Positions 1 to 64,000 of a DNA stretch of 64,000 nt are shown piece after piece. Source of the DNA: Halobacteriales archaeon QH_8_64_26 (GTDB lineage Archaea > Halobacteriota > Halobacteria > Halobacteriales > Halococcaceae). The stretch lies in contig PXRA01000045.1 in the NCBI GenBank assembly GCA_003021725.1, positions 21,704 through 85,703 on the forward strand, read 5' to 3'. The notes under the pieces are model-generated. The model ran no database searches. It was given only the letters and a program-made list of their open reading frames with translations, and was not told the DNA's origin. Both the position numbers and the translations under genes were made by a program. The number at the start of each line of letters is the position of its first letter. The first letter of the stretch is position 1.

Positions 1-2
1 AG

Positions 3-566
3 GGCTTCCAGAACGGCGGAGCGTACGTCAGCGAGACGGCCGCCGAGATCCGGATCGTCGGCGGCGTCTACCGGGATAACGACGTCGCGGGGATCCGCAT
101 CGGCGGGACCGGTCCCGAGAGCACCGTCGAGAGAGCACGCGTCGAAGCCGGTCTCGGAAACGCGACGGCCTCGGGAACGACCGACTCCGACGCGATGAAT
201 ACCTGTGCGATCCGCTTCGAGGGCGGCGGGTCGGGCAGCGAGGTACGGGGATGTGACCTCGTCCTTGACGCCGGAGCCGAGGACGAGGGCGCGGTCGTTG
301 CCGCCCACGACCACGGCGGGTTCGTCCTACGTGACACCCGGATCCGAGTTGCGGGCGGGAGTCCCGCGATACGGGGACTGACACCACACGGCGGTCCCTA
401 CTCGCCTCCACAAGGATCGATCGAGACGCGCCTCGAGCGTTGCTCGATCGCCGGTCCCGACCCGGAGGACGCCATCCGATTGACTGAGCGTCCAGCCCCT
501 CACGTAGAGGACCACTCGCTCGACGGCGTGGCCCCGGTCGGCATCACCCGTTCGATCGGTCAATGA
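3..566 (+). CDS. Partial CDS (5' end outside window): right-handed parallel beta-helix type surface/secreted protein
   Basis: Frame 3 is open from the first codons (GFQNGGAYVSETAAEIRIVGGVYRDNDVAGIRIGG...) into ORF 195..566; beta-helix-like periodic pattern (IRIVGGVYRDNDVAGIRI, FVLRDTRIRVAGGS, TRLERCSI). Confidence 0.6.
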   Translation, partial: GFQNGGAYVSETAAEIRIVGGVYRDNDVAGIRIGGTGPESTVERARVEAGLGNATASGTTDSDAMNTCAIRFEGGGSGSEVRGCDLVLDAGAEDEGAVVAAHDHGGFVLRDTRIRVAGGSPAIRGLTPHGGPYSPPQGSIETRLERCSIAGPDPEDAIRLTERPAPHVEDHSLDGVAPVGITRSIGQ

Positions 567-677
567 GTGCCCCTCGGTCGCTTCCTTCTTGAATCGCTTT
601 TACATGGTGCGACTGCTTCAGCAGAGGAACTAAGCTACAGAACCATTAAATGATTCCAATACAATCTAAATATAACG

Positions 678-2384
678 ATGCCTTCTCAGGGCGATCGATC
701 GGAACCGACCTCGCCCCGAACCGTAGTGCTCGGGTTCGACGCGCTCGTCCTCGAGTATCTCGACGCGTTCGACCTGCCCAACTTCGAGGCGTTGCGTGAG
801 CGCGGCAGCGAGGCACCGCTGCGCTCGACTCATCCTCCCTGGACCGCCAGTGCCTGGCCCTCGATGTTCACGGGAACGGACCCGAGTCATCACGGCGTGT
901 ACGATTTCTTTCACTACGGAACTGATTACCCCGACGACGCTGCCCTGGTAACCCGGGAGAACGTCGGCGCGCCGGCGCTCTGGAACTACTGTTCGGCCCA
1001 AGGGCTGCCCTCGATCGTCCTCAATATGCCCGTTACCTACCCGACCGACCGGATCGACGGTGTCTCGCTCCCGGGCTATCTCGCCCCGGAGCAAGCGCCG
1101 GGCCATCCCGAGGGGATCCGCGAGGAACTGGCGGCGGCATTAGGGGAGGAATACCGCATCTATTCGCGTGCGGAGACCTCCGAGGACAAGCGAGCGAAGC
1201 TGGAGGGCTACCTCGAACTGATCGACGTTCGCCGCCGTGTGGCTGCCCATCTGCTCTCGACCCGGGAGTGGCGCCTCGCGGCCCTCCAGATCCAAAAGAC
1301 CGACGCGGTCTTTCATAACTTCGGCGAGCGCGAGGCCCACCGCCGGATCTACGCGGCCGCCGACGCCTTTCTCGGCACCGTACTGGAGACCGTCCCCGAG
1401 GACACGAACGTGATCGTCTGTTCCGATCACGGCATCGGGCCGATGGAGGGCTACCGGATCTACGTCAACGACGTCCTGCGGGATCGCGGGCTCGTCGAAG
1501 CGACGACGGAGGGAGAACCGACGAGCTTCGGCGCGGCGAAACACCGCTTGCTGGAGGACTCCGGTGGCGACGGCGACGACACCGCGGACGCCGATGCCGG
1601 GAGCGACTCGGAATCGGGATCGGAGTCGGGACTGAGCGTTTCGCCCGCCGCGCTTGCCGTCTCGACGGCGGCGTCGGTCCTCGACCGTGCCGGTGTAGGG
1701 CCCGCGGACGTCTACAGCGGTGCCCAGCGCCTCGGGCTCGACGGTGTGCTTCAGGCGATCGTGCCCGAAGAGGCAAAGGGCGGGGCCACCGAACACGTCG
1801 ACTGGTCCGCCTCGAAGGTCTACTGTCGGGCACGCAACGAACTCGGGGTCCGGGTCAACCTCGCGGGCCGCGAACCCCAGGGTATCGTCCCCCGAAGCGA
1901 GTACGAGGCGGTGCGCTCCGAGGTGATCGCCGCGCTCGAAGCGCTACGGACGCCCGACGGCCGGCCGGCCTTCGAGTGGGTATCTCGGCGCGAGGAGGTC
2001 TACGATGGCCCCTACATCGAGGACGCCTGTGACGTCCTCTTCGTGCCTACGGACATGGACCACACCGTCGAGACACAGCTCGTCGGCCGGCAGTTCGTCG
2101 GTGCCGGGGGCTATGATCACAAGCCCTATGGAGTCTTTCTCGCCAGCGGCCCGGCCTTCGAACCGGTTGACCCCCAACCCCTTTCGCTCACCGACGTCGC
2201 CCCGATCGTCATGGCGTCGCTCGACCAGCCGGTACCGGCGCGGATGACCGGCGCGATACCCGATGGCTTGCTGGGAACTCCGACTGTAGTCGAGCCCTAC
2301 GACGATCTCACGATCGACACCGGCGAGGACGGCACTACCGACGACCGGATCGAAGACCGCCTCTCGGATCTGGGGTATCTGTAA
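678..2384 (+). CDS. Alkaline phosphatase superfamily protein (type I phosphodiesterase/nucleotide pyrophosphatase-like)
   Basis: VVLGFDAL...STHPPWTASAWPSMFTGTDPSHHGVYDFF, VIVCSDHGIGP, GGYDHKPYGVFLASGP; C-terminus EDRLSDLGYL. Confidence 0.85.
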   Translation: MPSQGDRSEPTSPRTVVLGFDALVLEYLDAFDLPNFEALRERGSEAPLRSTHPPWTASAWPSMFTGTDPSHHGVYDFFHYGTDYPDDAALVTRENVGAPALWNYCSAQGLPSIVLNMPVTYPTDRIDGVSLPGYLAPEQAPGHPEGIREELAAALGEEYRIYSRAETSEDKRAKLEGYLELIDVRRRVAAHLLSTREWRLAALQIQKTDAVFHNFGEREAHRRIYAAADAFLGTVLETVPEDTNVIVCSDHGIGPMEGYRIYVNDVLRDRGLVEATTEGEPTSFGAAKHRLLEDSGGDGDDTADADAGSDSESGSESGLSVSPAALAVSTAASVLDRAGVGPADVYSGAQRLGLDGVLQAIVPEEAKGGATEHVDWSASKVYCRARNELGVRVNLAGREPQGIVPRSEYEAVRSEVIAALEALRTPDGRPAFEWVSRREEVYDGPYIEDACDVLFVPTDMDHTVETQLVGRQFVGAGGYDHKPYGVFLASGPAFEPVDPQPLSLTDVAPIVMASLDQPVPARMTGAIPDGLLGTPTVVEPYDDLTIDTGEDGTTDDRIEDRLSDLGYL

Positions 2385-2833
2385 TCCACTTTCGTCCAGC
2401 TTTCGGATGACTGCCTGACTCGCGCTCGCTTCCCTCGATACGTCACACGCCAGGCTCGATGTGGCCCTCGGAGACCGGCTCTCCCATCCGCGCGAGAGGA
2501 CATCCTGGCGTTTACAACGCTGCCGACCTAACGCGGCGCTATGTTCCCTCGTGCAGTCGTCGACTGCCCTTGTGCCCCTCCGACCGTTCATCTATCGGTA
2601 GTAGGGTCCGCTTGGACCGGAGAACGGCCTCCATAACAATGCCATGAGACCGCAGTACGGCGACTACGGGAACGGTATTCCGCCGCCATGATCACACATA
2701 TGACGATTCGAGCGACCCGAACGACCGAGGGCGTCGATCGGTCCTTGCCGAGAACGCGCCTACGGCGCGCCCCGTCCCGGCACTCGCCGAGCGGCCGTCG
2801 CTCGCCCCGGGGTTCGAGAACAGGGAGGTACCC

Positions 2834-3415
2834 GTGACCGACGCCGATCTCGGCCGAGGGGCCGACATCGACGAAGGAGCGACCATCGGCTACCCCTACA
2901 GCGAGGACGCCGGGCCGGCGGTGATCGGTGCGAACGCACGGATCCGTGCGGGCACCATCGTCTACGGCGACACCAAGATCGGCGCGGACTTCGTGACCGG
3001 TCACGACGGGCTCGTCCGCGAGCACACCACGATCGGCGAGGCGGTCGCCGTGGGGACGAAGACCGTAATCGACGGCCGAAGCGAGATCGGCTCGAACGTG
3101 AGCTTCCAGACCGGGGCCTACGTACCGACGCACACGACGATCGGAAGCCACGTCTTCATCGGTCCTCGGGCAGTGCTCACGAACGATATGCACCCGGTTC
3201 GCGTCGAGTACGACCCCGCCGGCCCGGTACTCGACGATCACGTCACGATCGGGGCCAACGCCACCGTGCTACCGGGAATCACCGTCGGCGAGGGATCGTT
3301 CGTCGCCGCCGGGGCGGTCGTCACCGACGACGTCCCACCCGAGACCCTCGCTATCGGCGCGCCCGCCACCCACCGACCGTTGCCGGAGGAACTCCGGGGA
3401 GGGAACGACCTGTGA
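2834..3415 (+). CDS. Hexapeptide-repeat acyltransferase (WbpD-like UDP-sugar N-acetyltransferase), GTG start
   Basis: Left-handed beta-helix hexapeptides (IGANARIRAGTIVYGDTKIGADF, VTIGANATVLPGITVGEGSFVAAGAVVTDDVPPETLAIGAPA); overlaps the aminotransferase start. Confidence 0.8.
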   Translation: MTDADLGRGADIDEGATIGYPYSEDAGPAVIGANARIRAGTIVYGDTKIGADFVTGHDGLVREHTTIGEAVAVGTKTVIDGRSEIGSNVSFQTGAYVPTHTTIGSHVFIGPRAVLTNDMHPVRVEYDPAGPVLDDHVTIGANATVLPGITVGEGSFVAAGAVVTDDVPPETLAIGAPATHRPLPEELRGGNDL

Positions 3416-4512
3416 TCCCGATCGCGAACCCGGAGTTCGGCGACCGGGAGCAAGCAGCGATCGCCGACGTGCTCGATAGCGGTCGCGTGGCCGATGGTCC
3501 GGTCGTCAGGGAGTTCGAAGCCGAGTTCGCCGAGTTCTGTGGCGCTTCACACGGGGTGGCGACGACCAACGGGACCACGGCGCTGCATACCGCCTTCGAG
3601 GCCCTCGATATCGGCGAGGACGACGTCGTCGTTACTTCCCCGCTCTCGTTTATCGCGAGCGCGAACGCCGTCCGCTTCGCCGGGGCGACCCCGGTCTTCG
3701 CCGACGTTGACCTCTCGACCTACAATCTCGACCCTCACTCGACCGAGAAGCTGATCCAGGAGCACGACGCGGATGCGATCCTCGCGGTGCATCTCTTCGG
3801 GCTCCCCGCGGATATGGACGAGTTCCGCGAGATCGCTGACGCACACGACTGTGCGCTGATCGAGGACGCTGCCCAGGCTCACGGCGCGGCCGTCGGGGGT
3901 TCGCGGGCCGGAACGCTCGGTGATGCCGCCTGCTTTTCGTTTTACCCGACGAAGAACATGACGACCGGCGAGGGTGGGATGATCACGACCGACAGGGAAG
4001 ACGTCGCGAAGCGCGCGGCGAGTTTCGTCAATCACGGTCGCGTCGAGGACCAGCCGGCGTACGAACACATTCGAGTTGGTCAGAACTACCGGATGACGAG
4101 TGTGCTCGGGGCGATCGGCCGCGTCCAACTCGACCGTCTCCCGGCGTACAACGAGCGCCGGAGAGCGAACGCCGCCCGCCTTACCGAGGGTCTCGCTCCC
4201 AACGAGGGTATCACGACGCCCGTCGAACCGCCCGACCGCCATCACGTCTACCACCAGTATACGATCCGCTGTGGGGACCGCGACGCGCTCGCCGAGCACC
4301 TGGAGGCGGAGGGCGTTGGAAGCGCCGTCTACTATCCGAAGCCGATCCACCACCAACCGCCCTACGAGGAAAGCGTGGCGACGGCCCCGGCCGCCGAGTA
4401 CGCCGCCGGGAGCGTGCTCTCCCTCCCGGTTCACCCCGGAGTGAGCGAGGCGGACGTCGAGAGAGTGATCGACGCGGTCGATAGTTTCTACACCACTGAC
4501 GGGGGGCGGTGA
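3412..4512 (+). CDS. DegT/DnrJ/EryC1/StrS family sugar aminotransferase (WbpE-like)
   Basis: GVATTNGTTALHTAFEALDIGEDDVVVTSPLSFIASANAV, IEDAAQAHGA, FSFYPTKNMTTGEGGMITT (PLP lysine region), NYRMTSVLGAIG. Confidence 0.92.
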   Translation: MIPIANPEFGDREQAAIADVLDSGRVADGPVVREFEAEFAEFCGASHGVATTNGTTALHTAFEALDIGEDDVVVTSPLSFIASANAVRFAGATPVFADVDLSTYNLDPHSTEKLIQEHDADAILAVHLFGLPADMDEFREIADAHDCALIEDAAQAHGAAVGGSRAGTLGDAACFSFYPTKNMTTGEGGMITTDREDVAKRAASFVNHGRVEDQPAYEHIRVGQNYRMTSVLGAIGRVQLDRLPAYNERRRANAARLTEGLAPNEGITTPVEPPDRHHVYHQYTIRCGDRDALAEHLEAEGVGSAVYYPKPIHHQPPYEESVATAPAAEYAAGSVLSLPVHPGVSEADVERVIDAVDSFYTTDGGR

Positions 4513-4513
4513 C

Positions 4514-5509
4514 GTGGCAATAGCGGACTCACTCAGGGCCGGCGTGATCGGCGTCGGCAGCATGGGCCAACACCACGCGCGGGTCTACGAGGAACTACCC
4601 GACGCCGAGTTGGTCGGCGTGGCCGACGCCGACGCCGACCGCGCAAACGAGGTCGCCGCCCGCCAGGGCGTCGAGGCCTACCCGCGTGACGCTCTCCTCG
4701 GAGCCGTCGATCTCGCCTCGATCGCGGTCCCGACCGAATACCACTACGAACTCGCCCGCGCGTGTATCGAGCGCGGGGTCGACGTCCTCGTCGAGGAGCC
4801 CTTCGTCGCCGACCCCGAGCAGGGACGGACGTTGCTCGAACTCGCGGACGAACGCGACGCCCTGATCGGGGTCGGCCACGTCGAACGATACAACCCTGCC
4901 GTCGCGGCCGCTCGCGAGGTACTCGCCGACGCCGAGATCGTCGCCGCCGACGCCAGGCGGCTGGGGCCGCCCCTCGACCGCGATATCGCCGACAGCGCGG
5001 TACTCGATCTGATGATCCACGACATCGACGTGATCCTCTCGCTCGTCGGCAAGGAGATCGAGACGGTGAACGCACTCGGCACGCGTGAGAACCGATACAT
5101 CGACGCCCAGATGGGATTCGCCGATAGCACGGTCGCGAGCCTCACTGCGAGCCGTGTGACCCAGAAGAAAGTACGCGAGCTTTCGATCACCGCAGCCGAC
5201 TGCTGGATCACGGTCGATTACCTCGATCAGTCGGTCGAAGTGCATCGCGGCTCCTCGCCGGAGTACATCGAGCGGGACGGTGAGGTGCGCTACCGCCACG
5301 AGGGGATCGTCGAGCGCCCGCTGGTCGAAAGCGGCGAACCCTTAGGGCGCGAACTCGCCGCCTTCCTGCGCGCGGTTCGCGAGCGGCGGCCGCCGGACGT
5401 TTCCGCCGCGGACGGCCTAGCCGCCCTGCAGGTCGCCGAACGGATCGAGGAACTGGCTTCACGATCGCGGGACCGACCCAACACCCAACCGACTTCGATA
5501 CACCGATGA
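4514..5509 (+). CDS. Gfo/Idh/MocA family oxidoreductase (WbpB-like)
   Basis: AGVIGVGSMGQHHARVYEELPDAELVGVADAD Rossmann start; dinucleotide-binding and central catalytic regions (VEEPFVADPEQG, DLMIHDIDVILSLVG). Confidence 0.88.
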   Translation: MAIADSLRAGVIGVGSMGQHHARVYEELPDAELVGVADADADRANEVAARQGVEAYPRDALLGAVDLASIAVPTEYHYELARACIERGVDVLVEEPFVADPEQGRTLLELADERDALIGVGHVERYNPAVAAAREVLADAEIVAADARRLGPPLDRDIADSAVLDLMIHDIDVILSLVGKEIETVNALGTRENRYIDAQMGFADSTVASLTASRVTQKKVRELSITAADCWITVDYLDQSVEVHRGSSPEYIERDGEVRYRHEGIVERPLVESGEPLGRELAAFLRAVRERRPPDVSAADGLAALQVAERIEELASRSRDRPNTQPTSIHR

Positions 5510-6894
5510 ACGCGGACGAACGCGACCCCCGAACCGAGACGGTATCGCTATACGATAGCTCCCGCCCGCCCGACGAGCAGCGCCGAGCGTTCACCGAGGG
5601 TCGGATCCCCGTCGCGGTCTACGGTCTCGGGAAGATGGGACTGCCCCTGGCGACGGTCTACGCCGAGACCACGACCAACACGATCGGCGTCGACCTCTCC
5701 CCGGAGGTCGTCGCGGCGGTCGAGCGCGGCGAGACCCACGCCGTGCGCGAACCCGGGCTCGATACGCTGCTCGCCGAGACGATCGAATCGGGGGCGCTCT
5801 CGGCGTGCGCCGACGGTCCCGGGGCGGCCGCCGAGGCCCGTGTCCACGTGATCATCGTTCCGACGCCGATCGACGACGACAGCACGCCCGATCTCTCGGC
5901 GCTCGAGGCCGTCTGTGAGGATATCGCGAGCGGCCTCGCGCCCGGCGATCTGGTGCTCGTCGAATGTACGGTCCCGCCGAAGACCTGTCGGGAGGTCGTC
6001 CGCCCGCTTCTCGCCGAGAAGAGTGGGCTCGAACCTGAGGAATTCGGCCTCGCGTTCTGTCCGGAACGGACCTCCAGTGGCCGGGCGATCGAGGACATCC
6101 GGGGCGCGTACCCGAAGGTAGTGGGCGGGGTCGATCCCGAAAGCACCCGGGCGGCGGCGCTCGTCTACGAGGCGATTAACGATCGTGGGGTGCTCACTGT
6201 CACCGACGCGACGACCGCCGAAGCGGTAAAAGTCTTCGAAGGGGTTTATCGCGACGTCAACATCGCGCTTGCGAACGAACTCGCCCGCTTTACCGACGAG
6301 TTGGACATAGACGTCACCGAGGCGATCGAGGTCGCGAACACCTTGCCCGTCTGTGATATTCATACGCCCGGCATCGGCGTCGGGGGCCACTGCATTCCCT
6401 ACTATCCCTACTTCCTGATCCGGGGCTTCGAGGCCGACGCGCCCCTTCTGGGTACGGCCCGGGCGGTCAACGACTCGATGCCCGCCTTCGCCGTCTCGAA
6501 ACTCGGCGAGGAGTTCGCCGCCGAGGGCAGGGAGTTAGCGGGCGAGACGGTTCTCGTGCTCGGGCTCACCTACCGGCCGGCGGTCGAGGAGACCACCGCG
6601 ACCCCCGCCGGCCCGCTGGTCGACGGGCTCCGCGAAGCGGGTGCCGAGGTGCTCGCGACCGATCCGATCCTCCCGCCCGAGGCGATCGAAGAGTTCGGTG
6701 CCGAAGCGATTTCCTTGGAGAGCGCCACCGATCGAGAAGTCGACGCCGCCGTACTCGTCACCGCCCACGAGGAATTCGAGGGGATCGACTGGGCGGGCTT
6801 CGATCCGCTGATCGTGATCGACGGTCGGAACGCACTGGAACTCGGAGGAACGAACCACCGGGTCTATACCATCGGCAGCGGACATACCGAATAG
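5506..6894 (+). CDS. Nucleotide sugar dehydrogenase (UDP-GlcNAc/UDP-ManNAc 6-dehydrogenase family; WbpA/WecC-like)
   Basis: VAVYGLGKMGLPLATVYAETTTNTIGVDLSPEVV, VECTVPPKT, GVGGHCIPYYPYFLI catalytic Cys motif, LGLTYRPAVEETTATPA. Confidence 0.92.
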   Translation: MNADERDPRTETVSLYDSSRPPDEQRRAFTEGRIPVAVYGLGKMGLPLATVYAETTTNTIGVDLSPEVVAAVERGETHAVREPGLDTLLAETIESGALSACADGPGAAAEARVHVIIVPTPIDDDSTPDLSALEAVCEDIASGLAPGDLVLVECTVPPKTCREVVRPLLAEKSGLEPEEFGLAFCPERTSSGRAIEDIRGAYPKVVGGVDPESTRAAALVYEAINDRGVLTVTDATTAEAVKVFEGVYRDVNIALANELARFTDELDIDVTEAIEVANTLPVCDIHTPGIGVGGHCIPYYPYFLIRGFEADAPLLGTARAVNDSMPAFAVSKLGEEFAAEGRELAGETVLVLGLTYRPAVEETTATPAGPLVDGLREAGAEVLATDPILPPEAIEEFGAEAISLESATDREVDAAVLVTAHEEFEGIDWAGFDPLIVIDGRNALELGGTNHRVYTIGSGHTE

Positions 6895-8181
6895 ATGTAC
6901 GAGGGGAAGACGATCGGCGTCGTCGTGCCCGCTTACAACGAGGCGGGACTGGTCGGCGGCGTGATCGAGACGATGCCCGCCTTCGTCGATCGGGTGTACG
7001 TCGTCGACGATAGCTCGACCGACGATACCTGGGCGGAAGTGACCCACTATGCCGCGGCGGCCAACGAACGCCGGAACGCGGAGAGCCCGCTCGCCGACGG
7101 CGGTACGTCGGGGTTCGTCGTCCCGATCCGCCACGAGGAAAATCGCGGCCCCGGCGGCGCGCGCAAGACCGGCTACGCCCGCGCGCTCGCCGACGAGATA
7201 GACGTAGTAGCGACGATGGACGCCGACGGACAGATGGACCCCGCCTACCTCGATCGGATCGTCGCCCCGGTTGTGTCCGGCCGGGTGGCCTACGCGAAGG
7301 GTACGCGGCTCAAAAGCCGGAAGTTCTGGCGCGAGATGCCGCCCTTCCGTCTGTTCGGGAACTTACTCCTCACCTTTCTGACGAAAGTCGCCAGTGGCTA
7401 CTGGGGAATGACCGACCCACAGAACGGCTACACCGCGATCTCCAAGGATGCGCTCGCGACCATCGGGATCGAGACGCTCTATGACGACTACGGGTACTTG
7501 AACGACGTGCTTACCTCGCTCAACGTCGATTCGCGGCGGATCGCGGACGTCTCCCACCCGGCTCGCTACGGCACCGAACACAGCGGCATCCAGTACTCGA
7601 CGTTCGTTCCCTCGCTTTCGAGGGTGTTGTTCCGGAACTTCTGTCGGCGATTACAGCGTCGTTACCTCCTGCTCGATTTCCATCCGCTCGCCTTTCTCTA
7701 TGGCCTCGGAGCGCTCGGCCTCGCAGGGAGCGCGCTCTCGGCGGGCGCTGCGGTGTACGCGGCGCTGTCCTCGGAGTCGCCCTCAGTGCTCTCTCCGCCT
7801 GCTTCGAGCACACGACGATCGGCGGTCGACGGGGGCTCGGTCGCCGATGTCGACGCTGGTCCCTCCCTCGATTCCGGCTCCAGTCCCGACTCCGGCCCCG
7901 AGTCCATGTCGAGTCCCGGGTCGGCGGCCGGGACCGGGAACTCGAAAACCCGATCGACGACCGCCCGCTGTCTCGCTACGCTCGAAGCGTTCCTGTTCGG
8001 GGCCTGTGTCCTCGCGCTCGCGATCGCCTTCGACGTTCGCGCGAACGAGGACCTCGTAGTGCGAATCGAGGACGCGGTGGCCGGCGGTCGATCGTCCGAT
8101 CTCCGGCCTGACCGTCCGGGCGACCGTACCGACGAGAACAGGGACGGAACCGACGGGACGACGGGGGCCGGTGATCGATGA
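6895..8181 (+). CDS. Glycosyltransferase family 2 with C-terminal TM pair and an intervening low-complexity insertion
   Basis: IGVVVPAYNEAGLVGGVIETMPAFVDRVYVVDDSSTDDTW; TM helices near 7690-7770 and 7975-8035 separated by a Ser/Pro/Asp/Gly-rich stretch. Confidence 0.88.
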   Translation: MYEGKTIGVVVPAYNEAGLVGGVIETMPAFVDRVYVVDDSSTDDTWAEVTHYAAAANERRNAESPLADGGTSGFVVPIRHEENRGPGGARKTGYARALADEIDVVATMDADGQMDPAYLDRIVAPVVSGRVAYAKGTRLKSRKFWREMPPFRLFGNLLLTFLTKVASGYWGMTDPQNGYTAISKDALATIGIETLYDDYGYLNDVLTSLNVDSRRIADVSHPARYGTEHSGIQYSTFVPSLSRVLFRNFCRRLQRRYLLLDFHPLAFLYGLGALGLAGSALSAGAAVYAALSSESPSVLSPPASSTRRSAVDGGSVADVDAGPSLDSGSSPDSGPESMSSPGSAAGTGNSKTRSTTARCLATLEAFLFGACVLALAIAFDVRANEDLVVRIEDAVAGGRSSDLRPDRPGDRTDENRDGTDGTTGAGDR

Positions 8182-9323
8182 AGGTACTCTCGATCGTCGG
8201 CGCTCGGCCGCAGTTCATCAAGGCCTTCCCGCTCTCGGCGGCGCTCCGGGGGGATCACGAGGAGGTCCTCGTTCACACCGGCCAGCACTACGATACCGGG
8301 CTCTCGGAGGTCTTCTTCGAGGAACTCGCGATCCCCGAACCGGACCACCACCTCGGGGTCGGGTCGGATACGCATGGCCGTCAGACCGGTCGGATGATGA
8401 TCGAGCTCGAAGCGCTCTGCGAGCGGGAGAGTCCCGACGCGGTGCTGGTCTACGGCGATACCAACTCGACGCTCGCGGGCGCGATAGTCGCGGCCAAGGG
8501 CGACCCCCTTCTCTGTCACGTCGAAGCCGGCCTCCGGAGTTACAATCGTGCGATGCCCGAGGAGATCAATCGCGTGCTTACCGATCACGTCTCCGACGTG
8601 CTCTGTGTCCCCACCGAGCGCGCGCGCTCGAACCTCGCGAGCGAGGGGATCGCCGAGGGCGTTTCGGTGACCGGCGACGTGATGTACGACGCCATCCGGT
8701 GGGCCCGCGAGCGCGCGGCCGACACCGCCGAGATCCTCGCGGAACTCGGTGTAAGCGAGGGCGAATACGTGCTCGCAACGGTCCACCGGGCGGGCAACAC
8801 CGACGATCGGGGCAGGTTGGAAGCGATCCTCCGAACGCTTTCGGGGCTTTCGAAACCGGTCGTCCTCCCGGCCCACCCGCGGACGGTAGCGCGGATCGAG
8901 GACTTCGGGATCGAGGACGCCACTGCCGGCATCAGGCTGATCGAGCCCGTGGGGTATCTCGATTTCGTCCGGCTGCTCGACGGTGCCGACCGGGTCGCGA
9001 CCGATTCGGGGGGCGTGCAAAAAGAGGCCTTCTTCCTCGATACGCCCTGTGTCACCCTGCGTGAAGAAACCGAGTGGGTCGAGACCGTCGAGGCCGGCTG
9101 GAACAGCTTAGTGGGTACGGACCCCGAGGCGATCCGAGCGGCCCTGATCGGCGACCGTGACCGGCCCCCCAAACCGAGCCTGTACGGCGATGGCACCGCC
9201 GCCGAAGCGATCGTCGCCGCACTCGCCGAAGCCGTGGGCGGGTCGGGAACCGAAACCGGAGCTGAATCCGGGGCTGGATCCGAAATCGAACCCGAATCCG
9301 GGACCGCGGGCGAGGAGCGATGA
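8178..9323 (+). CDS. wecB: Non-hydrolysing UDP-N-acetylglucosamine 2-epimerase family (WecB/WbpI-like)
   Basis: MKVLSIVGARPQFIKAFPLSAALRG, VHTGQHYDTGLSEVFFEEL, VYGDTNSTLAGAIVAAK, HVEAGLRSYNRAMPEEINRVLTDHVSD, ATVHRAGNTDD, TDSGGVQKEAFFLDTPCVTLREETEWVETVEAGWN. Confidence 0.93.
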   Translation: MKVLSIVGARPQFIKAFPLSAALRGDHEEVLVHTGQHYDTGLSEVFFEELAIPEPDHHLGVGSDTHGRQTGRMMIELEALCERESPDAVLVYGDTNSTLAGAIVAAKGDPLLCHVEAGLRSYNRAMPEEINRVLTDHVSDVLCVPTERARSNLASEGIAEGVSVTGDVMYDAIRWARERAADTAEILAELGVSEGEYVLATVHRAGNTDDRGRLEAILRTLSGLSKPVVLPAHPRTVARIEDFGIEDATAGIRLIEPVGYLDFVRLLDGADRVATDSGGVQKEAFFLDTPCVTLREETEWVETVEAGWNSLVGTDPEAIRAALIGDRDRPPKPSLYGDGTAAEAIVAALAEAVGGSGTETGAESGAGSEIEPESGTAGEER

Positions 9324-10393
9324 CCGATACCTCCGGTTCCGAAGCGACGACCGGGACCGACGTCCCGGCTCCCGAGTTCGAGGGCTCCTTCGCGCTCTGT
9401 CTGACCCACGACGTCGATCGCCCCTACAAGACCTACCAGTCGCTGTTCTACGCGCTTGGTGAACGCCGACTCGCCCACCTCGAGAGCCTCCTGCCTCGAG
9501 TCAATCCCTACTGGCAGTTCGAGGAGATAATGGCCATAGAGGAGCACCTCGGAGTCCGGTCGGCGTTTTACTTCCTCGACGGGGAGTACCTCCTCTCGCG
9601 GCCGCCCCGCGAGTGGCTCAGCCCCTTCTACTGGCTCGAGTGGCTCGGCGGGTACGACCCGACTGCACCGGCGATCGCACAGGTCGTCCGCGCGCTCGAC
9701 GACGGCGGCTGGGAGGTCGGCCTGCACGGCTCCTATGGCACCCACCGCGATCCCGAGCGTCTCGCCGCGGAGAAACGGAAACTCGAAGCGATTCTCGGCC
9801 ACGACCTCCAGGGCGGTCGCCAGCACTACCTCCGATTGAGCGACCCGCCCGCGGAGACCTGGGGACAGTATCGGGATCTCGGCCTCTCCTACGACGCGAG
9901 CCTCGGGTCGAGTACCGAGTACGGCTTTCGACACGGCTATGACTTGCTTGCACCGTTCGAGGACGAATTTCGAGTGTTTCCGCTCACGCTCATGGAGGTC
10001 GCCCTGGAGAACGCTCCGAGCGCCGGCGACGCTGACCCCGAGGGATCGAGCGTTCGGGTCGGTAGCGATGAAAAGGACGGTCATCGAGACGGCTCTCGAC
10101 GCGGGATCGATGTCAAGGCGGCCTGGCGTGAGTGCGAGCGACTCCTGGAGGAAGCGGCTGCGAACGAGGCGGTGATGACCGTGCTCTGGCACCCACGGTA
10201 TTTCAGCACCGAGGACTTTCCGGGCTATCGCGAACTCTACCGGCGGCTGATCGAGCGCGCGCTCTCGATGGGAGCCTGGGTCGGCCCGCCCGGCGACCTC
10301 TATCGGACGATCGACCACGATCGCGTCTCCGAGCACGACGAGCGGAGGGACGTGGCGGGGACGACCGGGCGCGAGACGGGGGAGAGCCGATGA
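9320..10393 (+). CDS. Polysaccharide deacetylase-like (NodB-type) protein
   Basis: FALCLTHDVDRPYKTYQS (HDVD motif), YFLDGEYLL, GWEVGLHGSYGTH (HxxxxH-like metal motif), TVLWHPRYFS. Confidence 0.75.
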   Translation: MTDTSGSEATTGTDVPAPEFEGSFALCLTHDVDRPYKTYQSLFYALGERRLAHLESLLPRVNPYWQFEEIMAIEEHLGVRSAFYFLDGEYLLSRPPREWLSPFYWLEWLGGYDPTAPAIAQVVRALDDGGWEVGLHGSYGTHRDPERLAAEKRKLEAILGHDLQGGRQHYLRLSDPPAETWGQYRDLGLSYDASLGSSTEYGFRHGYDLLAPFEDEFRVFPLTLMEVALENAPSAGDADPEGSSVRVGSDEKDGHRDGSRRGIDVKAAWRECERLLEEAAANEAVMTVLWHPRYFSTEDFPGYRELYRRLIERALSMGAWVGPPGDLYRTIDHDRVSEHDERRDVAGTTGRETGESR

Positions 10394-10549
10394 CCGACTG
10401 TGGGACGGCGACCGATCGCCGCCCTATTGCGTCCGAGGAATCCAGGGGATTCGAGACCCGACGGGACGAACTCGGTGTCCGAAACAACAGGACCTTGTTT
10501 CGCTCCCCATCGATGTGGAGACGACTTTCCAGGACGTGATTTCAGTACT

Positions 10550-11608
10550 ATGGAACTAAAACGACTTACGCTCGAGGAGTGGGCCGATGCCCTCCCCGAC
10601 TCGGGGTTCGAGGTCTTTCACACTGCCCCGGCCCTATCGGTGCTTGAGAGCCACACGGCCGGCGAGCTGCACCTACTCGGGGGATTCAACGGCGACCAGC
10701 CGGTAGCCTTGTTCCCCCTGTTCGTCCGGCGGGGTCCGCTGGGGTCGACGATGTGCTCCTCGCCGCCGCCGGGGTTCAACATCCCGCATCTCGGGCCGAT
10801 CCTCATGCCCCAGAGCCCGAAGCGGCGCAAACGCGAGAAACAGAACAACGAGTTCGCCGAAAAAGTGATAGGAACGCTCGACGCCGACGGTTCCCGCACG
10901 CTCTTTCGGGCGGTGGGAGCGCCGACCTACGGCGACCCGCGGCCCTACCGATGGGCCGGTTTCGACGTCGGCGCGGCGTTTACCTACCGGCTCCCGGTCG
11001 AGGACTCGCCCGATGACCTGCTGAGTTCGTTCAGCAAGAGCCTCCGGCGGGAGATCCGCGACGGCGGGGACGCCGACGTCGTGGTCTCGCGGGAGGGTAT
11101 CGAGGCCGCCGAAGCCGTCTACTGGCACACCGCTGCGCGCTATGCCGAACAGGGCGAGGAGATGGGTTCGAGCTGGGAGTACGTTCGCGATCTGCTCGGC
11201 GCGCTCGACGAGGAGGGCCGGTATCGGGTCTACACCGCGGAAACCGCCGAGGGTCGATTCCTCGGCGGGATCATCGTGCTCTACTCGAACGACTGTGCGT
11301 ACTACTGGCTCGGCGGCGCTCGTATCACCCACGACGGCGTGAGCGTCAACAGTCTACTGCACTGGCACGTCATCCGCGACGTCGCGGAGGCCGGGACCGA
11401 GGACGGAGGTAATGATAGGAGCGGAAGCGAGGACGGCCCGATCGCGTCGGTCGAGTGCTACGACCTCGTCGGCGCGAACACCGAACGGCTCTGCCAGTAC
11501 AAGGCGAAGTTCGGTGCCGATCTCGCCCACTACTACACGATCGAGTCCGCCGGCCCGCGGATGACCCTCGCGAAGACGGCCTACGAGCGGGTCAACTCGT
11601 TGTTGTGA
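10550..11608 (+). CDS. FemAB-like / GNAT-fold (BioF2-like acetyltransferase) protein
   Basis: VFHTAPALSVLESHTAGELHLLGGFNGDQPVALFPLFVRRGPLG, SFSKSLRREIRDG, GGIIVLYSNDCAYYWLGGA, YDLVGANTERLCQYKAKFGADL; ATG at 10550 is the likely start. Confidence 0.78.
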   Translation: MELKRLTLEEWADALPDSGFEVFHTAPALSVLESHTAGELHLLGGFNGDQPVALFPLFVRRGPLGSTMCSSPPPGFNIPHLGPILMPQSPKRRKREKQNNEFAEKVIGTLDADGSRTLFRAVGAPTYGDPRPYRWAGFDVGAAFTYRLPVEDSPDDLLSSFSKSLRREIRDGGDADVVVSREGIEAAEAVYWHTAARYAEQGEEMGSSWEYVRDLLGALDEEGRYRVYTAETAEGRFLGGIIVLYSNDCAYYWLGGARITHDGVSVNSLLHWHVIRDVAEAGTEDGGNDRSGSEDGPIASVECYDLVGANTERLCQYKAKFGADLAHYYTIESAGPRMTLAKTAYERVNSLL

Positions 11609-11689
11609 GAGCAGGCCTTCGCGGTCCGATATCTCGCCGAGCCGTCGCTTGGATCGCTCGACGATAGAACCGATCGTCGCCGGACCCCC

Positions 11690-12889
11690 TCAGAGCGCTA
11701 CTTCGACGGCACTTATCGCGCCGTAGCCGATCGCGAGCGCGAGCGCCAGCGAGCCGATCCACGCCAGTACCGTATAGCCCATCTTCCGTTTGCTGACGCC
11801 GGCGTTGCCGGCCGCGAGGCCGCTGCCCACAACGGCGCTGACGATGATCTCGTTGAACGAGACGGGGATCCCGAGCAGTACCGCGGTCTGGGCGATCGCG
11901 AAGGAGGGGATCAGCGCGGCGATCGATCGCCGGGGTCCGAGCGAGGAGTAGTCCTGCGAGATCGCTTTGATCATCCGCGGCGCGCCGGTCCAGGACCCGA
12001 CGAGGAGTCCGAGCCCGCCGAAGACGAGTAGTCCCACCAGGGGAACGGTGACCGACAGCGAACTCCCGGCCAGCGCCGCGAGCAGCGGCCCGACCGCGAG
12101 ACCCACCTGACTCCCCCCTGCCGAGAACGCGACCAGTCCCCCCAGGGCCAACAGGAAGTGTCGCTGGCCCCCCTCGATATCCGACCGGAGGTCCCAGGCG
12201 AGAGCGAGCGCGAGGCCCGCAGCGAGGAGCACGGAGACGCCGAGTCGCCCGATCGATCCCGAGACCGGAGGCCCGAAACTGACGGCTATCGCGCCCGCGA
12301 TCGACTCGCCGTCCGGGCCGGAGCCAAGCAGCGTGAAGGGGACGTTCGCGATCAGGAGGCCGACGAGCAGGCCAAGCGGCGGGAGGGCATACCGTTCGGG
12401 GACCCGGTCGCTTCTGAGCACTCGTGCGGTGGCGTAGGCGACCCCGCCGCCGAGAAAGGGAACAAGCACCCAGAGGGCGACGATCTCGATGTAGGCCGGC
12501 CAGACGGGCTCGCCACCGAGTCCCAGTCCGACGCCGACGACCGCTCCAGTAACTGTGAAGGCCGTCGCGATCGGATAGCCGGTGAAGACGCCGATCGCGA
12601 CCAAGCCCGCGGCGAGTAGCAGTAGTATCGTGGCCGCCGTCGCCGTGAAGGTGACGCCCCCGACCAGCCCCGTGCCGACCGTACCGGCGACGTTCGCACC
12701 CTGGAGGACCGCGCCGGCGAACCCTAACAGGCCGACCACGAAGCCAGCCCGCATCACCGAGATGGCGTTCGCGCCAACCGCCGGAGCGAAGGGGGTCGAT
12801 CCCGAGGAACCGGCCCCGATCGTCCACGCCATGAACAGACTCGCGATACCGGCGACCAGAAGCACGCCCAGTTGTCCCGCAGCGACCAT
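11690..12889 (-). CDS. PiT-family inorganic phosphate transporter
   Basis: SLFMAWTIGAGSSGSTPFAPAVGANAISVMRAGFVVGLLGFAGAVLQGANVAGTVGTGLV, SFNEIIVSAVVGSGLAAG duplicated PiT signature; about 10 TM segments. Confidence 0.85.
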   Translation of the reverse strand: MVAAGQLGVLLVAGIASLFMAWTIGAGSSGSTPFAPAVGANAISVMRAGFVVGLLGFAGAVLQGANVAGTVGTGLVGGVTFTATAATILLLLAAGLVAIGVFTGYPIATAFTVTGAVVGVGLGLGGEPVWPAYIEIVALWVLVPFLGGGVAYATARVLRSDRVPERYALPPLGLLVGLLIANVPFTLLGSGPDGESIAGAIAVSFGPPVSGSIGRLGVSVLLAAGLALALAWDLRSDIEGGQRHFLLALGGLVAFSAGGSQVGLAVGPLLAALAGSSLSVTVPLVGLLVFGGLGLLVGSWTGAPRMIKAISQDYSSLGPRRSIAALIPSFAIAQTAVLLGIPVSFNEIIVSAVVGSGLAAGNAGVSKRKMGYTVLAWIGSLALALAIGYGAISAVEVAL

Positions 12890-12997
12890 TAGCGCTCGAC
12901 CGGACGGGAGGGGTACCTAAACCACGTCCGATCGATCGTCCTCGTGCCGTCGGCGTTCGAACCGTTCGAGCGAACCCGACCGGACGGGGGACTCGGC

Positions 12998-14083
12998 TCA
13001 GGCCGGTCGGAGCAAGGGCTGTTCGGCGAGGCCCTCGATCCGCTCCGGGACGGCTCCATTGAGCGCGACGTCAACGATCAACTCGGTGAGGTTCGTCGTA
13101 TCGGCCATGTAGGCGTCGCGACGCTCGCGCCAGATCCCGGGAACCGAATCGTCGGCGACGAGGTCGATCGCTCTCTCGATGACTGCATCGAAATCCGCGA
13201 TGTTGTAGATGAGGTCGTTGCGTTCGAGTTCTACGAAGTTGCCCATGTCCGCCTCGCCGACGAAGCTGTTCGAGCGGATCGCCGGCGTCCCCAGTAGGGC
13301 GGCTTCGGTGACCATCGTCTGGGTGTCGGCCACTAGAAGGTGGGCTTCGGCGAGCGCGTCGTGCATGAGGCCGGGATGGAGGTCGAAGGGACGGGCATCT
13401 ACGTCCTCGAAGTCCATCGAGCGCCCCTCATCGGAGACGAAGACGGTCGCGTGCTCGGCGAGGCGTTCGATCAACGCGCGGCGGCGCTCGGGGGTGAGTC
13501 CCGAGTGGCTCACGTCGTGATGGGAGCCGAAGGCGTTCAGACGGAGGACAACATACTTCTTTCCGGGACCGACCCCCAGGGCCTCCCGGACGTCGACCTG
13601 GGGCTCGTAGACAGCGGGGTGGAGATAGGCACACTCCTTGAACCCCCGGAAACGGTAGTGGTTCGCCCCCAGATCCTTCCTGAAGGCGTGTGGCGTGAGT
13701 AGGAGCTCCGCGAAGGGCCGGGAGATGGCGTGATCGAGGCCGGTCGGCTCCGAATCGAGCAGCAGGACCACCGGAGCGCCCGCGAGCACGCCGGCATGCG
13801 CGGAGTACGCCCCCATCCCGAAGATCAGATCGGGGTCGTACCGGCGGACCTGCTTTGTGATCTCTACGTAGTGACCGGGCAGGGACCTGAACAGGGACCA
13901 CTTCGTCGTCTCACAGCCCCCGTAGATCCGGTAGGGCAGGTCGTAGTACTCGAGCAAAGCCACTGTACAGCCGTAATCCCGGCCGAGAACCAGTACGTCG
14001 TGGCCTCGCTCGCGTAACTCCTGGACGGCGTGTCTGTAGAGATGCACATGGGCCGGCGTGTTCGTAAAGAAGAGGTACTTCAC
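12998..14083 (-). CDS. DUF354 family protein (GT-B-like)
   Basis: MKYLFFTNTPAHVHLYRHAVQELRERGHDVLVLGRDYG..., DTQTMVTEAALLGTPAIRSNSFVGEADMGNFVELE. Confidence 0.85.
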   Translation of the reverse strand: MKYLFFTNTPAHVHLYRHAVQELRERGHDVLVLGRDYGCTVALLEYYDLPYRIYGGCETTKWSLFRSLPGHYVEITKQVRRYDPDLIFGMGAYSAHAGVLAGAPVVLLLDSEPTGLDHAISRPFAELLLTPHAFRKDLGANHYRFRGFKECAYLHPAVYEPQVDVREALGVGPGKKYVVLRLNAFGSHHDVSHSGLTPERRRALIERLAEHATVFVSDEGRSMDFEDVDARPFDLHPGLMHDALAEAHLLVADTQTMVTEAALLGTPAIRSNSFVGEADMGNFVELERNDLIYNIADFDAVIERAIDLVADDSVPGIWRERRDAYMADTTNLTELIVDVALNGAVPERIEGLAEQPLLRPA

Positions 14084-14230
14084 GTCACCACCCGGTTCGT
14101 CGGATACGTTTCCGTGTGCTGGAGGGCCATCGTGTCCCGGTTCGCGTGACGAATTAAAAACCTTGTCTCACTCCCGATGCGAGGCGGCACCCGTCCGGCC
14201 CTTCTCCTCAGGTAGCTACGCGCCGTTCGA

Positions 14231-15505
14231 TCACGGGCGTTCGGCGGCCACGGTTTCGTAGAGCTCGGTCAGTCGGGGAATGACCCGTTCCCAAGTGTAG
14301 CGCTCGGCGGTCTCTGCGTTGTGCCGGCCCATTTGCCGTACGTCCTCGGGCGCAGCGACGAGCGCTTCGAGCGCGTCGGCGAGCGCCTCGGAGTCGTGTG
14401 GCGAGACGAGCCGTCCACCCTTCTCATCGATGAGATCCGGCACGCCCCCGACCGCCGTCGCAACGACCGCGTTCCCGCCGGCCATCCCTTCGAGCACGCC
14501 GATCGGTAGCCCCTCGGCGTACGCCGGCAGGACGTAGATCGACGCTCCACAGAGCACCTCGCGTTTCTCCGCTTCCGGGACGAACCCCAGGTACGAGACC
14601 TCGGGGTAGCGCTCCGCGAGGTCCTCGGCATAATGATCGAGCGGCCCGCTGCCCGCGATACTCACCCGGGAGTCCGCGCCGCTATCGAGCAGTCGGGCGA
14701 TCGCGTCGGTGAACTCCCTGGTCCCCTTTCGGGGGACGTGGTTCGCGACGAAGACGATATGGGGTGGCTCGGCGTCGAAGCGTGGTTCGTACTCCTCGGT
14801 GTCGATGGCGTTCGGCAGCACGACCGTCTTTCCTGCCGGCAGGCGCGTCGAAAGCGCTTTTTTCCAGTACGGCGAGAGAACGATGATTCTCGCGCTCGCC
14901 GCGAAGACGACGCGCTGGAGCACTCGGAGGGGAGCGGAGGCTTCGGCGACGAAACGATCGAAGGTCGGCCCGTGGACGTGTAGTACGACCGGCCGACCCC
15001 AGACGTAGCGCCCCAGCAGGACGTAGGCGGACTTCCGGAGGAAGCTGTACTGCTCGGCGGTGTGGACGTGAACCACGTCGGGCCGATCGTGGAAGGGAAA
15101 GCGAAGCGCATCGAGAAGCGCCCCGAGCGCGCCGCGGGCGAACCGAACGGGGCCCGACCCCGGCGGGGCGGCCGTGTCGTAGACCGCAACCGCGACCGAT
15201 TCGGGGAGCCGTCCCCGGAGTTCCTCGATGTAGCGGGCGATCCCGCCCGTCGCCTGTACTGGTCCCACCAGCAGAACTCGCAACGCCCCTCGCTTCCTCG
15301 GTCGGCCGCCCCGACCGGGCTCCGTCCCGGTTCCCTTTGATCCCCGATCGCTTTCGGCGCTCTCGTCGCTCCCGCCGCTCTCGACCGCTTTACGTGGTTC
15401 GACGTCCTCGGTGCTCGCCGAGAGAAACCGGCGAGCGGCTCCCACAGCGATTCGAAGAAGCGATCGAGCGCTCGCAGCGCGACGGGCGATGGTGGGGACC
15501 CACAT
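14231..15505 (-). CDS. Glycosyltransferase family 4 (GT-B)
   Basis: LRVLLVGPVQATGGIARYIEELRGRLP, DVVHVHTAEQYSFLRKSAYVLL, VSIAGSGPLDHYAEDLAERYPEVSYLGFVPEAEK, EGLPIGVLEGMAGGNAVVATAVGGVPDLI. Confidence 0.93.
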   Translation of the reverse strand: MWVPTIARRAASARSLLRIAVGAARRFLSASTEDVEPRKAVESGGSDESAESDRGSKGTGTEPGRGGRPRKRGALRVLLVGPVQATGGIARYIEELRGRLPESVAVAVYDTAAPPGSGPVRFARGALGALLDALRFPFHDRPDVVHVHTAEQYSFLRKSAYVLLGRYVWGRPVVLHVHGPTFDRFVAEASAPLRVLQRVVFAASARIIVLSPYWKKALSTRLPAGKTVVLPNAIDTEEYEPRFDAEPPHIVFVANHVPRKGTREFTDAIARLLDSGADSRVSIAGSGPLDHYAEDLAERYPEVSYLGFVPEAEKREVLCGASIYVLPAYAEGLPIGVLEGMAGGNAVVATAVGGVPDLIDEKGGRLVSPHDSEALADALEALVAAPEDVRQMGRHNAETAERYTWERVIPRLTELYETVAAERP

Positions 15506-15653
15506 CGTCTCGCGTTCGCGGTCGGGTCCTCATAACCTCACCGCCACCCGACGGCAGGTCCGAGCGGCGCGCAGGTTAGTAAGGAACTTATAACAGGGCT
15601 CGCCGAGTACGGGAGGACGACGAGCTGACCTCCAAGTCAAGCCCCGTTCCCCT

Positions 15654-17657
15654 ATGAGCCACGCCGGTACAGCGAATCGAGCGGACAAGCGGTACAAGGC
15701 AGTGCTTACCATCGGCTACCTCGCGGTCGCCGTGGCGGTACTCGGCGCGTACCTCTCGCCGGCGACCGACTACGAGATCAACATCTACGCGGCGACGCCG
15801 GCGGTGTTCTGGCTCGGGCTGGGCGTCGCGATGACGATCTCGCTGTTCGTCTCCTTCTATGCGCCGCGGGGCTACCTGAGCACCGCGAGCCTCGTGCTGG
15901 GCGGGAGCGGCATGCTCGCCGCGGCCTCGATCCCCTTGATGCGGGGGTACTACTTCATCGGGACGGGCGATTCGTTGACCCACCTGGGGTGGGTACGGGA
16001 CATCATGGAGGGATCGTTAGGGGCCTTCGGTCTGTTCTATCCGGGCCTCCATACCGTCTCGATTTTCTTCCATCGTGTCGTCGGCTTCTCGACCAACCGA
16101 TCGGTCATGTTCTTTGTGGTTTGTATGATCCTCGTGTTATTCGTATTCACTCCCCTTTGCGTTCGGGCGATCACCGGCCAGGACGGCGCGATGCTCATCG
16201 GCGTGTTCGCCGCCTTCCTCGTCCTGCCGCTCAACCAGATCGCAACGCATTACTCCCCACACCCGATCACCGACGTGATCTTCTTCTCGCCGCTCCTGCT
16301 TTACTTGCTCGTCCAGTTCCTGCTCGCGATCCCCGACTCGGGCTCGCGGCCGGGCGGGCTCAGCTCGATCCCGACGGTATCAGTACTCCTCGCGCTCGCC
16401 TCGATAGCCACGATCGTCTATCACCCCCAGCAGGCCGCGAACGTGATCATCCTCTTCGTCACCATCTCGATCGTCCAGTTCGCCTCCCGCCGCTATGGCC
16501 TCGGCGGCCGGATCCGGGCCCACCGGACGCTCTATAGTCAGACGACCTTCATCTCGGTCGCTTTCATGCTCTGGGCGGGCACTCGCGAGACCTTCGTCCG
16601 GACCTTCGGGACGATCCTCGGCGAGGTCGCCGGGATCTTCCTCCAGAGCAGCGACGACGCCGCACAGATCGTCCAGCAACGCGGGGGCTCGCTGGCGGCC
16701 ATCGGCGCCAGCGTCACCGAGATATTCCTCAAGCTCTTTTTCGTCTCGGCGCTGTTTGCCGCCCTCGTCGCGTTGCTCATGCTGATCAGCCTGCTCGGGG
16801 ACAACGAGCAGTTCGACGCCGATACCACCGGGTTGCTCCGCTATTTCTCGGTCGGGCTGATCGTCCTGGTTCCCTACTCGTTTGCCTTCTTCATCGGCGT
16901 TGCGTCGAACCTCTTTTTCAGGAATCTCGCCTTCATTATGGTGATCACGACGATCTTGGGCGCGATCGCGATCCACCGGTACGTCGCTGCCCTCTCGGAG
17001 ATGCTCGCGCCCGAACGGATCCGGCTCGCGACGGTCCTGGTACTCGGATTCATGCTCGTACTCTCGGCCGCGGTGCTCTACCCATCGCCGTATATCTTCC
17101 AGGCGAGTGGCCACGTGAGCGACAACCGGGTCAGTGGCTACCGGACGGCCTTCGAACACCAGAACCGGAGCGTCGAGATCTTCGGCGTCCGGGAGGGACC
17201 GTGGCGCTTCAGGGACGCGATCGTCGGCGTCGAGGGCATCGAGTCGAGTCGTAACGACCAACAAGGGTTCTACGGCGACAACATCACGCGTATACGTAAC
17301 GTCCGGTTGGGCGAGGAGTCCGGGGACGATCGGTACTTCCTCTATACGGGCGCGGACGTCATCCGGGAAATCGAGGTGTACAACGAGTTGCGCTTCAGCG
17401 AACGCCAGTTCGACTCCCTGTCGCGCCAGCCGGGCGTCCATCGGGTCCAGGCCAGCGATACGGTCTATCTCCACTACGTCGATAGCCTCCCCAACAACTC
17501 CACGAGCCCGACTCGACGCACGGCCCCGCCGGCTGACGTCGGGACGAGCGCGGACGCCGCCGAACCGGAACCGTCGATCGGGACGGCCACGCCGACCGAC
17601 CCGCCCGGCGTCGCGAGCGCCGCCGCTGAGGCCCTGCGGTTACCCGGTGTCCGGTGA
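15654..17657 (+). CDS. Large polytopic membrane protein of unknown function (paralog of 48879..50732); possible GT-C/polymerase-type glycan enzyme
   Basis: Many hydrophobic segments; GDSLTHLGWVRDIMEGSLGAFGLFYPGLHT; conserved C-terminal domain SGHVSDNRVSGYRTAFEHQ...DRYFLYTGADVIREIEVYNELRFSERQFDSLSRQPGVHRVQ. Confidence 0.85.
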   Translation: MSHAGTANRADKRYKAVLTIGYLAVAVAVLGAYLSPATDYEINIYAATPAVFWLGLGVAMTISLFVSFYAPRGYLSTASLVLGGSGMLAAASIPLMRGYYFIGTGDSLTHLGWVRDIMEGSLGAFGLFYPGLHTVSIFFHRVVGFSTNRSVMFFVVCMILVLFVFTPLCVRAITGQDGAMLIGVFAAFLVLPLNQIATHYSPHPITDVIFFSPLLLYLLVQFLLAIPDSGSRPGGLSSIPTVSVLLALASIATIVYHPQQAANVIILFVTISIVQFASRRYGLGGRIRAHRTLYSQTTFISVAFMLWAGTRETFVRTFGTILGEVAGIFLQSSDDAAQIVQQRGGSLAAIGASVTEIFLKLFFVSALFAALVALLMLISLLGDNEQFDADTTGLLRYFSVGLIVLVPYSFAFFIGVASNLFFRNLAFIMVITTILGAIAIHRYVAALSEMLAPERIRLATVLVLGFMLVLSAAVLYPSPYIFQASGHVSDNRVSGYRTAFEHQNRSVEIFGVREGPWRFRDAIVGVEGIESSRNDQQGFYGDNITRIRNVRLGEESGDDRYFLYTGADVIREIEVYNELRFSERQFDSLSRQPGVHRVQASDTVYLHYVDSLPNNSTSPTRRTAPPADVGTSADAAEPEPSIGTATPTDPPGVASAAAEALRLPGVR

Positions 17658-17915
17658 ACCGGTATCGGAGCCGGGCGAACCGACTACCGGGAACGTGGCC
17701 GACGGTTATCCCGGTCTCGACCGTAGCGATCGTTCTCCTCGATTCCTTGTCCCTTTCCCACGAACGGGTTCATAGCGCTCGGTTCTGATCGACGGCACCG
17801 TTGAAATATCGGAACGTATGAGTACAACCAGTCACAGCGTACCGACAGGCGATCATCGCCCCGGCCGGCACACTCTCACGGAGCGGCTGGGGTGGCTCTC
17901 CGACAGGTACTCATC

Positions 17916-19601
17916 ATGGACGATACGACGACCTCCGATACCGATCGAACGGATGGAGCCGAGGGAACCGACGGAACCGACGCGACGAACCGAGCGTTCG
18001 TGCTGGGACTCGACGGCATCCCCTGGAACCTGATCAAGCGATGGGCGAGCGCAGGCGAGCTGCCACACTTCGCCGAACTCCTCGAAAACGGGGCGGCCGG
18101 GACCTTAGAGAGCACGCGCCCGGCGAACACGGCCCTTGCCTGGCCCTCGATCGCGACGGGGGTCTGGCCGGACAAACACGGGGTTTACTCCTTCCGGGGG
18201 TTGCTTCCGGAGTACCGCCACCGCCTCAACACGGGCAATGACGTCTCCCGACCCGCGCTCTGGGAGATGGCCTCGCCCGCGGTCGCGGGCAACGTCCCGA
18301 TGACCTACCCCGCAAGCGAGATCGACGGGACGATGGTCACCGGGATGCTCTCGCCCGCGATCGACGAGCGGGCGACCCATCCCCCCGAGTTTCACCGGGA
18401 ACTAAAAAACCGAATCCCGGAGTACCGGACCGGTCTGGACTGGAACAAGTATCGGGATCGTCCCGGGGAGTTCCCCCCGGCGCTCGCCTCGCTACTGAGT
18501 GCGCGCAAGCGACTGATGCGCCTGCTGATGGAACGGGACTGGCGACTCTTTTTCTTCGTCTACACCGAGCCCGATCGCCTCCAGCACCTGCTGTGGGACG
18601 AGGAGGTCTTACTCGATCACTACAAGGACCTCGATGCGATCCTCGGGGAGGTCCTCGCCCAAGCCGACGAGGGGACGACGGTCTATGTGGTCTCCGATCA
18701 CGGCTTCGCCCCGATCGAGAAATACGTCTACGTGAACACGATTCTGCGCGAGGAGGGATTCCTCTTCGAGAAGGACGAGACCGGGACCCGGAGTACCCTC
18801 TCGCGGGTCGGCCTGAGTAAATCCCGGGTCATGAACCTGCTCTCGCGGGTCGGTATCGACGACGACGATCTCGTCTCCGTGCTCCCGCGCTCGCTCGTCG
18901 AGCGGGTTGCCGATCGAATTCCGGGGGGCCACGAACTCCATGACGTCGATTACACCCGCACCGAGGCGTTCGTTCACGGCTCGGGGAACCTCTACATCAA
19001 CGACGCCGAGCGCTTCGCTACCGGTCCGGTCGATCCCGCCGACCGTGAAGCGAAAAAGCGCGCGGTCGCCGAAGCCCTTATCAGGGTCACCGACCCCGCA
19101 ACCGGCGAGAAAGCGTTGATCGTCCACGACGGTGCTGACCTGTTCCCAACCGACGACCGCTCGCCCGATCTCGTCCTCGAAGCCGCCGAGGGCTACAAAC
19201 CCTCGCTCGGGCTCTACGACACGCGCTTCTCCGCAGAGGGGGTCCACGACGCCGATCACCACCCCGAAGGGATCTTCTTCGCCTACGGACCGGACGTCGC
19301 GTCCGGCTCCCGCCCTGCGGATGCCGCCGTCGTCGACGTCGCCCCGACCGTGCTTCACGGGCTCGGAGAGGCGATCCCACACGATACCGACGGGCGCGTG
19401 CTGAGCGAGGTCTTCGCCGACGGATCGCCGACCGCCGAGCGACCGATAGCAACCCGCGAGTACGCCGCCGAGGCGAGGACCGGCGATCCCGCCGACGGTT
19501 CGGGCTCCGGTCCCGGCCGCGGCGAGGCCGACGAAGCGGTGGCCGAGGAGGACTTCGAGGACGTCGAAAACCGGCTTCGCGGGCTTGGCTACCTCGAGTA
19601 G
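17916..19601 (+). CDS. Alkaline phosphatase superfamily protein (phosphodiesterase/nucleotide pyrophosphatase-like)
   Basis: FVLGLDGIPWNLIKRWASAGELPHFAELLENGAAGTLESTRPANTALAWPSIATGVWPDKHGVYSF; VVSDHGFAPIEKYVYVN; DADHHPEGIFFAYGP; C-terminus ENRLRGLGYLE. Confidence 0.87.
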   Translation: MDDTTTSDTDRTDGAEGTDGTDATNRAFVLGLDGIPWNLIKRWASAGELPHFAELLENGAAGTLESTRPANTALAWPSIATGVWPDKHGVYSFRGLLPEYRHRLNTGNDVSRPALWEMASPAVAGNVPMTYPASEIDGTMVTGMLSPAIDERATHPPEFHRELKNRIPEYRTGLDWNKYRDRPGEFPPALASLLSARKRLMRLLMERDWRLFFFVYTEPDRLQHLLWDEEVLLDHYKDLDAILGEVLAQADEGTTVYVVSDHGFAPIEKYVYVNTILREEGFLFEKDETGTRSTLSRVGLSKSRVMNLLSRVGIDDDDLVSVLPRSLVERVADRIPGGHELHDVDYTRTEAFVHGSGNLYINDAERFATGPVDPADREAKKRAVAEALIRVTDPATGEKALIVHDGADLFPTDDRSPDLVLEAAEGYKPSLGLYDTRFSAEGVHDADHHPEGIFFAYGPDVASGSRPADAAVVDVAPTVLHGLGEAIPHDTDGRVLSEVFADGSPTAERPIATREYAAEARTGDPADGSGSGPGRGEADEAVAEEDFEDVENRLRGLGYLE

Positions 19602-19658
19602 ACCAGGGACAGCGAACCGACGGTCGGCGGCGAGCGACCGGCCCGCGGATAGTCGCTT

Positions 19659-19898
19659 CTACCGGACGCTGTCTTCGAGTTCGACCGCTTCGAGAGTGAC
19701 CACCGCGATATGTACCTTATCGTCCCGATCGAGGAAGTCGTCCAGTCGCTGGGAGACGATGTGGGAGGTCTCCCCCGCTTGGTAGGTCGTATCGCCGATC
19801 GTGACTGCCTCCCCCGCTCGGGGAACGATCGAGGAGACGACCGCTTCGAGGATCTCCTCGGTCTCGCTATCGACGTAACGGACGATATCTACTGCCAT
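19659..19898 (-). CDS. Small conserved haloarchaeal-type protein of unknown function
   Basis: MAVDIVRYVDSETEEILEAVVSSIVPRAGEAVTIGDTTYQAGETSHIVSQRLDDFLDRDDKVHIAVVTLEAVEL; ATG at 19898 inside ORF 19659..20093. Confidence 0.6.
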   Translation of the reverse strand: MAVDIVRYVDSETEEILEAVVSSIVPRAGEAVTIGDTTYQAGETSHIVSQRLDDFLDRDDKVHIAVVTLEAVELEDSVR

Positions 19899-20136
19899 GT
19901 GTTTATATGCTCGTGCTAGTTCCTTAGCTTTCACGAGTGCGTCTCCTCGGTCGGCCGTCCCGGAGTCCCACGGCCGTTCACCGTCGCTCGTCGATCGTGG
20001 ACGCTGCGGGAGATATCGCCCGCTACCGCCGCTTCGATCGCCGGCCGGGCGCTTCCGTCCGTGATCGCTCTCCGGGCCGACCGCCTCCCGCACCCGAAAC
20101 GATAAGACGCTCCCTCGTGGCTGTGATTATATACCA

Positions 20137-21666
20137 ATGCCAATCAGACGCCCATCGCAGGGAGAACTGCGGGAGATCGCCGCCGACGCTCACATCCCGC
20201 TCAACGACCGAGAGGTAGAGGACTACGCCGAACTCGTCGCGGGTACCCTGGACGTCCTCGAAGGCGTCCAGGAGATCCCCGACCCGACCTTCGCGCCCTA
20301 CGAGACCGCCTATCCCGATCGGTCGGGCGCGTACCGTCCTCCTCCCGAGGAAAACCCTCACAACGCCTGGATCACTCGCGTCGAGGTCGAGGGAGCCGAG
20401 GAGGGCCCGCTTGCCGGCAAGACCGTCGGTCTGAAGGACAACGTCTGTTTCGCGGGCGTCGAGACCACGTGTGGCTCACAGGTACTGGAAGGATACGTGC
20501 CGGATGTCGACGCGACGATCGTCGAGCGACTACTGGATGCCGGCGGGACGATCACCGGTAAACTCAATATGGAGAGCTTCGCGTTCTCGGGGTCGAGCGA
20601 TACCTCCGACTTCGGGACGGTCTCGAACCCTCGTGCCCCGGGCCACATCGCCGGTGGGTCCTCGAGCGGCAGCGGGGCCGCGCCCGCCGCCGGCGAGGTC
20701 GATATCGCCATCGGCGGCGATCAGGGCGGGTCGATCCGCATCCCGGCGTCCTGCTGTGGGATCGTCGGCCTCAAGCCGACGACCGGCCTCGTCCCCTACA
20801 CGGGGATCTTCCCGATCGACTTCTCGCTCGATCACACCGGGCCGATGGCAGAGAGTGTCACTGACGTCGCGACGGCACTCGAAGCTCTCGCCGGTCCGGA
20901 TGGCCTCGACCCACGTCAGCCGGCCGACCTCGAACCCGAGTCCTACACCGACGCGCTTGACGCCGATATCTCGGGCACGACGATCGCGGTCTTGGAGGAG
21001 GGCTTCGAGCGCGAGGAGAGCGACGCAGCGGTCAACGAAACGGTCCACACTGCGATCGAGGAGTTCGAGGCGATGGGTGCGGAGACGATCGATGTCTCCG
21101 TCCCCCGCCACCTCGATTCCCTTGCCCTGTGGATCACTATCGCCGGCCAGGGCGGCGTCCAGGTGCTCCAGCAGGGCGGGGTCGGCTCGCTACACGACGG
21201 CTGGTACAACACCGGTCTGGCAGAGACCTTCGGGAAGTTCGCTCAAGCGGACGGCCGGGATTTCCCGCCGTCGGTCAAGACGACCTGGCTCGCGATCGAG
21301 TATCTCAATCGCCGGGGCAAGGGCAGCAGCCTCTACGCGAAAGCACAGAACATTACGCTCGCGATGCGCGAGGCCTACGACGAGATATTGGCGGAAGCGG
21401 ACGTCATCGCTCTGCCGACGGTTCCTCACCAGCCACTCGCGATCGACCCCGATCTCTCCCGCGTCGAACGCATCGCTCGATCCTTGCCGATCGCGAAGAA
21501 CACCGCCCCCTTCGACCTCACCCACCACCCGGCGATCTCCACTCCCTGCGGGACGACCGGGGAGTTACCCGTCGGGCTGATGCTCGTCGGCGAACGCTTC
21601 GACGAGAAGAGTGTTCTCGGGGCTGCCTATGCCTTCGAGCAGGGCACCGACTCGCAGGCCCGATAG
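20137..21666 (+). CDS. Amidase (amidase signature family)
   Basis: GKTVGLKDNVCFAGVETTCGS, GGSSSGSGAAPAAGEVDIAIGGDQGGSIRIPASCCGIVGLKPTTGLVPYTG (amidase signature). Confidence 0.93.
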   Translation: MPIRRPSQGELREIAADAHIPLNDREVEDYAELVAGTLDVLEGVQEIPDPTFAPYETAYPDRSGAYRPPPEENPHNAWITRVEVEGAEEGPLAGKTVGLKDNVCFAGVETTCGSQVLEGYVPDVDATIVERLLDAGGTITGKLNMESFAFSGSSDTSDFGTVSNPRAPGHIAGGSSSGSGAAPAAGEVDIAIGGDQGGSIRIPASCCGIVGLKPTTGLVPYTGIFPIDFSLDHTGPMAESVTDVATALEALAGPDGLDPRQPADLEPESYTDALDADISGTTIAVLEEGFEREESDAAVNETVHTAIEEFEAMGAETIDVSVPRHLDSLALWITIAGQGGVQVLQQGGVGSLHDGWYNTGLAETFGKFAQADGRDFPPSVKTTWLAIEYLNRRGKGSSLYAKAQNITLAMREAYDEILAEADVIALPTVPHQPLAIDPDLSRVERIARSLPIAKNTAPFDLTHHPAISTPCGTTGELPVGLMLVGERFDEKSVLGAAYAFEQGTDSQAR

Positions 21667-21776
21667 CTCCTCCGCCCCGCTCCCTACCGAAATCGGAAGA
21701 CCGTCCGCTCAATAATCGGCGGCGTGTTTGCACTTTCTCGCGTTCGATCGATCGCTATCGGCACGACCGCTACACG

Positions 21777-21875
21777 ATGGCACGGACCGCGCTTGGAATC
21801 CCGATCCGGACCCGGGTAATCCTCGGTGCGCTGGTCCTATGGGCGCTGTTCGTCCTCCGTGGAGCGATCGGCTAA
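21777..21875 (+). CDS. Putative 32-aa single-TM microprotein
   Basis: MARTALGIPIRTRVILGALVLWALFVLRGAIG; one hydrophobic helix, ATG at 21777. Confidence 0.3.
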   Translation: MARTALGIPIRTRVILGALVLWALFVLRGAIG

Positions 21876-21984
21876 CGGAACGGTCGAGGCGATCGAGACC
21901 CCAACACAGGATACCGGCGCGGACGGCTAACCGACCGACGCTCGGCCGCAAAGTACACTATCGGCAGGGACGAAAACCCGTTCG

Positions 21985-22278
21985 ATGGTCGACCCAGTGA
22001 ACTTGAACGTCCCTGGCCTCGGCTACTTCCTCTTCGCAGTGCTGTTTTTCGCCGTCGTTGGGCTGTTCACGCTCGTTTTCGCCTGGGCGGAACTGGCGCT
22101 CCGACGGAAACAGCAGGCAGCCCGAAGCAGCGCGTTGCTGGTGAGCCGGCGTATCGAGGGCGGCTTGGAGTGGGTCGCCGTCCGAGGCCAGAACGCGGTG
22201 GACCGGGCGAGGGAGGAGCGAACGCACCGGCAGTCACGAGACCACCCCAGCGATCTCATCGAGGAAGCCGAAGAGTAA
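21985..22278 (+). CDS. Small membrane protein of unknown function
   Basis: MVDPVNLNVPGLGYFLFAVLFFAVVGLFTLVFAWAELALRRKQQAARSSALLVSRRIEGG. Confidence 0.55.
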   Translation: MVDPVNLNVPGLGYFLFAVLFFAVVGLFTLVFAWAELALRRKQQAARSSALLVSRRIEGGLEWVAVRGQNAVDRAREERTHRQSRDHPSDLIEEAEE

Positions 22279-22314
22279 GCCCTCCCTCTGCAGCGGCCTC
22301 TGATTGTTCGATAC

Positions 22315-23112
22315 CTATCGTTCCAGGCCCAGATCGTGTTCCATCGAGTTGCCGGGTCGCGGGACGCCCTTGACGGTCAGTGTCTCGCCGGTCATGAACG
22401 ACGCGGCGGGGCTACAGAGGAACTGCACTACGTCGGCGACGTCCTCGCCGTAGCCGATGCGGCGATCCACCTGCTCGCGCGGGGGCATCGCTTCGCTTTC
22501 GATGCCGAGCGTCTCGGCGACGCCGGGGGTCTGGATCAGCCCAGGTGCGACGCAGTTCACTCGGATACCCTCGCCCGCCCACTCGACCGCGAGGGTCTCG
22601 GTGAGCCGGATGATTGCGGCTTTCGCCGCGCCGTAGTGGCTCTCGCCGGGCGCGGCGTGCTGGCCGTTCACGCTCGAGAGGTTGACGATCCGTCCGCCAC
22701 CGCTTTGCCGCATCGTCTCGCCGACGACCTGCGTGCAGTGAACGGTCCCGGTCACGTTCAGATCCATGACTGCGTTCCAGCCGTTCGGGGAGATGTCCTC
22801 GAAGGGCGCGACGAACTCCCCGCCGGCATTATTGACGAGACAGTCGATATCGCCGAACTCCTCGATCGTCCTCTCGATGAACCGTTCTACGCTCTCCCGG
22901 TCGCGGACGTTACACTCGACGGCGAGGGCGCTTCCCTCGCACTCCTCCTCGATCGCGTCGGCGACCGGGTCGATCCGTTCCTGGGCGCGCGAGCAGATCG
23001 CGACGTCCGCGCCGCCGGCCGCGAGCGTCTCGGCGATCGAACGGCCGATCCCCTGGCTCGCCCCGGTGATCACGGCGGTCTCGCCTGTAATGGAGTACTC
23101 GGGTGTATGCAC
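22315..23112 (-). CDS. SDR family oxidoreductase
   Basis: AVITGASQGIGRSIAETLAAGGADVAICSR (TGxxxGIG), NNAGG, YGAAKAAI (YxxxK). Confidence 0.93.
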   Translation of the reverse strand: MHTPEYSITGETAVITGASQGIGRSIAETLAAGGADVAICSRAQERIDPVADAIEEECEGSALAVECNVRDRESVERFIERTIEEFGDIDCLVNNAGGEFVAPFEDISPNGWNAVMDLNVTGTVHCTQVVGETMRQSGGGRIVNLSSVNGQHAAPGESHYGAAKAAIIRLTETLAVEWAGEGIRVNCVAPGLIQTPGVAETLGIESEAMPPREQVDRRIGYGEDVADVVQFLCSPAASFMTGETLTVKGVPRPGNSMEHDLGLER

Positions 23113-23193
23113 ATCGGCGATCGACGATCAGATCGATCTTCACTTTACCGATGGCGGCCGACAACGGGAGAACTTCGCGGCCGGCGGGCGTCG

Positions 23194-23511
23194 TCAGGGC
23201 GCGCCGGTGATCACGAACTGACTTCGGGTATCGCCGTTCGTGAGCTGGCGCGTCGCTCCCGGCGAGACGCGAACCGCGTCGCCCGCGTTCATGGAGACGT
23301 CCTCGCCGTCGACCGTGATCGTCGCCTCGCCCTCGACGAGGAAGTACACCTCCTCGTGATCGTTCCCCTCGTGTTCGTGCTCGGGCCCCTCCCAGCCCGG
23401 CTCGGCGTCGACGACGGTTACCCCGTGGTCCTCACAGTCGAGTGGCTCCCGGAGGAAGTGCATTCCGTAGGTCGTCTCGGTCTCCTCGTAGTTCACTTTG
23501 GTACGTGACAT
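23194..23511 (-). CDS. Cupin-domain protein
   Basis: MSRTKVNYEETETTYGMHFLREPLDCEDHGVTVVDAEPGWEGPEHEHEGNDHEEVYFLVEGEATITVDGEDVSMNAGDAVRVSPGATRQL. Confidence 0.8.
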   Translation of the reverse strand: MSRTKVNYEETETTYGMHFLREPLDCEDHGVTVVDAEPGWEGPEHEHEGNDHEEVYFLVEGEATITVDGEDVSMNAGDAVRVSPGATRQLTNGDTRSQFVITGAP

Positions 23512-23749
23512 CGGCTCCGGGAACGACGGGCGGGGACAAGTACCTGTTGGGCCCGTTCGATCGGTCGTTTTGCCATCCGGTGACCGGTCGGCGACGTCGC
23601 TCTCGTTCGACTCCGATCGCCGGCGTCGCGAACCCCTCACCGGTAGCCAGGCGGCGTGTCGGGGATCAGGGAGCGGTCGTTTCCGCCGACGACGTTACCG
23701 CCAGGACTACGATTCTTCGGACGCGAACGCCGCTGTCCCCTCACACCGA

Positions 23750-23965
23750 ATGACCCGAAACGCTATTGTCCGCGAGCAGGTCCGGGCGGGCGTCGTCGAG
23801 TGTCCGCTCTGTAAGCGCCAGATCGCGGCCCCGACCGACCATCTGCTGGTCTACGGTGCCGTCGAGTCCCTCACCGCCGAGAACGCGGACGCGCTCGAAT
23901 GTCCCGCCTGTACCGGCGTGACGTTCATCGTCGACCCGCCGGACCCCACGGACGCGCCCGACTGA
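23750..23965 (+). CDS. Small zinc-ribbon-like protein
   Basis: MTRNAIVREQVRAGVVECPLCKRQIAAPTDHLLVYGAVESLTAENADALECPACTGVTFIVDPP; two CPxC knuckles. Confidence 0.6.
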   Translation: MTRNAIVREQVRAGVVECPLCKRQIAAPTDHLLVYGAVESLTAENADALECPACTGVTFIVDPPDPTDAPD

Positions 23966-24005
23966 TCGACGGTTCGGCTGTTCAGTGTCGATAGCTCGCG
24001 GGGGG

Positions 24006-24061
24006 TCCCCGAGCAGGGAATACCAACAGCTAATCCCCGAGCAGGGAATACCAACAGCTAA
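24006..24061 (+). repeat. Perfect 2x28-bp tandem direct repeat upstream of the EamA transporter
   Basis: TCCCCGAGCAGGGAATACCAACAGCTAA occurs twice head-to-tail (24006-24033 and 24034-24061). Confidence 0.9.
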
Positions 24062-24093
24062 CCGTTTCTCGTACGGAGGATGGGTCGAACCAT

Positions 24094-24981
24094 ATGGCAG
24101 CTATCGCGTATCTGGCCGCTCTCGGTGCGGCCCTTTTCTGGGGGTTAGCGCCGGTTTCCTCGAAACGGGGGTTCGCCCACGGCGGCGACCCGGTCTCGGT
24201 CGCGATCATCGTTATCGCGACGAGCACCGGGATCTTCTGGGGCGGGTTAGCACTCACACAGGGCCCGACCGCTCTCGCCCCCGATCTCTCGGCGTTCGGG
24301 TATGGAATCTTCCTGTTCGGCGGCCTGATCGGGACGGCGGTCGGCCGGATCGGAAACTACGAGGGGATCGACCGAGTCGGTGCCAGTGTGAACAGCGCCG
24401 TCATCGCCTCGAATCCCCTCTTCGCCACGACCCTTGCACTCGCCTTTCTCGGCGAGGCGGTCTCGATCGTCCAGGCGGTCGGAGTAGTGGTCGTCGTCGG
24501 CGGTCTGGTCCTTCTCACTTTCTCGAAGGGCGGCGATGTCGCCGGCTGGCAGCCCCATGAACTACTCTTTCCGCTGCTGGCGGCGCTCGCGTATGGGACC
24601 GCGAGCGTGATCCGCCGGTTCGGGCTCACGACGACGCCCGCCCGGCCGCTCGAAGCCGTCGCGCTGAACGAGACCGCCGCCCTGTTCGGACTGGGGATCT
24701 TCGCCTTCTGGTCCGGTCGCCACGGACTGACGTCGATCCCGCTTCGTGGCTATGCCTACTTCCTCGGTGCCGGCGTCCTGAGCGGCACCGGACTCCTGTT
24801 GTTTTTCACCGGGCTGGATAACGGCCGTGTGGCCATCGTCACCACGCTCGTCGCTACCTCGACGCTGTTCGCAACGGCTTTTTCCTACGTCGGGCTCGGC
24901 GGGATCGAACGGATTACGCGGGAAATCGTCGCAGGCGTCGCCCTGGTCGTCGTCGGCGTCGGCGTGATAACGCTCGCTTGA
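24094..24981 (+). CDS. EamA/DMT family transporter
   Basis: About 10 TM; duplicated EamA pattern (ALGAALFWGLAPVSSKRGF; LLAALAYGTASVIRRFGL). Confidence 0.87.
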   Translation: MAAIAYLAALGAALFWGLAPVSSKRGFAHGGDPVSVAIIVIATSTGIFWGGLALTQGPTALAPDLSAFGYGIFLFGGLIGTAVGRIGNYEGIDRVGASVNSAVIASNPLFATTLALAFLGEAVSIVQAVGVVVVVGGLVLLTFSKGGDVAGWQPHELLFPLLAALAYGTASVIRRFGLTTTPARPLEAVALNETAALFGLGIFAFWSGRHGLTSIPLRGYAYFLGAGVLSGTGLLLFFTGLDNGRVAIVTTLVATSTLFATAFSYVGLGGIERITREIVAGVALVVVGVGVITLA

Positions 24982-25124
24982 GTACGAACTCGCTCGGTTC
25001 GATCGGCACGATCGGTTCAGCGATGGGTCGGTGGGAGAGGAATTGCCGAGTTCGGTCTCCGCCCTCCTATAGCCGAACCGATGCCTCTCGGATCGTCTAT
25101 TCGTGCCAAGATATAACACACTAC

Positions 25125-25250
25125 ATGAACATCGTCGATCGAATCAGGCTACTCACCGTCGTCGCAGGGGCGATGTTCCTCACCGGACTCGTCTTCGTAG
25201 CGGACGCGAAGAACTTCATCGTCGAGAGAGACAGGGGTGTACGGGAGTAG
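25125..25250 (+). CDS. 41-aa putative membrane microprotein
   Basis: MNIVDRIRLLTVVAGAMFLTGLVFVADAKNFIVERDRGVRE; TATA-like AT-rich stretch (aagatataacac) just upstream. Confidence 0.4.
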   Translation: MNIVDRIRLLTVVAGAMFLTGLVFVADAKNFIVERDRGVRE

Positions 25251-25410
25251 CCGGTCGCCGCCGTCTCGGTGAACGCTTCGTTTCACTGTCCTGATCGACG
25301 GTGCGTCCGCTCTCGTGGTCGCTCGATCGGCATCCATCGTCGGTCGTGACGCCACCTCGCACCGCCCAAACGATGATAGGCTAGGGCTACGAACGCGAAC
25401 GAACCGAACG

Positions 25411-25602
25411 ATGAGCGCGGTGCCCGACGCTGATCGGCGAAACTTCGCCGCGATCGTGTCCGTCACAGCGCTACTGGCGGTCGTCTACGTACTCGTCCCC
25501 CATCCGATCGCTCAGTACGGCGCGTGGCTCGTCGTCTTCACCATCTGGATGGTCTGGTTCGTCGCCGCCGCCGTCGAGTGGATCTCGACGGCCGACTTCT
25601 GA
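25411..25602 (+). CDS. Small two-TM membrane protein
   Basis: MSAVPDADRRNFAAIVSVTALLAVVYVLVPHPIAQYGAWLVVFTIWMVWFVAAAVEWISTADF. Confidence 0.5.
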   Translation: MSAVPDADRRNFAAIVSVTALLAVVYVLVPHPIAQYGAWLVVFTIWMVWFVAAAVEWISTADF

Positions 25603-25720
25603 GTCGAGAGCCGATATTATCACAGAGTTGACACCGGAACGGTGAATCGAGGGCCTGACCGTAGGAAGAATTAAGAGCGTCTACTCCTAGCGAGGACACG
25701 AAAGAGTGGGTTGAGTAACC

Positions 25721-26191
25721 ATGGCAGGATTTGGCAACCTACTGAGCACCGTCGTGATGGGGCTGTTACTGATCGGGGTCGTAGCGTTCGTCCGGGCCCG
25801 AGGCTGGCGTCCCACGATAGGGAGCTGGCGTCCCGAGCCGGCGGAGAGCAGCGGTAGCAGGACCGACGCGTTGGCACACTACTCCGAGGCCGCTATCGAA
25901 ACGGCGCGGAGCCCGAAGGTGTGGTACGTCACGTTCGTCCTCCTCGTCCTCGGGTTTCCAGGGGGTGCGGTCCTCCTCGTCGCCAGCCCGCCGGAGATCG
26001 GTGGGGCGGTCTTCCTCGGATTGAGCCTCGCGTTCGGGGCCGTTCTCTGTGCCTTCCTCGTGTGGGGGATCTACCGTTCCGGTCGGCATCGAGGACTGAA
26101 GAGCGCACAGGCGGCCATGGCGGGAGCCTGGGCGCTTGGCTCGCTGCTGGTCGTCGCGATCGTCGTGAAACTCATCGTCTCCGCACCGTGA
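25721..26191 (+). CDS. Hypothetical membrane protein
   Basis: 156 aa; four hydrophobic segments (NLLSTVVMGLLLIGVVAF; VWYVTFVLLVLGFPGGAVLLVAS; AVFLGLSLAFGAVLCAFLVWGIY; AWALGSLLVVAIVVKLI). Confidence 0.65.
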   Translation: MAGFGNLLSTVVMGLLLIGVVAFVRARGWRPTIGSWRPEPAESSGSRTDALAHYSEAAIETARSPKVWYVTFVLLVLGFPGGAVLLVASPPEIGGAVFLGLSLAFGAVLCAFLVWGIYRSGRHRGLKSAQAAMAGAWALGSLLVVAIVVKLIVSAP

Positions 26192-26315
26192 TCGGTAGTA
26201 ACGTCGGTTCAGGACCGTCGAGCCCCGTCGAGCGGCGAGCGAGAACAGGTCTGGGGATCGGTCGCTCCTTAACAACGGGCGATCGAGTCGGCGCTCGACA
26301 CGTCGGAGTGCGTCG

Positions 26316-26606
26316 ATGACTCGGTTCGATGCGATCTCCGACGACTTCGACGCGTCGGTGCCGGTGGGCGAGACGCCCCGAGCGCGCTGTCCGTACTGCG
26401 AACGTCCCTTCCGCGCCGCGGACCTCTGTGCGCTCCACATCGGCCAGGTCCATCGAGAGGAGTGTACCGAGGCCGAACGCGAGGACTACGATGACGCCTA
26501 CGACGCCGAATCCGATGCGCTATTCCTCTTTCAGCTCAAGGCGGTCGCTATGCTCGTCGTTCTCTCGCTCGGACTCACCTACACCTACGCGGTCGTCTGG
26601 ACGTGA
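26316..26606 (+). CDS. Small C2H2-like zinc-finger protein with C-terminal TM
   Basis: RARCPYCERPFRAADLCALHIGQVH then FLFQLKAVAMLVVLSLGLTYTYAVVW; located at the edge of the cox cluster. Confidence 0.65.
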   Translation: MTRFDAISDDFDASVPVGETPRARCPYCERPFRAADLCALHIGQVHREECTEAEREDYDDAYDAESDALFLFQLKAVAMLVVLSLGLTYTYAVVWT

Positions 26607-26645
26607 ACTGCTAGCTCGATTCATTCCCACCCACTCGACGGTCGA

Positions 26646-27053
26646 TTACTCCGTTCGTGGTAGCCTCGGATCCGAGGCCGGGTGAGGACTCGTTAGTCGT
26701 TCCACACAGAACCGACAGTAGCTGAACGCGGGATCGTTCTCGGTTCCACAGGCCGGGCAGGTAACCGACGGGGGCGTGGCAGTGGTGCGAGGGGGATCGG
26801 CGGACGAATCGGCGATGTGAGCGTCCCGCGAGCGGGACTTTCGGACCTCATCGGCTCGCGAGTCGGTATCACGCTGGGGGTCGTCCGGCGACGCCTCGCG
26901 GTCGGCGCGGAACTCGACGGCGTGATCGCATGCCGGCTCCCCATCGGTCTCGACGCGTCGGGAGAGATAGACCACGAGCGGGAACTGGAGCAAGGGGAGG
27001 ACGACGAGTACGAGCAGCCCCCATTCGAGCGCGCCCAAGTGGGTGAGTCCCAT
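26646..27053 (-). CDS. Membrane-anchored zinc-ribbon protein
   Basis: N-terminal TM (ALEWGLLVLVVLPLLQFPLVVYLSRRV), C-terminal CPACGTENDPAFSYCRFCVERL. Confidence 0.65.
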   Translation of the reverse strand: MGLTHLGALEWGLLVLVVLPLLQFPLVVYLSRRVETDGEPACDHAVEFRADREASPDDPQRDTDSRADEVRKSRSRDAHIADSSADPPRTTATPPSVTCPACGTENDPAFSYCRFCVERLTSPHPASDPRLPRTE

Positions 27054-27063
27054 CGTCGGTTCC

Positions 27064-27333
27064 TCAGGTGATCGAATAGGAGGCGGCGACCGTCAGCGCG
27101 AGCGCCGCGAGCAACCCGGTGAGTATCAGGTACGAGAGCGACCGGGGCTCGTATCTGAGGTGTTGGTAGTAGCCAGCAACGACCAGTGCCTTCAGGAACG
27201 ATAGCACGATGATCGCCCCGAAGGCCACCCAGTACGCCTCCCCCAGAAAGCCGAGTTCCTCGACGGCCACCTGCAGGGTGGCGAAGGCGAACAGTACCAC
27301 GTAGATCGCCGCGTACAGTTTCGTTGATGCCAT
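27064..27333 (-). CDS. Cytochrome c oxidase subunit IV-like protein
   Basis: 89 aa, three TM, MASTKLYAAIYVVLFAFATLQVAVEELGFLGEAYWVAFGAIIVLSFLKALVVAGYYQHLRYEPRSLSYL; adjacent to CoxAC. Confidence 0.8.
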   Translation of the reverse strand: MASTKLYAAIYVVLFAFATLQVAVEELGFLGEAYWVAFGAIIVLSFLKALVVAGYYQHLRYEPRSLSYLILTGLLAALALTVAASYSIT

Positions 27334-27345
27334 TGTGTGTTCACC

Positions 27346-29991
27346 TCACAGGATGTAGAACAGCGGGAATAAGAACAGCCAGACGATATCGACGAAGTGC
27401 CAGTAGAGCCCGAAGTACTCGATCGGGCGCTCGTCCTCCAGGTAGGCTCCTCGGGTCGCCCGTGTGAGCATGTAGATCGCGATCACCAGGCCGGCGATGA
27501 CGTGCAGCGCGTGCAGTCCGGTCGTCAGGAAGAACGTCGAGGTCCGGACGTTCGTCGAAAGCAACAGGCCCTCGTGGAACAGTTCCTGCCACTCGATTCC
27601 TTTGTTGAGGAGGAAGCCGATCCCGAGCGCGATAGTGAGGCCGAGACTCGCGACGACGCCCCTCTTGGACCCTTTCTCGGCGGCGACCATCGCGAGCACG
27701 ACGCTGAAACTGCTCGTCAGCAGGAGATAGGTGTTGACCAATCCCGGTAGCGGGTCGTGGGGGACCGGCTCCCAGCCGACCCAGCCCTGTGCGACCCGGA
27801 TGAACACGTACGAGCCGATGAACGCGCCGAAGAGCACGACGTCGGATGCTAAAAATATCCACACGCCGGTCTTTACGTTCTCGATGCCGTCGAACGGCCA
27901 ACTCTCCCCGAAAGGCCCCGAGGGACCGGTAAAGCGCTCCCTGGTAAGCCCGAACAACGAGCCCCCCGTCAGTAGCGCGCCGATCCCCGTGAGACCCGCA
28001 TAGAAAGTTCCCGCGAAGCCGTCGGGGAACGACGCGCCCTGGAAGCCCGAGGCCCCCAACAGGAGCACGAACGCGCCGACCCCGATCGCCAGCGGCCAGA
28101 TGCTCGCGTGATCCTCGCCTTCGCCTTCGTCTGTGATCCGCTCGTGGCCGGGGGCGTGGTCGGTGGCCTGATCGCTAACGGTGGCCACGCCGCCGTCGGT
28201 GAGTTCACCGCCGTCCGCCGCCGTCCCGCTACCGATCGCCGATCGTTCGTCCTCCGCGAGGAAGTCGATCGACCCGCTCCGGTAGCTCGGTATCCCGGGG
28301 AAATTTTCGAGGGGTGGTGGCGAGGGGACCGTCCACTCGGCGGTCGTCGAGTACGCCCAGGGATTGTCGCCGGCCTCCTCGCCGGTAAAGAGGCTCGCCG
28401 TGAGGTTGTAGAACATGAGGAGGAAGGAAGCCCCGAGCACGAACGCGCCGATCGTCGCGAGCTGGTGCCAGGGGGTCAGACCCGGCGGGTAGTCGAACAC
28501 CCGTCGGGGGGTCTCCCAGGCGAGGAACATCGGGAAATACAGCAGATTGAACCCGACGAAGTAGGCCGCGAAGTGAACCTTCCCCAGGAACTCGTCGTAC
28601 ATCTTCCCTGTTATCTTCGGGTACCAGTAGTACAACCCGCCGATCAGCGCGGTGACACCGCCGACCATTACGTAATGGAAGTGTGCGACCACCCAGTAGG
28701 TCCCCCGGAACTCGTAATCGAGCACCACCGCACCTAGGAAGACCCCGGTGATGCCGCCGACGATAAAGAGGACCAGCGCCCCGAAGGTAAAGAGGAAGGG
28801 GGTCACGAAGCGGATGCGCCCTTTGATCATCGTATAGATCAGCGAGAAGACCATCAAATCGAACGGCAGGGAGATGCCGATCGTGGTCGCCATGAAGAGG
28901 GTCTTGACCTGGAGGTTGATGCTGGTGAGAAACATGTGATGCATCCAGACGCCGAAGCTCTGGAGGGCAACGAGCACCATCGATGCGATGAACCACTTCC
29001 TGCCCACGAGTCGGCGGCCGGTGAAGGTCTGGAAGGTCTCTGCCATCACGCCGAGCGCGGGGAAGAAGACGATGTAGACCTCGGGGTGGCCGAAGAACCA
29101 AAAGAGGTGTGCCCACAGCAGCGAGCCGCCCTCGGTGAAGGAGAAGTAGGTCGTGCCCAAGAGGCGATCCGAGGAGAGGATCATGAGCGCGGCGAGCAGC
29201 GCCGCGAAGGCAAAGAGCATCATCCAAACGGTGAGCAGAATCGTCCAGGTAAAGAGGGGTAAGCGCCTGAGGGTCAGGCCCTCCGCGCGCATCCGGTGCA
29301 TGGTCGTCAAGAAGTTCACCGAGGAGACGGTGATCGAGACGACGAAGAGCAACAGCGCGAGGATCGCAGTCGTACTGCCGACCTCAGGGGTATACATGGG
29401 CAGGTCGAGCGGGGCGTACATCGTCCACCCGCCGGCGAAGGACGCACCTTGGAAGAACGAAACGCCCAGTAGCAGCCCCGAGGCGGCGTACAGCCAGTAC
29501 GACAGGGCATTGAGCCGGGGGAAGGCGAGGTCCTTCGCGCCGATCTGGAGCGGGACGATGTAGTTCGCGAAGCCGAAGGCAAACGGCGAGAGGAACCAGA
29601 AGACCATGATCAGCCCGTGGATCGAGACGGCTTGATTGTATGCGCCGGCGCTCAGAAGTCCCTGACCGGCCGTCCAGAGTTGGAGGCGCATAAGCAACGC
29701 GAGCACGCCCCCGAAGATCAGGAAAAACAGCGCCGTCACGATGTAGAGTACCCCGACGTCCTTGTGGTTCGTCGTCACGAGGTACCGGCGTACCGACCCG
29801 AGCGGCGGGAGCCCGTGGCCGTCCTCGGTATCGGTCCCCGCCCCCGAGGGCGTCGCGAACTCACTGTCGGTCGTCGCGTGCCCGCCATCGGCTTTCGTGT
29901 GCCTGCCGTCGGTTCTCCTGGACCCGTCATCCGTCGTTTTCGCTTCGTCGTCTCCGGTACTGTCGTTCATCGGTTGGCCGTCGGTCGTCAT
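27346..29991 (-). CDS. Fused heme-copper oxidase subunit I + III (CoxA-CoxC)
   Basis: Subunit I: HPEVYIVFFPALGVMAETFQTFTG, WMHHMFLTS, VAHFHYVMVGG; subunit III-like C-terminus (GVWIFLASDVVLFGAFIGSYVFIR ... GLHALHVIAGLVIAIYM ... YWHFVDIVWLFLFPLFYIL). Confidence 0.95.
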   Translation of the reverse strand: MTTDGQPMNDSTGDDEAKTTDDGSRRTDGRHTKADGGHATTDSEFATPSGAGTDTEDGHGLPPLGSVRRYLVTTNHKDVGVLYIVTALFFLIFGGVLALLMRLQLWTAGQGLLSAGAYNQAVSIHGLIMVFWFLSPFAFGFANYIVPLQIGAKDLAFPRLNALSYWLYAASGLLLGVSFFQGASFAGGWTMYAPLDLPMYTPEVGSTTAILALLLFVVSITVSSVNFLTTMHRMRAEGLTLRRLPLFTWTILLTVWMMLFAFAALLAALMILSSDRLLGTTYFSFTEGGSLLWAHLFWFFGHPEVYIVFFPALGVMAETFQTFTGRRLVGRKWFIASMVLVALQSFGVWMHHMFLTSINLQVKTLFMATTIGISLPFDLMVFSLIYTMIKGRIRFVTPFLFTFGALVLFIVGGITGVFLGAVVLDYEFRGTYWVVAHFHYVMVGGVTALIGGLYYWYPKITGKMYDEFLGKVHFAAYFVGFNLLYFPMFLAWETPRRVFDYPPGLTPWHQLATIGAFVLGASFLLMFYNLTASLFTGEEAGDNPWAYSTTAEWTVPSPPPLENFPGIPSYRSGSIDFLAEDERSAIGSGTAADGGELTDGGVATVSDQATDHAPGHERITDEGEGEDHASIWPLAIGVGAFVLLLGASGFQGASFPDGFAGTFYAGLTGIGALLTGGSLFGLTRERFTGPSGPFGESWPFDGIENVKTGVWIFLASDVVLFGAFIGSYVFIRVAQGWVGWEPVPHDPLPGLVNTYLLLTSSFSVVLAMVAAEKGSKRGVVASLGLTIALGIGFLLNKGIEWQELFHEGLLLSTNVRTSTFFLTTGLHALHVIAGLVIAIYMLTRATRGAYLEDERPIEYFGLYWHFVDIVWLFLFPLFYIL

Positions 29992-30881
29992 GCTGACCTC
30001 GTGGTGGTAGCCCCGAGGAGGGCGTTGCCCGTACTGTTCCCTCCAGTAGCGTTCGTCGTCCCGTTGGGCGCACCCGTAGTAGTAGCATTAGTAGCGTTAG
30101 CCCCCGCTTCGGTGGCGTTCCCCGATCCGGTCGCGTTCGCGCTCGTATTTGATGTATTGGCGTACCACTGCTCGAACGCCGTCGGTTCCATGACGATCAC
30201 CTCGGCGTTCATCGCGGAGTGACCGGCCCCGCAGAGCTCGTAACACGCCGCCTGGAAGGTTCCGGTCTCGCTCGCGGTGAACCACGACTCGGTCGTCTGG
30301 CCGGGGATCGCGTCTGATTTCACCTTGAACCGGGGTATGCCGAAGTTGTGCCAGACGTCCCGTGAGGTCACGGTCAGATCTATCCGCTCGCCTTGCGGGA
30401 CCCGCAGGACCCCATCGGTGGTGTGGCCGTTGGGATACTCGAACTCCCAGCCGAACTGATAGCCGGTGACGTCCACCTCGAAGTCCTCCTCTCCCTGCGA
30501 GGGGGCTCCTTCGACGAACAACAGCGTGCCATAGGTCCAGGCGATCAGCGAGATGACGATGATCGCGCTCAAGGCAAGCGAGGTGAACAGCTTCCGCCCG
30601 CCGCCGCTGCCGGTCGGCAGTTCGCCGAGCGTCGGCCGATCGACCTCCTCGCCGTCCTCGCCTCCTTCGCCTCCCTCGCCGTCGGCGTCACCCCTGCCGG
30701 CATCGCGGTACTGGTAGGCGAGATAACACATGTACCCGATAACGACGATGCCGACCAGCGTCCCGAGCACCAGAAAGACGAAATAGATCTGCCTGAACAC
30801 TTCGACCATCGTCCCGCGCGGAACGATACCATTTTGCACGGGTAGGGACGTGGGTTCGGGCAGCTGGGTAAACCACGACAT
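29988..30881 (-). CDS. coxB: Cytochrome c oxidase subunit II with sequon-rich C-terminal tail
   Basis: CuA motif CYELCGAGHSAM; VTSRDVWHNFGIPRFKVKSDAIPGQTTESWFTASETGTFQ; two N-terminal TMs. Confidence 0.93.
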   Translation of the reverse strand: MSWFTQLPEPTSLPVQNGIVPRGTMVEVFRQIYFVFLVLGTLVGIVVIGYMCYLAYQYRDAGRGDADGEGGEGGEDGEEVDRPTLGELPTGSGGGRKLFTSLALSAIIVISLIAWTYGTLLFVEGAPSQGEEDFEVDVTGYQFGWEFEYPNGHTTDGVLRVPQGERIDLTVTSRDVWHNFGIPRFKVKSDAIPGQTTESWFTASETGTFQAACYELCGAGHSAMNAEVIVMEPTAFEQWYANTSNTSANATGSGNATEAGANATNATTTGAPNGTTNATGGNSTGNALLGATTTRSA

Positions 30882-31126
30882 AACGTATACCACAGTAATT
30901 TTGCCGGTACTTATTCATTTCGGAGATCGGGGTCCCCTTCGAGCGGAAGGCGATGAACAACAGAGAGACGGGGAACGACGCCGGGAAGCGGAAAAACACG
31001 GGGGTACGGACGACTGTTTGCCGATCGATCGTCGGGCATGGATCGAGTGAGACCCGGGGCGGACCCGACGCCCGAATTCCCGATACGGACCGAACGCTTT
31101 TGTTTCGTGGTGTGTACTTTCATATC

Positions 31127-31654
31127 ATGGTCAACGAACGAACGGAGACGGAGGACGGGGAGATCGCCGATACTCAAACGGAGATCGAGGGGTTCGACAG
31201 CATGATCGGCATCGCTCTCGACGGGGTCATCGGGGCGCTCGGGGGCCTGGTCGGAACGGCGGCGATGACCGTCGGTCTGCTCGTCGCCCAGTCCCTGGGG
31301 GCGTTCGACATGGTGTCGTTCGCCGACTTCGCCGAGCTGGTCGGGATCGCCGGGCTCTTTCCGGCCAACGCCGTCGCCGTCGGCTACCTGGTCTTTCTCG
31401 GCGGCGGGATGGTGATCTGGCCGCTGTTGTTCGCCGCCGCGGGGCTCTACCTGCCGGGCGAGACCTACGCCAAACGCGGCCTCCCCTACGGGTTCGTGCT
31501 CTGGACCGGCTTCGCGCCGGCTTTCTATCTCGATTACAGTGGGTTCTCGCTCGTGCTCTATCTGGTGTTGACCCTGATCGCGCACTTCTCGTATGGCTTC
31601 AGCCTCGGAGCGGTCTTCGATTACTTCACCGATCGGCCCGACACGCTGGTTTAA
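31127..31654 (+). CDS. Cox-linked membrane protein (DUF6789-like)
   Basis: MVNERTETEDGEIADTQTEIEGFDSMIGIALDGVIGALGGLVGTAAMTVGLLVAQSLGAFD...; ATG at 31127. Confidence 0.65.
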   Translation: MVNERTETEDGEIADTQTEIEGFDSMIGIALDGVIGALGGLVGTAAMTVGLLVAQSLGAFDMVSFADFAELVGIAGLFPANAVAVGYLVFLGGGMVIWPLLFAAAGLYLPGETYAKRGLPYGFVLWTGFAPAFYLDYSGFSLVLYLVLTLIAHFSYGFSLGAVFDYFTDRPDTLV

Positions 31655-31815
31655 GCCGAGCCACGCGGAGGTCGATTCCGGAGAACGGGCGTTTCGATCG
31701 CCCCCTCGGTGCTTGAAGGCTCGACGGCCCGGTTCGCACTCGTTCCGGGAGATCGCCCCGAACGGGGAACGTTCGCGCGGTCTCCTGCGACCGCAACCGG
31801 AAGTGTGAGCACCGT

Positions 31816-32484
31816 TCAGGATCGTCCTCGCCGATAGCTCCAGGTCAACAGCCCGATCGTGAACAGGAAGATCGCCGTCCCGATGTCGTACGACCACGCG
31901 TACGCGGCGGTCGTGAGACTCGCCGTCGGTCCCCCGATAAGCCCCAGCAGGGCAGCGAGAGCTGGTGCGGTACAGCCGATACAGGTCACGAGTCCGAGCA
32001 CACCTGAGAGGACGCTGCGGGTCAGCACCAGCACGTTGGCGTACACCAGATACGCCAGCGAGGCGTATCCGATTACTTGGAACGGGACGAGGTACAGCCG
32101 GAGCCAGGGGCTCGAAAACGCCACCAACGGACCCCATCCCGGCGCGTACATCGCCACCCGGAGATCGATCGGTCGACCGGCGGCATCGAACCCGATCGTT
32201 CCCGGGAGATACAGGAGGACGAACAGGTACGCGCCCGCAACGGCGAGTCCGATAACTCGATGGGTCCGGGTACGCGGATCCGGGGAGACAGCACGGAGAA
32301 CCCACAACCCTGCGTTGATCCAGACGAACGGGTAGAGCAAGTAGCGAAGCCCACCCGAGGGGGTCGCAGGCGTGAGCGCGAAGTAGGCGACCAATAGATA
32401 CGCCTCGATAGCGAGGACGGCGATCCAGACCCCCATCGTCCGCCGCTCCGGTGACCACCGACGGCCGTATGCGTCCAGGTTCAT
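31816..32484 (-). CDS. Polytopic membrane protein of unknown function (cox-linked)
   Basis: 222 aa; about 7 TM; MNLDAYGRRWSPERRTMGVWIAVLAIEAYLLVAYFALTPATPSGGLRYLLYPFVWINAGLWVLRAVSPD... Confidence 0.7.
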   Translation of the reverse strand: MNLDAYGRRWSPERRTMGVWIAVLAIEAYLLVAYFALTPATPSGGLRYLLYPFVWINAGLWVLRAVSPDPRTRTHRVIGLAVAGAYLFVLLYLPGTIGFDAAGRPIDLRVAMYAPGWGPLVAFSSPWLRLYLVPFQVIGYASLAYLVYANVLVLTRSVLSGVLGLVTCIGCTAPALAALLGLIGGPTASLTTAAYAWSYDIGTAIFLFTIGLLTWSYRRGRS

Positions 32485-32943
32485 ACGAGAACCGTATCGG
32501 GAAGGGTCGGCCCCCCTCCGGCGACGAAGAGGGGACGGACGCCGAACGCGGGTGCTGCCACCGGGCGGACGAACCGGTCGCCGGTCGTCGGCACCACTAT
32601 CCTCATGATTTATTGGACGCCCTCTCGATGCGACGATAATAAAGCTTCGTGAGGGCGACGATGGACGACCGGCGAGCGCGTTCCGGAGGACGGGAAGGAA
32701 TCACCGGCCAGGCGGACGAACGCGTAGGCACGATCGGAACGAAGGGCGGTCGTTTCGGCGAACGGATCACCGGACGCTTCGCCAACTCGGAGAGCCATAT
32801 CGGCCCCGGCGGTAGCGCTAACGATCACATCCGGCATGCCGTGCTGGGGGTCGTCCCCCGAGCGGTACTCCCTACTGGGGCGGATCCAGCTACGGGCGGA
32901 TCGCCGAAATCGGCCGGAGGACCAGCGTGCTGATGCGGGAACG

Positions 32944-33147
32944 ATGGATCGCATGACGCGCTCGGCCGTCGGGTACGCGCTCCTGTTCGCGATCCCACCG
33001 GGTGTCGGCGCGGGGGTCTTCGTCTCCCGGATTCAGGCGGGATCGCTCGCGCTTGGCGTCGCGTTCGGTGCGCTGCTCTCGATCGCGATCTTCGTATCGA
33101 TCGTCTACGCGGCGAGCACCGGTACGCCCGACCACGACTGCCAGTAG
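32944..33147 (+). CDS. Small two-TM membrane protein
   Basis: MDRMTRSAVGYALLFAIPPGVGAGVFVSRIQAGSLALGVAFGALLSIAIFVSIVYAASTG. Confidence 0.5.
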   Translation: MDRMTRSAVGYALLFAIPPGVGAGVFVSRIQAGSLALGVAFGALLSIAIFVSIVYAASTGTPDHDCQ

Positions 33148-33165
33148 CACCCCGGCGGCCGTCGG

Positions 33166-33199
33166 TAGCGATACGGAACGAGATAGCGATACGGAACGA
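33166..33199 (+). repeat. Short 18-bp-period direct repeat (16-bp identical core)
   Basis: TAGCGATACGGAACGA at 33166-33181 and 33184-33199. Confidence 0.75.
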
Positions 33200-33411
33200 C
33201 GCCGATAGGAACGCGGATGACGGCGGGGGACGGATACGGCGACCGGACTCGACGCTCGAAACCTCGACTTCCAGGGAGTGATCCGTTCTGGGAGAACGAG
33301 TCGGCGGGGTTCGAGAGACGGGAACACCGAGCCCTATATACCCCTCCGTACTACCCGATGGCCTACGCCGGGACGGCAGCTCACTCCGCTCGCCCGATTC
33401 GACCCGAACCC

Positions 33412-34611
33412 ATGGATACGACAGTACTGCCGAGCAACGAACGATGGCGTTCCGGATACACCGTCCTCGCGCTCTGTGTCGGCGCGTACTTCGCGATCAG
33501 GTTCTCCCAGCTACTGGTGAGCGCGCTTGTCCCCTCGATCCTCGGGACGTTCGCGGTTTCACGGGCCGCCATCGGTACCGTTCTGGGCGGGATGTGGGCC
33601 GCTTACGCCTTCGCTCAACTTCCGAGCGGCGTACTGAGCGATCGCTTCGGGCCGCGGTCGATCGTCCTCGCCGGAGTGGGGCTCACCGCCGTCGCCGGCC
33701 TCCTGTTGGCAGGAACGCCTTCTTTCGCCCTCTTCGGCGTCTTCCTCGGCCTGTTGGGCGTCGGTGCCGGTCTCTACTACAACGCGGCGACGGCGCTTCT
33801 CACCGGGCGCTTCGACGCGATCGGGCAGGCGATCGGCATCCATCGCATCGGCGACCCGGCGGCCGGACTGCTCGCACCGCCGATCGCCGCCGCCCTCGCC
33901 CTTCGTTACGGCTGGCGCGTCGCGCTCGGGGTCGGCGTCGCCGTCTCGCTGCTCGTGCTCGGGGCCTTCGCCCGCTGCGTCCCCGCGACCCGCTCGGTAG
34001 AAGAGGACCAATCGCTCCGCGAGCTACTCGCCCCGAGATATCTCCTCGCCCTCCTCTCCCGGCCGACGCTCGCGTCCACGACCGTCCTCGCAGTTTTCGC
34101 CGAGTTCGTCGGGTTGGCGACGATGTCGCTGCTTCCGACCTTCCTCGTTCAGCACCACGGCTACACGCTGTTGCGCGCCGGGCTGTTGTTCTCCGTGCTG
34201 GCCGCGATCAGAGGCGTTTTGCAACCGCTGGCGGGCCGGGCGTCCGACCGGCTGGGTCGCGATAGGGTACTCGCGCTGATGATGGGTGCCGGCGTTCTCG
34301 GCTACGGGCCGCTCAGTTCGAGTACGGCTTTCGTGCTCGCCGTCCCGGCGGTCGTACTGGCCGGGATCGCGATGAGCTGGGCCCTGCCACTGCAGTCCCG
34401 GGCGATCGACGGGCTCACCGAATCGGAGCAAGGGGCCGGGTTCGGCCTCGTCCGGACGATCTACATCCTCTCGGGCGCGCTCGGGACGGCGGTAACAGGC
34501 CTAGTCGCCGACGTCGCGGGCTGGGGAGCGAGCTTTCTGGTACTCACAGCTCTTTTGACGATCGCTTTCCTCCTGCTGCTCGCGAACCATGCGCTCGGCG
34601 AGTGGGACTGA
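33412..34611 (+). CDS. MFS transporter
   Basis: 12-TM pattern; GVLSDRFGPRSIVLAG motif A, second-half GRASDRLGRDRVLAL; likely start MDTTVLPSNERWRSGY at 33412. Confidence 0.88.
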   Translation: MDTTVLPSNERWRSGYTVLALCVGAYFAIRFSQLLVSALVPSILGTFAVSRAAIGTVLGGMWAAYAFAQLPSGVLSDRFGPRSIVLAGVGLTAVAGLLLAGTPSFALFGVFLGLLGVGAGLYYNAATALLTGRFDAIGQAIGIHRIGDPAAGLLAPPIAAALALRYGWRVALGVGVAVSLLVLGAFARCVPATRSVEEDQSLRELLAPRYLLALLSRPTLASTTVLAVFAEFVGLATMSLLPTFLVQHHGYTLLRAGLLFSVLAAIRGVLQPLAGRASDRLGRDRVLALMMGAGVLGYGPLSSSTAFVLAVPAVVLAGIAMSWALPLQSRAIDGLTESEQGAGFGLVRTIYILSGALGTAVTGLVADVAGWGASFLVLTALLTIAFLLLLANHALGEWD

Positions 34612-34783
34612 GACGACAATTCTCACGAAGCGAGCGCGAAGCGAAGAACCGGCCGGTTCGCGTTCGCGGGCTCCGAAGACCGGAACGAGTTTCGAGGACG
34701 GTAGCAGGTCCCGAAGCCGGCGAGCGACGAGCCCCTTGCCCGGACCCGAAAGACGCTTTCGCCCACCGGCCGTCGCCTCGCCC

Positions 34784-35626
34784 GTGACAGCGCACGATCG
34801 GAGCGATACGTTCGACATCGGCGGCGAGTTGACGGTCAATCGCTTGGGCTTCGGCGCGATGCGACTGACCGGCGATGGGATCATCGGCCCGCCCGAGGAC
34901 GAAGAGGAGGCTAGAGACGTTCTCGACCGCGCGCGTGATCTCGGTGTGGATTTCGTCGACACCGCCGATTCCTACGGCCCGGCGGTCTCAGAACGGCTCA
35001 TCGGCGAGGCGCTCGACCCTGCCGCGGACGACGATCTCGTCGTCGCGACCAAAGGCGGGCTCTGGCGCGACGATCGCGACGGCTCCTGGCCCCGGTGTGG
35101 CGGGCCGGGCTACCTGCGCAACGCGATCCTCGCCAGCTTGGATCGCTTGGGCACCGAGACGATCGACCTCTATCAGTTCCACTGGCCCGACCCCGACGTC
35201 GAGTACGCCGAGTCGGTATCGGCATTTGCCGGCTTCAAGGACGAGGGCAAGGTCGAGCACGTCGGCGTCTCTAACGTCTCGATCGACCAGCTCGAAGCGG
35301 CCCGTGAGGTCGTCGAGATCGCAACCGTCCAGAACCAGTATAACGTCGGCGATCGCGACTCCGAGGAGGTGCTCGAGTACTGCGAGGACCACGACATCGG
35401 CTTCATTCCCTGGGCACCGCTCGGTTCGGGCGAGTTAGAGGGCTTAGAGGTGGTCGCCGAGAACCACGACGCGAGTCCCTACCAGATCGGGCTCGCCTGG
35501 TTGCTCCAACACTCCCCGGTCGTGCTCCCGATCCCGGGGACCAGCAGCGTCGAACACTTAGAGGAGAACGTCGCCGCCAGCGAGATCTCCCTCACCGACG
35601 AGGAGATCGAGACGATCGAGAACTGA
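34784..35626 (+). CDS. Aldo/keto reductase (GTG start)
   Basis: LGFGAMRLTGDGIIG, VDFVDTADSYGPAVSERLIGEAL, VVATKGGLWR, HVGVSNVSIDQLEAA, TVQNQYN. Confidence 0.92.
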   Translation: MTAHDRSDTFDIGGELTVNRLGFGAMRLTGDGIIGPPEDEEEARDVLDRARDLGVDFVDTADSYGPAVSERLIGEALDPAADDDLVVATKGGLWRDDRDGSWPRCGGPGYLRNAILASLDRLGTETIDLYQFHWPDPDVEYAESVSAFAGFKDEGKVEHVGVSNVSIDQLEAAREVVEIATVQNQYNVGDRDSEEVLEYCEDHDIGFIPWAPLGSGELEGLEVVAENHDASPYQIGLAWLLQHSPVVLPIPGTSSVEHLEENVAASEISLTDEEIETIEN

Positions 35627-35681
35627 ACGAGCGTCCCTTCCCGCCCGGCGGGGACGCGCACCGCCGAGAAGCCGCCTCTTC

Positions 35682-35903
35682 TCAGGTCCGTTCTTCCGTA
35701 CGGAGCACGATCGTCGTGGCGAACAGCGCGGACATGACGAGCAACACGACGACCAGTGCCTGTGGGCCGAGCGGGTCAATGCCGATCGGGACTACTTCCG
35801 GGAAATCGCCGAGCGCGCGATCGTAGAGTACGTTCACCAGATAGACCCCGGCGAAGAGCATCGAGCCAAAGAGCGTCAGTCGCGCTACGGTGCTCCGGTC
35901 CAT
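35682..35903 (-). CDS. Small two-TM membrane protein
   Basis: MDRSTVARLTLFGSMLFAGVYLVNVLYDRALGDFPEVVPIGIDPLGPQALVVVLLVMSALFATTIVLRTEERT. Confidence 0.55.
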   Translation of the reverse strand: MDRSTVARLTLFGSMLFAGVYLVNVLYDRALGDFPEVVPIGIDPLGPQALVVVLLVMSALFATTIVLRTEERT

Positions 35904-36170
35904 GTTCGAGCCCGTAGTCCCTTCTCGGTTAAAACACCACCGTCATCCCCCGGCGCGTCCCGTACCGGAACCCGGCTTCCGTGGCCCTCCCCGGGGCTCG
36001 ATCGCCGAGCGCCCCGGGGAAGCCGGCGTGCTACGGACTCGTCCGTAACCCCCTACCGGGCTCCGACGGGTCCGATACCACCATCGTACCGCCCGGGTTC
36101 GCTCCGAGGAGTGGGCCCGGGCTCTCACCCAAGAAAAGTCGCCGGCAACGGGAGTTCGACCCTAGCCGAG

Positions 36171-37808
36171 TCAGTTCACGGCGATCGGTTCCGCTCCGGT
36201 ACTGCTCGCCCGCGGCGCACTCATGGCGTTCGACTCCGACTCCCCGTTCGAGTCCGATTCGGAATCCGACTCGTCGCTATCGGTGAGGACGACCAGGTCG
36301 AGGGGCTCCTCGCCCGAGGCGTTCGCCGGATCGAGGTAGCCCGCGGCGAAAGCGGTGTAGGTCGTGCCGTTCTCGACGTCGACGTCGACCGTCGTGACTA
36401 CCGGCCCGCTATCGTTCGCGGTCGCCGGCCGGATCTCGAGGGTGTACTCCCCGCCCGGCACCGCGGCGTACTCGCTCGCGTTACCGAAGGTCACGTTGTC
36501 GAACAGCGTCATGTTCGTGTCCTCGACCGTCACGTCGACCGGCGGTGCGTCGGGCACCGCGTGGACGAGCCGGACCTTCGAGGTGTTCTCGCTCGGTGCA
36601 GTGGTGTTGTCGTCGAGCACCAGCGGCGCGAACGGCTGGGAGGCGTTCTCACCGATCTCGCCGGTGGCCGCTACCGTATACGCACCCGCACCGAGTGCCA
36701 CCGTATCGTTGAACACGACGGCACTGCGGTTGTCCGCGGCCGTGATCGTCACCGTGTGGTTGCCCGGCGTCACCGCCGCGTAGTCGGTTGCCTGGCTGAA
36801 CTCGACGCCGGAGAAGGCCGTCTCGTTGTCGAGATAGACGTCGACGGCGGGGGCGTCAGGTGACATGTGTGCCGCCCGGAGGCTCGCTGCCTGACCGTCA
36901 GGCGTCGCGATCAGCTCCAATGGGGCGTCGGCGTCCTCGTCGTCGGGCGTAACGTACCCCGCGGCGAAGGCCGTGTAGGCAGTGCCGTTCTCGACGTCGA
37001 CCTCGAAGCTATCGACCACCGTGCCGTTATCGCTAGCGGTCGCCGCGCGAACCTCGAGGGTGTACTCGCCGGCCGGCACTTCGAGATACTCCGTCGCGTT
37101 GCCGTAGGTCACGTTGTCGAACAGTGTCGTGTTCGTGTCCTCGATCGTCACGTCGACCGGCGGCGCGTCGGGGGAGACGTGTGCGAGGCGGACCGAGGCG
37201 TTGTTCGCCGGCGGCGAGGTGCTGTCCTGGAGGATCAGCGGCGCGAACGGCTGGGAGGCGTTCTCGCCGATTTCACCGGTGGCTGCGACAGTGTAGGCCG
37301 CGGCTTCGAGGCTCACTGTGTCGTTGAACACGACGGCGCTGCGGTTGTCCGCGGCCGTGATCGTCACCGTGTGTTGGCCGGCTGGGACGGTGAGGTAGTC
37401 GGTAATCTCGCTGAATTCGACGCCCGAGACCGCCGTCTGATTGTCGAGGTAGACGTCGACGGCGGGCGCATCGGGCGACATATGAGCGATCCGCAGGGAG
37501 GCGTTCGCCATCCCACTCATATCCGAGCCATTAGCCATGGCCGAGCCGTTATCCATACCGGTTCCGTTGTTCATCGTACTCTCCGCGGTTGTCGTCTCAC
37601 CACCGCTGGTGGTTTCCCCGCTGGAAGCGGTCGTCTCGCCGCCAGCAGTCGTTCCTTCTGCCGTCGTCCCGGCTCCTTCTCCACCGCCCCCACCGCCGCC
37701 TCCGCCACCGCAGCCCGCCAGCACCATCGCCAGTGCCACGAGGACGATCCCGAAGGTCCGCCGCGTGGGAACCAACCGTTCGACCGAAATTGATCTACTC
37801 CATGTCAT
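36171..37808 (-). CDS. Lipoprotein with four DUF4397-type modules
   Basis: Lipobox-like LAGC followed by poly-Gly; four modules beginning RIAHMSPDAPAVDVYLDN / RLAHVSPDAPPVDVTIED / RAAHMSPDAPAVDVYLDN / RLVHAVPDAPPVDVTVED. Confidence 0.88.
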   Translation of the reverse strand: MTWSRSISVERLVPTRRTFGIVLVALAMVLAGCGGGGGGGGGGEGAGTTAEGTTAGGETTASSGETTSGGETTTAESTMNNGTGMDNGSAMANGSDMSGMANASLRIAHMSPDAPAVDVYLDNQTAVSGVEFSEITDYLTVPAGQHTVTITAADNRSAVVFNDTVSLEAAAYTVAATGEIGENASQPFAPLILQDSTSPPANNASVRLAHVSPDAPPVDVTIEDTNTTLFDNVTYGNATEYLEVPAGEYTLEVRAATASDNGTVVDSFEVDVENGTAYTAFAAGYVTPDDEDADAPLELIATPDGQAASLRAAHMSPDAPAVDVYLDNETAFSGVEFSQATDYAAVTPGNHTVTITAADNRSAVVFNDTVALGAGAYTVAATGEIGENASQPFAPLVLDDNTTAPSENTSKVRLVHAVPDAPPVDVTVEDTNMTLFDNVTFGNASEYAAVPGGEYTLEIRPATANDSGPVVTTVDVDVENGTTYTAFAAGYLDPANASGEEPLDLVVLTDSDESDSESDSNGESESNAMSAPRASSTGAEPIAVN

Positions 37809-38261
37809 ATCGTAGCCGGGAGATAACAGAAGCGGGAATATAATAACTCTTGCCCCACCATACCGGCAAATTTCGGTCCGATGAAACCCGATACTTGGAG
37901 GTTAATTACCGATCGCATATCAGAATTTAGGAGGTAATTGGATAACTCCCCATGCGTTACTATCCTGTCCCTCTTCACCGGACTCGAATGAGCACGCTCC
38001 CCCGGCGAATCGGTCCACTGGTCCCGGGGGCCCCTGAGTGCTGGGGTGATCCTCGCCGATACCGCCGGGCGATTCCTCCCGGCAGTACGACAGTGACAGG
38101 GATCATGAGGGGCTCGGCCGGTCCCATCGTGTCCGTCACGCCGTAGAGAGCACAAAAGCGAAGTCACCCCGCCGAGAAACGCGGGCGTGCTCGTCAGCCG
38201 GACCCCACGCAGGCCTATCGCGACTCGTCGTGCTACCGTCCTCTCAGCGAGGGCCGCTTAG

Positions 38262-39539
38262 ATGCGCGTCTGTCTCCTCTCGTCCCGACCGTACCCGCCG
38301 GACTCGCGGCTCGCCCTCGAAGCCCGCGGGCTGCTCGACGCCGGTCACGATACCGTCGTGCTCTGTCCGCGCCGGGCGGGCCGGGAAGCCGACGGAAGCG
38401 AGGACGCCGGGGACGCCGAAGCCGGCCGCGAGATGGTAGGGGGTCTCGACGTCGATCGACTCCCGGTCGACGATCCGCCCTTCGGGTCCGAGGCCACGCC
38501 ACAGGCGATCGGGGCCGCCGCGGGGAGCACTCACTCGGCCTGGGAGTCGGGCATCGAGCGTCTCGACCGGGAACTGCCGATCGACGCGATCGGTGTGCAG
38601 GGCCTCGCGCTCGCGAAAACCGGACTGGAAGCCGGCGAGGACCTCGAAATTCCGGTCGTTCTCGATTTCGATGCCGATCCCGTCGCCCGCCTCGCCCACC
38701 GCCGGTCGGTTGGCGAGAGCAAAAATCTCCTCACCCAGCCCGGCGCGCTCGCCGCGCGGGTCCGCTCGCCGCTGCGCCGGCTCCGCCGCCTCGAAGCGTC
38801 GGCGATTTCCCGCGCCGACCGGGTCGTCGTCGCGAGCGAGGAGGCTCGTGCGCAGTACGTGCGCGACCGGGACCTCCCCCCCGAGAAGGTCCGAGTCGTC
38901 CAGTCGACGGTCGATCTCCCCGTTTTCGACGCGGCGAGCGCTCGGTCACCGGTCGGCCTCGATTTCAGCCCCGATAGCGACTTTATCGTCACCTACCCTG
39001 GCCCGCTCGTCCCCGAACGGGGCCTCGAGACGCTCATCGACGCGCTCGCCCAACTCGCTAAGGCGACCTCCGACGCGCGGGTCGTCCTCCCCGGCCGCGG
39101 CCCCGAGACGTACGTCGAGTCGCTTCGCGAGCGCGCCGACTGTGTAGGCGTCGCCGAGCGCGTGACGTTCGCGACCCGCGCCGACCCCGAGGACGTACCC
39201 GCCCACCTCGCGCTCTGTGACGCCTCTGTTCTCCCCTTCCCCGAAAGCGAGTACGCCACGACCGCCCTTCCCGGCGCGCTATTCGCGTCCTTCGCGGCCG
39301 GCACACCCACGGTTATCGGCGACGTCTCGCCGCTGCGCCGCGTTCTCACGCGTGCGGACGCCGGGCTGGTTGCGACCGACTCCCATACCGATCTCGCGGC
39401 CGCGCTGCGCGTGCTCCGGCGCAGCCCCGAGCGCGCGGCGGATCTCGGTGCCAACGGCCGACGCGCGGTTGAACCCGGCAGCGCCTTCGACGCGGCCCGC
39501 GACCGGGTGGCGATCGCCCGGGCCTACGCCGACCTCTGA
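38262..39539 (+). CDS. Glycosyltransferase (GT-B, family 4-like)
   Basis: MRVCLLSSRPYPPDSRLALEARGLLDAGHDTVVLCPR; VTYPGPLVPERGLETLIDALAQL; ARVVLPGRGPETYVESLRERA; SEYATTALPGALFASFAAGTPTVIGD. Confidence 0.85.
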   Translation: MRVCLLSSRPYPPDSRLALEARGLLDAGHDTVVLCPRRAGREADGSEDAGDAEAGREMVGGLDVDRLPVDDPPFGSEATPQAIGAAAGSTHSAWESGIERLDRELPIDAIGVQGLALAKTGLEAGEDLEIPVVLDFDADPVARLAHRRSVGESKNLLTQPGALAARVRSPLRRLRRLEASAISRADRVVVASEEARAQYVRDRDLPPEKVRVVQSTVDLPVFDAASARSPVGLDFSPDSDFIVTYPGPLVPERGLETLIDALAQLAKATSDARVVLPGRGPETYVESLRERADCVGVAERVTFATRADPEDVPAHLALCDASVLPFPESEYATTALPGALFASFAAGTPTVIGDVSPLRRVLTRADAGLVATDSHTDLAAALRVLRRSPERAADLGANGRRAVEPGSAFDAARDRVAIARAYADL

Positions 39540-39813
39540 TCCGATTCCTTCCCTTCCCGCGCCAGCTGGTACCGAACCGCCCCGGGCGCTCTCCTTGCCT
39601 CGGTCGCCGGCTCGATCGCGGTTCGGCTGTAATCGCTTAGCTACGGTCGCTCGACCGCCTCGAACTCGATGCCAGTAGCCTACGGCTCGGCCCGCCGAGC
39701 CGCCCTCCCGACCCGTCGCCGTCGCTCGCTCGGTCGAAGAATAATTGTTCCAAATTGGTAAGTAGTTACTTTATTACACTAACGTACATTTATTTACTAT
39801 CTAGACACACTTA

Positions 39814-39825
39814 CTAACGCGTTAG
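39814..39825. promoter_or_regulatory. 12-bp perfect palindrome CTAACGCGTTAG in an AT-rich leader just before an ATG
   Basis: Perfect inverted repeat, 5 nt upstream of ATG 39831; preceded by a locally very AT-rich stretch (about 39740-39815). Confidence 0.4.
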
Positions 39826-39830
39826 CAACG

Positions 39831-42362
39831 ATGGAAGACGACAGATTACCGGTTGCGGGCGCTGACCGGCACGAAACGAACGGGATCGACGGAACGACTA
39901 CGGGGATCGACCGCCGCGGCTACCTGAAGCTCGCGGGCGGGACGGCCGCCTCGCTCGCAGCTCTCGGCGGAGCGGGGGCGGCTGCGGGCGCGGAGTACGA
40001 GACGATCACGCTCTCGCGGGGCGAGGTCCGTAAGGAATATCTCGGGGATGGCGAGAGCTTCGAGAACGTTCTGATCGACGCGACGGCGGATCGCTGTGCG
40101 TACAGGCTCATGGTCGACGGCACGGACTGGACGATCCGAAACGTCGGGCTGAAGGGCCGGATCACCAACGGGGGGGCCCAGGAGATATTCAACCTCTCGA
40201 CCCCCGAGGGCGGTTCGGGCCTCGTCGAGAACGTCTACCTGGGCGACGGCGCTACCGAGAGCGGCGATTGGATCCCCACTTTCGTCTCACTGGAACACGC
40301 CGGGACCATCACGATCCGGAACGTTCACACCGCCCACTGGCCGAACAACGGGCTGTACGCGAGCGCCCCCGGCCGCGGCGAGCGTGATAACGGCGACGGC
40401 GCCGTGAGGATCGAGTCCTCCTACGCCCGCAATAACAACATCGACGGCTTTCGCCTCGGGACCGACGGCTCCTACCTCAGGAACTCGGTCGTCCACGTCG
40501 ATAGCGACGTGCCCGACGTCTTCGGCGGGGCCGAGAACGCCCGCGGTGTCTGGATCAAGGACGGCGGCCGAGTCGCGATCGAGAACTGTGATATCCTCAT
40601 CGACCACCCCGACGGGAGCTACTGCATCCGTCAGGACGACGGCAAGGACGGCGACGACGGGGTCGCGCAAGTCGTCGACTCGGAGATCGCCACGACCATC
40701 GAGACGAGGCGGTTCCGCGGGAACGTAACGACCTCCAATGTCGGGGGCGATCCGGACGTCACGCCGCCGACGGGGGTCCCGATGAGCGCCGAGGAAGCGG
40801 CCTCGGGCGGCGACCCGGCCGACCCGGAGCCGGAGGGCCCAGGCTTGTTTACGATCTCGAACCGGGCGTACGATCAGCCCGCGACCTACGAGTTCACCGT
40901 TTCCGGCGCGCTCGAACCGACCGACTCGGTGAACTTCGAGAGCGGGGACGAGATCTCGGGTTCGAGCGCTCAGGGCCAGGTCAACGGCGGTAGCGATACC
41001 TACCGCGTCGCCGGCGCGATCACCGATCTGCGCGTCGACGGTTCGGTCGATCTCTCGATGGACGGCGAGGCGGTCACCGCCGATGCCCCCAATCGCTTCG
41101 CGATCTCGGATGAGGGGGTCGGCGACCCCTCGGAGTACCGGTTCACCGTTTCCGGCGCGCTCGAAGCGACCGACTCGGTCAACGACAACGACGAACTCTC
41201 CGGATCGTCGGCCCGCGGCCAGGTCAACGGCGGCACCGACGCCTACCGCTTCGGTGGCGGGATCGAGCGCTTCGTCCACGACGGTCCCCTGACGGTACTT
41301 CTCAACGGGCGGGAGACCGATCCGGCATCGATGCTGCCCCACGAGCTACGGATCCAGTCCACCGGGGATCGTGCGACCTACGAGTTCGGCGTCTCGGGCG
41401 ACATCCAGCCTGGCCCCGCGTTCGATCCCGACGGCACCGACGAACTCCTCGACTCGGGCGCCCGCGGCTTCGTCGGCGGGGGCGGCGCGGACAACTACTA
41501 CTTCTCGGGCGATCTCACGAGCTTCACCCGCGATGGGCCCCTCGAACTCTACCTCGACGGCGAGCGGGTCGATCCCGATCGATTCGGTCTCCCCCACGAA
41601 CTCAGGATCGCGGACGAGGGGATCGGTGATCCCTCGGAGTACCGACTTACCGTCTCGGGCGCGCTCGCGCCGACGGACTCGGTCAACGACAACGACGAAC
41701 TCTCCGGATCGTCGGCCCGCGGCCAGGTCAACGGCGGGAGCGACGCCTATCGCTTCGGCGGGGAGATCACTGCCTTCGCCGTCGAGAACCCCGACGAGAC
41801 GACGGTCTACCTCGATGGCGAGCGGGTCGATCCCGATCGGTTGGGCTTGTCTCGATCGATCTCAATCTCGGACGAGGGGGTCGGCGATCCCTCGGAGTAC
41901 CAGTTCACCGTCTCCGGCGGCCTCGGCGCGACCGATTCGGTCAACGACAACGACGAGATCGACGGTTCGTCGGCCCGGGGTCAGGTCAACGGCGGCAGCG
42001 ATGCCTATCGCTTCGGCGGGGAGATCACTGCCTTCGCCGTCGAGAACCCCGATGAGACGACGGTCTCCGTTGACGGCGAGCGGGTCGATCCCGGCCAGTT
42101 GGGCCTGCCCCATTCGATCACGATCTCGAACCGGGCGTACGACACCCCTGCGACCTACCGCTTCGAGGTCTCGGGTGACCTCGGTGCGACCGACTCGGTG
42201 AACTTCGAGGACGGGGACGAAATCTCGGGCTCGAGCGCTCAGGGCCAGGTCAACGGCGGCAGCGACACCTACCGGTACTCGGGGGACGTCACGTCCTTCG
42301 AGAACGACGGCCCCCTCGACGTCAGCGTCGACGGCACGGTCGTCCAGTCGTCCTCGGAATAG
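39831..42362 (+). CDS. Tat-exported right-handed beta-helix protein with six C-terminal repeats
   Basis: DRRGYLKLAGGTAASLAALGGAGAAAGA Tat-like signal; beta-helix N-domain (aa ~40-320); then six copies of a ~82-86 aa module. Confidence 0.85.
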   Translation: MEDDRLPVAGADRHETNGIDGTTTGIDRRGYLKLAGGTAASLAALGGAGAAAGAEYETITLSRGEVRKEYLGDGESFENVLIDATADRCAYRLMVDGTDWTIRNVGLKGRITNGGAQEIFNLSTPEGGSGLVENVYLGDGATESGDWIPTFVSLEHAGTITIRNVHTAHWPNNGLYASAPGRGERDNGDGAVRIESSYARNNNIDGFRLGTDGSYLRNSVVHVDSDVPDVFGGAENARGVWIKDGGRVAIENCDILIDHPDGSYCIRQDDGKDGDDGVAQVVDSEIATTIETRRFRGNVTTSNVGGDPDVTPPTGVPMSAEEAASGGDPADPEPEGPGLFTISNRAYDQPATYEFTVSGALEPTDSVNFESGDEISGSSAQGQVNGGSDTYRVAGAITDLRVDGSVDLSMDGEAVTADAPNRFAISDEGVGDPSEYRFTVSGALEATDSVNDNDELSGSSARGQVNGGTDAYRFGGGIERFVHDGPLTVLLNGRETDPASMLPHELRIQSTGDRATYEFGVSGDIQPGPAFDPDGTDELLDSGARGFVGGGGADNYYFSGDLTSFTRDGPLELYLDGERVDPDRFGLPHELRIADEGIGDPSEYRLTVSGALAPTDSVNDNDELSGSSARGQVNGGSDAYRFGGEITAFAVENPDETTVYLDGERVDPDRLGLSRSISISDEGVGDPSEYQFTVSGGLGATDSVNDNDEIDGSSARGQVNGGSDAYRFGGEITAFAVENPDETTVSVDGERVDPGQLGLPHSITISNRAYDTPATYRFEVSGDLGATDSVNFEDGDEISGSSAQGQVNGGSDTYRYSGDVTSFENDGPLDVSVDGTVVQSSSE
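40842..42359 (+). repeat. Six tandem ~250-bp coding repeats (TDSVNDNDELSGSSARGQVNGGSDAYRFGGEI module)
   Basis: Module starts near 40842, 41089, 41332, 41584, 41842 and 42100; copies 4 and 5 share long near-identical DNA such as TCGGCGGGGAGATCACTGCCTTCGCCGTCGAGAACCCCGA. Confidence 0.85.
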
Positions 42363-42537
42363 TCCGGTCGAAAGACCGATCACCGTCGGTCGTACGTCTT
42401 TGTTCGCGCACGGGTCGCCTACACCTGGCGGGCGATCCCTCCGTGTTATCAGTGGTGATACTCGAGAGGGCTGCTCGATATCTCTCGTTCGGAAATCGCA
42501 GATCGCTACCGGTCGTCGTGAGCGATCGTCCACGAGT

Positions 42538-42966
42538 TCAATCGAGTTCCCGGTACAGAGGGGTCGCCGAGGCCGGACACACCTCGGCGAACTCCCGCGT
42601 CTCACCGATTGCCGCCGGTACTTCTTCGCGAGCGATCCGCTCGAACCCGAGGGCTCGAAAGAACCCCTCCTCGTCGGTCGTCAGCAGATAGCAGTTCTCG
42701 ATACCGTGCTCCGCTGCGTGCTCGAGTAGCGCTTCGACCATCGTCGTTCCACGTCCCTCTCCCCTTGCCTCGGGTTCGATCACCACCGAACGGACGAGCG
42801 CATCCGAGCCCTGAACTTCGAGCCCACAGACCCCGACCGGCCGCCCGTCGACGCGTCCGACGAGGAGGTAGAGGTCCTCTCGGTCGATATCGACCGGTAG
42901 CCCGCTCTCGCGGAGGCAGTCTTTCGCGTACTCGACGTCCGACCCGTTCGCTGCCCTCAGTTCCAT
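42538..42966 (-). CDS. arsN2: GNAT acetyltransferase, ArsN2-like (in frame with the ArsC remnant upstream)
   Basis: MELRAANGSDVEYAKDCLRESGLPVDIDREDLYLLVGRVDGRPVGVCGLEVQGSDALVRSVVIEPEARGEGRGTTMVEALLEHAAEHGIENCYLLTTDEEGFFRALGFERI. Confidence 0.75.
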   Translation of the reverse strand: MELRAANGSDVEYAKDCLRESGLPVDIDREDLYLLVGRVDGRPVGVCGLEVQGSDALVRSVVIEPEARGEGRGTTMVEALLEHAAEHGIENCYLLTTDEEGFFRALGFERIAREEVPAAIGETREFAEVCPASATPLYRELD

Positions 42967-43439
42967 CGACCGTTCCCCTGGGTGGTCGAAGCGTCCTCCG
43001 GTCGACCGATCGTCCCCTCGATCGTCGAGTTCGTCGAACAGCGCCCGTATTCGATTCTCGATTTCATCGCGGATCTCCCGTACCGCACCGAGTTCCTTGC
43101 CCGCGGAATCGTCGAGCGCCCAGTCCCTGATTTCAGTGCTCGATTCGACCTCGCTCACGTTGGGGCTCGAACAGCCCATCGTCGCGACGACGGCACGGGA
43201 TTCGAGTTCCTCGGTCGTGACCTCTCGTGGCGTCCGGTCTCCCAAGCCGAACCCGTCCTCGCACGTCACTCTATGACCTCCTAATGAACGCTCTCGGCGG
43301 GGTGCGTACCACCAGTGAGGATTTCGACGTTCGCCGCCCGACGGTCGCGTTCGAGCTCGGCGAAGGCACTCGCCATCTGACTGCGACTAGTGTCCCGCAC
43401 GCAGACGAATCCCAGGTGGATCGAATCGCGATCGTCCAT
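42967..43439 (-). pseudogene. Arsenate reductase/LMW phosphatase (ArsC) remnant, broken by in-frame stop and frameshift; C-terminus fused to the GNAT module
   Basis: N-part HLGFVCVRDTSRSQMASAFAELERDRRAANVEILTGGTHPAESVH* (stop 43281-43283); C-part in another frame EDGFGLGDRTPREVTTEELESRAVVATMGCSSPN...DWALDDSAGKELGAVREIRDEIENRIRALFDEL. Confidence 0.78.
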
Positions 43440-43579
43440 GCTTGGGGGGGCGAGGTCGGCTACGACTAAAAGCCGTACTCGACACTGTTCGATACGTCTC
43501 TGTACGTCCCGACACGTCTCGATAGTCCTGCCGAGCGCACCGTATTCGAGGGTCTTCTTCGCCGGGTCGCGAACGGTCC

Positions 43580-45168
43580 TCAGAGGTAACCGAGATCCCG
43601 CAGCATCTCGGTCGTCTCGGCGTCCGGTCGGCCTTCGATACGGGGCAGGTCCTCGACGCGAGTATGTACCGCCGCGGCGCGCTCGTGGTGTTCGCTCGGG
43701 GCCTCGGACGGGGGGAGGGGCCTTCGTTCGCAGGGATCGGCGGGCGGTCGATACAGGACGTTCAACCCGTCGAAGACTTCCGGACCGAAGTCGGCGGTGT
43801 GGATTCCCAGGTGGCGCATGAGGTCGTAGCGCTCGCCTCGGTCCTCGGGGACCCACCCATCGAAGTGCTCGACCAGCTTGTGCTCCCGATCGCGGACGAC
43901 GACAGTGTGACCGAAGGGTGTAAGCGAGTCGGCCACCGCCAGCCGGCCGTCCTCGGGATCGTCGAGGTGGTCCCCGACGGACTCCGTGCCGGCAACCTCA
44001 TCGGATCGAGGCCCGCGGTCTCGGCGATCAGTTCGTGCACCCACGACAGCGAGAACGGTGCGTCGATCCGATCGCCATCACCATCCTTCTCCCCGCTTTC
44101 CTCGCCGGGATCGTCGGGTGTGCGGACCAGCAAGGGGACCTGAAGCAACTCGTCGTAGGGATAGTGGTTCCGGTGGCCATTGACGCCGCGCTCGCCCATT
44201 GCTTCCCCGTGGTCGCTCGTGACGATCAGGACGGTATTCTCCCACACACCGGCCGATCGAAGCGTATCGACGACGCGTCTGACCTGTGTGTCGACGTGGC
44301 GTAGGGCCTCGTCGTGCAAGCGACTGTATCGCCGCGGCTGTCCATCCGATGCGCGCACGGTATCGGCCAGCACGTACCGGCCGAGAGCGTACGCTCTCTT
44401 CCCGGCGGTTCCGTCACGGGTCACGGTCCCCGGGTGAAGCGGGGCGTGAAGGTCCATCAGATGCGTCCAGGCGAAAAAGGGCTGCCGGTCGGCAGCGTCG
44501 GCGAGTGCGTTCGTGAACCGGTCGAGGACGCGTTCGCTACGGACCGTCGGCCACTCTTCGGGAGCGTCCCGGAGCATCGAGACTCCACGGAGGTAGAACA
44601 GTGCTGCATACGGGTTCAGGGGACCGGATCGGCCCCGCAGCCGGGCCAGCAGTTCGTTGTCGGAATACCGTTCGCCGACCGCGCTCACGAGTCCATCGAG
44701 CGCGCTGCCCTCCTCACCAGCACCGTCGGGACCGCTGTCCTCGGCGCTGGCATCGTCGTTCGTGTCGGTACCCTCCGGCCGACCGTGACCGCGGTGCTCC
44801 CGGATCAGGTTGGCGAACCGATCGAACCCGCGATCGAAGTTCCGTTCGACCGACAGCTGTGGGTTCGTGATCGTTGCGACCGTGTGGTATCCGTTCGCCC
44901 CGAGCCGCGATGCAATCGTCGGGGCGCCACGGGGGATCGATTTGTATCGGGGTTCGTCCCGGTAAGCGACGTCCGGCGCGTGAGAGCCCGCCAGAATTCC
45001 GGGGAACGACTCCGACGTCCACGTTCCAGGCGCGTACGCCCGATCGAACAGGTATGACTCCTCGGCCAACCGATCCAGGACCGGCGTCGTGTTACGGTAG
45101 TAGCCGTTGAACCCACAGCGGTCGTATCGGAGACAGTCGACGGTTAGCAAGACGACGTTCGTATCCAT
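43580..45168 (-). pseudogene. Sulfatase (AlkP superfamily) with one-base frameshift near 44002
   Basis: MDTNVVLLTVDCLRYDRCGFNGYYRNTTPVLDRLAEESYLFDRAYAPGTWTSESFPGILAG...HELIAETAGLDP then continuation DEVAGTESVGDHLDDPEDGRLAVADSLTPFGHTVVVRDREHKLVEHFDGW...EMLRDLGYL in the neighbouring frame. Confidence 0.82.
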
Positions 45169-45359
45169 CAGTGACCGGAAAACGATCGTCTTTCCCTTAT
45201 AAAAGCGTCCTGCTTCGGCGATCGGGCGGTCATACGGTTCGGATCGCGACCGACGATTCGGTGGTTCGGACCGTCGATACCGGCTGTCACCGCCAGGACT
45301 CTCGGCGTCGGCGACCGCTGTCACGGCTCTTTAGCCCGGTCGCGACATACGAGAGGCCG

Positions 45360-46001
45360 ATGGACGTACTCGTCGCTGGCGCTCACGGACGGGTCGGCAT
45401 CCAACTCACGGAACTGCTGGCCGAGAGCGAGCACGGCACCTATGGCATGGTTCGCTCGCGCGATCAGATCGAGGACATAGAGTCCTTTGGCGCGACGGCG
45501 GTACTCGGGGATCTCACCGACGAGGAAGACGTCGAACGCGCGGTCGAACATCGCGACGCGATACTCTTCGCCGCCGGCTCGGGCGGGGAGAACGTCACCG
45601 GCGTCGATCGGGACGGCGCGATCTCGATGATCGACGCCGCCGAGGACGCCGGGGTCTCCCGGTTCGTCATGCTCAGTGCCATGAACGCCGATGCACCCGA
45701 AGACAGCCCCGACGCACTCCGCGAGTACCTCGAAGCGAAGGCTGCCGCCGACGCCCACCTCCGGGAGAGCTCGCTCACCTACACGATCGTCCGCCCGGGC
45801 GCGCTGACCGACGACGCTCCGACCGGCGAGATCCGCGTCGGGGACGATCTCGACCGCGGGGAGATCACCCGTGCCGACAGTGCCCAGGTACTCGCCGCGG
45901 CACTGGAGATCGAGGCGACCCACGGCGAGACCTTCGAGGTGCTCGGAGGCGAGGAACCGATCGAGAACGCGCTCGAATCGCTTTCCTCGCCCGGACGGTA
46001 A
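45360..46001 (+). CDS. NAD(P)-binding atypical SDR (NAD(P)H-binding/NmrA-like)
   Basis: MDVLVAGAHGRVGIQLTELLAESEHGTYGMVRSRDQIEDIESFGATAVLGDLTDEEDVERAV; TYTIVRPGALTDD. Confidence 0.87.
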   Translation: MDVLVAGAHGRVGIQLTELLAESEHGTYGMVRSRDQIEDIESFGATAVLGDLTDEEDVERAVEHRDAILFAAGSGGENVTGVDRDGAISMIDAAEDAGVSRFVMLSAMNADAPEDSPDALREYLEAKAAADAHLRESSLTYTIVRPGALTDDAPTGEIRVGDDLDRGEITRADSAQVLAAALEIEATHGETFEVLGGEEPIENALESLSSPGR

Positions 46002-46096
46002 CCACACCGGTTCGGCGACCGGCTCGACGAGTCCGTATCCGCTGGCGTATTTCTCTCTTTTCTACCGATTGCCGACGCCGCGCGGGGCTCTCCCGA

Positions 46097-47319
46097 TCAG
46101 TCGTCGTCCGCGCCCGTCGGTCGCGACCGCGGCTCGATCGTCGGGTCCTCGCCGAGCAAGGTCCCGATCACGAGCGCGCCCGCACCGACGACCAGCAGCG
46201 CGCAGACGAGGTACTCGACGGTGAAGCCGATCTCCGCGACGAGCGGCAAGGCGACGAGCGGCCCGAGCGTCGAGCCGAGATCGCCGAAGGTGTTGTACAC
46301 CCCGCCTAACTTACCGACGTCACCACCAGGGGAGATGTCGCCGAGGTAGGCGAGTAGCGGCGGGTTCGTCCCACCCACCCCGACGCCGATCAGCGCCACC
46401 CCACCTAATGCGCCCACGAGCGTCGGCACGAGCGCGAGTACGCCGAACCCGACGCCCGTCCGACCAGTACTGTGGTGAGACTCGTACAGACCACGGCCAG
46501 TGCCATCACGACGCCGCTCACCCCCGTCTCCGATAGCGCGCCGATAGCGATCTCCTTCCGGGCGGCGTACAGCACGATCGTCGAGAGGAGGACCCCGACG
46601 AAGAGGAATCGCACGAGGAAGTTCACCGCGCCGACGCTCGCGATCCGGGGATCACGACGGACGACCGACGGCAGCTCCCGTAACGTGGCGGTCCGATCGA
46701 TATCGGGCTCTAAATCCGGCAGGACTAGCGCTGCGACGCCCGCGGCGAACAGGCCAGCAAAGCCTGCAGCCACGAAGGCGAGGGTAAAGCCATACGTGTC
46801 GGCGAGCAAACCCCCTAAGACGAGGCCGCCGGGGAACCCGAGGCTCTGACCGCCCCGCATGTACCCGACCCACCGCCCGCGGTTCTCGGGGGTGGTGACG
46901 TGGGTGATCGTCGCAAACGCCCCCACGAAGACGAGCGCCGAGCCGACCCCCCACAGCACCCGAGCGAGCAGGAAGACGCTCGCGCTACTCGCGTCGACGC
47001 TTGCGGCGTGTAAGCCCATTACGTACCCGAAGGGCGCGAGCCCCTGGATGAGGAAGCCGGCGATCATCGGTCGGTGCGTCCCGACTTCATCGAGTACGCT
47101 GCCCGCGGGCGTGTTGCAGATCAGCCTCGTAAAGCGATTCATCGAGAGGATGACCCCGACCAGAAACGGCGAGATCCCCAGGACGGGTCCGAGCCGCGGT
47201 AGGGTAGGAAAGGCGACCCCGCCGCCCAACCCGCCGAAGAAAACGCCCAGAACGAGGCTCGCGGCGACGTACTGGACGCTCGGGTCGCCCCGACGCTTGC
47301 CTACGCCGGCGAGTCTCAC
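46097..47319 (-). pseudogene. MFS transporter disrupted by frameshift/likely internal deletion near 46451-46462
   Basis: ORF 46405..47319 carries TM1-8; ORF 46097..46429 carries the rest; the frames join around LTTVLVGRAS / VGFGVLALVPTLVGALGG. Confidence 0.78.
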
Positions 47320-47930
47320 TCGCCCTCCGGCCGGCGAAGCTCCTCGATGACGGCGCTTTCGAGCACGTCTCTGACGTCGGCGGCCACGTCCCGGTCCTCG
47401 AGCGTGAGGTCGTATACGCGCCCGCCGAGCATCGTCGCGAGCACGAGCCGTGCGGTCTCCCGGGACTCATGGTTCTCGAAGACGCCTCCCTCGATGCCCT
47501 CCTCCAGTACGTCGACGAGCAGGTCCTCGATGAGCGTGTGGTTCTCGGTGAGCTGTTCGCGGAAGGGCGCGCGATGGGGGGCCTGCGCACGGATCTCCAG
47601 CAGGGCGGTGTGGAGTTCCCGGTCGGCGTCGGCGTCGATGTCGAACAGCAGAACATCGAGGATCGCATCGAGGCGTGCCTCGGGGCCCGGCTCGTCCTCG
47701 AAGCGAAGCCGATCGGCGAAGCGATCGAGTAGGTACTCCAGGAAGGCCGCGAGCAGCTCGTCTTTCGTGTCGTAATGATAGTGGATCGCAGCTTTGGACT
47801 TCTCGAACTCCTCGGCGATCGCCTGCATCGTTAGATCGGCATAGCCGTGTTCGCATAGCGCCCGGTAGGTCGCGTCCATGATCGCCGCGCGCGTGTCGCT
47901 CGCCCGCTCGGTGCGCTCGGCCCCGCTCAT
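47316..47930 (-). CDS. TetR/AcrR family transcriptional regulator
   Basis: MSGAERTERASDTRAAIMDATYRALCEHGYADLTMQAIAEEFEKSKAAIHYHYDTKDELLAAFLEYLLDRF; overlaps the adjacent MFS gene. Confidence 0.92.
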   Translation of the reverse strand: MSGAERTERASDTRAAIMDATYRALCEHGYADLTMQAIAEEFEKSKAAIHYHYDTKDELLAAFLEYLLDRFADRLRFEDEPGPEARLDAILDVLLFDIDADADRELHTALLEIRAQAPHRAPFREQLTENHTLIEDLLVDVLEEGIEGGVFENHESRETARLVLATMLGGRVYDLTLEDRDVAADVRDVLESAVIEELRRPEGE

Positions 47931-47931
47931 A

Positions 47932-47947
47932 CTAACCGATTGGTCAG
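47932..47947. promoter_or_regulatory. Putative TetR operator (imperfect palindrome CTAACCGATTGGTCAG)
   Basis: 16-bp inverted repeat with outer half-sites CTAACC/GGTCAG, immediately upstream of the TetR start codon (47930). Confidence 0.55.
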
Positions 47948-48261
47948 GAGGCGGATAGCCGTTTCGACTGGACGGTAGCAGCCCGGTTGGACACCGCGGC
48001 CGAAGGGAAGCGTCACGCCGATCGGCAGTGAAAGTGAACGCGATTCGGACTACAGTTCCGTTATTGCCGTTTTCGTGGGTTTCGAAGAGCGCCGGTTTCA
48101 CTTCCGACCTCCTGTAAACGCCCTCTTATGCCCGTAGCGCCCCTCCGCCGAGACAGGGCGTGAGGATAACACTAACGCGAACGCCCCGCCGCGAACGCTG
48201 GACGCCGAGGATCGATTCCCGATCACCGACCGATCACCGCCGACACCGAAATCTCACACCC

Positions 48262-48663
48262 ATGAGCGTTGCACACCCTCTCGCCACCGACGCAACCGAT
48301 GCGACCGATACGACCGACGCCGAGGACACTCCCGCTCTCGACGACCGCGACCGCCGGGCACTGCTCGAAGCCATGGCCGTCGACCCCATCGCACCCGGAA
48401 TGTACTCCGTCCGGAAAGAGGACGGCACCGAGTACATCGTCGATGTCGACGGTAACGCGTGTACCTGTCCGGACTTCCAGTACCGCGAGGTGGAGTGCAA
48501 ACACCTCCGGCGCGCCCGTCTCGAAGCCGGGGATGCCGACGTCGATACCGCCACAGCGCAGGTCGAGACCGCGATCGACGCGGCCGACGAACTGATCGAT
48601 GACCTGGCCGCTCGCCGTGCCGATCTCGTTCGTCTCCGGGCGGCGCTCGCGCGCTTCGACTAG
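48262..48663 (+). CDS. Stand-alone SWIM zinc-finger protein
   Basis: GNACTCPDFQYREVECKHLRRARLEAGD matches CxCx(n)CxH. Confidence 0.8.
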   Translation: MSVAHPLATDATDATDTTDAEDTPALDDRDRRALLEAMAVDPIAPGMYSVRKEDGTEYIVDVDGNACTCPDFQYREVECKHLRRARLEAGDADVDTATAQVETAIDAADELIDDLAARRADLVRLRAALARFD

Positions 48664-48878
48664 TAACTTTACCCCCGCAGCCTCTCGTCTCCTCGTGGCT
48701 CGTCCGCCGACCTCTCCGTTCCTCCCTATCCCTCCGACGCGTCCCGTTCACCCGGTAGCCGACGCCTTCTCCGAAGTACGACGCTCCTACCGAGGCCAGC
48801 AGCCGGTATACTTTTCATCCAGAAATAATACTAAATTAACACTACGGAAACGCTCAGTTTCCGGCACGGGCAAGCGTC

Positions 48879-50732
48879 ATGAACGACAGGTCGATCGGAT
48901 CGAGGCGGCGTTCGTTGCTCGCGCTCGCCCTCGGGTACATGGCGCTCGCGGGCGCCACGCTGAGTGCTCACACCGCGCCGGCGAGTGGCTTCGAGCTCTC
49001 GATCTACGAGGGAACGCCGCTTTTGGTCTGGGTGCTGCTCGGCGTGGCGCTGACGCTCTCTTTGCTCGTTTCCTTTCAGCTCTCGGGGTCTCGGTTGGGG
49101 ACGGCGGGGGTAGCCCTCGGGGGCGGATCGGTAGGACTGGTAACGGCACTCCCTCTCGTCCGGGGCTATCGGTTCTACGGGGCGGGCGATGGGCTGACCC
49201 ACGTCGGGTGGGCGGCCGACGTCGCGAGCGGGACGCTCGATCCCTTCGGGCTGTTTTACCCGGCCCTCCATACGCTCACGGTCTTTTTCGCCGAGCTGTT
49301 GGGGATCGGAGTAATGCGGGCGATGTTGCTCGTCGTGCTCGCGATTACGGTGTCCTTTCTGGCCTTCGTCCCGCTCTGTGTCGGGGCGATCACCGGTCGT
49401 ATCGAGGCGGCTTACGTCGGGGCCTTCGTCGCCTTTTGTCTGCTGCCGATCAACCACGTCGCGACCCACTACATGGAGCCCCACCCGGTGACCCAGGCGG
49501 TGTTGCTCTCGCCGCTCGTGCTTTACTTGCTCGTTCAGTACGTCCTCTGTGAGTCCTCCTTGCTCGAAGCGCCGCTCACGAGAACCGGCATCGTACTCGC
49601 GCTCGGGACCCTCTCGCTCGTCCTCTATCACCCCCAGCAGGCGGCGAACACGCTCATCCTCTTCGTGACGATCGTGACGATGCAAGCGGGCTGTCGAGTG
49701 CTTCGGCGCGGCGGGGAGATCCGTGCCCACCGCCCGCTCTATACACAGACGACCTGGCTCGCGCTCGCGTTTACCGGGTGGGCGGCGGGTCGGGAAACCT
49801 TCGCCGGGGCAATCGAGGGCGTGACGAGCGAGCTCGCGGGCTACCTGCTCGCCGGCAGCGCGGACGCGGCGTCGGTCGTGAGCCAACGGGGAACCTCGTT
49901 GGGCCGGATCGGCGCGAGCACGACCGAGCTGTTCGCGAAACTCCTGACCGTACCCACGGTCTTCGCCGCGCTCACCGCTTTCCTCATGGCGACGAGCCTG
50001 CTCGGCCGATCGGAGACCACCGAGCCCGAAACCACTGCCCTGCTACGATACCTCAGCGTTGGGCTGTTCGTCCTCGTGCCCTACTCGCTGGTCTTTTTTG
50101 TCGGCTCGGTCTCGAAGCTGTTCTTTCGCAATCTCGGCTTCGTTATGGTGCTCGTCTCGATCGTCGGCGCGATCGCGGTTGTTCGTTTCCGACGCCTGCT
50201 CGCCGATCGCCTCCCGCCCGCGGTAGGCTACCCGGCGATGACGCTCTTCCTCGGGGCCGCCCTCGTCCTCTCGATGGTGGTTGTCTTCCCCTCGCCGTAC
50301 GTCTATATGGGCAGCGGACACGTGAGCGACGACCGTCTGAGGGGGTACGAGACCGCTTTCTCCCACCAGGGGCCCGATACCGACATCTACGGCGTGCGCG
50401 GTGGGCCCTGGCGGTATCGCCACGCTACCGCCGGCGTCACGGGCGTCGCGACGAGTCGCTACGAGGATCGGGCGGTCTGGGGGGAGAACCTCTCTCGCGT
50501 CCGCGCGCTCGCCGAGGAGGACCGCTATTTCCTCCTCACCGACCCCGACGTTCGCCTCGAAGCCGGCGTCTACGAGGGGCTGCGCTACTCGAAGGGACAA
50601 TTCGAATCGCTCGCCCGCCAACCGGGGATCCACGTCGTCCAGTACAACGGGGAGGCGACGGTTTACCGTATCGAGGCACGCCCACCCCCGCGAGCCATTG
50701 GCCGGCCCCTGGAGACGGGGGAAGCCCACTAA
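48879..50732 (+). CDS. Large polytopic membrane protein of unknown function (paralog of 15654..17657)
   Basis: GDGLTHVGWAADVASGTLDPFGLFYPALHT; GHVSDDRLRGYETAFSHQ; DRYFLLTDPDVRLEAGVYEGLRYSKGQFESLARQPGIHVVQ. Confidence 0.85.
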   Translation: MNDRSIGSRRRSLLALALGYMALAGATLSAHTAPASGFELSIYEGTPLLVWVLLGVALTLSLLVSFQLSGSRLGTAGVALGGGSVGLVTALPLVRGYRFYGAGDGLTHVGWAADVASGTLDPFGLFYPALHTLTVFFAELLGIGVMRAMLLVVLAITVSFLAFVPLCVGAITGRIEAAYVGAFVAFCLLPINHVATHYMEPHPVTQAVLLSPLVLYLLVQYVLCESSLLEAPLTRTGIVLALGTLSLVLYHPQQAANTLILFVTIVTMQAGCRVLRRGGEIRAHRPLYTQTTWLALAFTGWAAGRETFAGAIEGVTSELAGYLLAGSADAASVVSQRGTSLGRIGASTTELFAKLLTVPTVFAALTAFLMATSLLGRSETTEPETTALLRYLSVGLFVLVPYSLVFFVGSVSKLFFRNLGFVMVLVSIVGAIAVVRFRRLLADRLPPAVGYPAMTLFLGAALVLSMVVVFPSPYVYMGSGHVSDDRLRGYETAFSHQGPDTDIYGVRGGPWRYRHATAGVTGVATSRYEDRAVWGENLSRVRALAEEDRYFLLTDPDVRLEAGVYEGLRYSKGQFESLARQPGIHVVQYNGEATVYRIEARPPPRAIGRPLETGEAH

Positions 50733-51110
50733 ACGGCTCCCGCACGCCCGCTTCGATTCCCTCCTCCGGGGACCTGGCAGCCCGATCGCCGTCGTCCGAA
50801 CCGGCTCCCGCCGGATCGGCGCGACCCGAAGGAAACGCCTCCGGGGCGGCGAACGGCTCGCGGCCGCCGGCCGTGGGACCGAACACGAGCGCGAGCGGGA
50901 GCCGACGATCGACCTCCGGAGCGAGCCCGATCAGTGACGGTGCGAACGCGACGAATACACCCGAATCGAGCGTCGGAACCACCGCGAACAGCACATCCGG
51001 GACGGATGAGTCCACCGACGGAACCAACGGTACCGACGCGCCCGGTCCACCACCGAGCGTCGGGAATGGAACGAACGTGGCCGCTGGGGCGCGATCGCGC
51101 TTGAGGATCC

Positions 51111-52034
51111 TCAGCGATTCTCGATCTCTCCGCTCCGGTAATAGGCAAGCAGCGCCCGTTCCTTGGCCTTCGCCTCGATCATGACGTCTGCGCCGCTCCC
51201 CCAGGTACGGATCGGCCCGGCGATGTAATCGCTGTGGGCCTGGGGCCGCAGGCTCGGATCGCTCTCGTGGAGACGCCGGGATTCGCTGTAGTGGATAATT
51301 GGACACACGTCCGAGTCCTCCCAGGTCGCAGTCGCGCGGGCCAGTGCCTCTTTCCTGGTGAGCTCACGGTGGCTGAACTGGTGGTGGAGTTCGTCGTAGA
51401 CGACTGGAATCCCGATTTCGGCGTGGACCTCCTCGATGAGTTCCGGCACGCTCCACAGCGAGGCCGTATCGTCGTTCTCGACGGTAAGCCGCGAGCGCAC
51501 GCTCGCCGGGAGCGCCTGAAAGTTCTCGCAGAAACGCCGGGCGGTTGCGTCCTTATCGCCGTAGTGCGCGCCGATATGGATATTGATCGAATTATACGGC
51601 GAGCGATCGAGACCCATCACGTCACAGAGCGTTCCGTGGTTCTCCAGATCCGTCTTCGATCGCTTCACGACGTCCGGTTTCGGGCTTGCGAGTTTCACGA
51701 AGTGGTCGGGATGGAAGGTCACCCGTATCCCGTGTTCGCGGGCGATCGCGCCGGCTTCCGCCAAAGTCTCCCGGACCGCCTCGCCGTTGGGTAACTCCTC
51801 GATAGCATATCGGCTGAACCAGGGCAACAGACCCGACGGAATCCGGAAAAAGTCGACGTCGTTCGCGACGTTCCAGCGAAGCACTCGACGGAGACCCCGG
51901 CAGTTCGAAAGCGCGAGTTCGCCGGCATAGGACAGCCCGCGGTCCTCGAAGGTGGCCTTTTGCATCCCACGATTCATCCGGAGATCCTCCTCGCGTAGCG
52001 TCCGATTCATCGCCGCGTACCCGAGTCGCGTCAT
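51111..52034 (-). CDS. uvsE: UV DNA damage endonuclease UvsE/UVDE
   Basis: TRLGYAAMNRTLREEDLRMNRGMQKATFEDRGLSYAGELALSNCRGLRRVLRWNVANDVDFFRIPSGLLPW; RVTFHPDHFVKLASPKPDV; INIHIGAHYGDK; LTVENDD; VVYDELHHQF. Confidence 0.92.
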   Translation of the reverse strand: MTRLGYAAMNRTLREEDLRMNRGMQKATFEDRGLSYAGELALSNCRGLRRVLRWNVANDVDFFRIPSGLLPWFSRYAIEELPNGEAVRETLAEAGAIAREHGIRVTFHPDHFVKLASPKPDVVKRSKTDLENHGTLCDVMGLDRSPYNSINIHIGAHYGDKDATARRFCENFQALPASVRSRLTVENDDTASLWSVPELIEEVHAEIGIPVVYDELHHQFSHRELTRKEALARATATWEDSDVCPIIHYSESRRLHESDPSLRPQAHSDYIAGPIRTWGSGADVMIEAKAKERALLAYYRSGEIENR

Positions 52035-52203
52035 TGTCGCCCCATTTACCTGTACTCCGCGCTCCTCGTCCGGTTGTCCTTCGGTACCGTCCCTATCGAC
52101 CGCGTTCTGTGCTGTTTTATGTCCCGAGACTGTAGGGAGATCCATACCGGCACGCACCGGCCCGACGGCCGGTTCGCTTCCGGGGCCGAGAGGGATCGGC
52201 GAC

Positions 52204-52222
52204 GAAACGGATATAAATACCT
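52204..52222 (+). promoter_or_regulatory. Putative BRE/TATA element for psmA
   Basis: GAAACGGATATAAATACCT, 46-64 nt upstream of the psmA ATG. Confidence 0.5.
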
Positions 52223-52267
52223 ATCCCTAACCTCGGGTGAATACGAACGACGACCCCAACACAACCA

Positions 52268-53011
52268 ATGCAACAGAACCAACAACAGGCCTACGATCGC
52301 GGGATCACGATCTTCTCGCCCGACGGCCGCCTCTACCAGGTCGAGTACGCTCGCGAGGCAGTCAAACGCGGCAGTGCGTCCATCGGCGTCCGCACCGACG
52401 GCGGCGTCGCCCTGCTCGCCGACCGGCGCATCCGCTCGTCGCTCATGGAACCCTCCAGCGTCGAGAAACTGCACAAAGCCGACGATCACATCGGCATCGC
52501 GAGCGCGGGCCACGTCGCCGACGCCCGCCAGCTGATCGACTTCGCGCGCCGGCAGGCCCAGGTCAATCGCTTACGGTACGAGGAACCGATCGGCGTCGAG
52601 GCACTCACGAAGGAGATCACCGACAACATCCAGCAGTACACCCAGGTCGGCGGGGCCCGACCTTTCGGCGTGGCACTGATCGTCGGCGGCGTCGAGAACG
52701 GCGACCCCCGGCTCTACGAGACCGATCCCTCCGGCGTGCCCACCGAGTGGAAGTCCGTCGCGATCGGCAACGAGCGCGAGGCCATCCTCGAGCACTTAGA
52801 GGAGAACTACCGCGCCGACGCCGATCTCGATGGGGCGATCGACCTCGCGCTCTCGGCGCTCGCTTCCGCCAAGGAGGAAGCGCTCGACGCCGAGGGCGTC
52901 CTGCTCTCGACGATCGACGCCGATGAGGGGTATCGCAAGCGCAGCGACGAGGAGATCGCAAGCGCCCTCTCCGAGCTCGATCTCGACACCGACGAGGAGG
53001 AAGAGGAATGA
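52268..53011 (+). CDS. psmA: Archaeal 20S proteasome alpha subunit
   Basis: QAYDRGITIFSPDGRLYQVEYAREAVKRGSASIGVRTDGGVALLADRRI; acidic C-terminus. Confidence 0.97.
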   Translation: MQQNQQQAYDRGITIFSPDGRLYQVEYAREAVKRGSASIGVRTDGGVALLADRRIRSSLMEPSSVEKLHKADDHIGIASAGHVADARQLIDFARRQAQVNRLRYEEPIGVEALTKEITDNIQQYTQVGGARPFGVALIVGGVENGDPRLYETDPSGVPTEWKSVAIGNEREAILEHLEENYRADADLDGAIDLALSALASAKEEALDAEGVLLSTIDADEGYRKRSDEEIASALSELDLDTDEEEEE

Positions 53012-53766
53012 CGAACGACTTCGACCTCGACCCGACCGACACGCCGAACCGTATTCACCAGCAATGCAGCGGCGACGCCTACGCACCCGAACTCGGCGTC
53101 CCGCCTGCCGGGCGCGGCGGCCACGGCGGCGATCGACCGAACGCGAGCGAAGCAAGCGAAAACGGCGAACTCAAGACCGGGACGACCACAGTAGGAATAA
53201 CGACCGCCGACGGCGTCGTGCTCGCGACGGATATGCGCGCAAGCGCCGGCAACCTGGTCGCAAGCAAACAGGCCGAAAAGATCCTCGAGGTTCACCCACG
53301 AGCGGCACTGACGATCTCCGGGGCGGTGAGTGCCGCCCAGTCGCTCGTTCGCTCGCTCAAGGCCGAAGTGCGGCTCTACGAAGCGCGCCGTGACGAGGAG
53401 ATGAGCATGCAGGCGCTCTCGACGCTCACCGGTAACCTGCTTCGTAGCGGTGCTTTCTTTATCGTCGCACCGATTCTCGGCGGCGTCGACAGCGAGGGTG
53501 GCCACATCTACAACATCGGCCCGGGCGGCAGCGTCATGGAAGAGGAGTACTTCGCGACCGGCTCGGGTTCGCCCTTCGCTCTCGGCGTGCTCGAAGGCGC
53601 TTACGACGAAGAGATGAGCGTCGAGGAAGCCCGTGACGCCGCTGCGCGCGCGGTCAACAGCGCTATCGAGCGCGACACTGCCAGCGGCAACGGTATGTTA
53701 CTCAGCGTGGTCACCGCCGAGGGCGTCGAGACCGAGCAGTACGAACACCCTACTGAAGCGCTGTAG
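53008..53766 (+). CDS. psmB: Archaeal 20S proteasome beta subunit
   Basis: Propeptide ending LKTG then TTTVGITTADGVVLATDMRASAGNLVASKQAEKI; starts 4 nt before the psmA stop. Confidence 0.97.
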   Translation: MTNDFDLDPTDTPNRIHQQCSGDAYAPELGVPPAGRGGHGGDRPNASEASENGELKTGTTTVGITTADGVVLATDMRASAGNLVASKQAEKILEVHPRAALTISGAVSAAQSLVRSLKAEVRLYEARRDEEMSMQALSTLTGNLLRSGAFFIVAPILGGVDSEGGHIYNIGPGGSVMEEEYFATGSGSPFALGVLEGAYDEEMSVEEARDAAARAVNSAIERDTASGNGMLLSVVTAEGVETEQYEHPTEAL

Positions 53767-54036
53767 ACCAGCTCGCTTCGCATCGGTCGGATCCTGGGCA
53801 TCGGGGATTCGATCCACTGCACCGGCGGCGACCGGCAGTAGGTCCTTTCCGCTTGGGGCGCTGTCAGTGGCGTAGTCATCGCAACCGTCGAAGTCCGCTC
53901 GGTAACGGCTACCGGCACCGATTCGACGATGATAGCTCTTAGACCATCGGTATTGGTGCTTCGTGCCCCGAGTGACGGATGCTGACCAGGCCATGAGTTT
54001 CAAGACATGGGGTGTCCTATCATCGCGTGCACACCG

Positions 54037-54411
54037 ATGGGAACCTCACTGGCATCGGAGACCATACCGGACGTCGATCGCTTCACGGCCATCGCCGAAT
54101 TCGACATCGAGCCCGAACAACACGACCCCTTACTGGAGACGCTCACCGACGAGACCGAACGCTGGGTCCGCGATCGGCCCGGCTTCCTCGCGGCGAGTTT
54201 CCTGGAGGACGCCGGCGACCCAGAGGACACGCGCGTCGTCGTCTACACCCGCTGGGAGTCCCGAGAGGACTGGGAGGCGTTCTGTCGGGACCCCGAGCAG
54301 GCCGTGGTCCGTGATAAGCTTAGACAGCTCGGCGTCGGCGAGAGCTTCGATGGCCGCCCGCACGAGGTCCGCCGGGTGGTCGAGAGCGTCCCGGCCCAGC
54401 CCTGGCCGTAA
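54037..54411 (+). CDS. Antibiotic biosynthesis monooxygenase (ABM)-like protein
   Basis: VDRFTAIAEFDIEPEQHDPLLETLTDETERWVRDRPGFLAASFLEDAGDPEDTRVVVYTRWESREDWEAFCRDPEQ. Confidence 0.75.
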   Translation: MGTSLASETIPDVDRFTAIAEFDIEPEQHDPLLETLTDETERWVRDRPGFLAASFLEDAGDPEDTRVVVYTRWESREDWEAFCRDPEQAVVRDKLRQLGVGESFDGRPHEVRRVVESVPAQPWP

Positions 54412-54630
54412 GTCGCCCTCCGCCGGCCGGACACCCCTTCAGAGTCCCGAACCGGCATTTAACAGGCACGATCCCGCTGAGCGTTCGCGTCCTTTCTTTT
54501 CGGTGCCAGTTGGGCGTCGAATCGCACGTACTCGTGATCGAGCGCCCGCTTCGCTCCTCGCTGGGGATCGATCCGATAGGCCCGCCACGATCGGCACAAC
54601 GGTCATGACCGTGGTAGCTGAATCGGTGCT

Positions 54631-55941
54631 ATGGACCTGCCGATCAGCGAGGACCGACTCCGGGCGGACATCGAAGCCACCGCCGAGTTCGGCGCGATCG
54701 ACGCTCCGGAGGGCCGCGGCCGCACTGTCCTCACCGGCACCGACGCCGATCGGGCCGCCCGGGAGTATCTCGTCGAGCGATTGGACGACGCGGGCCTCGA
54801 TACCCGGATCGACGCCGTTGGCAACATCGCCGGCCGGTGGACCCCAGCGAGCGCCGACCCCGAGGCCCCAGCGGTCGCGAGCGGCAGTCACCTCGATTCG
54901 GTGATCGAGGGCGGCATCTTCGATGGTCCCTTGGGCACCTACGCCGCGCTCGAAGCGGTGCGCGCGATGCAGGCAGCGAGGGTGAGTCCCGATCGCCCGA
55001 TCGAGGCCGTCTGTTTCACCGAGGAGGAGGGCGGCCGCTTCGGCGAGGGGCTGACCGGCTCGGCGGTCGCCGCGGGCGCGGAATCGATCGAGGAGACCCT
55101 GGCGCTCACCGATAACGAGGGAACGACGCTCGACGCCGCCTTAGAGGGCATCGGTTACCGAGGGGAGGGCCGGCTCGCGGCGAGCGACTGGGATTCGTGG
55201 CTCGAAGTACACATCGAGCAGGGCACCCGGCTCGAATCGGCGGGCGAGCAGGCCGGCATCGTCACGACGATCACCGGAATCACCCACTGTACGGCGACGA
55301 TCACCGGCGAGACCGACCACGCCGGCTCGACGCCGATGAGCGCGCGCACTGACGCGCTGACCGCGGCGAAAGAGGTGATCGGCGCGACTGAGCGCGCGGG
55401 GCGGCAGGCCGCAGGGCTCGATCCCGAGATCGGGGCCGGCGAGGACAGTCCGAACGGGGACGGCGGCCGAGATACCGACGAGACGGCGGTCGCCACGGTG
55501 GGGGAGATCGACGCCCGTCCGAACGCGACGAACGTCGTCCCCGGCGCGGTGGAGTTGGGGATCGACGTCCGCGACGTCGAGCACGGGACAATGAATCGGA
55601 TCGTCGAAGAAGTGAAGGCGACCCTCGCACGCATCGAGACCGAACGGGGCGTCGAGGCGAGCTTCGAACGGCCCTTCGACGTCACGCCGACGCCGATGGC
55701 AAAGCGGTGTCGCGAGGCCTCCCGTCGGGCCGCCGAGGACGCCGGTATCGAAGCCTCTGCGATGCACTCTGATGCGGCCCACGACACGATGTACGTCGCC
55801 CGCGAAACCGACGCCGGGATGCTCTTCGCGCCCTCGCAGGGAGGCTACTCCCACAGCCCGCGGGAGTGGACCGACTGGACCGACTGTGCGGCGACGACCC
55901 GGGTGCTCGCCGGTGCGCTTGCCGACCTCGCCGGCGCATGA
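54631..55941 (+). CDS. M20-family Zn-dependent hydrolase (hydantoinase/carbamoylase type)
   Basis: AVASGSHLDSVIEGGIFDGPLGTYAALEAVRAM, CFTEEEGGRFGEGLTGSAVAAG, LEVHIEQGTRLE, TDHAGSTPMSAR, MHSDAAHDTMYVA. Confidence 0.9.
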   Translation: MDLPISEDRLRADIEATAEFGAIDAPEGRGRTVLTGTDADRAAREYLVERLDDAGLDTRIDAVGNIAGRWTPASADPEAPAVASGSHLDSVIEGGIFDGPLGTYAALEAVRAMQAARVSPDRPIEAVCFTEEEGGRFGEGLTGSAVAAGAESIEETLALTDNEGTTLDAALEGIGYRGEGRLAASDWDSWLEVHIEQGTRLESAGEQAGIVTTITGITHCTATITGETDHAGSTPMSARTDALTAAKEVIGATERAGRQAAGLDPEIGAGEDSPNGDGGRDTDETAVATVGEIDARPNATNVVPGAVELGIDVRDVEHGTMNRIVEEVKATLARIETERGVEASFERPFDVTPTPMAKRCREASRRAAEDAGIEASAMHSDAAHDTMYVARETDAGMLFAPSQGGYSHSPREWTDWTDCAATTRVLAGALADLAGA

Positions 55942-56010
55942 GGGTGGCTACACGGTCTTTAACCGGGAACACGAAAGTTGATGCCCTCTCGATCGATCGG
56001 CGCGTGGCGG

Positions 56011-57602
56011 TCAGTCGTCCGCGGGTGCAGCCGCGCCCCCTGCTCCGCCCTCGGGCACGACACCCTCGTCCGTCCAGCCCCGGATGTCGTAGTACTCCAA
56101 GAGCGCGGCCTCGAAGTCCGGCAGTTCGTAGGGTAAGCGATCGTCGTCACGGTCACGTCCGCGTCGGTTGTTGAACCGCCGTTCGAGGTCGATCACCCGG
56201 GCACCCACACCCAAGAGGTCCTCGTAGTCGGCGTCGAACAGCGTCGCGAGCCGCTCGGGGGGCATCATTCCACGCGAGAACCGACAGATCACACCACAGT
56301 CCTCGAAGGCACGCGTGTTCTCCGATTCGATCAGCTGTGCGGGTTTGCCTTCTAAGCCCTCGGGCGCGAAAGCCCGATCGTCGCTCACCAGTGGGTACTC
56401 GAAGGCATAGAAGGTGCCGTACATGTGATCGGCCCCGCGATTCGAGACCGCGAACCCGAGCCCCTGGCCGTTGAGCGCGCGGCCGTCGTGGGCGGAAAAT
56501 TCCATGCCCTTTACCGACCAGTCCTCGACGCCAAGTTCGTCGTGACAGCGCGCGACGCCCTCCGCGAGGGTGTCGCCAACGCCCTCCCGGTAAGCGATCT
56601 TCTCGACGGTCTCGTGGATCAGGTTCGAATTACCGAACTCCTCCTCGCTCGCGAGGTAGGCTGCGACGGTATCCCCACAGGAGATGGTGTCCATCCCGAA
56701 CTCATCACAGAGCTCGTTCGACTGCATAATCGAGACCATGTCGTTGACCCCCGAGTTCGACCCGAAGGACATCACCGTCTCGTACTCTGGGCCCTCGGTC
56801 TCGATGCCCGCTTCCTCGTCCTTAGTGGGGAGCTTGCAGGCAAACGCACACTGCGAGCAGGTCCCGCGCTTGTACTTCTTGTCCTCGACGCTATCGCCGT
56901 TGATGAACTCCACGTCCTCGAAGGAGGTCTCGGCGAAATAGCGCGTGGGCAGTTCGCGATGTCGGGTACTTCGATCTCCGGTTGGGAGTCGCCCGCGACG
57001 GTAATCGCCTTGACGTTTTTCGCCCCCAGCACCGCGCCGAGACCGCCCCGACCGAACGCTCGGGTCTCGGTTGTCATAATCGAGGCGAATCGCACCAAGT
57101 TCTCGCCGGCCGGCCCGACGCAGGCGATGTGCTCGGCCTCCAAGTCGTGGTGCTCGGCCATGTACTCGGTGACCTCCGAGACCAGCGCGCCTTCCAAGTC
57201 GGGCACTGCCTCGAACTCCACACCGCTATCCCGCACGTGGACCACGACGGGCTCGTCGCTCTCACCCACCAGTTCGATCGCGCTGTAGCCCGTATCGGCG
57301 AAATTGCGGGACATGAACCCACCGGCGTTAGTAGACAGAAGGCCATCGGTAAGCGGCGAGACGCTCGTCGCGTTCATCCGGCCGGTGAAACTCATCCGCG
57401 AGACCTGCATCGGCCCCGTCGCGAAGTACAGGCGGTTCTCGGGGCCGAAGGGCTCGGCGTCTACCGGTACTCGGTCGTGTGCCAACGCGGTGGCGAGCCC
57501 GCGCCCGCCGACGAACGATTCGAGGACGTCGTCGATCCCCTCTTCGTGTGCCTCGTGGTCGGTGAGATCGATCGAGAGCAGCGGCCCTTCGGTGTGTAGC
57601 AT
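56011..57602 (-). pseudogene. Aldehyde ferredoxin oxidoreductase family protein, split by frameshift/likely deletion near 56950-56958
   Basis: N-part LLSIDLTDHEAHEEGIDDVLESFVGGRGLATAL...RFASIMTTETRAFGRGGLGAVLGAKNVKAITVAGDSQPEIEVPDIA; C-part LPTRYFAETSFEDVEFINGDSVEDKKYKRGTCSQCAFACKLP...CDEFGMDTISCGDTVAAYL in another frame. Confidence 0.85.
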
Positions 57603-57722
57603 CGTACCATACGCTGGCAGCGGGAGCTAATAAACCGTGTGGGGCCGACGCCCGTCGTACCGATGTTCGGGGTCGCGACCGCCGGAAACTACCGGGATCC
57701 GGGGCCACACAGCAGCTCTCAC

Positions 57723-58733
57723 TTACGACTGCCGCCCGAGTTCGGCGAGCAGCCGGGAGAGCTGGATACGGTCGCTCGTCCCCTCGGTCAGATCCATATC
57801 GACCTCGCCGGCGAGTTCGTAGGTCGCGGCCAACTCACGGCCGCTGTGGCGCGACCGTAGCTCGTCGAGGGTGCTTTCGAGTATCTCGCCGCCCTCTAGA
57901 CCCTCCTCGACGAGCAGATCGTCGAGCGTCGATCGTGCGTCCGTGAACTTCCCTTTCTCCGCGTTGCCTACCATCTCCTCGATCCGGTCGCCGAACCCTA
58001 CTCCCCCCAGCGCCTCGTAGGCCGCCGTCATCGTGACCTCTCCTTCCTGTTCGGCGGTCGTCTGCGCTCCTAAAATTGCCTTCCGCAGATCGCCGTCGGC
58101 GTAGCTCGCGAGGAAAGCCAGCCCCTCCGCGTCGTACTCGGCGTCCTCGCTCTCGGCGATTCCGTCGAGGATTTCGAGCACTTCATTGTCGGTCGGCCCG
58201 GGCATCGCGAGTGGCACACACCGGGAGGTGATCGGCGCGATGAGTTTCGAGGGCTGGCGGGTGGTGATCACGAACTGGGTGGTCTCGTGGTGGCGTTCCA
58301 TGACTCGCCGGAGCGCCTGCTGGAAGTCCTCGCGGATGGATTCCGCGTTGTCGAGTACGAGGGTCTTGTAGGTCCCCGCGATGGGCGCGTAGCTCGCCGA
58401 TTCCTTGAGCACGTGGTTTATCAGATCGGCCTTCGAGGACCCGCGACGGCGCTTCGAGGAGATGAACGACGAGAAGCGCGGGTCCCGGCTCACCTCCTTT
58501 TTCGTGCGATCGAAGAAATCCGCGACGTTGAGCTCGATCAGGTCACCCTCGATGTCCTCGTGGGCTTCGCGTGCGAGCGCGCGAACCGCTGCGGTCTTCC
58601 CGGCACCGGCTGGACCGTACAACACGAGATTGAGGGGCTCGTCGACCGCTCGCTGTAGGTACTGACTGGCCCCCTCTTGAGGGAGGTCGTCGATCGTCGG
58701 CGCGTACTCGTCGGTCCAGAGCGGCCCCTCCAT
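57723..58733 (-). CDS. Replication factor C small subunit-like AAA+ clamp loader
   Basis: MEGPLWTDEYAPTIDDLPQEGASQYLQRAVDEPLNLVLYGPAGAGKTAAVRALARE; TLVLDNAESIREDFQQALRRVMERH; SKLIAPITSRCVPL. Confidence 0.9.
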   Translation of the reverse strand: MEGPLWTDEYAPTIDDLPQEGASQYLQRAVDEPLNLVLYGPAGAGKTAAVRALAREAHEDIEGDLIELNVADFFDRTKKEVSRDPRFSSFISSKRRRGSSKADLINHVLKESASYAPIAGTYKTLVLDNAESIREDFQQALRRVMERHHETTQFVITTRQPSKLIAPITSRCVPLAMPGPTDNEVLEILDGIAESEDAEYDAEGLAFLASYADGDLRKAILGAQTTAEQEGEVTMTAAYEALGGVGFGDRIEEMVGNAEKGKFTDARSTLDDLLVEEGLEGGEILESTLDELRSRHSGRELAATYELAGEVDMDLTEGTSDRIQLSRLLAELGRQS

Positions 58734-59128
58734 CGCTAGAACCCAGGCGACCGTTAGGTAAGAACCGACCGATCGTCTCCCGATCGATCCCCCTCCTTTC
58801 CCCACCTTGCCGCCGGTCCGTCGTCCCGTATGCCGCCGGTCTTCGAGCGGTGGCCGGCCATTGCAGCGAAGTCGCTTATGAACGACGATGCACGGCCCTG
58901 GCCGGAAGGATATATGAGCGTCGAAACCGGCGGCTACGAGCGCCGGTTCGCTCGCGCGCAGCGAACGAGTCGAGGCGGACAGCACGGCGAGAAGTCCGAC
59001 CCGGCGGTGACCGGTGCCGCCGAAGACGAGAACAGGAGCGGGACAGGTCCCGCTCGATCGCTCGGCGAGTCGCTCCCGACATTACAGGTCGCGTTCCATC
59101 GCGGACCGAACACAGGGGTCGAAAGCCG

Positions 59129-59503
59129 ATGAACCCCGATTATCGCTACCGCGCCCACCCCGAGAACGTCCTCACTTACGATACGCTCGACATCACGGTC
59201 GATCTCGGCTTCTACAGCAGTCGCGAGATCCGTCTTCACCTCTCGGAAGTAGAGCATGAGGCGGAGGAGGAAGGGACCGACTCACCCGAAACCGAGGGGG
59301 ATCGCACCAAAACGAACTTTGTCAACGAGTGGATCGCGACGGCTGGCGGCGGGGAGTGGCCCCTCGTCGTCGAGGTATACGGGCCGGGCGAGGACCGGTT
59401 CGGTCCCTGCTTCGGGATCGTCGAGCGTATCGTCGACGACGCGGTGCTCAACGTCGATCTCATCGGGGAGTTCGGCGGGGAACTCCACGCGAACGGGAAA
59501 TAA
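59129..59503 (+). CDS. Small protein with possible degenerate staphylococcal-nuclease-like (SNase) fold
   Basis: NPDYRYRAHPENVLTYDTLDITVDLGFYSSREIRLHLSEVEHEAEEE...FVNEWIATAGGGEWPLVVEVYGPGEDRFGPCFGIVERIVDDAVLNVDLIGEFGGEL. Confidence 0.6.
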   Translation: MNPDYRYRAHPENVLTYDTLDITVDLGFYSSREIRLHLSEVEHEAEEEGTDSPETEGDRTKTNFVNEWIATAGGGEWPLVVEVYGPGEDRFGPCFGIVERIVDDAVLNVDLIGEFGGELHANGK

Positions 59504-59602
59504 CTCCTACTGTGAACGCCGCTCGGTACGAAAGCACCTGCCGAGGAGCCGAGTTACGTCCGATCGTCCGTAATTTATACCCCTGGCGTGCCAGTGGCCG
59601 GT

Positions 59603-59989
59603 ATGACACCCTCGAACAGCGGCTCCGCGCCCGATACCGATCCGAACGGCCGCCTCACTGGCCGGCTACGTGCCCTGCTGGAACGAGCAGCCGAGCGCCT
59701 CGGGAACGGTCCCGCCGTCGAAGCGCCCGGCGACTGGCAGCTCTCACGACGCCGGGAGGAACGGACGGTCTGGGTCCAGCCCAACACCGAACAGCTCGTG
59801 ATCTGTGAGCGCAAACGGAAGGAAGCCTGGATCGCCCGCGCGAAACCCGCGATCATCGACGGGGAGGAAGTCGACCTCAGCCTCACCGCCGGACCGACCT
59901 CGCGGGAAATCGCCGAATACCTCGCGGTCCAGTTCATGGCCCACCAGCTCGTCCTCGCACCGCTTACCGCGATGCGACCGCGCCACTGA
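59603..59989 (+). CDS. Hypothetical protein
   Basis: MTPSNSGSAPDTDPNGRLTGRLRALLERAAERLGNGPAVEAPGDWQLSRRREERTVWVQPNTEQLVICERKRKEAWIARAKPAII...; coding-like composition. Confidence 0.5.
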   Translation: MTPSNSGSAPDTDPNGRLTGRLRALLERAAERLGNGPAVEAPGDWQLSRRREERTVWVQPNTEQLVICERKRKEAWIARAKPAIIDGEEVDLSLTAGPTSREIAEYLAVQFMAHQLVLAPLTAMRPRH

Positions 59990-60082
59990 GAGCACCGCTC
60001 GCTTGCGCTCGTCCCTCCGAGCGAAATCGACAGGCATCGAACGGGAGCCCCGAAAAGGCGTGGAGGCCCTCCCGCTTCGAGC

Positions 60083-60942
60083 CTAGAACCGGCGGTCGGG
60101 GGTCATCGGCGGCGTGCGCTTGTGTTCGCTCGCCTCGTGCATCTCGACGATATACTCGACGTCCTCCTCGGTCGTATCGGCGATGTGAGCGGTCGCCCCA
60201 GCGGGAACGCCGCCGTCGACGTGCAGCGCGAGGACCGCATCGAGCGTGTCGTAATCGACGCCGAATTCCTCCTCGTCGGTGCCGTAATCGACCATTCCGC
60301 CGGTCGGCGTCTTCTGGACCAGCTCCTCTTCGACGCCGAGGTGGGCCGCGACCTGGCGGACCTGCTGCTTGTAGAGATCGCCCAACGGATCACAGTCGAC
60401 GCCGCCGTCGCCGAATTTCGTCACGTAGCCGGTGGCGAGTTTGGCCCGGTTGCTGGTGCCGACGACCAGCTTGTCCCCGTGGTTCGCGACGAGGTAGTTC
60501 AGCGTCATCCGGACGCGGGCACTCGTGTTCCCGACATAGCGACCTTCCCACCTCTTTTCCCCGTTGTCCCCCGAGCCATCGGAGCCGTTGTAGGTATCGA
60601 GGATCTCCTCGACGATCGAGTCGATCTCGAAGATGTCGTAGCTGATTCCCAGGTCCCGGGCGACCTGCTCGGCGTCGCTCATGTTCGTCTCCGTGTTGAC
60701 TTCTTTCGGTAGCAGGACGCCGTGTACCGCCTCGGCCCCAGCGCCTCGACGGCGAGATTAGCGGTCGCCGTGCTATCGATGCCACCGGAAAGCGCGACGA
60801 GCGCGCCCTCCGTGCCGCTTTCCTCGACCTCTCGGCGGACGAACTCGACGAGGCGATCGACCTCCCGATCGAGTTCCTCCTCGGTGAATCGCAGGTCGAT
60901 GGGCTCGATCTCCTCTTTGATCTGCTCGCGGACGATCGACAT
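60083..60942 (-). pseudogene. nadE: NAD+ synthase with one-base frameshift in a homopolymer (sequence error is a strong alternative)
   Basis: N-part MSIVREQIKEEIEPIDLRFTEEELDREVDRLVEFVRREVEESGTEGALVALSGGIDSTATANLAVEALG; continuation AEAVHGVLLPKEVNTETNMSDAEQVARDLGISYDIFEIDSIVEEIL...VGTSNRAKLATGYVTKFGDGGVD in the next frame. Confidence 0.85.
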
Positions 60943-61118
60943 AGCACCCGCTTCCTGCCTAGACACGTATAAACTATGCGAAGCCTCAGTAGGCGTTCTA
61001 TAGTCATAAACATTATAATAGTGACTAACCGTCCAGTTACATCGCTCACTGTCGAATCGGCAACGCGGCGCGCGGTACGTAGGGGCCGTCGGGAGGCCGA
61101 TCGAGAGGGTACTGGGGC

Positions 61119-61607
61119 TCAGAGCTGGCGAGCGATACGGCCGAGGCCGATAAGACTGGCAGCGATCAGAAGGGCCACCGTGACGATGACGATCGAAAGC
61201 GTCGAGACGACGTTCATAACCGGATCGGGCACCTGGCTGATCGACCGCCAGGCGAGTGCCGGGATCGTCTGGGTGTCCTCGCCGGCGAGAAGCAGCGTCA
61301 TCACGAACGCCTGGCTACTGATGATAAACGCGATCAGTATCCAGGCGACCAGCCCCTCCTTAGCCTGGGGAAAACGACCTCGGCGAAGGTGCGGGTCGGC
61401 GACGCGCCCGGGTCGGGGGCGGCGTCCCGGAGATCCCGATCGACCTGTGTTAGCACCGACTGGAGGACGAGGAAAGCGATCGACGAGCGCCGAGTCGCTT
61501 CGCTGGACGCTACGGGTCGCCGAGAGCCCCAGCGAGGTCGCGACGATCGCCGTTCCCGTTCCTAAAGTAAGGCTATCGATCACCGCTCGCCGCTCAGTGC
61601 CGGTCAT
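61119..61607 (-). pseudogene. ABC transporter inner-membrane permease remnant (large deletion plus frameshift)
   Basis: N-piece ERRAVIDSLTLGTGTAIVATSLGLSATRS; middle in another frame AFLVLQSVLTQVDRDLRDAAPDPGASPTRTFAEVVF (permease EAA-like loop); C-piece FPQAKEGLVAWILIAFIISSQAFVMTLLLAGEDTQTIPALAWRSI. Confidence 0.75.
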
Positions 61608-62782
61608 CGATCGTCCCCCCGGACCCGCTCGCCCTCGGCGAAGACGAGCAGGTCCGTCGGGTCCCAATTCACCTGGACGTCTTCGCCCGCTTCGAGCCCC
61701 GTCCCCTCCCCGACCTTCCGCTCGAAGAACAGCTCGCCGTCCGGGAGGGAAACGTAGTACCGGACCGAAGCGCCCCGGTAGAGCACGTCCGTGATCGTCC
61801 CGTGAAGGACGCTGCCCGCTCCGTCCTCGCGGCTTCCCTCCCGGTCTACACGTTCGCTTTGCTCACCCTCTCCGTCTCCGGTTCGGGTCGGTACCGCGCC
61901 GTCGGCCGCCGCCTGCCGTACGTCGAGGACTTCCGGTCGGAACGAGACCGTTAGCTCCTCGCCCGCGGAGAGTCGGCCGTTCCCGGCCGGGAGTTCGATG
62001 CGGCTCCCGAACTCGCATTCGGCGACGGTGCCCTCCGGACCGCAGTCTTCGACCCGAGCCCCGAGGAGGTTCGTATCCCCGAGGAACTCCTCAACGAAGA
62101 GGTTGTGCGGGTCGCTGTAGACCTCGCGGGGCGTCCCGACCTGTTCGAGCCGGCCGTCGTTCAGAACGGCGATCCGGTCGGCCAGCGTAAAGGCCTCGTT
62201 CTGGTCGTGGGTGACGTGGACGAACGTCGTCTGGACCTCCTCGTGAATACTCCGGAGTTCGAGTTGCATCTGCTCGCGGAGGCGCTTATCGAGGTTCGAG
62301 AGGGGTTCGTCCAGTAGCAGCACCTCCGGCCCGACGGCGAGTGACCGGGCGAGCGCGACCCGTTGTTTCTGCCCGCCGGAAAGCGCCGGTGGCCTCTGTT
62401 CCGCGAAGTCGCTCATCTCGACGACCTCGAGCACGCGGCGTGCCCGCTCGGTGCGTTCGCCCTCCGCGACGCCAGCCATCTTGGGCCCGAAGGCGACGTT
62501 CGCGAGCACCGTTTTCGAAGGGAACAGGGCCCAGGACTGGAACACCATCGATGTGTCCCGCTCGTAGGGAGGGGTCTCGGTGGCCCGCTCGCCGCCGATG
62601 TGAACCTCGCCGCCGGTGGGCGTCTCGAGACCGCCGAGCATCCGGAGCGTCGTCGACTTCCCACAGCCGGAGGGGCCGAGCAAGCAGAGCAACTCCCCGT
62701 CCTTGATTTCGAGGTTGAGGTCGTTCACCGCCGTCAGTGTACCGTACTCCTTCGTGAGGTCTTCGAGGGTGACTGTAGCCAT
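61604..62782 (-). CDS. ABC transporter ATP-binding protein (PotA/CysA/UgpC-type with C-terminal TOBE-like region)
   Basis: MATVTLEDLTKEYGTLTAVNDLNLEIKDGELLCLLGPSGCGKSTTLRMLGGLETPTGG, ALSGGQKQRVALARSLAVGPEVLLLDEPLSNLDKRLREQM, VTHDQNEAFTLADRIAVLNDGRLEQVGTPREVYSDP. Confidence 0.93.
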   Translation of the reverse strand: MATVTLEDLTKEYGTLTAVNDLNLEIKDGELLCLLGPSGCGKSTTLRMLGGLETPTGGEVHIGGERATETPPYERDTSMVFQSWALFPSKTVLANVAFGPKMAGVAEGERTERARRVLEVVEMSDFAEQRPPALSGGQKQRVALARSLAVGPEVLLLDEPLSNLDKRLREQMQLELRSIHEEVQTTFVHVTHDQNEAFTLADRIAVLNDGRLEQVGTPREVYSDPHNLFVEEFLGDTNLLGARVEDCGPEGTVAECEFGSRIELPAGNGRLSAGEELTVSFRPEVLDVRQAAADGAVPTRTGDGEGEQSERVDREGSREDGAGSVLHGTITDVLYRGASVRYYVSLPDGELFFERKVGEGTGLEAGEDVQVNWDPTDLLVFAEGERVRGDDR

Positions 62783-63227
62783 GCTTTCGTACACCCGGTT
62801 AGTTCCGGTCGCGATCGACCGTGACCCGGCGTGCGTCCACGGCCCTGCGGACGATACGCTCACGCGTGATATCGGTGGTAGCGCTCATCGGCGCTATCGG
62901 GGATTCGAGGTAGTCGGTGGCCGAACGCCGCCCGAAACCGTCGGTCGAACGCCACTGTGGGCGGATCGAGCCATCAAGCACAGGCGTACCCACTGCTGGA
63001 GGGACATAAAACCTCTCTCATAACAGAAACGACCGACGGGGCGACGATAGCGCAGTTCGTCTCGATCGACCCGGTCCTTCGGTTGTTTCCCCGGAGGGAC
63101 CGGGCAGTCACTGCCACGAGGTTCACACCCGGTCCCGACGCCGGAACGCCGAACGACGACCCCAACTTTCCCATAGCAGCGTTCGGACGAAAGCTAGTTA
63201 CGACCCGGGACCCTGACGTTCGAGCGA

Positions 63228-63680
63228 ATGTCGCTCTCCCGTCGTTCGGCTCCCGGTTCGAGCCCGATCTCGGACCTCGGACGGGCTCTTTTGCTGACGC
63301 TCGCCGGGCTGTTCGCCGCCGGGATGGGGCTCGCCTGGCTCGCCGGTCTTCGCGGTTCGGTCGGATCGATCGAACTGGCGACGAGCGAAATCGCGCTGCA
63401 AGCGGGCGGTGCGGACCCGCTCGTCGCTATCGCGTACGTCGGCGTCGGGCTGGTACGACTCTATCTGACGACGATCCCGCTTGCCTTCCTGCTGCTGGGG
63501 CTCGCGACGGCCCCGATCGATCGTGGCTGGGCGACTCCCGCAGCCCTCGTTTTCGGCGTCGCGTCGGCCGCCACGTTGACAGTGCTCACGGGCTGTCACT
63601 GTGGCGATGGCGCGACGGCCTTCCTGCTCCGGCGTGCCGTCGAAGCACTCCTCGGCGGGAACGCGCCGCTTCCGATCTGA
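63228..63680 (+). CDS. Hypothetical membrane protein
   Basis: 150 aa with three hydrophobic segments (RALLLTLAGLFAAGMGLAWLAGL; LVAIAYVGVGLVRLYLTTIPLAFLLLGLA; TPAALVFGVASAATLTVLTGCHCG). Confidence 0.55.
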   Translation: MSLSRRSAPGSSPISDLGRALLLTLAGLFAAGMGLAWLAGLRGSVGSIELATSEIALQAGGADPLVAIAYVGVGLVRLYLTTIPLAFLLLGLATAPIDRGWATPAALVFGVASAATLTVLTGCHCGDGATAFLLRRAVEALLGGNAPLPI

Positions 63681-63889
63681 TCTCCGAGCAACCATCTCGA
63701 TCAGTTCCTTCCCTCGCCGAGTCGCTCGCGTCCCCAGGGTCGCTCAGCTGCTGACTCGTGATCGCCCAAGGGTAGGCCGGCACTGACACCGGAGAGGGAG
63801 GCATCGATCGACGCTCCGTGTGGTATCGAGGACACTGGATACCGGGTACTGACCGGGTTAAACAATCACTGTCAGAGCGAGTACAGCGT

Positions 63890-64000
63890 ATGGCCGGTAT
63901 CGCCGAGGACGATCGCCTCGCTGATGCCCACCCGCTACTACTCGGGACGCGCAAGCGAACGGTCGCTTCGGACCCGAGAACACGAACGAATGGATCGAAA
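63890..64000 (+). CDS. Possible 5' end of a CDS running off the window
   Basis: ATG at 63890 opens a frame without stop to the window end (MAGIAEDDRLADAHPLLLGTRKRTVASD...). Confidence 0.2.
   Translation, partial: MAGIAEDDRLADAHPLLLGTRKRTVASDPRTRTNGSK

Follow-up and report, generated by a model that had tools for sequence, protein, structure and literature searches.

Paralogous polytopic proteins of a haloarchaeon as probable GT-CA-type transferases of a DUF6541-related family

Introduction

STT3, a GT-CA enzyme, transfers oligosaccharides as complete units, and oligosaccharyltransferases (OST) share a plan of 13 transmembrane (TM) helices in an N-in/C-out orientation with a C-terminal outer domain. 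AftA uses a lipid-phosphate monosaccharide donor, and we know of no GT-CA enzyme that polymerizes repeats. Lipid-phosphate monosaccharides are also used by GT83 and GT39 enzymes (PMC10920833, Table 1), and in GT-CA enzymes the catalytic Asp is situated at the apex of the first juxtamembrane helix (JM1), with phosphate bound by Lys or His (PimE paper, PMC12041525). In Haloferax, AglD attaches mannose to dolichyl phosphate (DolP), AglR helps it cross the membrane, and AglS transfers it (PMC3871713). In Haloarcula hispanica, DolP-GlcA made by AepG is the donor for an acidic exopolysaccharide (EPS) whose biosynthetic pathway is stated to be unknown (PMC9943897).

Here, we analyze a stretch of 64,000 nucleotides (the window) from Halobacteriales archaeon QH_8_64_26 (contig PXRA01000045.1, positions 21,704 to 85,703), in which an earlier note, made from the sequence alone, had paired two polytopic proteins and likened them to GT-C glycosyltransferases or polymerase/ligase-type enzymes. 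We conclude, with a probability of roughly 0.87, that the two proteins, P0001 and P0002, are paralogous GT-CA-type transferases from an uncharacterized, DUF6541-related archaeal family, with an outward-facing site and a lipid-linked donor.

Results

The two proteins and their landmarks are as follows.

15654..17657, + strand: P0001, assigned to the GT-C family, 667 amino acids (aa), 13 predicted TM helices; landmarks are outer-face D106, H110, Y129-P130, H133, and H257 and the C-terminal outer domain
15966..16055, + strand: P0001 residues 105-134 (GDSLTHLGW...FYPGLHT), the putative loop of the catalytic Asp together with the first juxtamembrane helices
48879..50732, + strand: P0002, paralogue of P0001, 617 aa, same architecture, with D104, H108, H131, and H251

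Both open reading frames (ORFs) begin with ATG and are separated by 31.2 kb, bearing out the spacing of about 31 kb and the shared plan first described for them. They align end to end over 622 aa (538 bits), with 47% of positions identical and 64% positive, indicating homology and not chance motif matches. The motifs quoted in the earlier note, namely PLCVxAITG, YHPQQAAN, and the C-terminal block SGHVSDxRxxGYxTAFxHQ...DRYFLxTxxDV...QFxSLxRQPGxHxVQ, recur in both proteins, as does the early Asp/His pair, which reads GDSLTHLGW in P0001 and GDGLTHVGW in P0002.

A search of the source genome with P0001 returned exactly two copies, P0001 and P0002, in an assembly that is 88% complete. Both paralogues also occur in related species: L003 and L004 are 76 to 79% identical to P0001, and L005, L006, and L008 cluster with P0002. 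P0001 and P0002 fall into separate clades that are sisters of one another, and both clades have a support of 1.0. The presence of orthologues of each copy in other species of the lineage indicates that the duplication is older than those species. A UvdE gene is located nearby in L005, L006, and L008 and in the P0002 locus of the window. In a related MAG (L012; PXSV01000071.1, 6257-8013), a family member is split over two frames by a frameshift or sequencing error.

Conservation was assessed in 46 sequences, reaching distant non-halobacterial relatives and numbered according to P0001. Residues E41, Y99, D106, Y129, P130, H133, H257, W307, and S478 are invariant (46/46), and R97 (45/46), H110 (44/46), and R423 (43/46) are nearly so; the T109 column holds threonine in 33 sequences, serine in 11, and other residues in 2. 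A YPxxH block (Y129, P130, and H133), just C-terminal to the Asp motif, is present in all 46, giving the family signature RGY-x(n)-D-x-x-[ST]-H ... YPxxH ... H. The initial proposal had been made to depend on the conservation of GDxLTHxGW in wider homologues, and the motif is kept, with D106 in 46 of 46 and H110 in 44 of 46.

Alignment-averaged hydropathy predicts 13 TM helices, a count read from a simple scan in which the weak segment at 135-153 is counted as juxtamembrane; by the positive-inside rule, the N terminus is then inside and the C-terminal domain outside. This count falls within the range of GT-C proteins (about 7 to 14 TM helices), and helices are likewise present in the structure models of both proteins. 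On the hydropathy topology, the conserved polar residues map to outer loops or their margins. D106 lies in an outer loop directly before helix 110-118, which corresponds to the Asp or Glu at the tip of JM1 in the extracytoplasmic loop of GT-CA enzymes. The TM number, orientation, and C-terminal outer domain resemble those of STT3, AglB, and PglB (GT66), although the C-terminal domain of the family is smaller. PimE- and ArnT-type enzymes have one TM helix before the catalytic loop, whereas the family is predicted to have two more.

The window pair has no match in Pfam at E ≤ 1, P0001 has none in NCBIfam, and when 27 family members were searched against solved structures by HMM, a single chance match resulted (E 2.6). 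Other members do reach known GT-C families: 2 of 19 distant members match Pfam PMT_2 (PF13231; best E 4.2e-7), and one haloarchaeal member matches archaeal STT3 (1.3e-4). When the 46-member family was compared by hhalign with archaeal PMT_2, STT3, MFS, and Wzy_C sets gathered for this analysis, probabilities were 97.1% for PMT_2 (score 95.7) and 90.1% for STT3 (score 62.7), as opposed to 0.8% for MFS and 0.3% for Wzy_C. The haloarchaeal subset alone gave weaker values (PMT_2, 62.8%; STT3, 23.1%). In the profile alignments, D106 shares a column with the catalytic Asp of PMT_2 ("DE") and of STT3 ("NDPWY"), and these profiles, together with the PF13231 matches, place the family in remote homology to known GT-C families.

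AlphaFold models were built separately for P0001 and P0002, but their input alignments (10 and 11 sequences) overlap, such that the two models are not fully independent tests. Their confidence is modest (pLDDT, 57.8 and 62.0; pTM, 0.61 and 0.63). In Foldseek searches of the PDB, the best nine matches of the P0001 model are all GT-C proteins (AftA 8if8 at E 1.9e-4, STT3, DPY19, and AglB), as are the best twelve of the P0002 model (AftA at 3.8e-5, STT3, and PglB). The similarities are of low magnitude, with TM-scores of about 0.30 to 0.47 for AftA and OST-type chains and 0.24 for DPY19, and with large rmsd; at this level (pLDDT 58/62), a conserved GT-C structural module is recognizable in both models. 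The BFVD viral fold library returned no match below E 0.04. Fold ranking, the PMT_2 and STT3 profiles, the Asp column, and outer-face topology all support the original GT-C suggestion.

Two other assignments were tried and rejected. For MFS transporters, the hhalign probability is 0.8%, and transporter structures rank under the GT-C matches for both models, with Foldseek probabilities of <0.4; the confident match to an unrelated transporter family that would have spoken against the initial proposal did not appear. For the Wzy_C (O-antigen polymerase-ligase, PF04932) family, there is no Pfam match and an hhalign probability of 0.3%. The polymerase/ligase half of the earlier suggestion therefore survives in part: sequence comparison excludes an enzyme of the Wzy_C/O-antigen-ligase type, but such an activity in a GT-C frame is compatible with the data.

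The family also differs from the GT-CA families that it most resembles. YPxxH is present in 46 of 46 members and in 0 of 30 PMT_2 sequences, and D..[ST]H is present in 42 of 46 members and in 1 of 30 PMT_2 sequences. Conversely, WW[DNE] occurs in 0 of 46 members, whereas WWD[YFWN] occurs in 26 of 30 archaeal STT3 sequences. The lack of the OST WWD motif in members and of YPxxH in PMT_2 indicates a GT-CA family of its own, with a relationship to DUF6541.

Pfam DUF6541 (PF20176) is reached by 7 of 27 haloarchaeal members (best 8e-14) and by 3 of 19 distant members, some of them below the cutoff; the remaining 20 haloarchaeal members have no match. One member (L033) matches over residues 21-500, almost end to end with the domain, at 51.3 bits (cutoff, 29), and L024 scores 30.8 bits; other relatives fall below the cutoff. 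NCBI names a few homologues "DUF6541 family protein," and the DUF itself carries no functional assignment. The idea that the proteins form a new, unnamed family is thus right only in part, since members of their family reach a named domain. In the literature covered, DUF6541, HAH_1664 of the Haloarcula hispanica EPS cluster, and the old H. volcanii locus tags led to no functional paper, and neither biochemical nor genetic data were found.

Of 400 Halobacteria genomes searched with P0001, 264 contain relatives, as do 66 of 86 genera, and a 27-sequence profile detected divergent, mostly full-length relatives (about 580 to 650 aa) in 30 genomes that belong to the phylum but not to the window's order. 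Homologues include HVO_RS02745 (Haloferax volcanii, pHV4) and HFX_RS17805 (H. mediterranei, pHM500). The records inspected label homologues as hypothetical protein, as "DUF6541 family protein," and once, in Natronorubrum aibiense (L246; NZ_CP045491.1, 157372-159198), as "MFS transporter," which is very probably a misannotation.

The neighbors of the pair in the window are as follows.

2834..3415, + strand: hexapeptide-repeat acyltransferase of the sugar-nucleotide set, WbpD-like (PF00132)
3412..4512, + strand: DegT/DnrJ aminotransferase, WbpE-like (PF01041)
4514..5509, + strand: Gfo/Idh/MocA oxidoreductase, WbpB-like (PF01408)
5506..6894, + strand: UDP-sugar 6-dehydrogenase, WbpA-like (PF03721/00984/03720)
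6895..8181, + strand: GT2 glycosyltransferase (PF00535)
8178..9323, + strand: UDP-GlcNAc 2-epimerase, WbpI/WecB-like (PF02350)
9320..10393, + strand: polysaccharide deacetylase-like protein resembling H. mediterranei pHM500 HFX_RS17870 (350 bits); no Pfam match
10400..11608, + strand: GNAT-type acetyltransferase (Acetyltransf_6; PF13480)
12998..14083, - strand: DUF354 glycosyltransferase-like protein (PF04007)
14231..15505, - strand: GT4 glycosyltransferase, divergent neighbor of P0001 (PF13692/PF00534)
17892..19601, + strand: type I phosphodiesterase/alkaline-phosphatase-like protein downstream of P0001, recurrent neighbor (PF01663)
38262..39539, + strand: GT4-type glycosyltransferase upstream of P0002 (PF00534)
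39831..42362, + strand: right-handed beta-helix protein, recurrent neighbor (PF13229, weak)
43762..45324, - strand: sulfatase-superfamily protein near P0002 (PF00884)

The locus of P0001, described in the earlier note as a glycosyltransferase locus, encodes the sugar-nucleotide set and GT2, GT4, DUF354, GNAT, phosphodiesterase, and deacetylase-like proteins. The WbpA/B/E/D/I-like set is presumably a pathway to a di-N-acetylated uronic acid nucleotide, and a similar set lies close to the family homologue on H. mediterranei pHM500. Type I phosphodiesterase/alkaline-phosphatase-like genes (678..2384 and 17892..19601) bracket this locus. Upstream of the window on the same contig are two further large GT-C-like ORFs of 717 and 827 aa (L244; G000:C49:8844-10997 and 11776-14259), both of which match PMT_2, the longer also reaching DUF6541; the glycan island extends beyond the upstream edge of the window. 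Elsewhere in the window, an aldehyde ferredoxin oxidoreductase (56011..57602, - strand) is divided into two overlapping ORFs, N-terminal (56772..57602) and C-terminal (56011..56913), by a genomic frameshift or an assembly error, and an 881-aa ORF (27346..29991, - strand) fuses COX1 and COX3 domains and adjoins a COX2 gene.

Family-wide neighborhoods were surveyed, as open frames and not as called genes, in 40 haloarchaeal loci and in 20 arbitrary control regions drawn from 10 of these genomes. Within about 9 kb, 31 of 40 loci have a Wzx-like flippase, and in 15 of 40 it is within 400 bp on the same strand. Beta-helix proteins (30/40), phosphodiesterases (24/40), DUF1616 (19/40), and Gfo/Idh proteins (17/40) are also recurrent, and each of these, like the flippase, is present in 0 of 20 controls. 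At least 2 of 11 glycan marker types occur in 16 of the first 20 loci (0 of 20 controls) and in 15 of 20 distant loci. In 36 of 40 loci, the family protein and the flippase have no further companion of at least 300 aa with at least 7 TM helices. Within the 64-kb window, there is no Wzx-like flippase, and of the two Polysacc_synt matches of the genome, one is on contig C103, close to the STT3 homologue, and the other on C8, so that linkage to a flippase is seen across the family but not at this locus.

Wzy_C is found in 43 of 101 Halobacteria genomes (and in 7 of 120 in a phylum-wide sample with few Halobacteria); where both it and a family locus were placed, by eye from lists, it sits away from the family locus, the nearest seen at about 26 kb. 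EpsG was not found in the 101 Halobacteria genomes.

Discussion

The most probable function of P0001, P0002, and their relatives is glycosyl transfer: the family very probably attaches sugars on the outer face of the membrane. In this mechanism, the donor would be a sugar linked to dolichyl phosphate or pyrophosphate and turned outward by a Wzx-like flippase, after which the enzyme would use this sugar, or else a short repeat, to extend a surface glycan. At the tip of the first juxtamembrane helix, the invariant Asp (P0001, D106; P0002, D104) is likely the catalytic base or an acceptor-binding residue. The outer-face residues H110, H133, and H257, with R97 and R423, probably bind the donor phosphate, by analogy with PimE, and the C-terminal outer domain probably helps bind the acceptor. 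The chemistry, donor, acceptor, and glycan product proposed for the family are inferred.

What is moved in each reaction could be one sugar or a repeat, and the present evidence gives single-sugar transfer about the same likelihood as a polymerase/ligase action. The similarity to PMT_2 and AftA favors the former, and the lack of another polytopic enzyme beside the flippase favors the latter.

In the first case, which we consider somewhat short of an even chance, the protein would perform an AglS-like last step, after a DolP-sugar synthase and a Wzx/AglR-like flippase, and add one sugar, for example a uronic acid, onto a pre-formed outer-face glycan. The AglD/AglR/AglS system of Haloferax is a precedent (PMC3871713), as is the DolP-GlcA donor made by AepG in Haloarcula hispanica (PMC9943897). 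AglS, likened here by function alone, is an outer-face transferase whose DolP-sugar is flipped by an AglR-like protein, paralleling the flippase neighbor in 31 of 40 loci. The 97% PMT_2 profile probability, with its shared Asp column, agrees with single-sugar transfer, as do AftA as the best fold match of both models and the WbpA/B/E/D/I-like set in the window locus. However, GT2 proteins, potential candidates for a DolP-sugar synthase, were detected in only 10 of 40 loci with two GT2 queries, and many loci hold genes expected for the assembly of oligosaccharide repeats.

In the second case, to which we assign a scarcely lower chance, the protein would be a polymerase or en-bloc transferase in the slot of Wzy or a ligase, joining flipped dolichyl-(pyro)phosphate repeats in a GT-CA frame. 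Flippases occur in 31 of 40 loci, 15 of them directly adjacent on the same strand, and in 36 of 40 the family protein and flippase are the sole large polytopic proteins. EpsG is absent from the 101 genomes of the class, Wzy_C (43 of the 101) lies elsewhere where both were placed, and STT3 offers the example of a GT-CA enzyme moving whole oligosaccharides. The family would thus occupy the same genomic slot, beside a Wzx-like flippase, as Wzy_C, to which it has no profile relationship (0.3%). Against this, the closest profile (PMT_2) and the top fold (AftA) both belong to users of lipid-phosphate monosaccharides, the OST WWD motif is missing from the 46 members, a GT-CA repeat polymerase would be without known precedent, and the separation of Wzy_C from the family was judged from lists and not computed. 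The narrower proposal that this GT-CA family is the Wzy equivalent, polymerizing flipped repeats in a haloarchaeal Wzx-type surface-polysaccharide pathway, is doubtful; if true, archaea would polymerize flipped repeats by an oligosaccharyltransferase/PMT-type enzyme instead of a Wzy-type enzyme.

As for the acceptor, S-layer glycoproteins or archaellins are unlikely in comparison with a polysaccharide or glycolipid. The functional analogue AglS does modify the S-layer N-glycan (PMC3871713), but the recurrent beta-helix, phosphodiesterase, deacetylase, and sulfatase neighbors seem to fit an extracellular polysaccharide better, and the STT3 homologue of the genome is on another contig with one flippase. 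It is very improbable that the protein is a non-catalytic scaffold or accessory with a GT-C fold, like PIGU of the GPI transamidase, whose GT-C-like fold lies outside the glycosyltransferases (PMC12041525), or a transporter, as the N. aibiense label has it, since the Asp at the catalytic position and the outer-face His and Arg residues are invariant or nearly so across very divergent sequences, and MFS reaches 0.8% by profile and ranks under GT-C by fold (probability <0.4).

These findings favor an interpretation of DUF6541, at least in part, as GT-C glycosyltransferases. In archaeal exopolysaccharide synthesis, the late steps on the outer face are not known, even where a donor such as DolP-GlcA has been demonstrated (PMC9943897). 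For such a step, the family offers a directly testable gene candidate and a predicted catalytic residue, with homologues in genetically tractable hosts. Since a flippase gene adjoins the family gene in many relatives, the family is a good candidate for a missing step in the assembly of the archaeal sugar coat.
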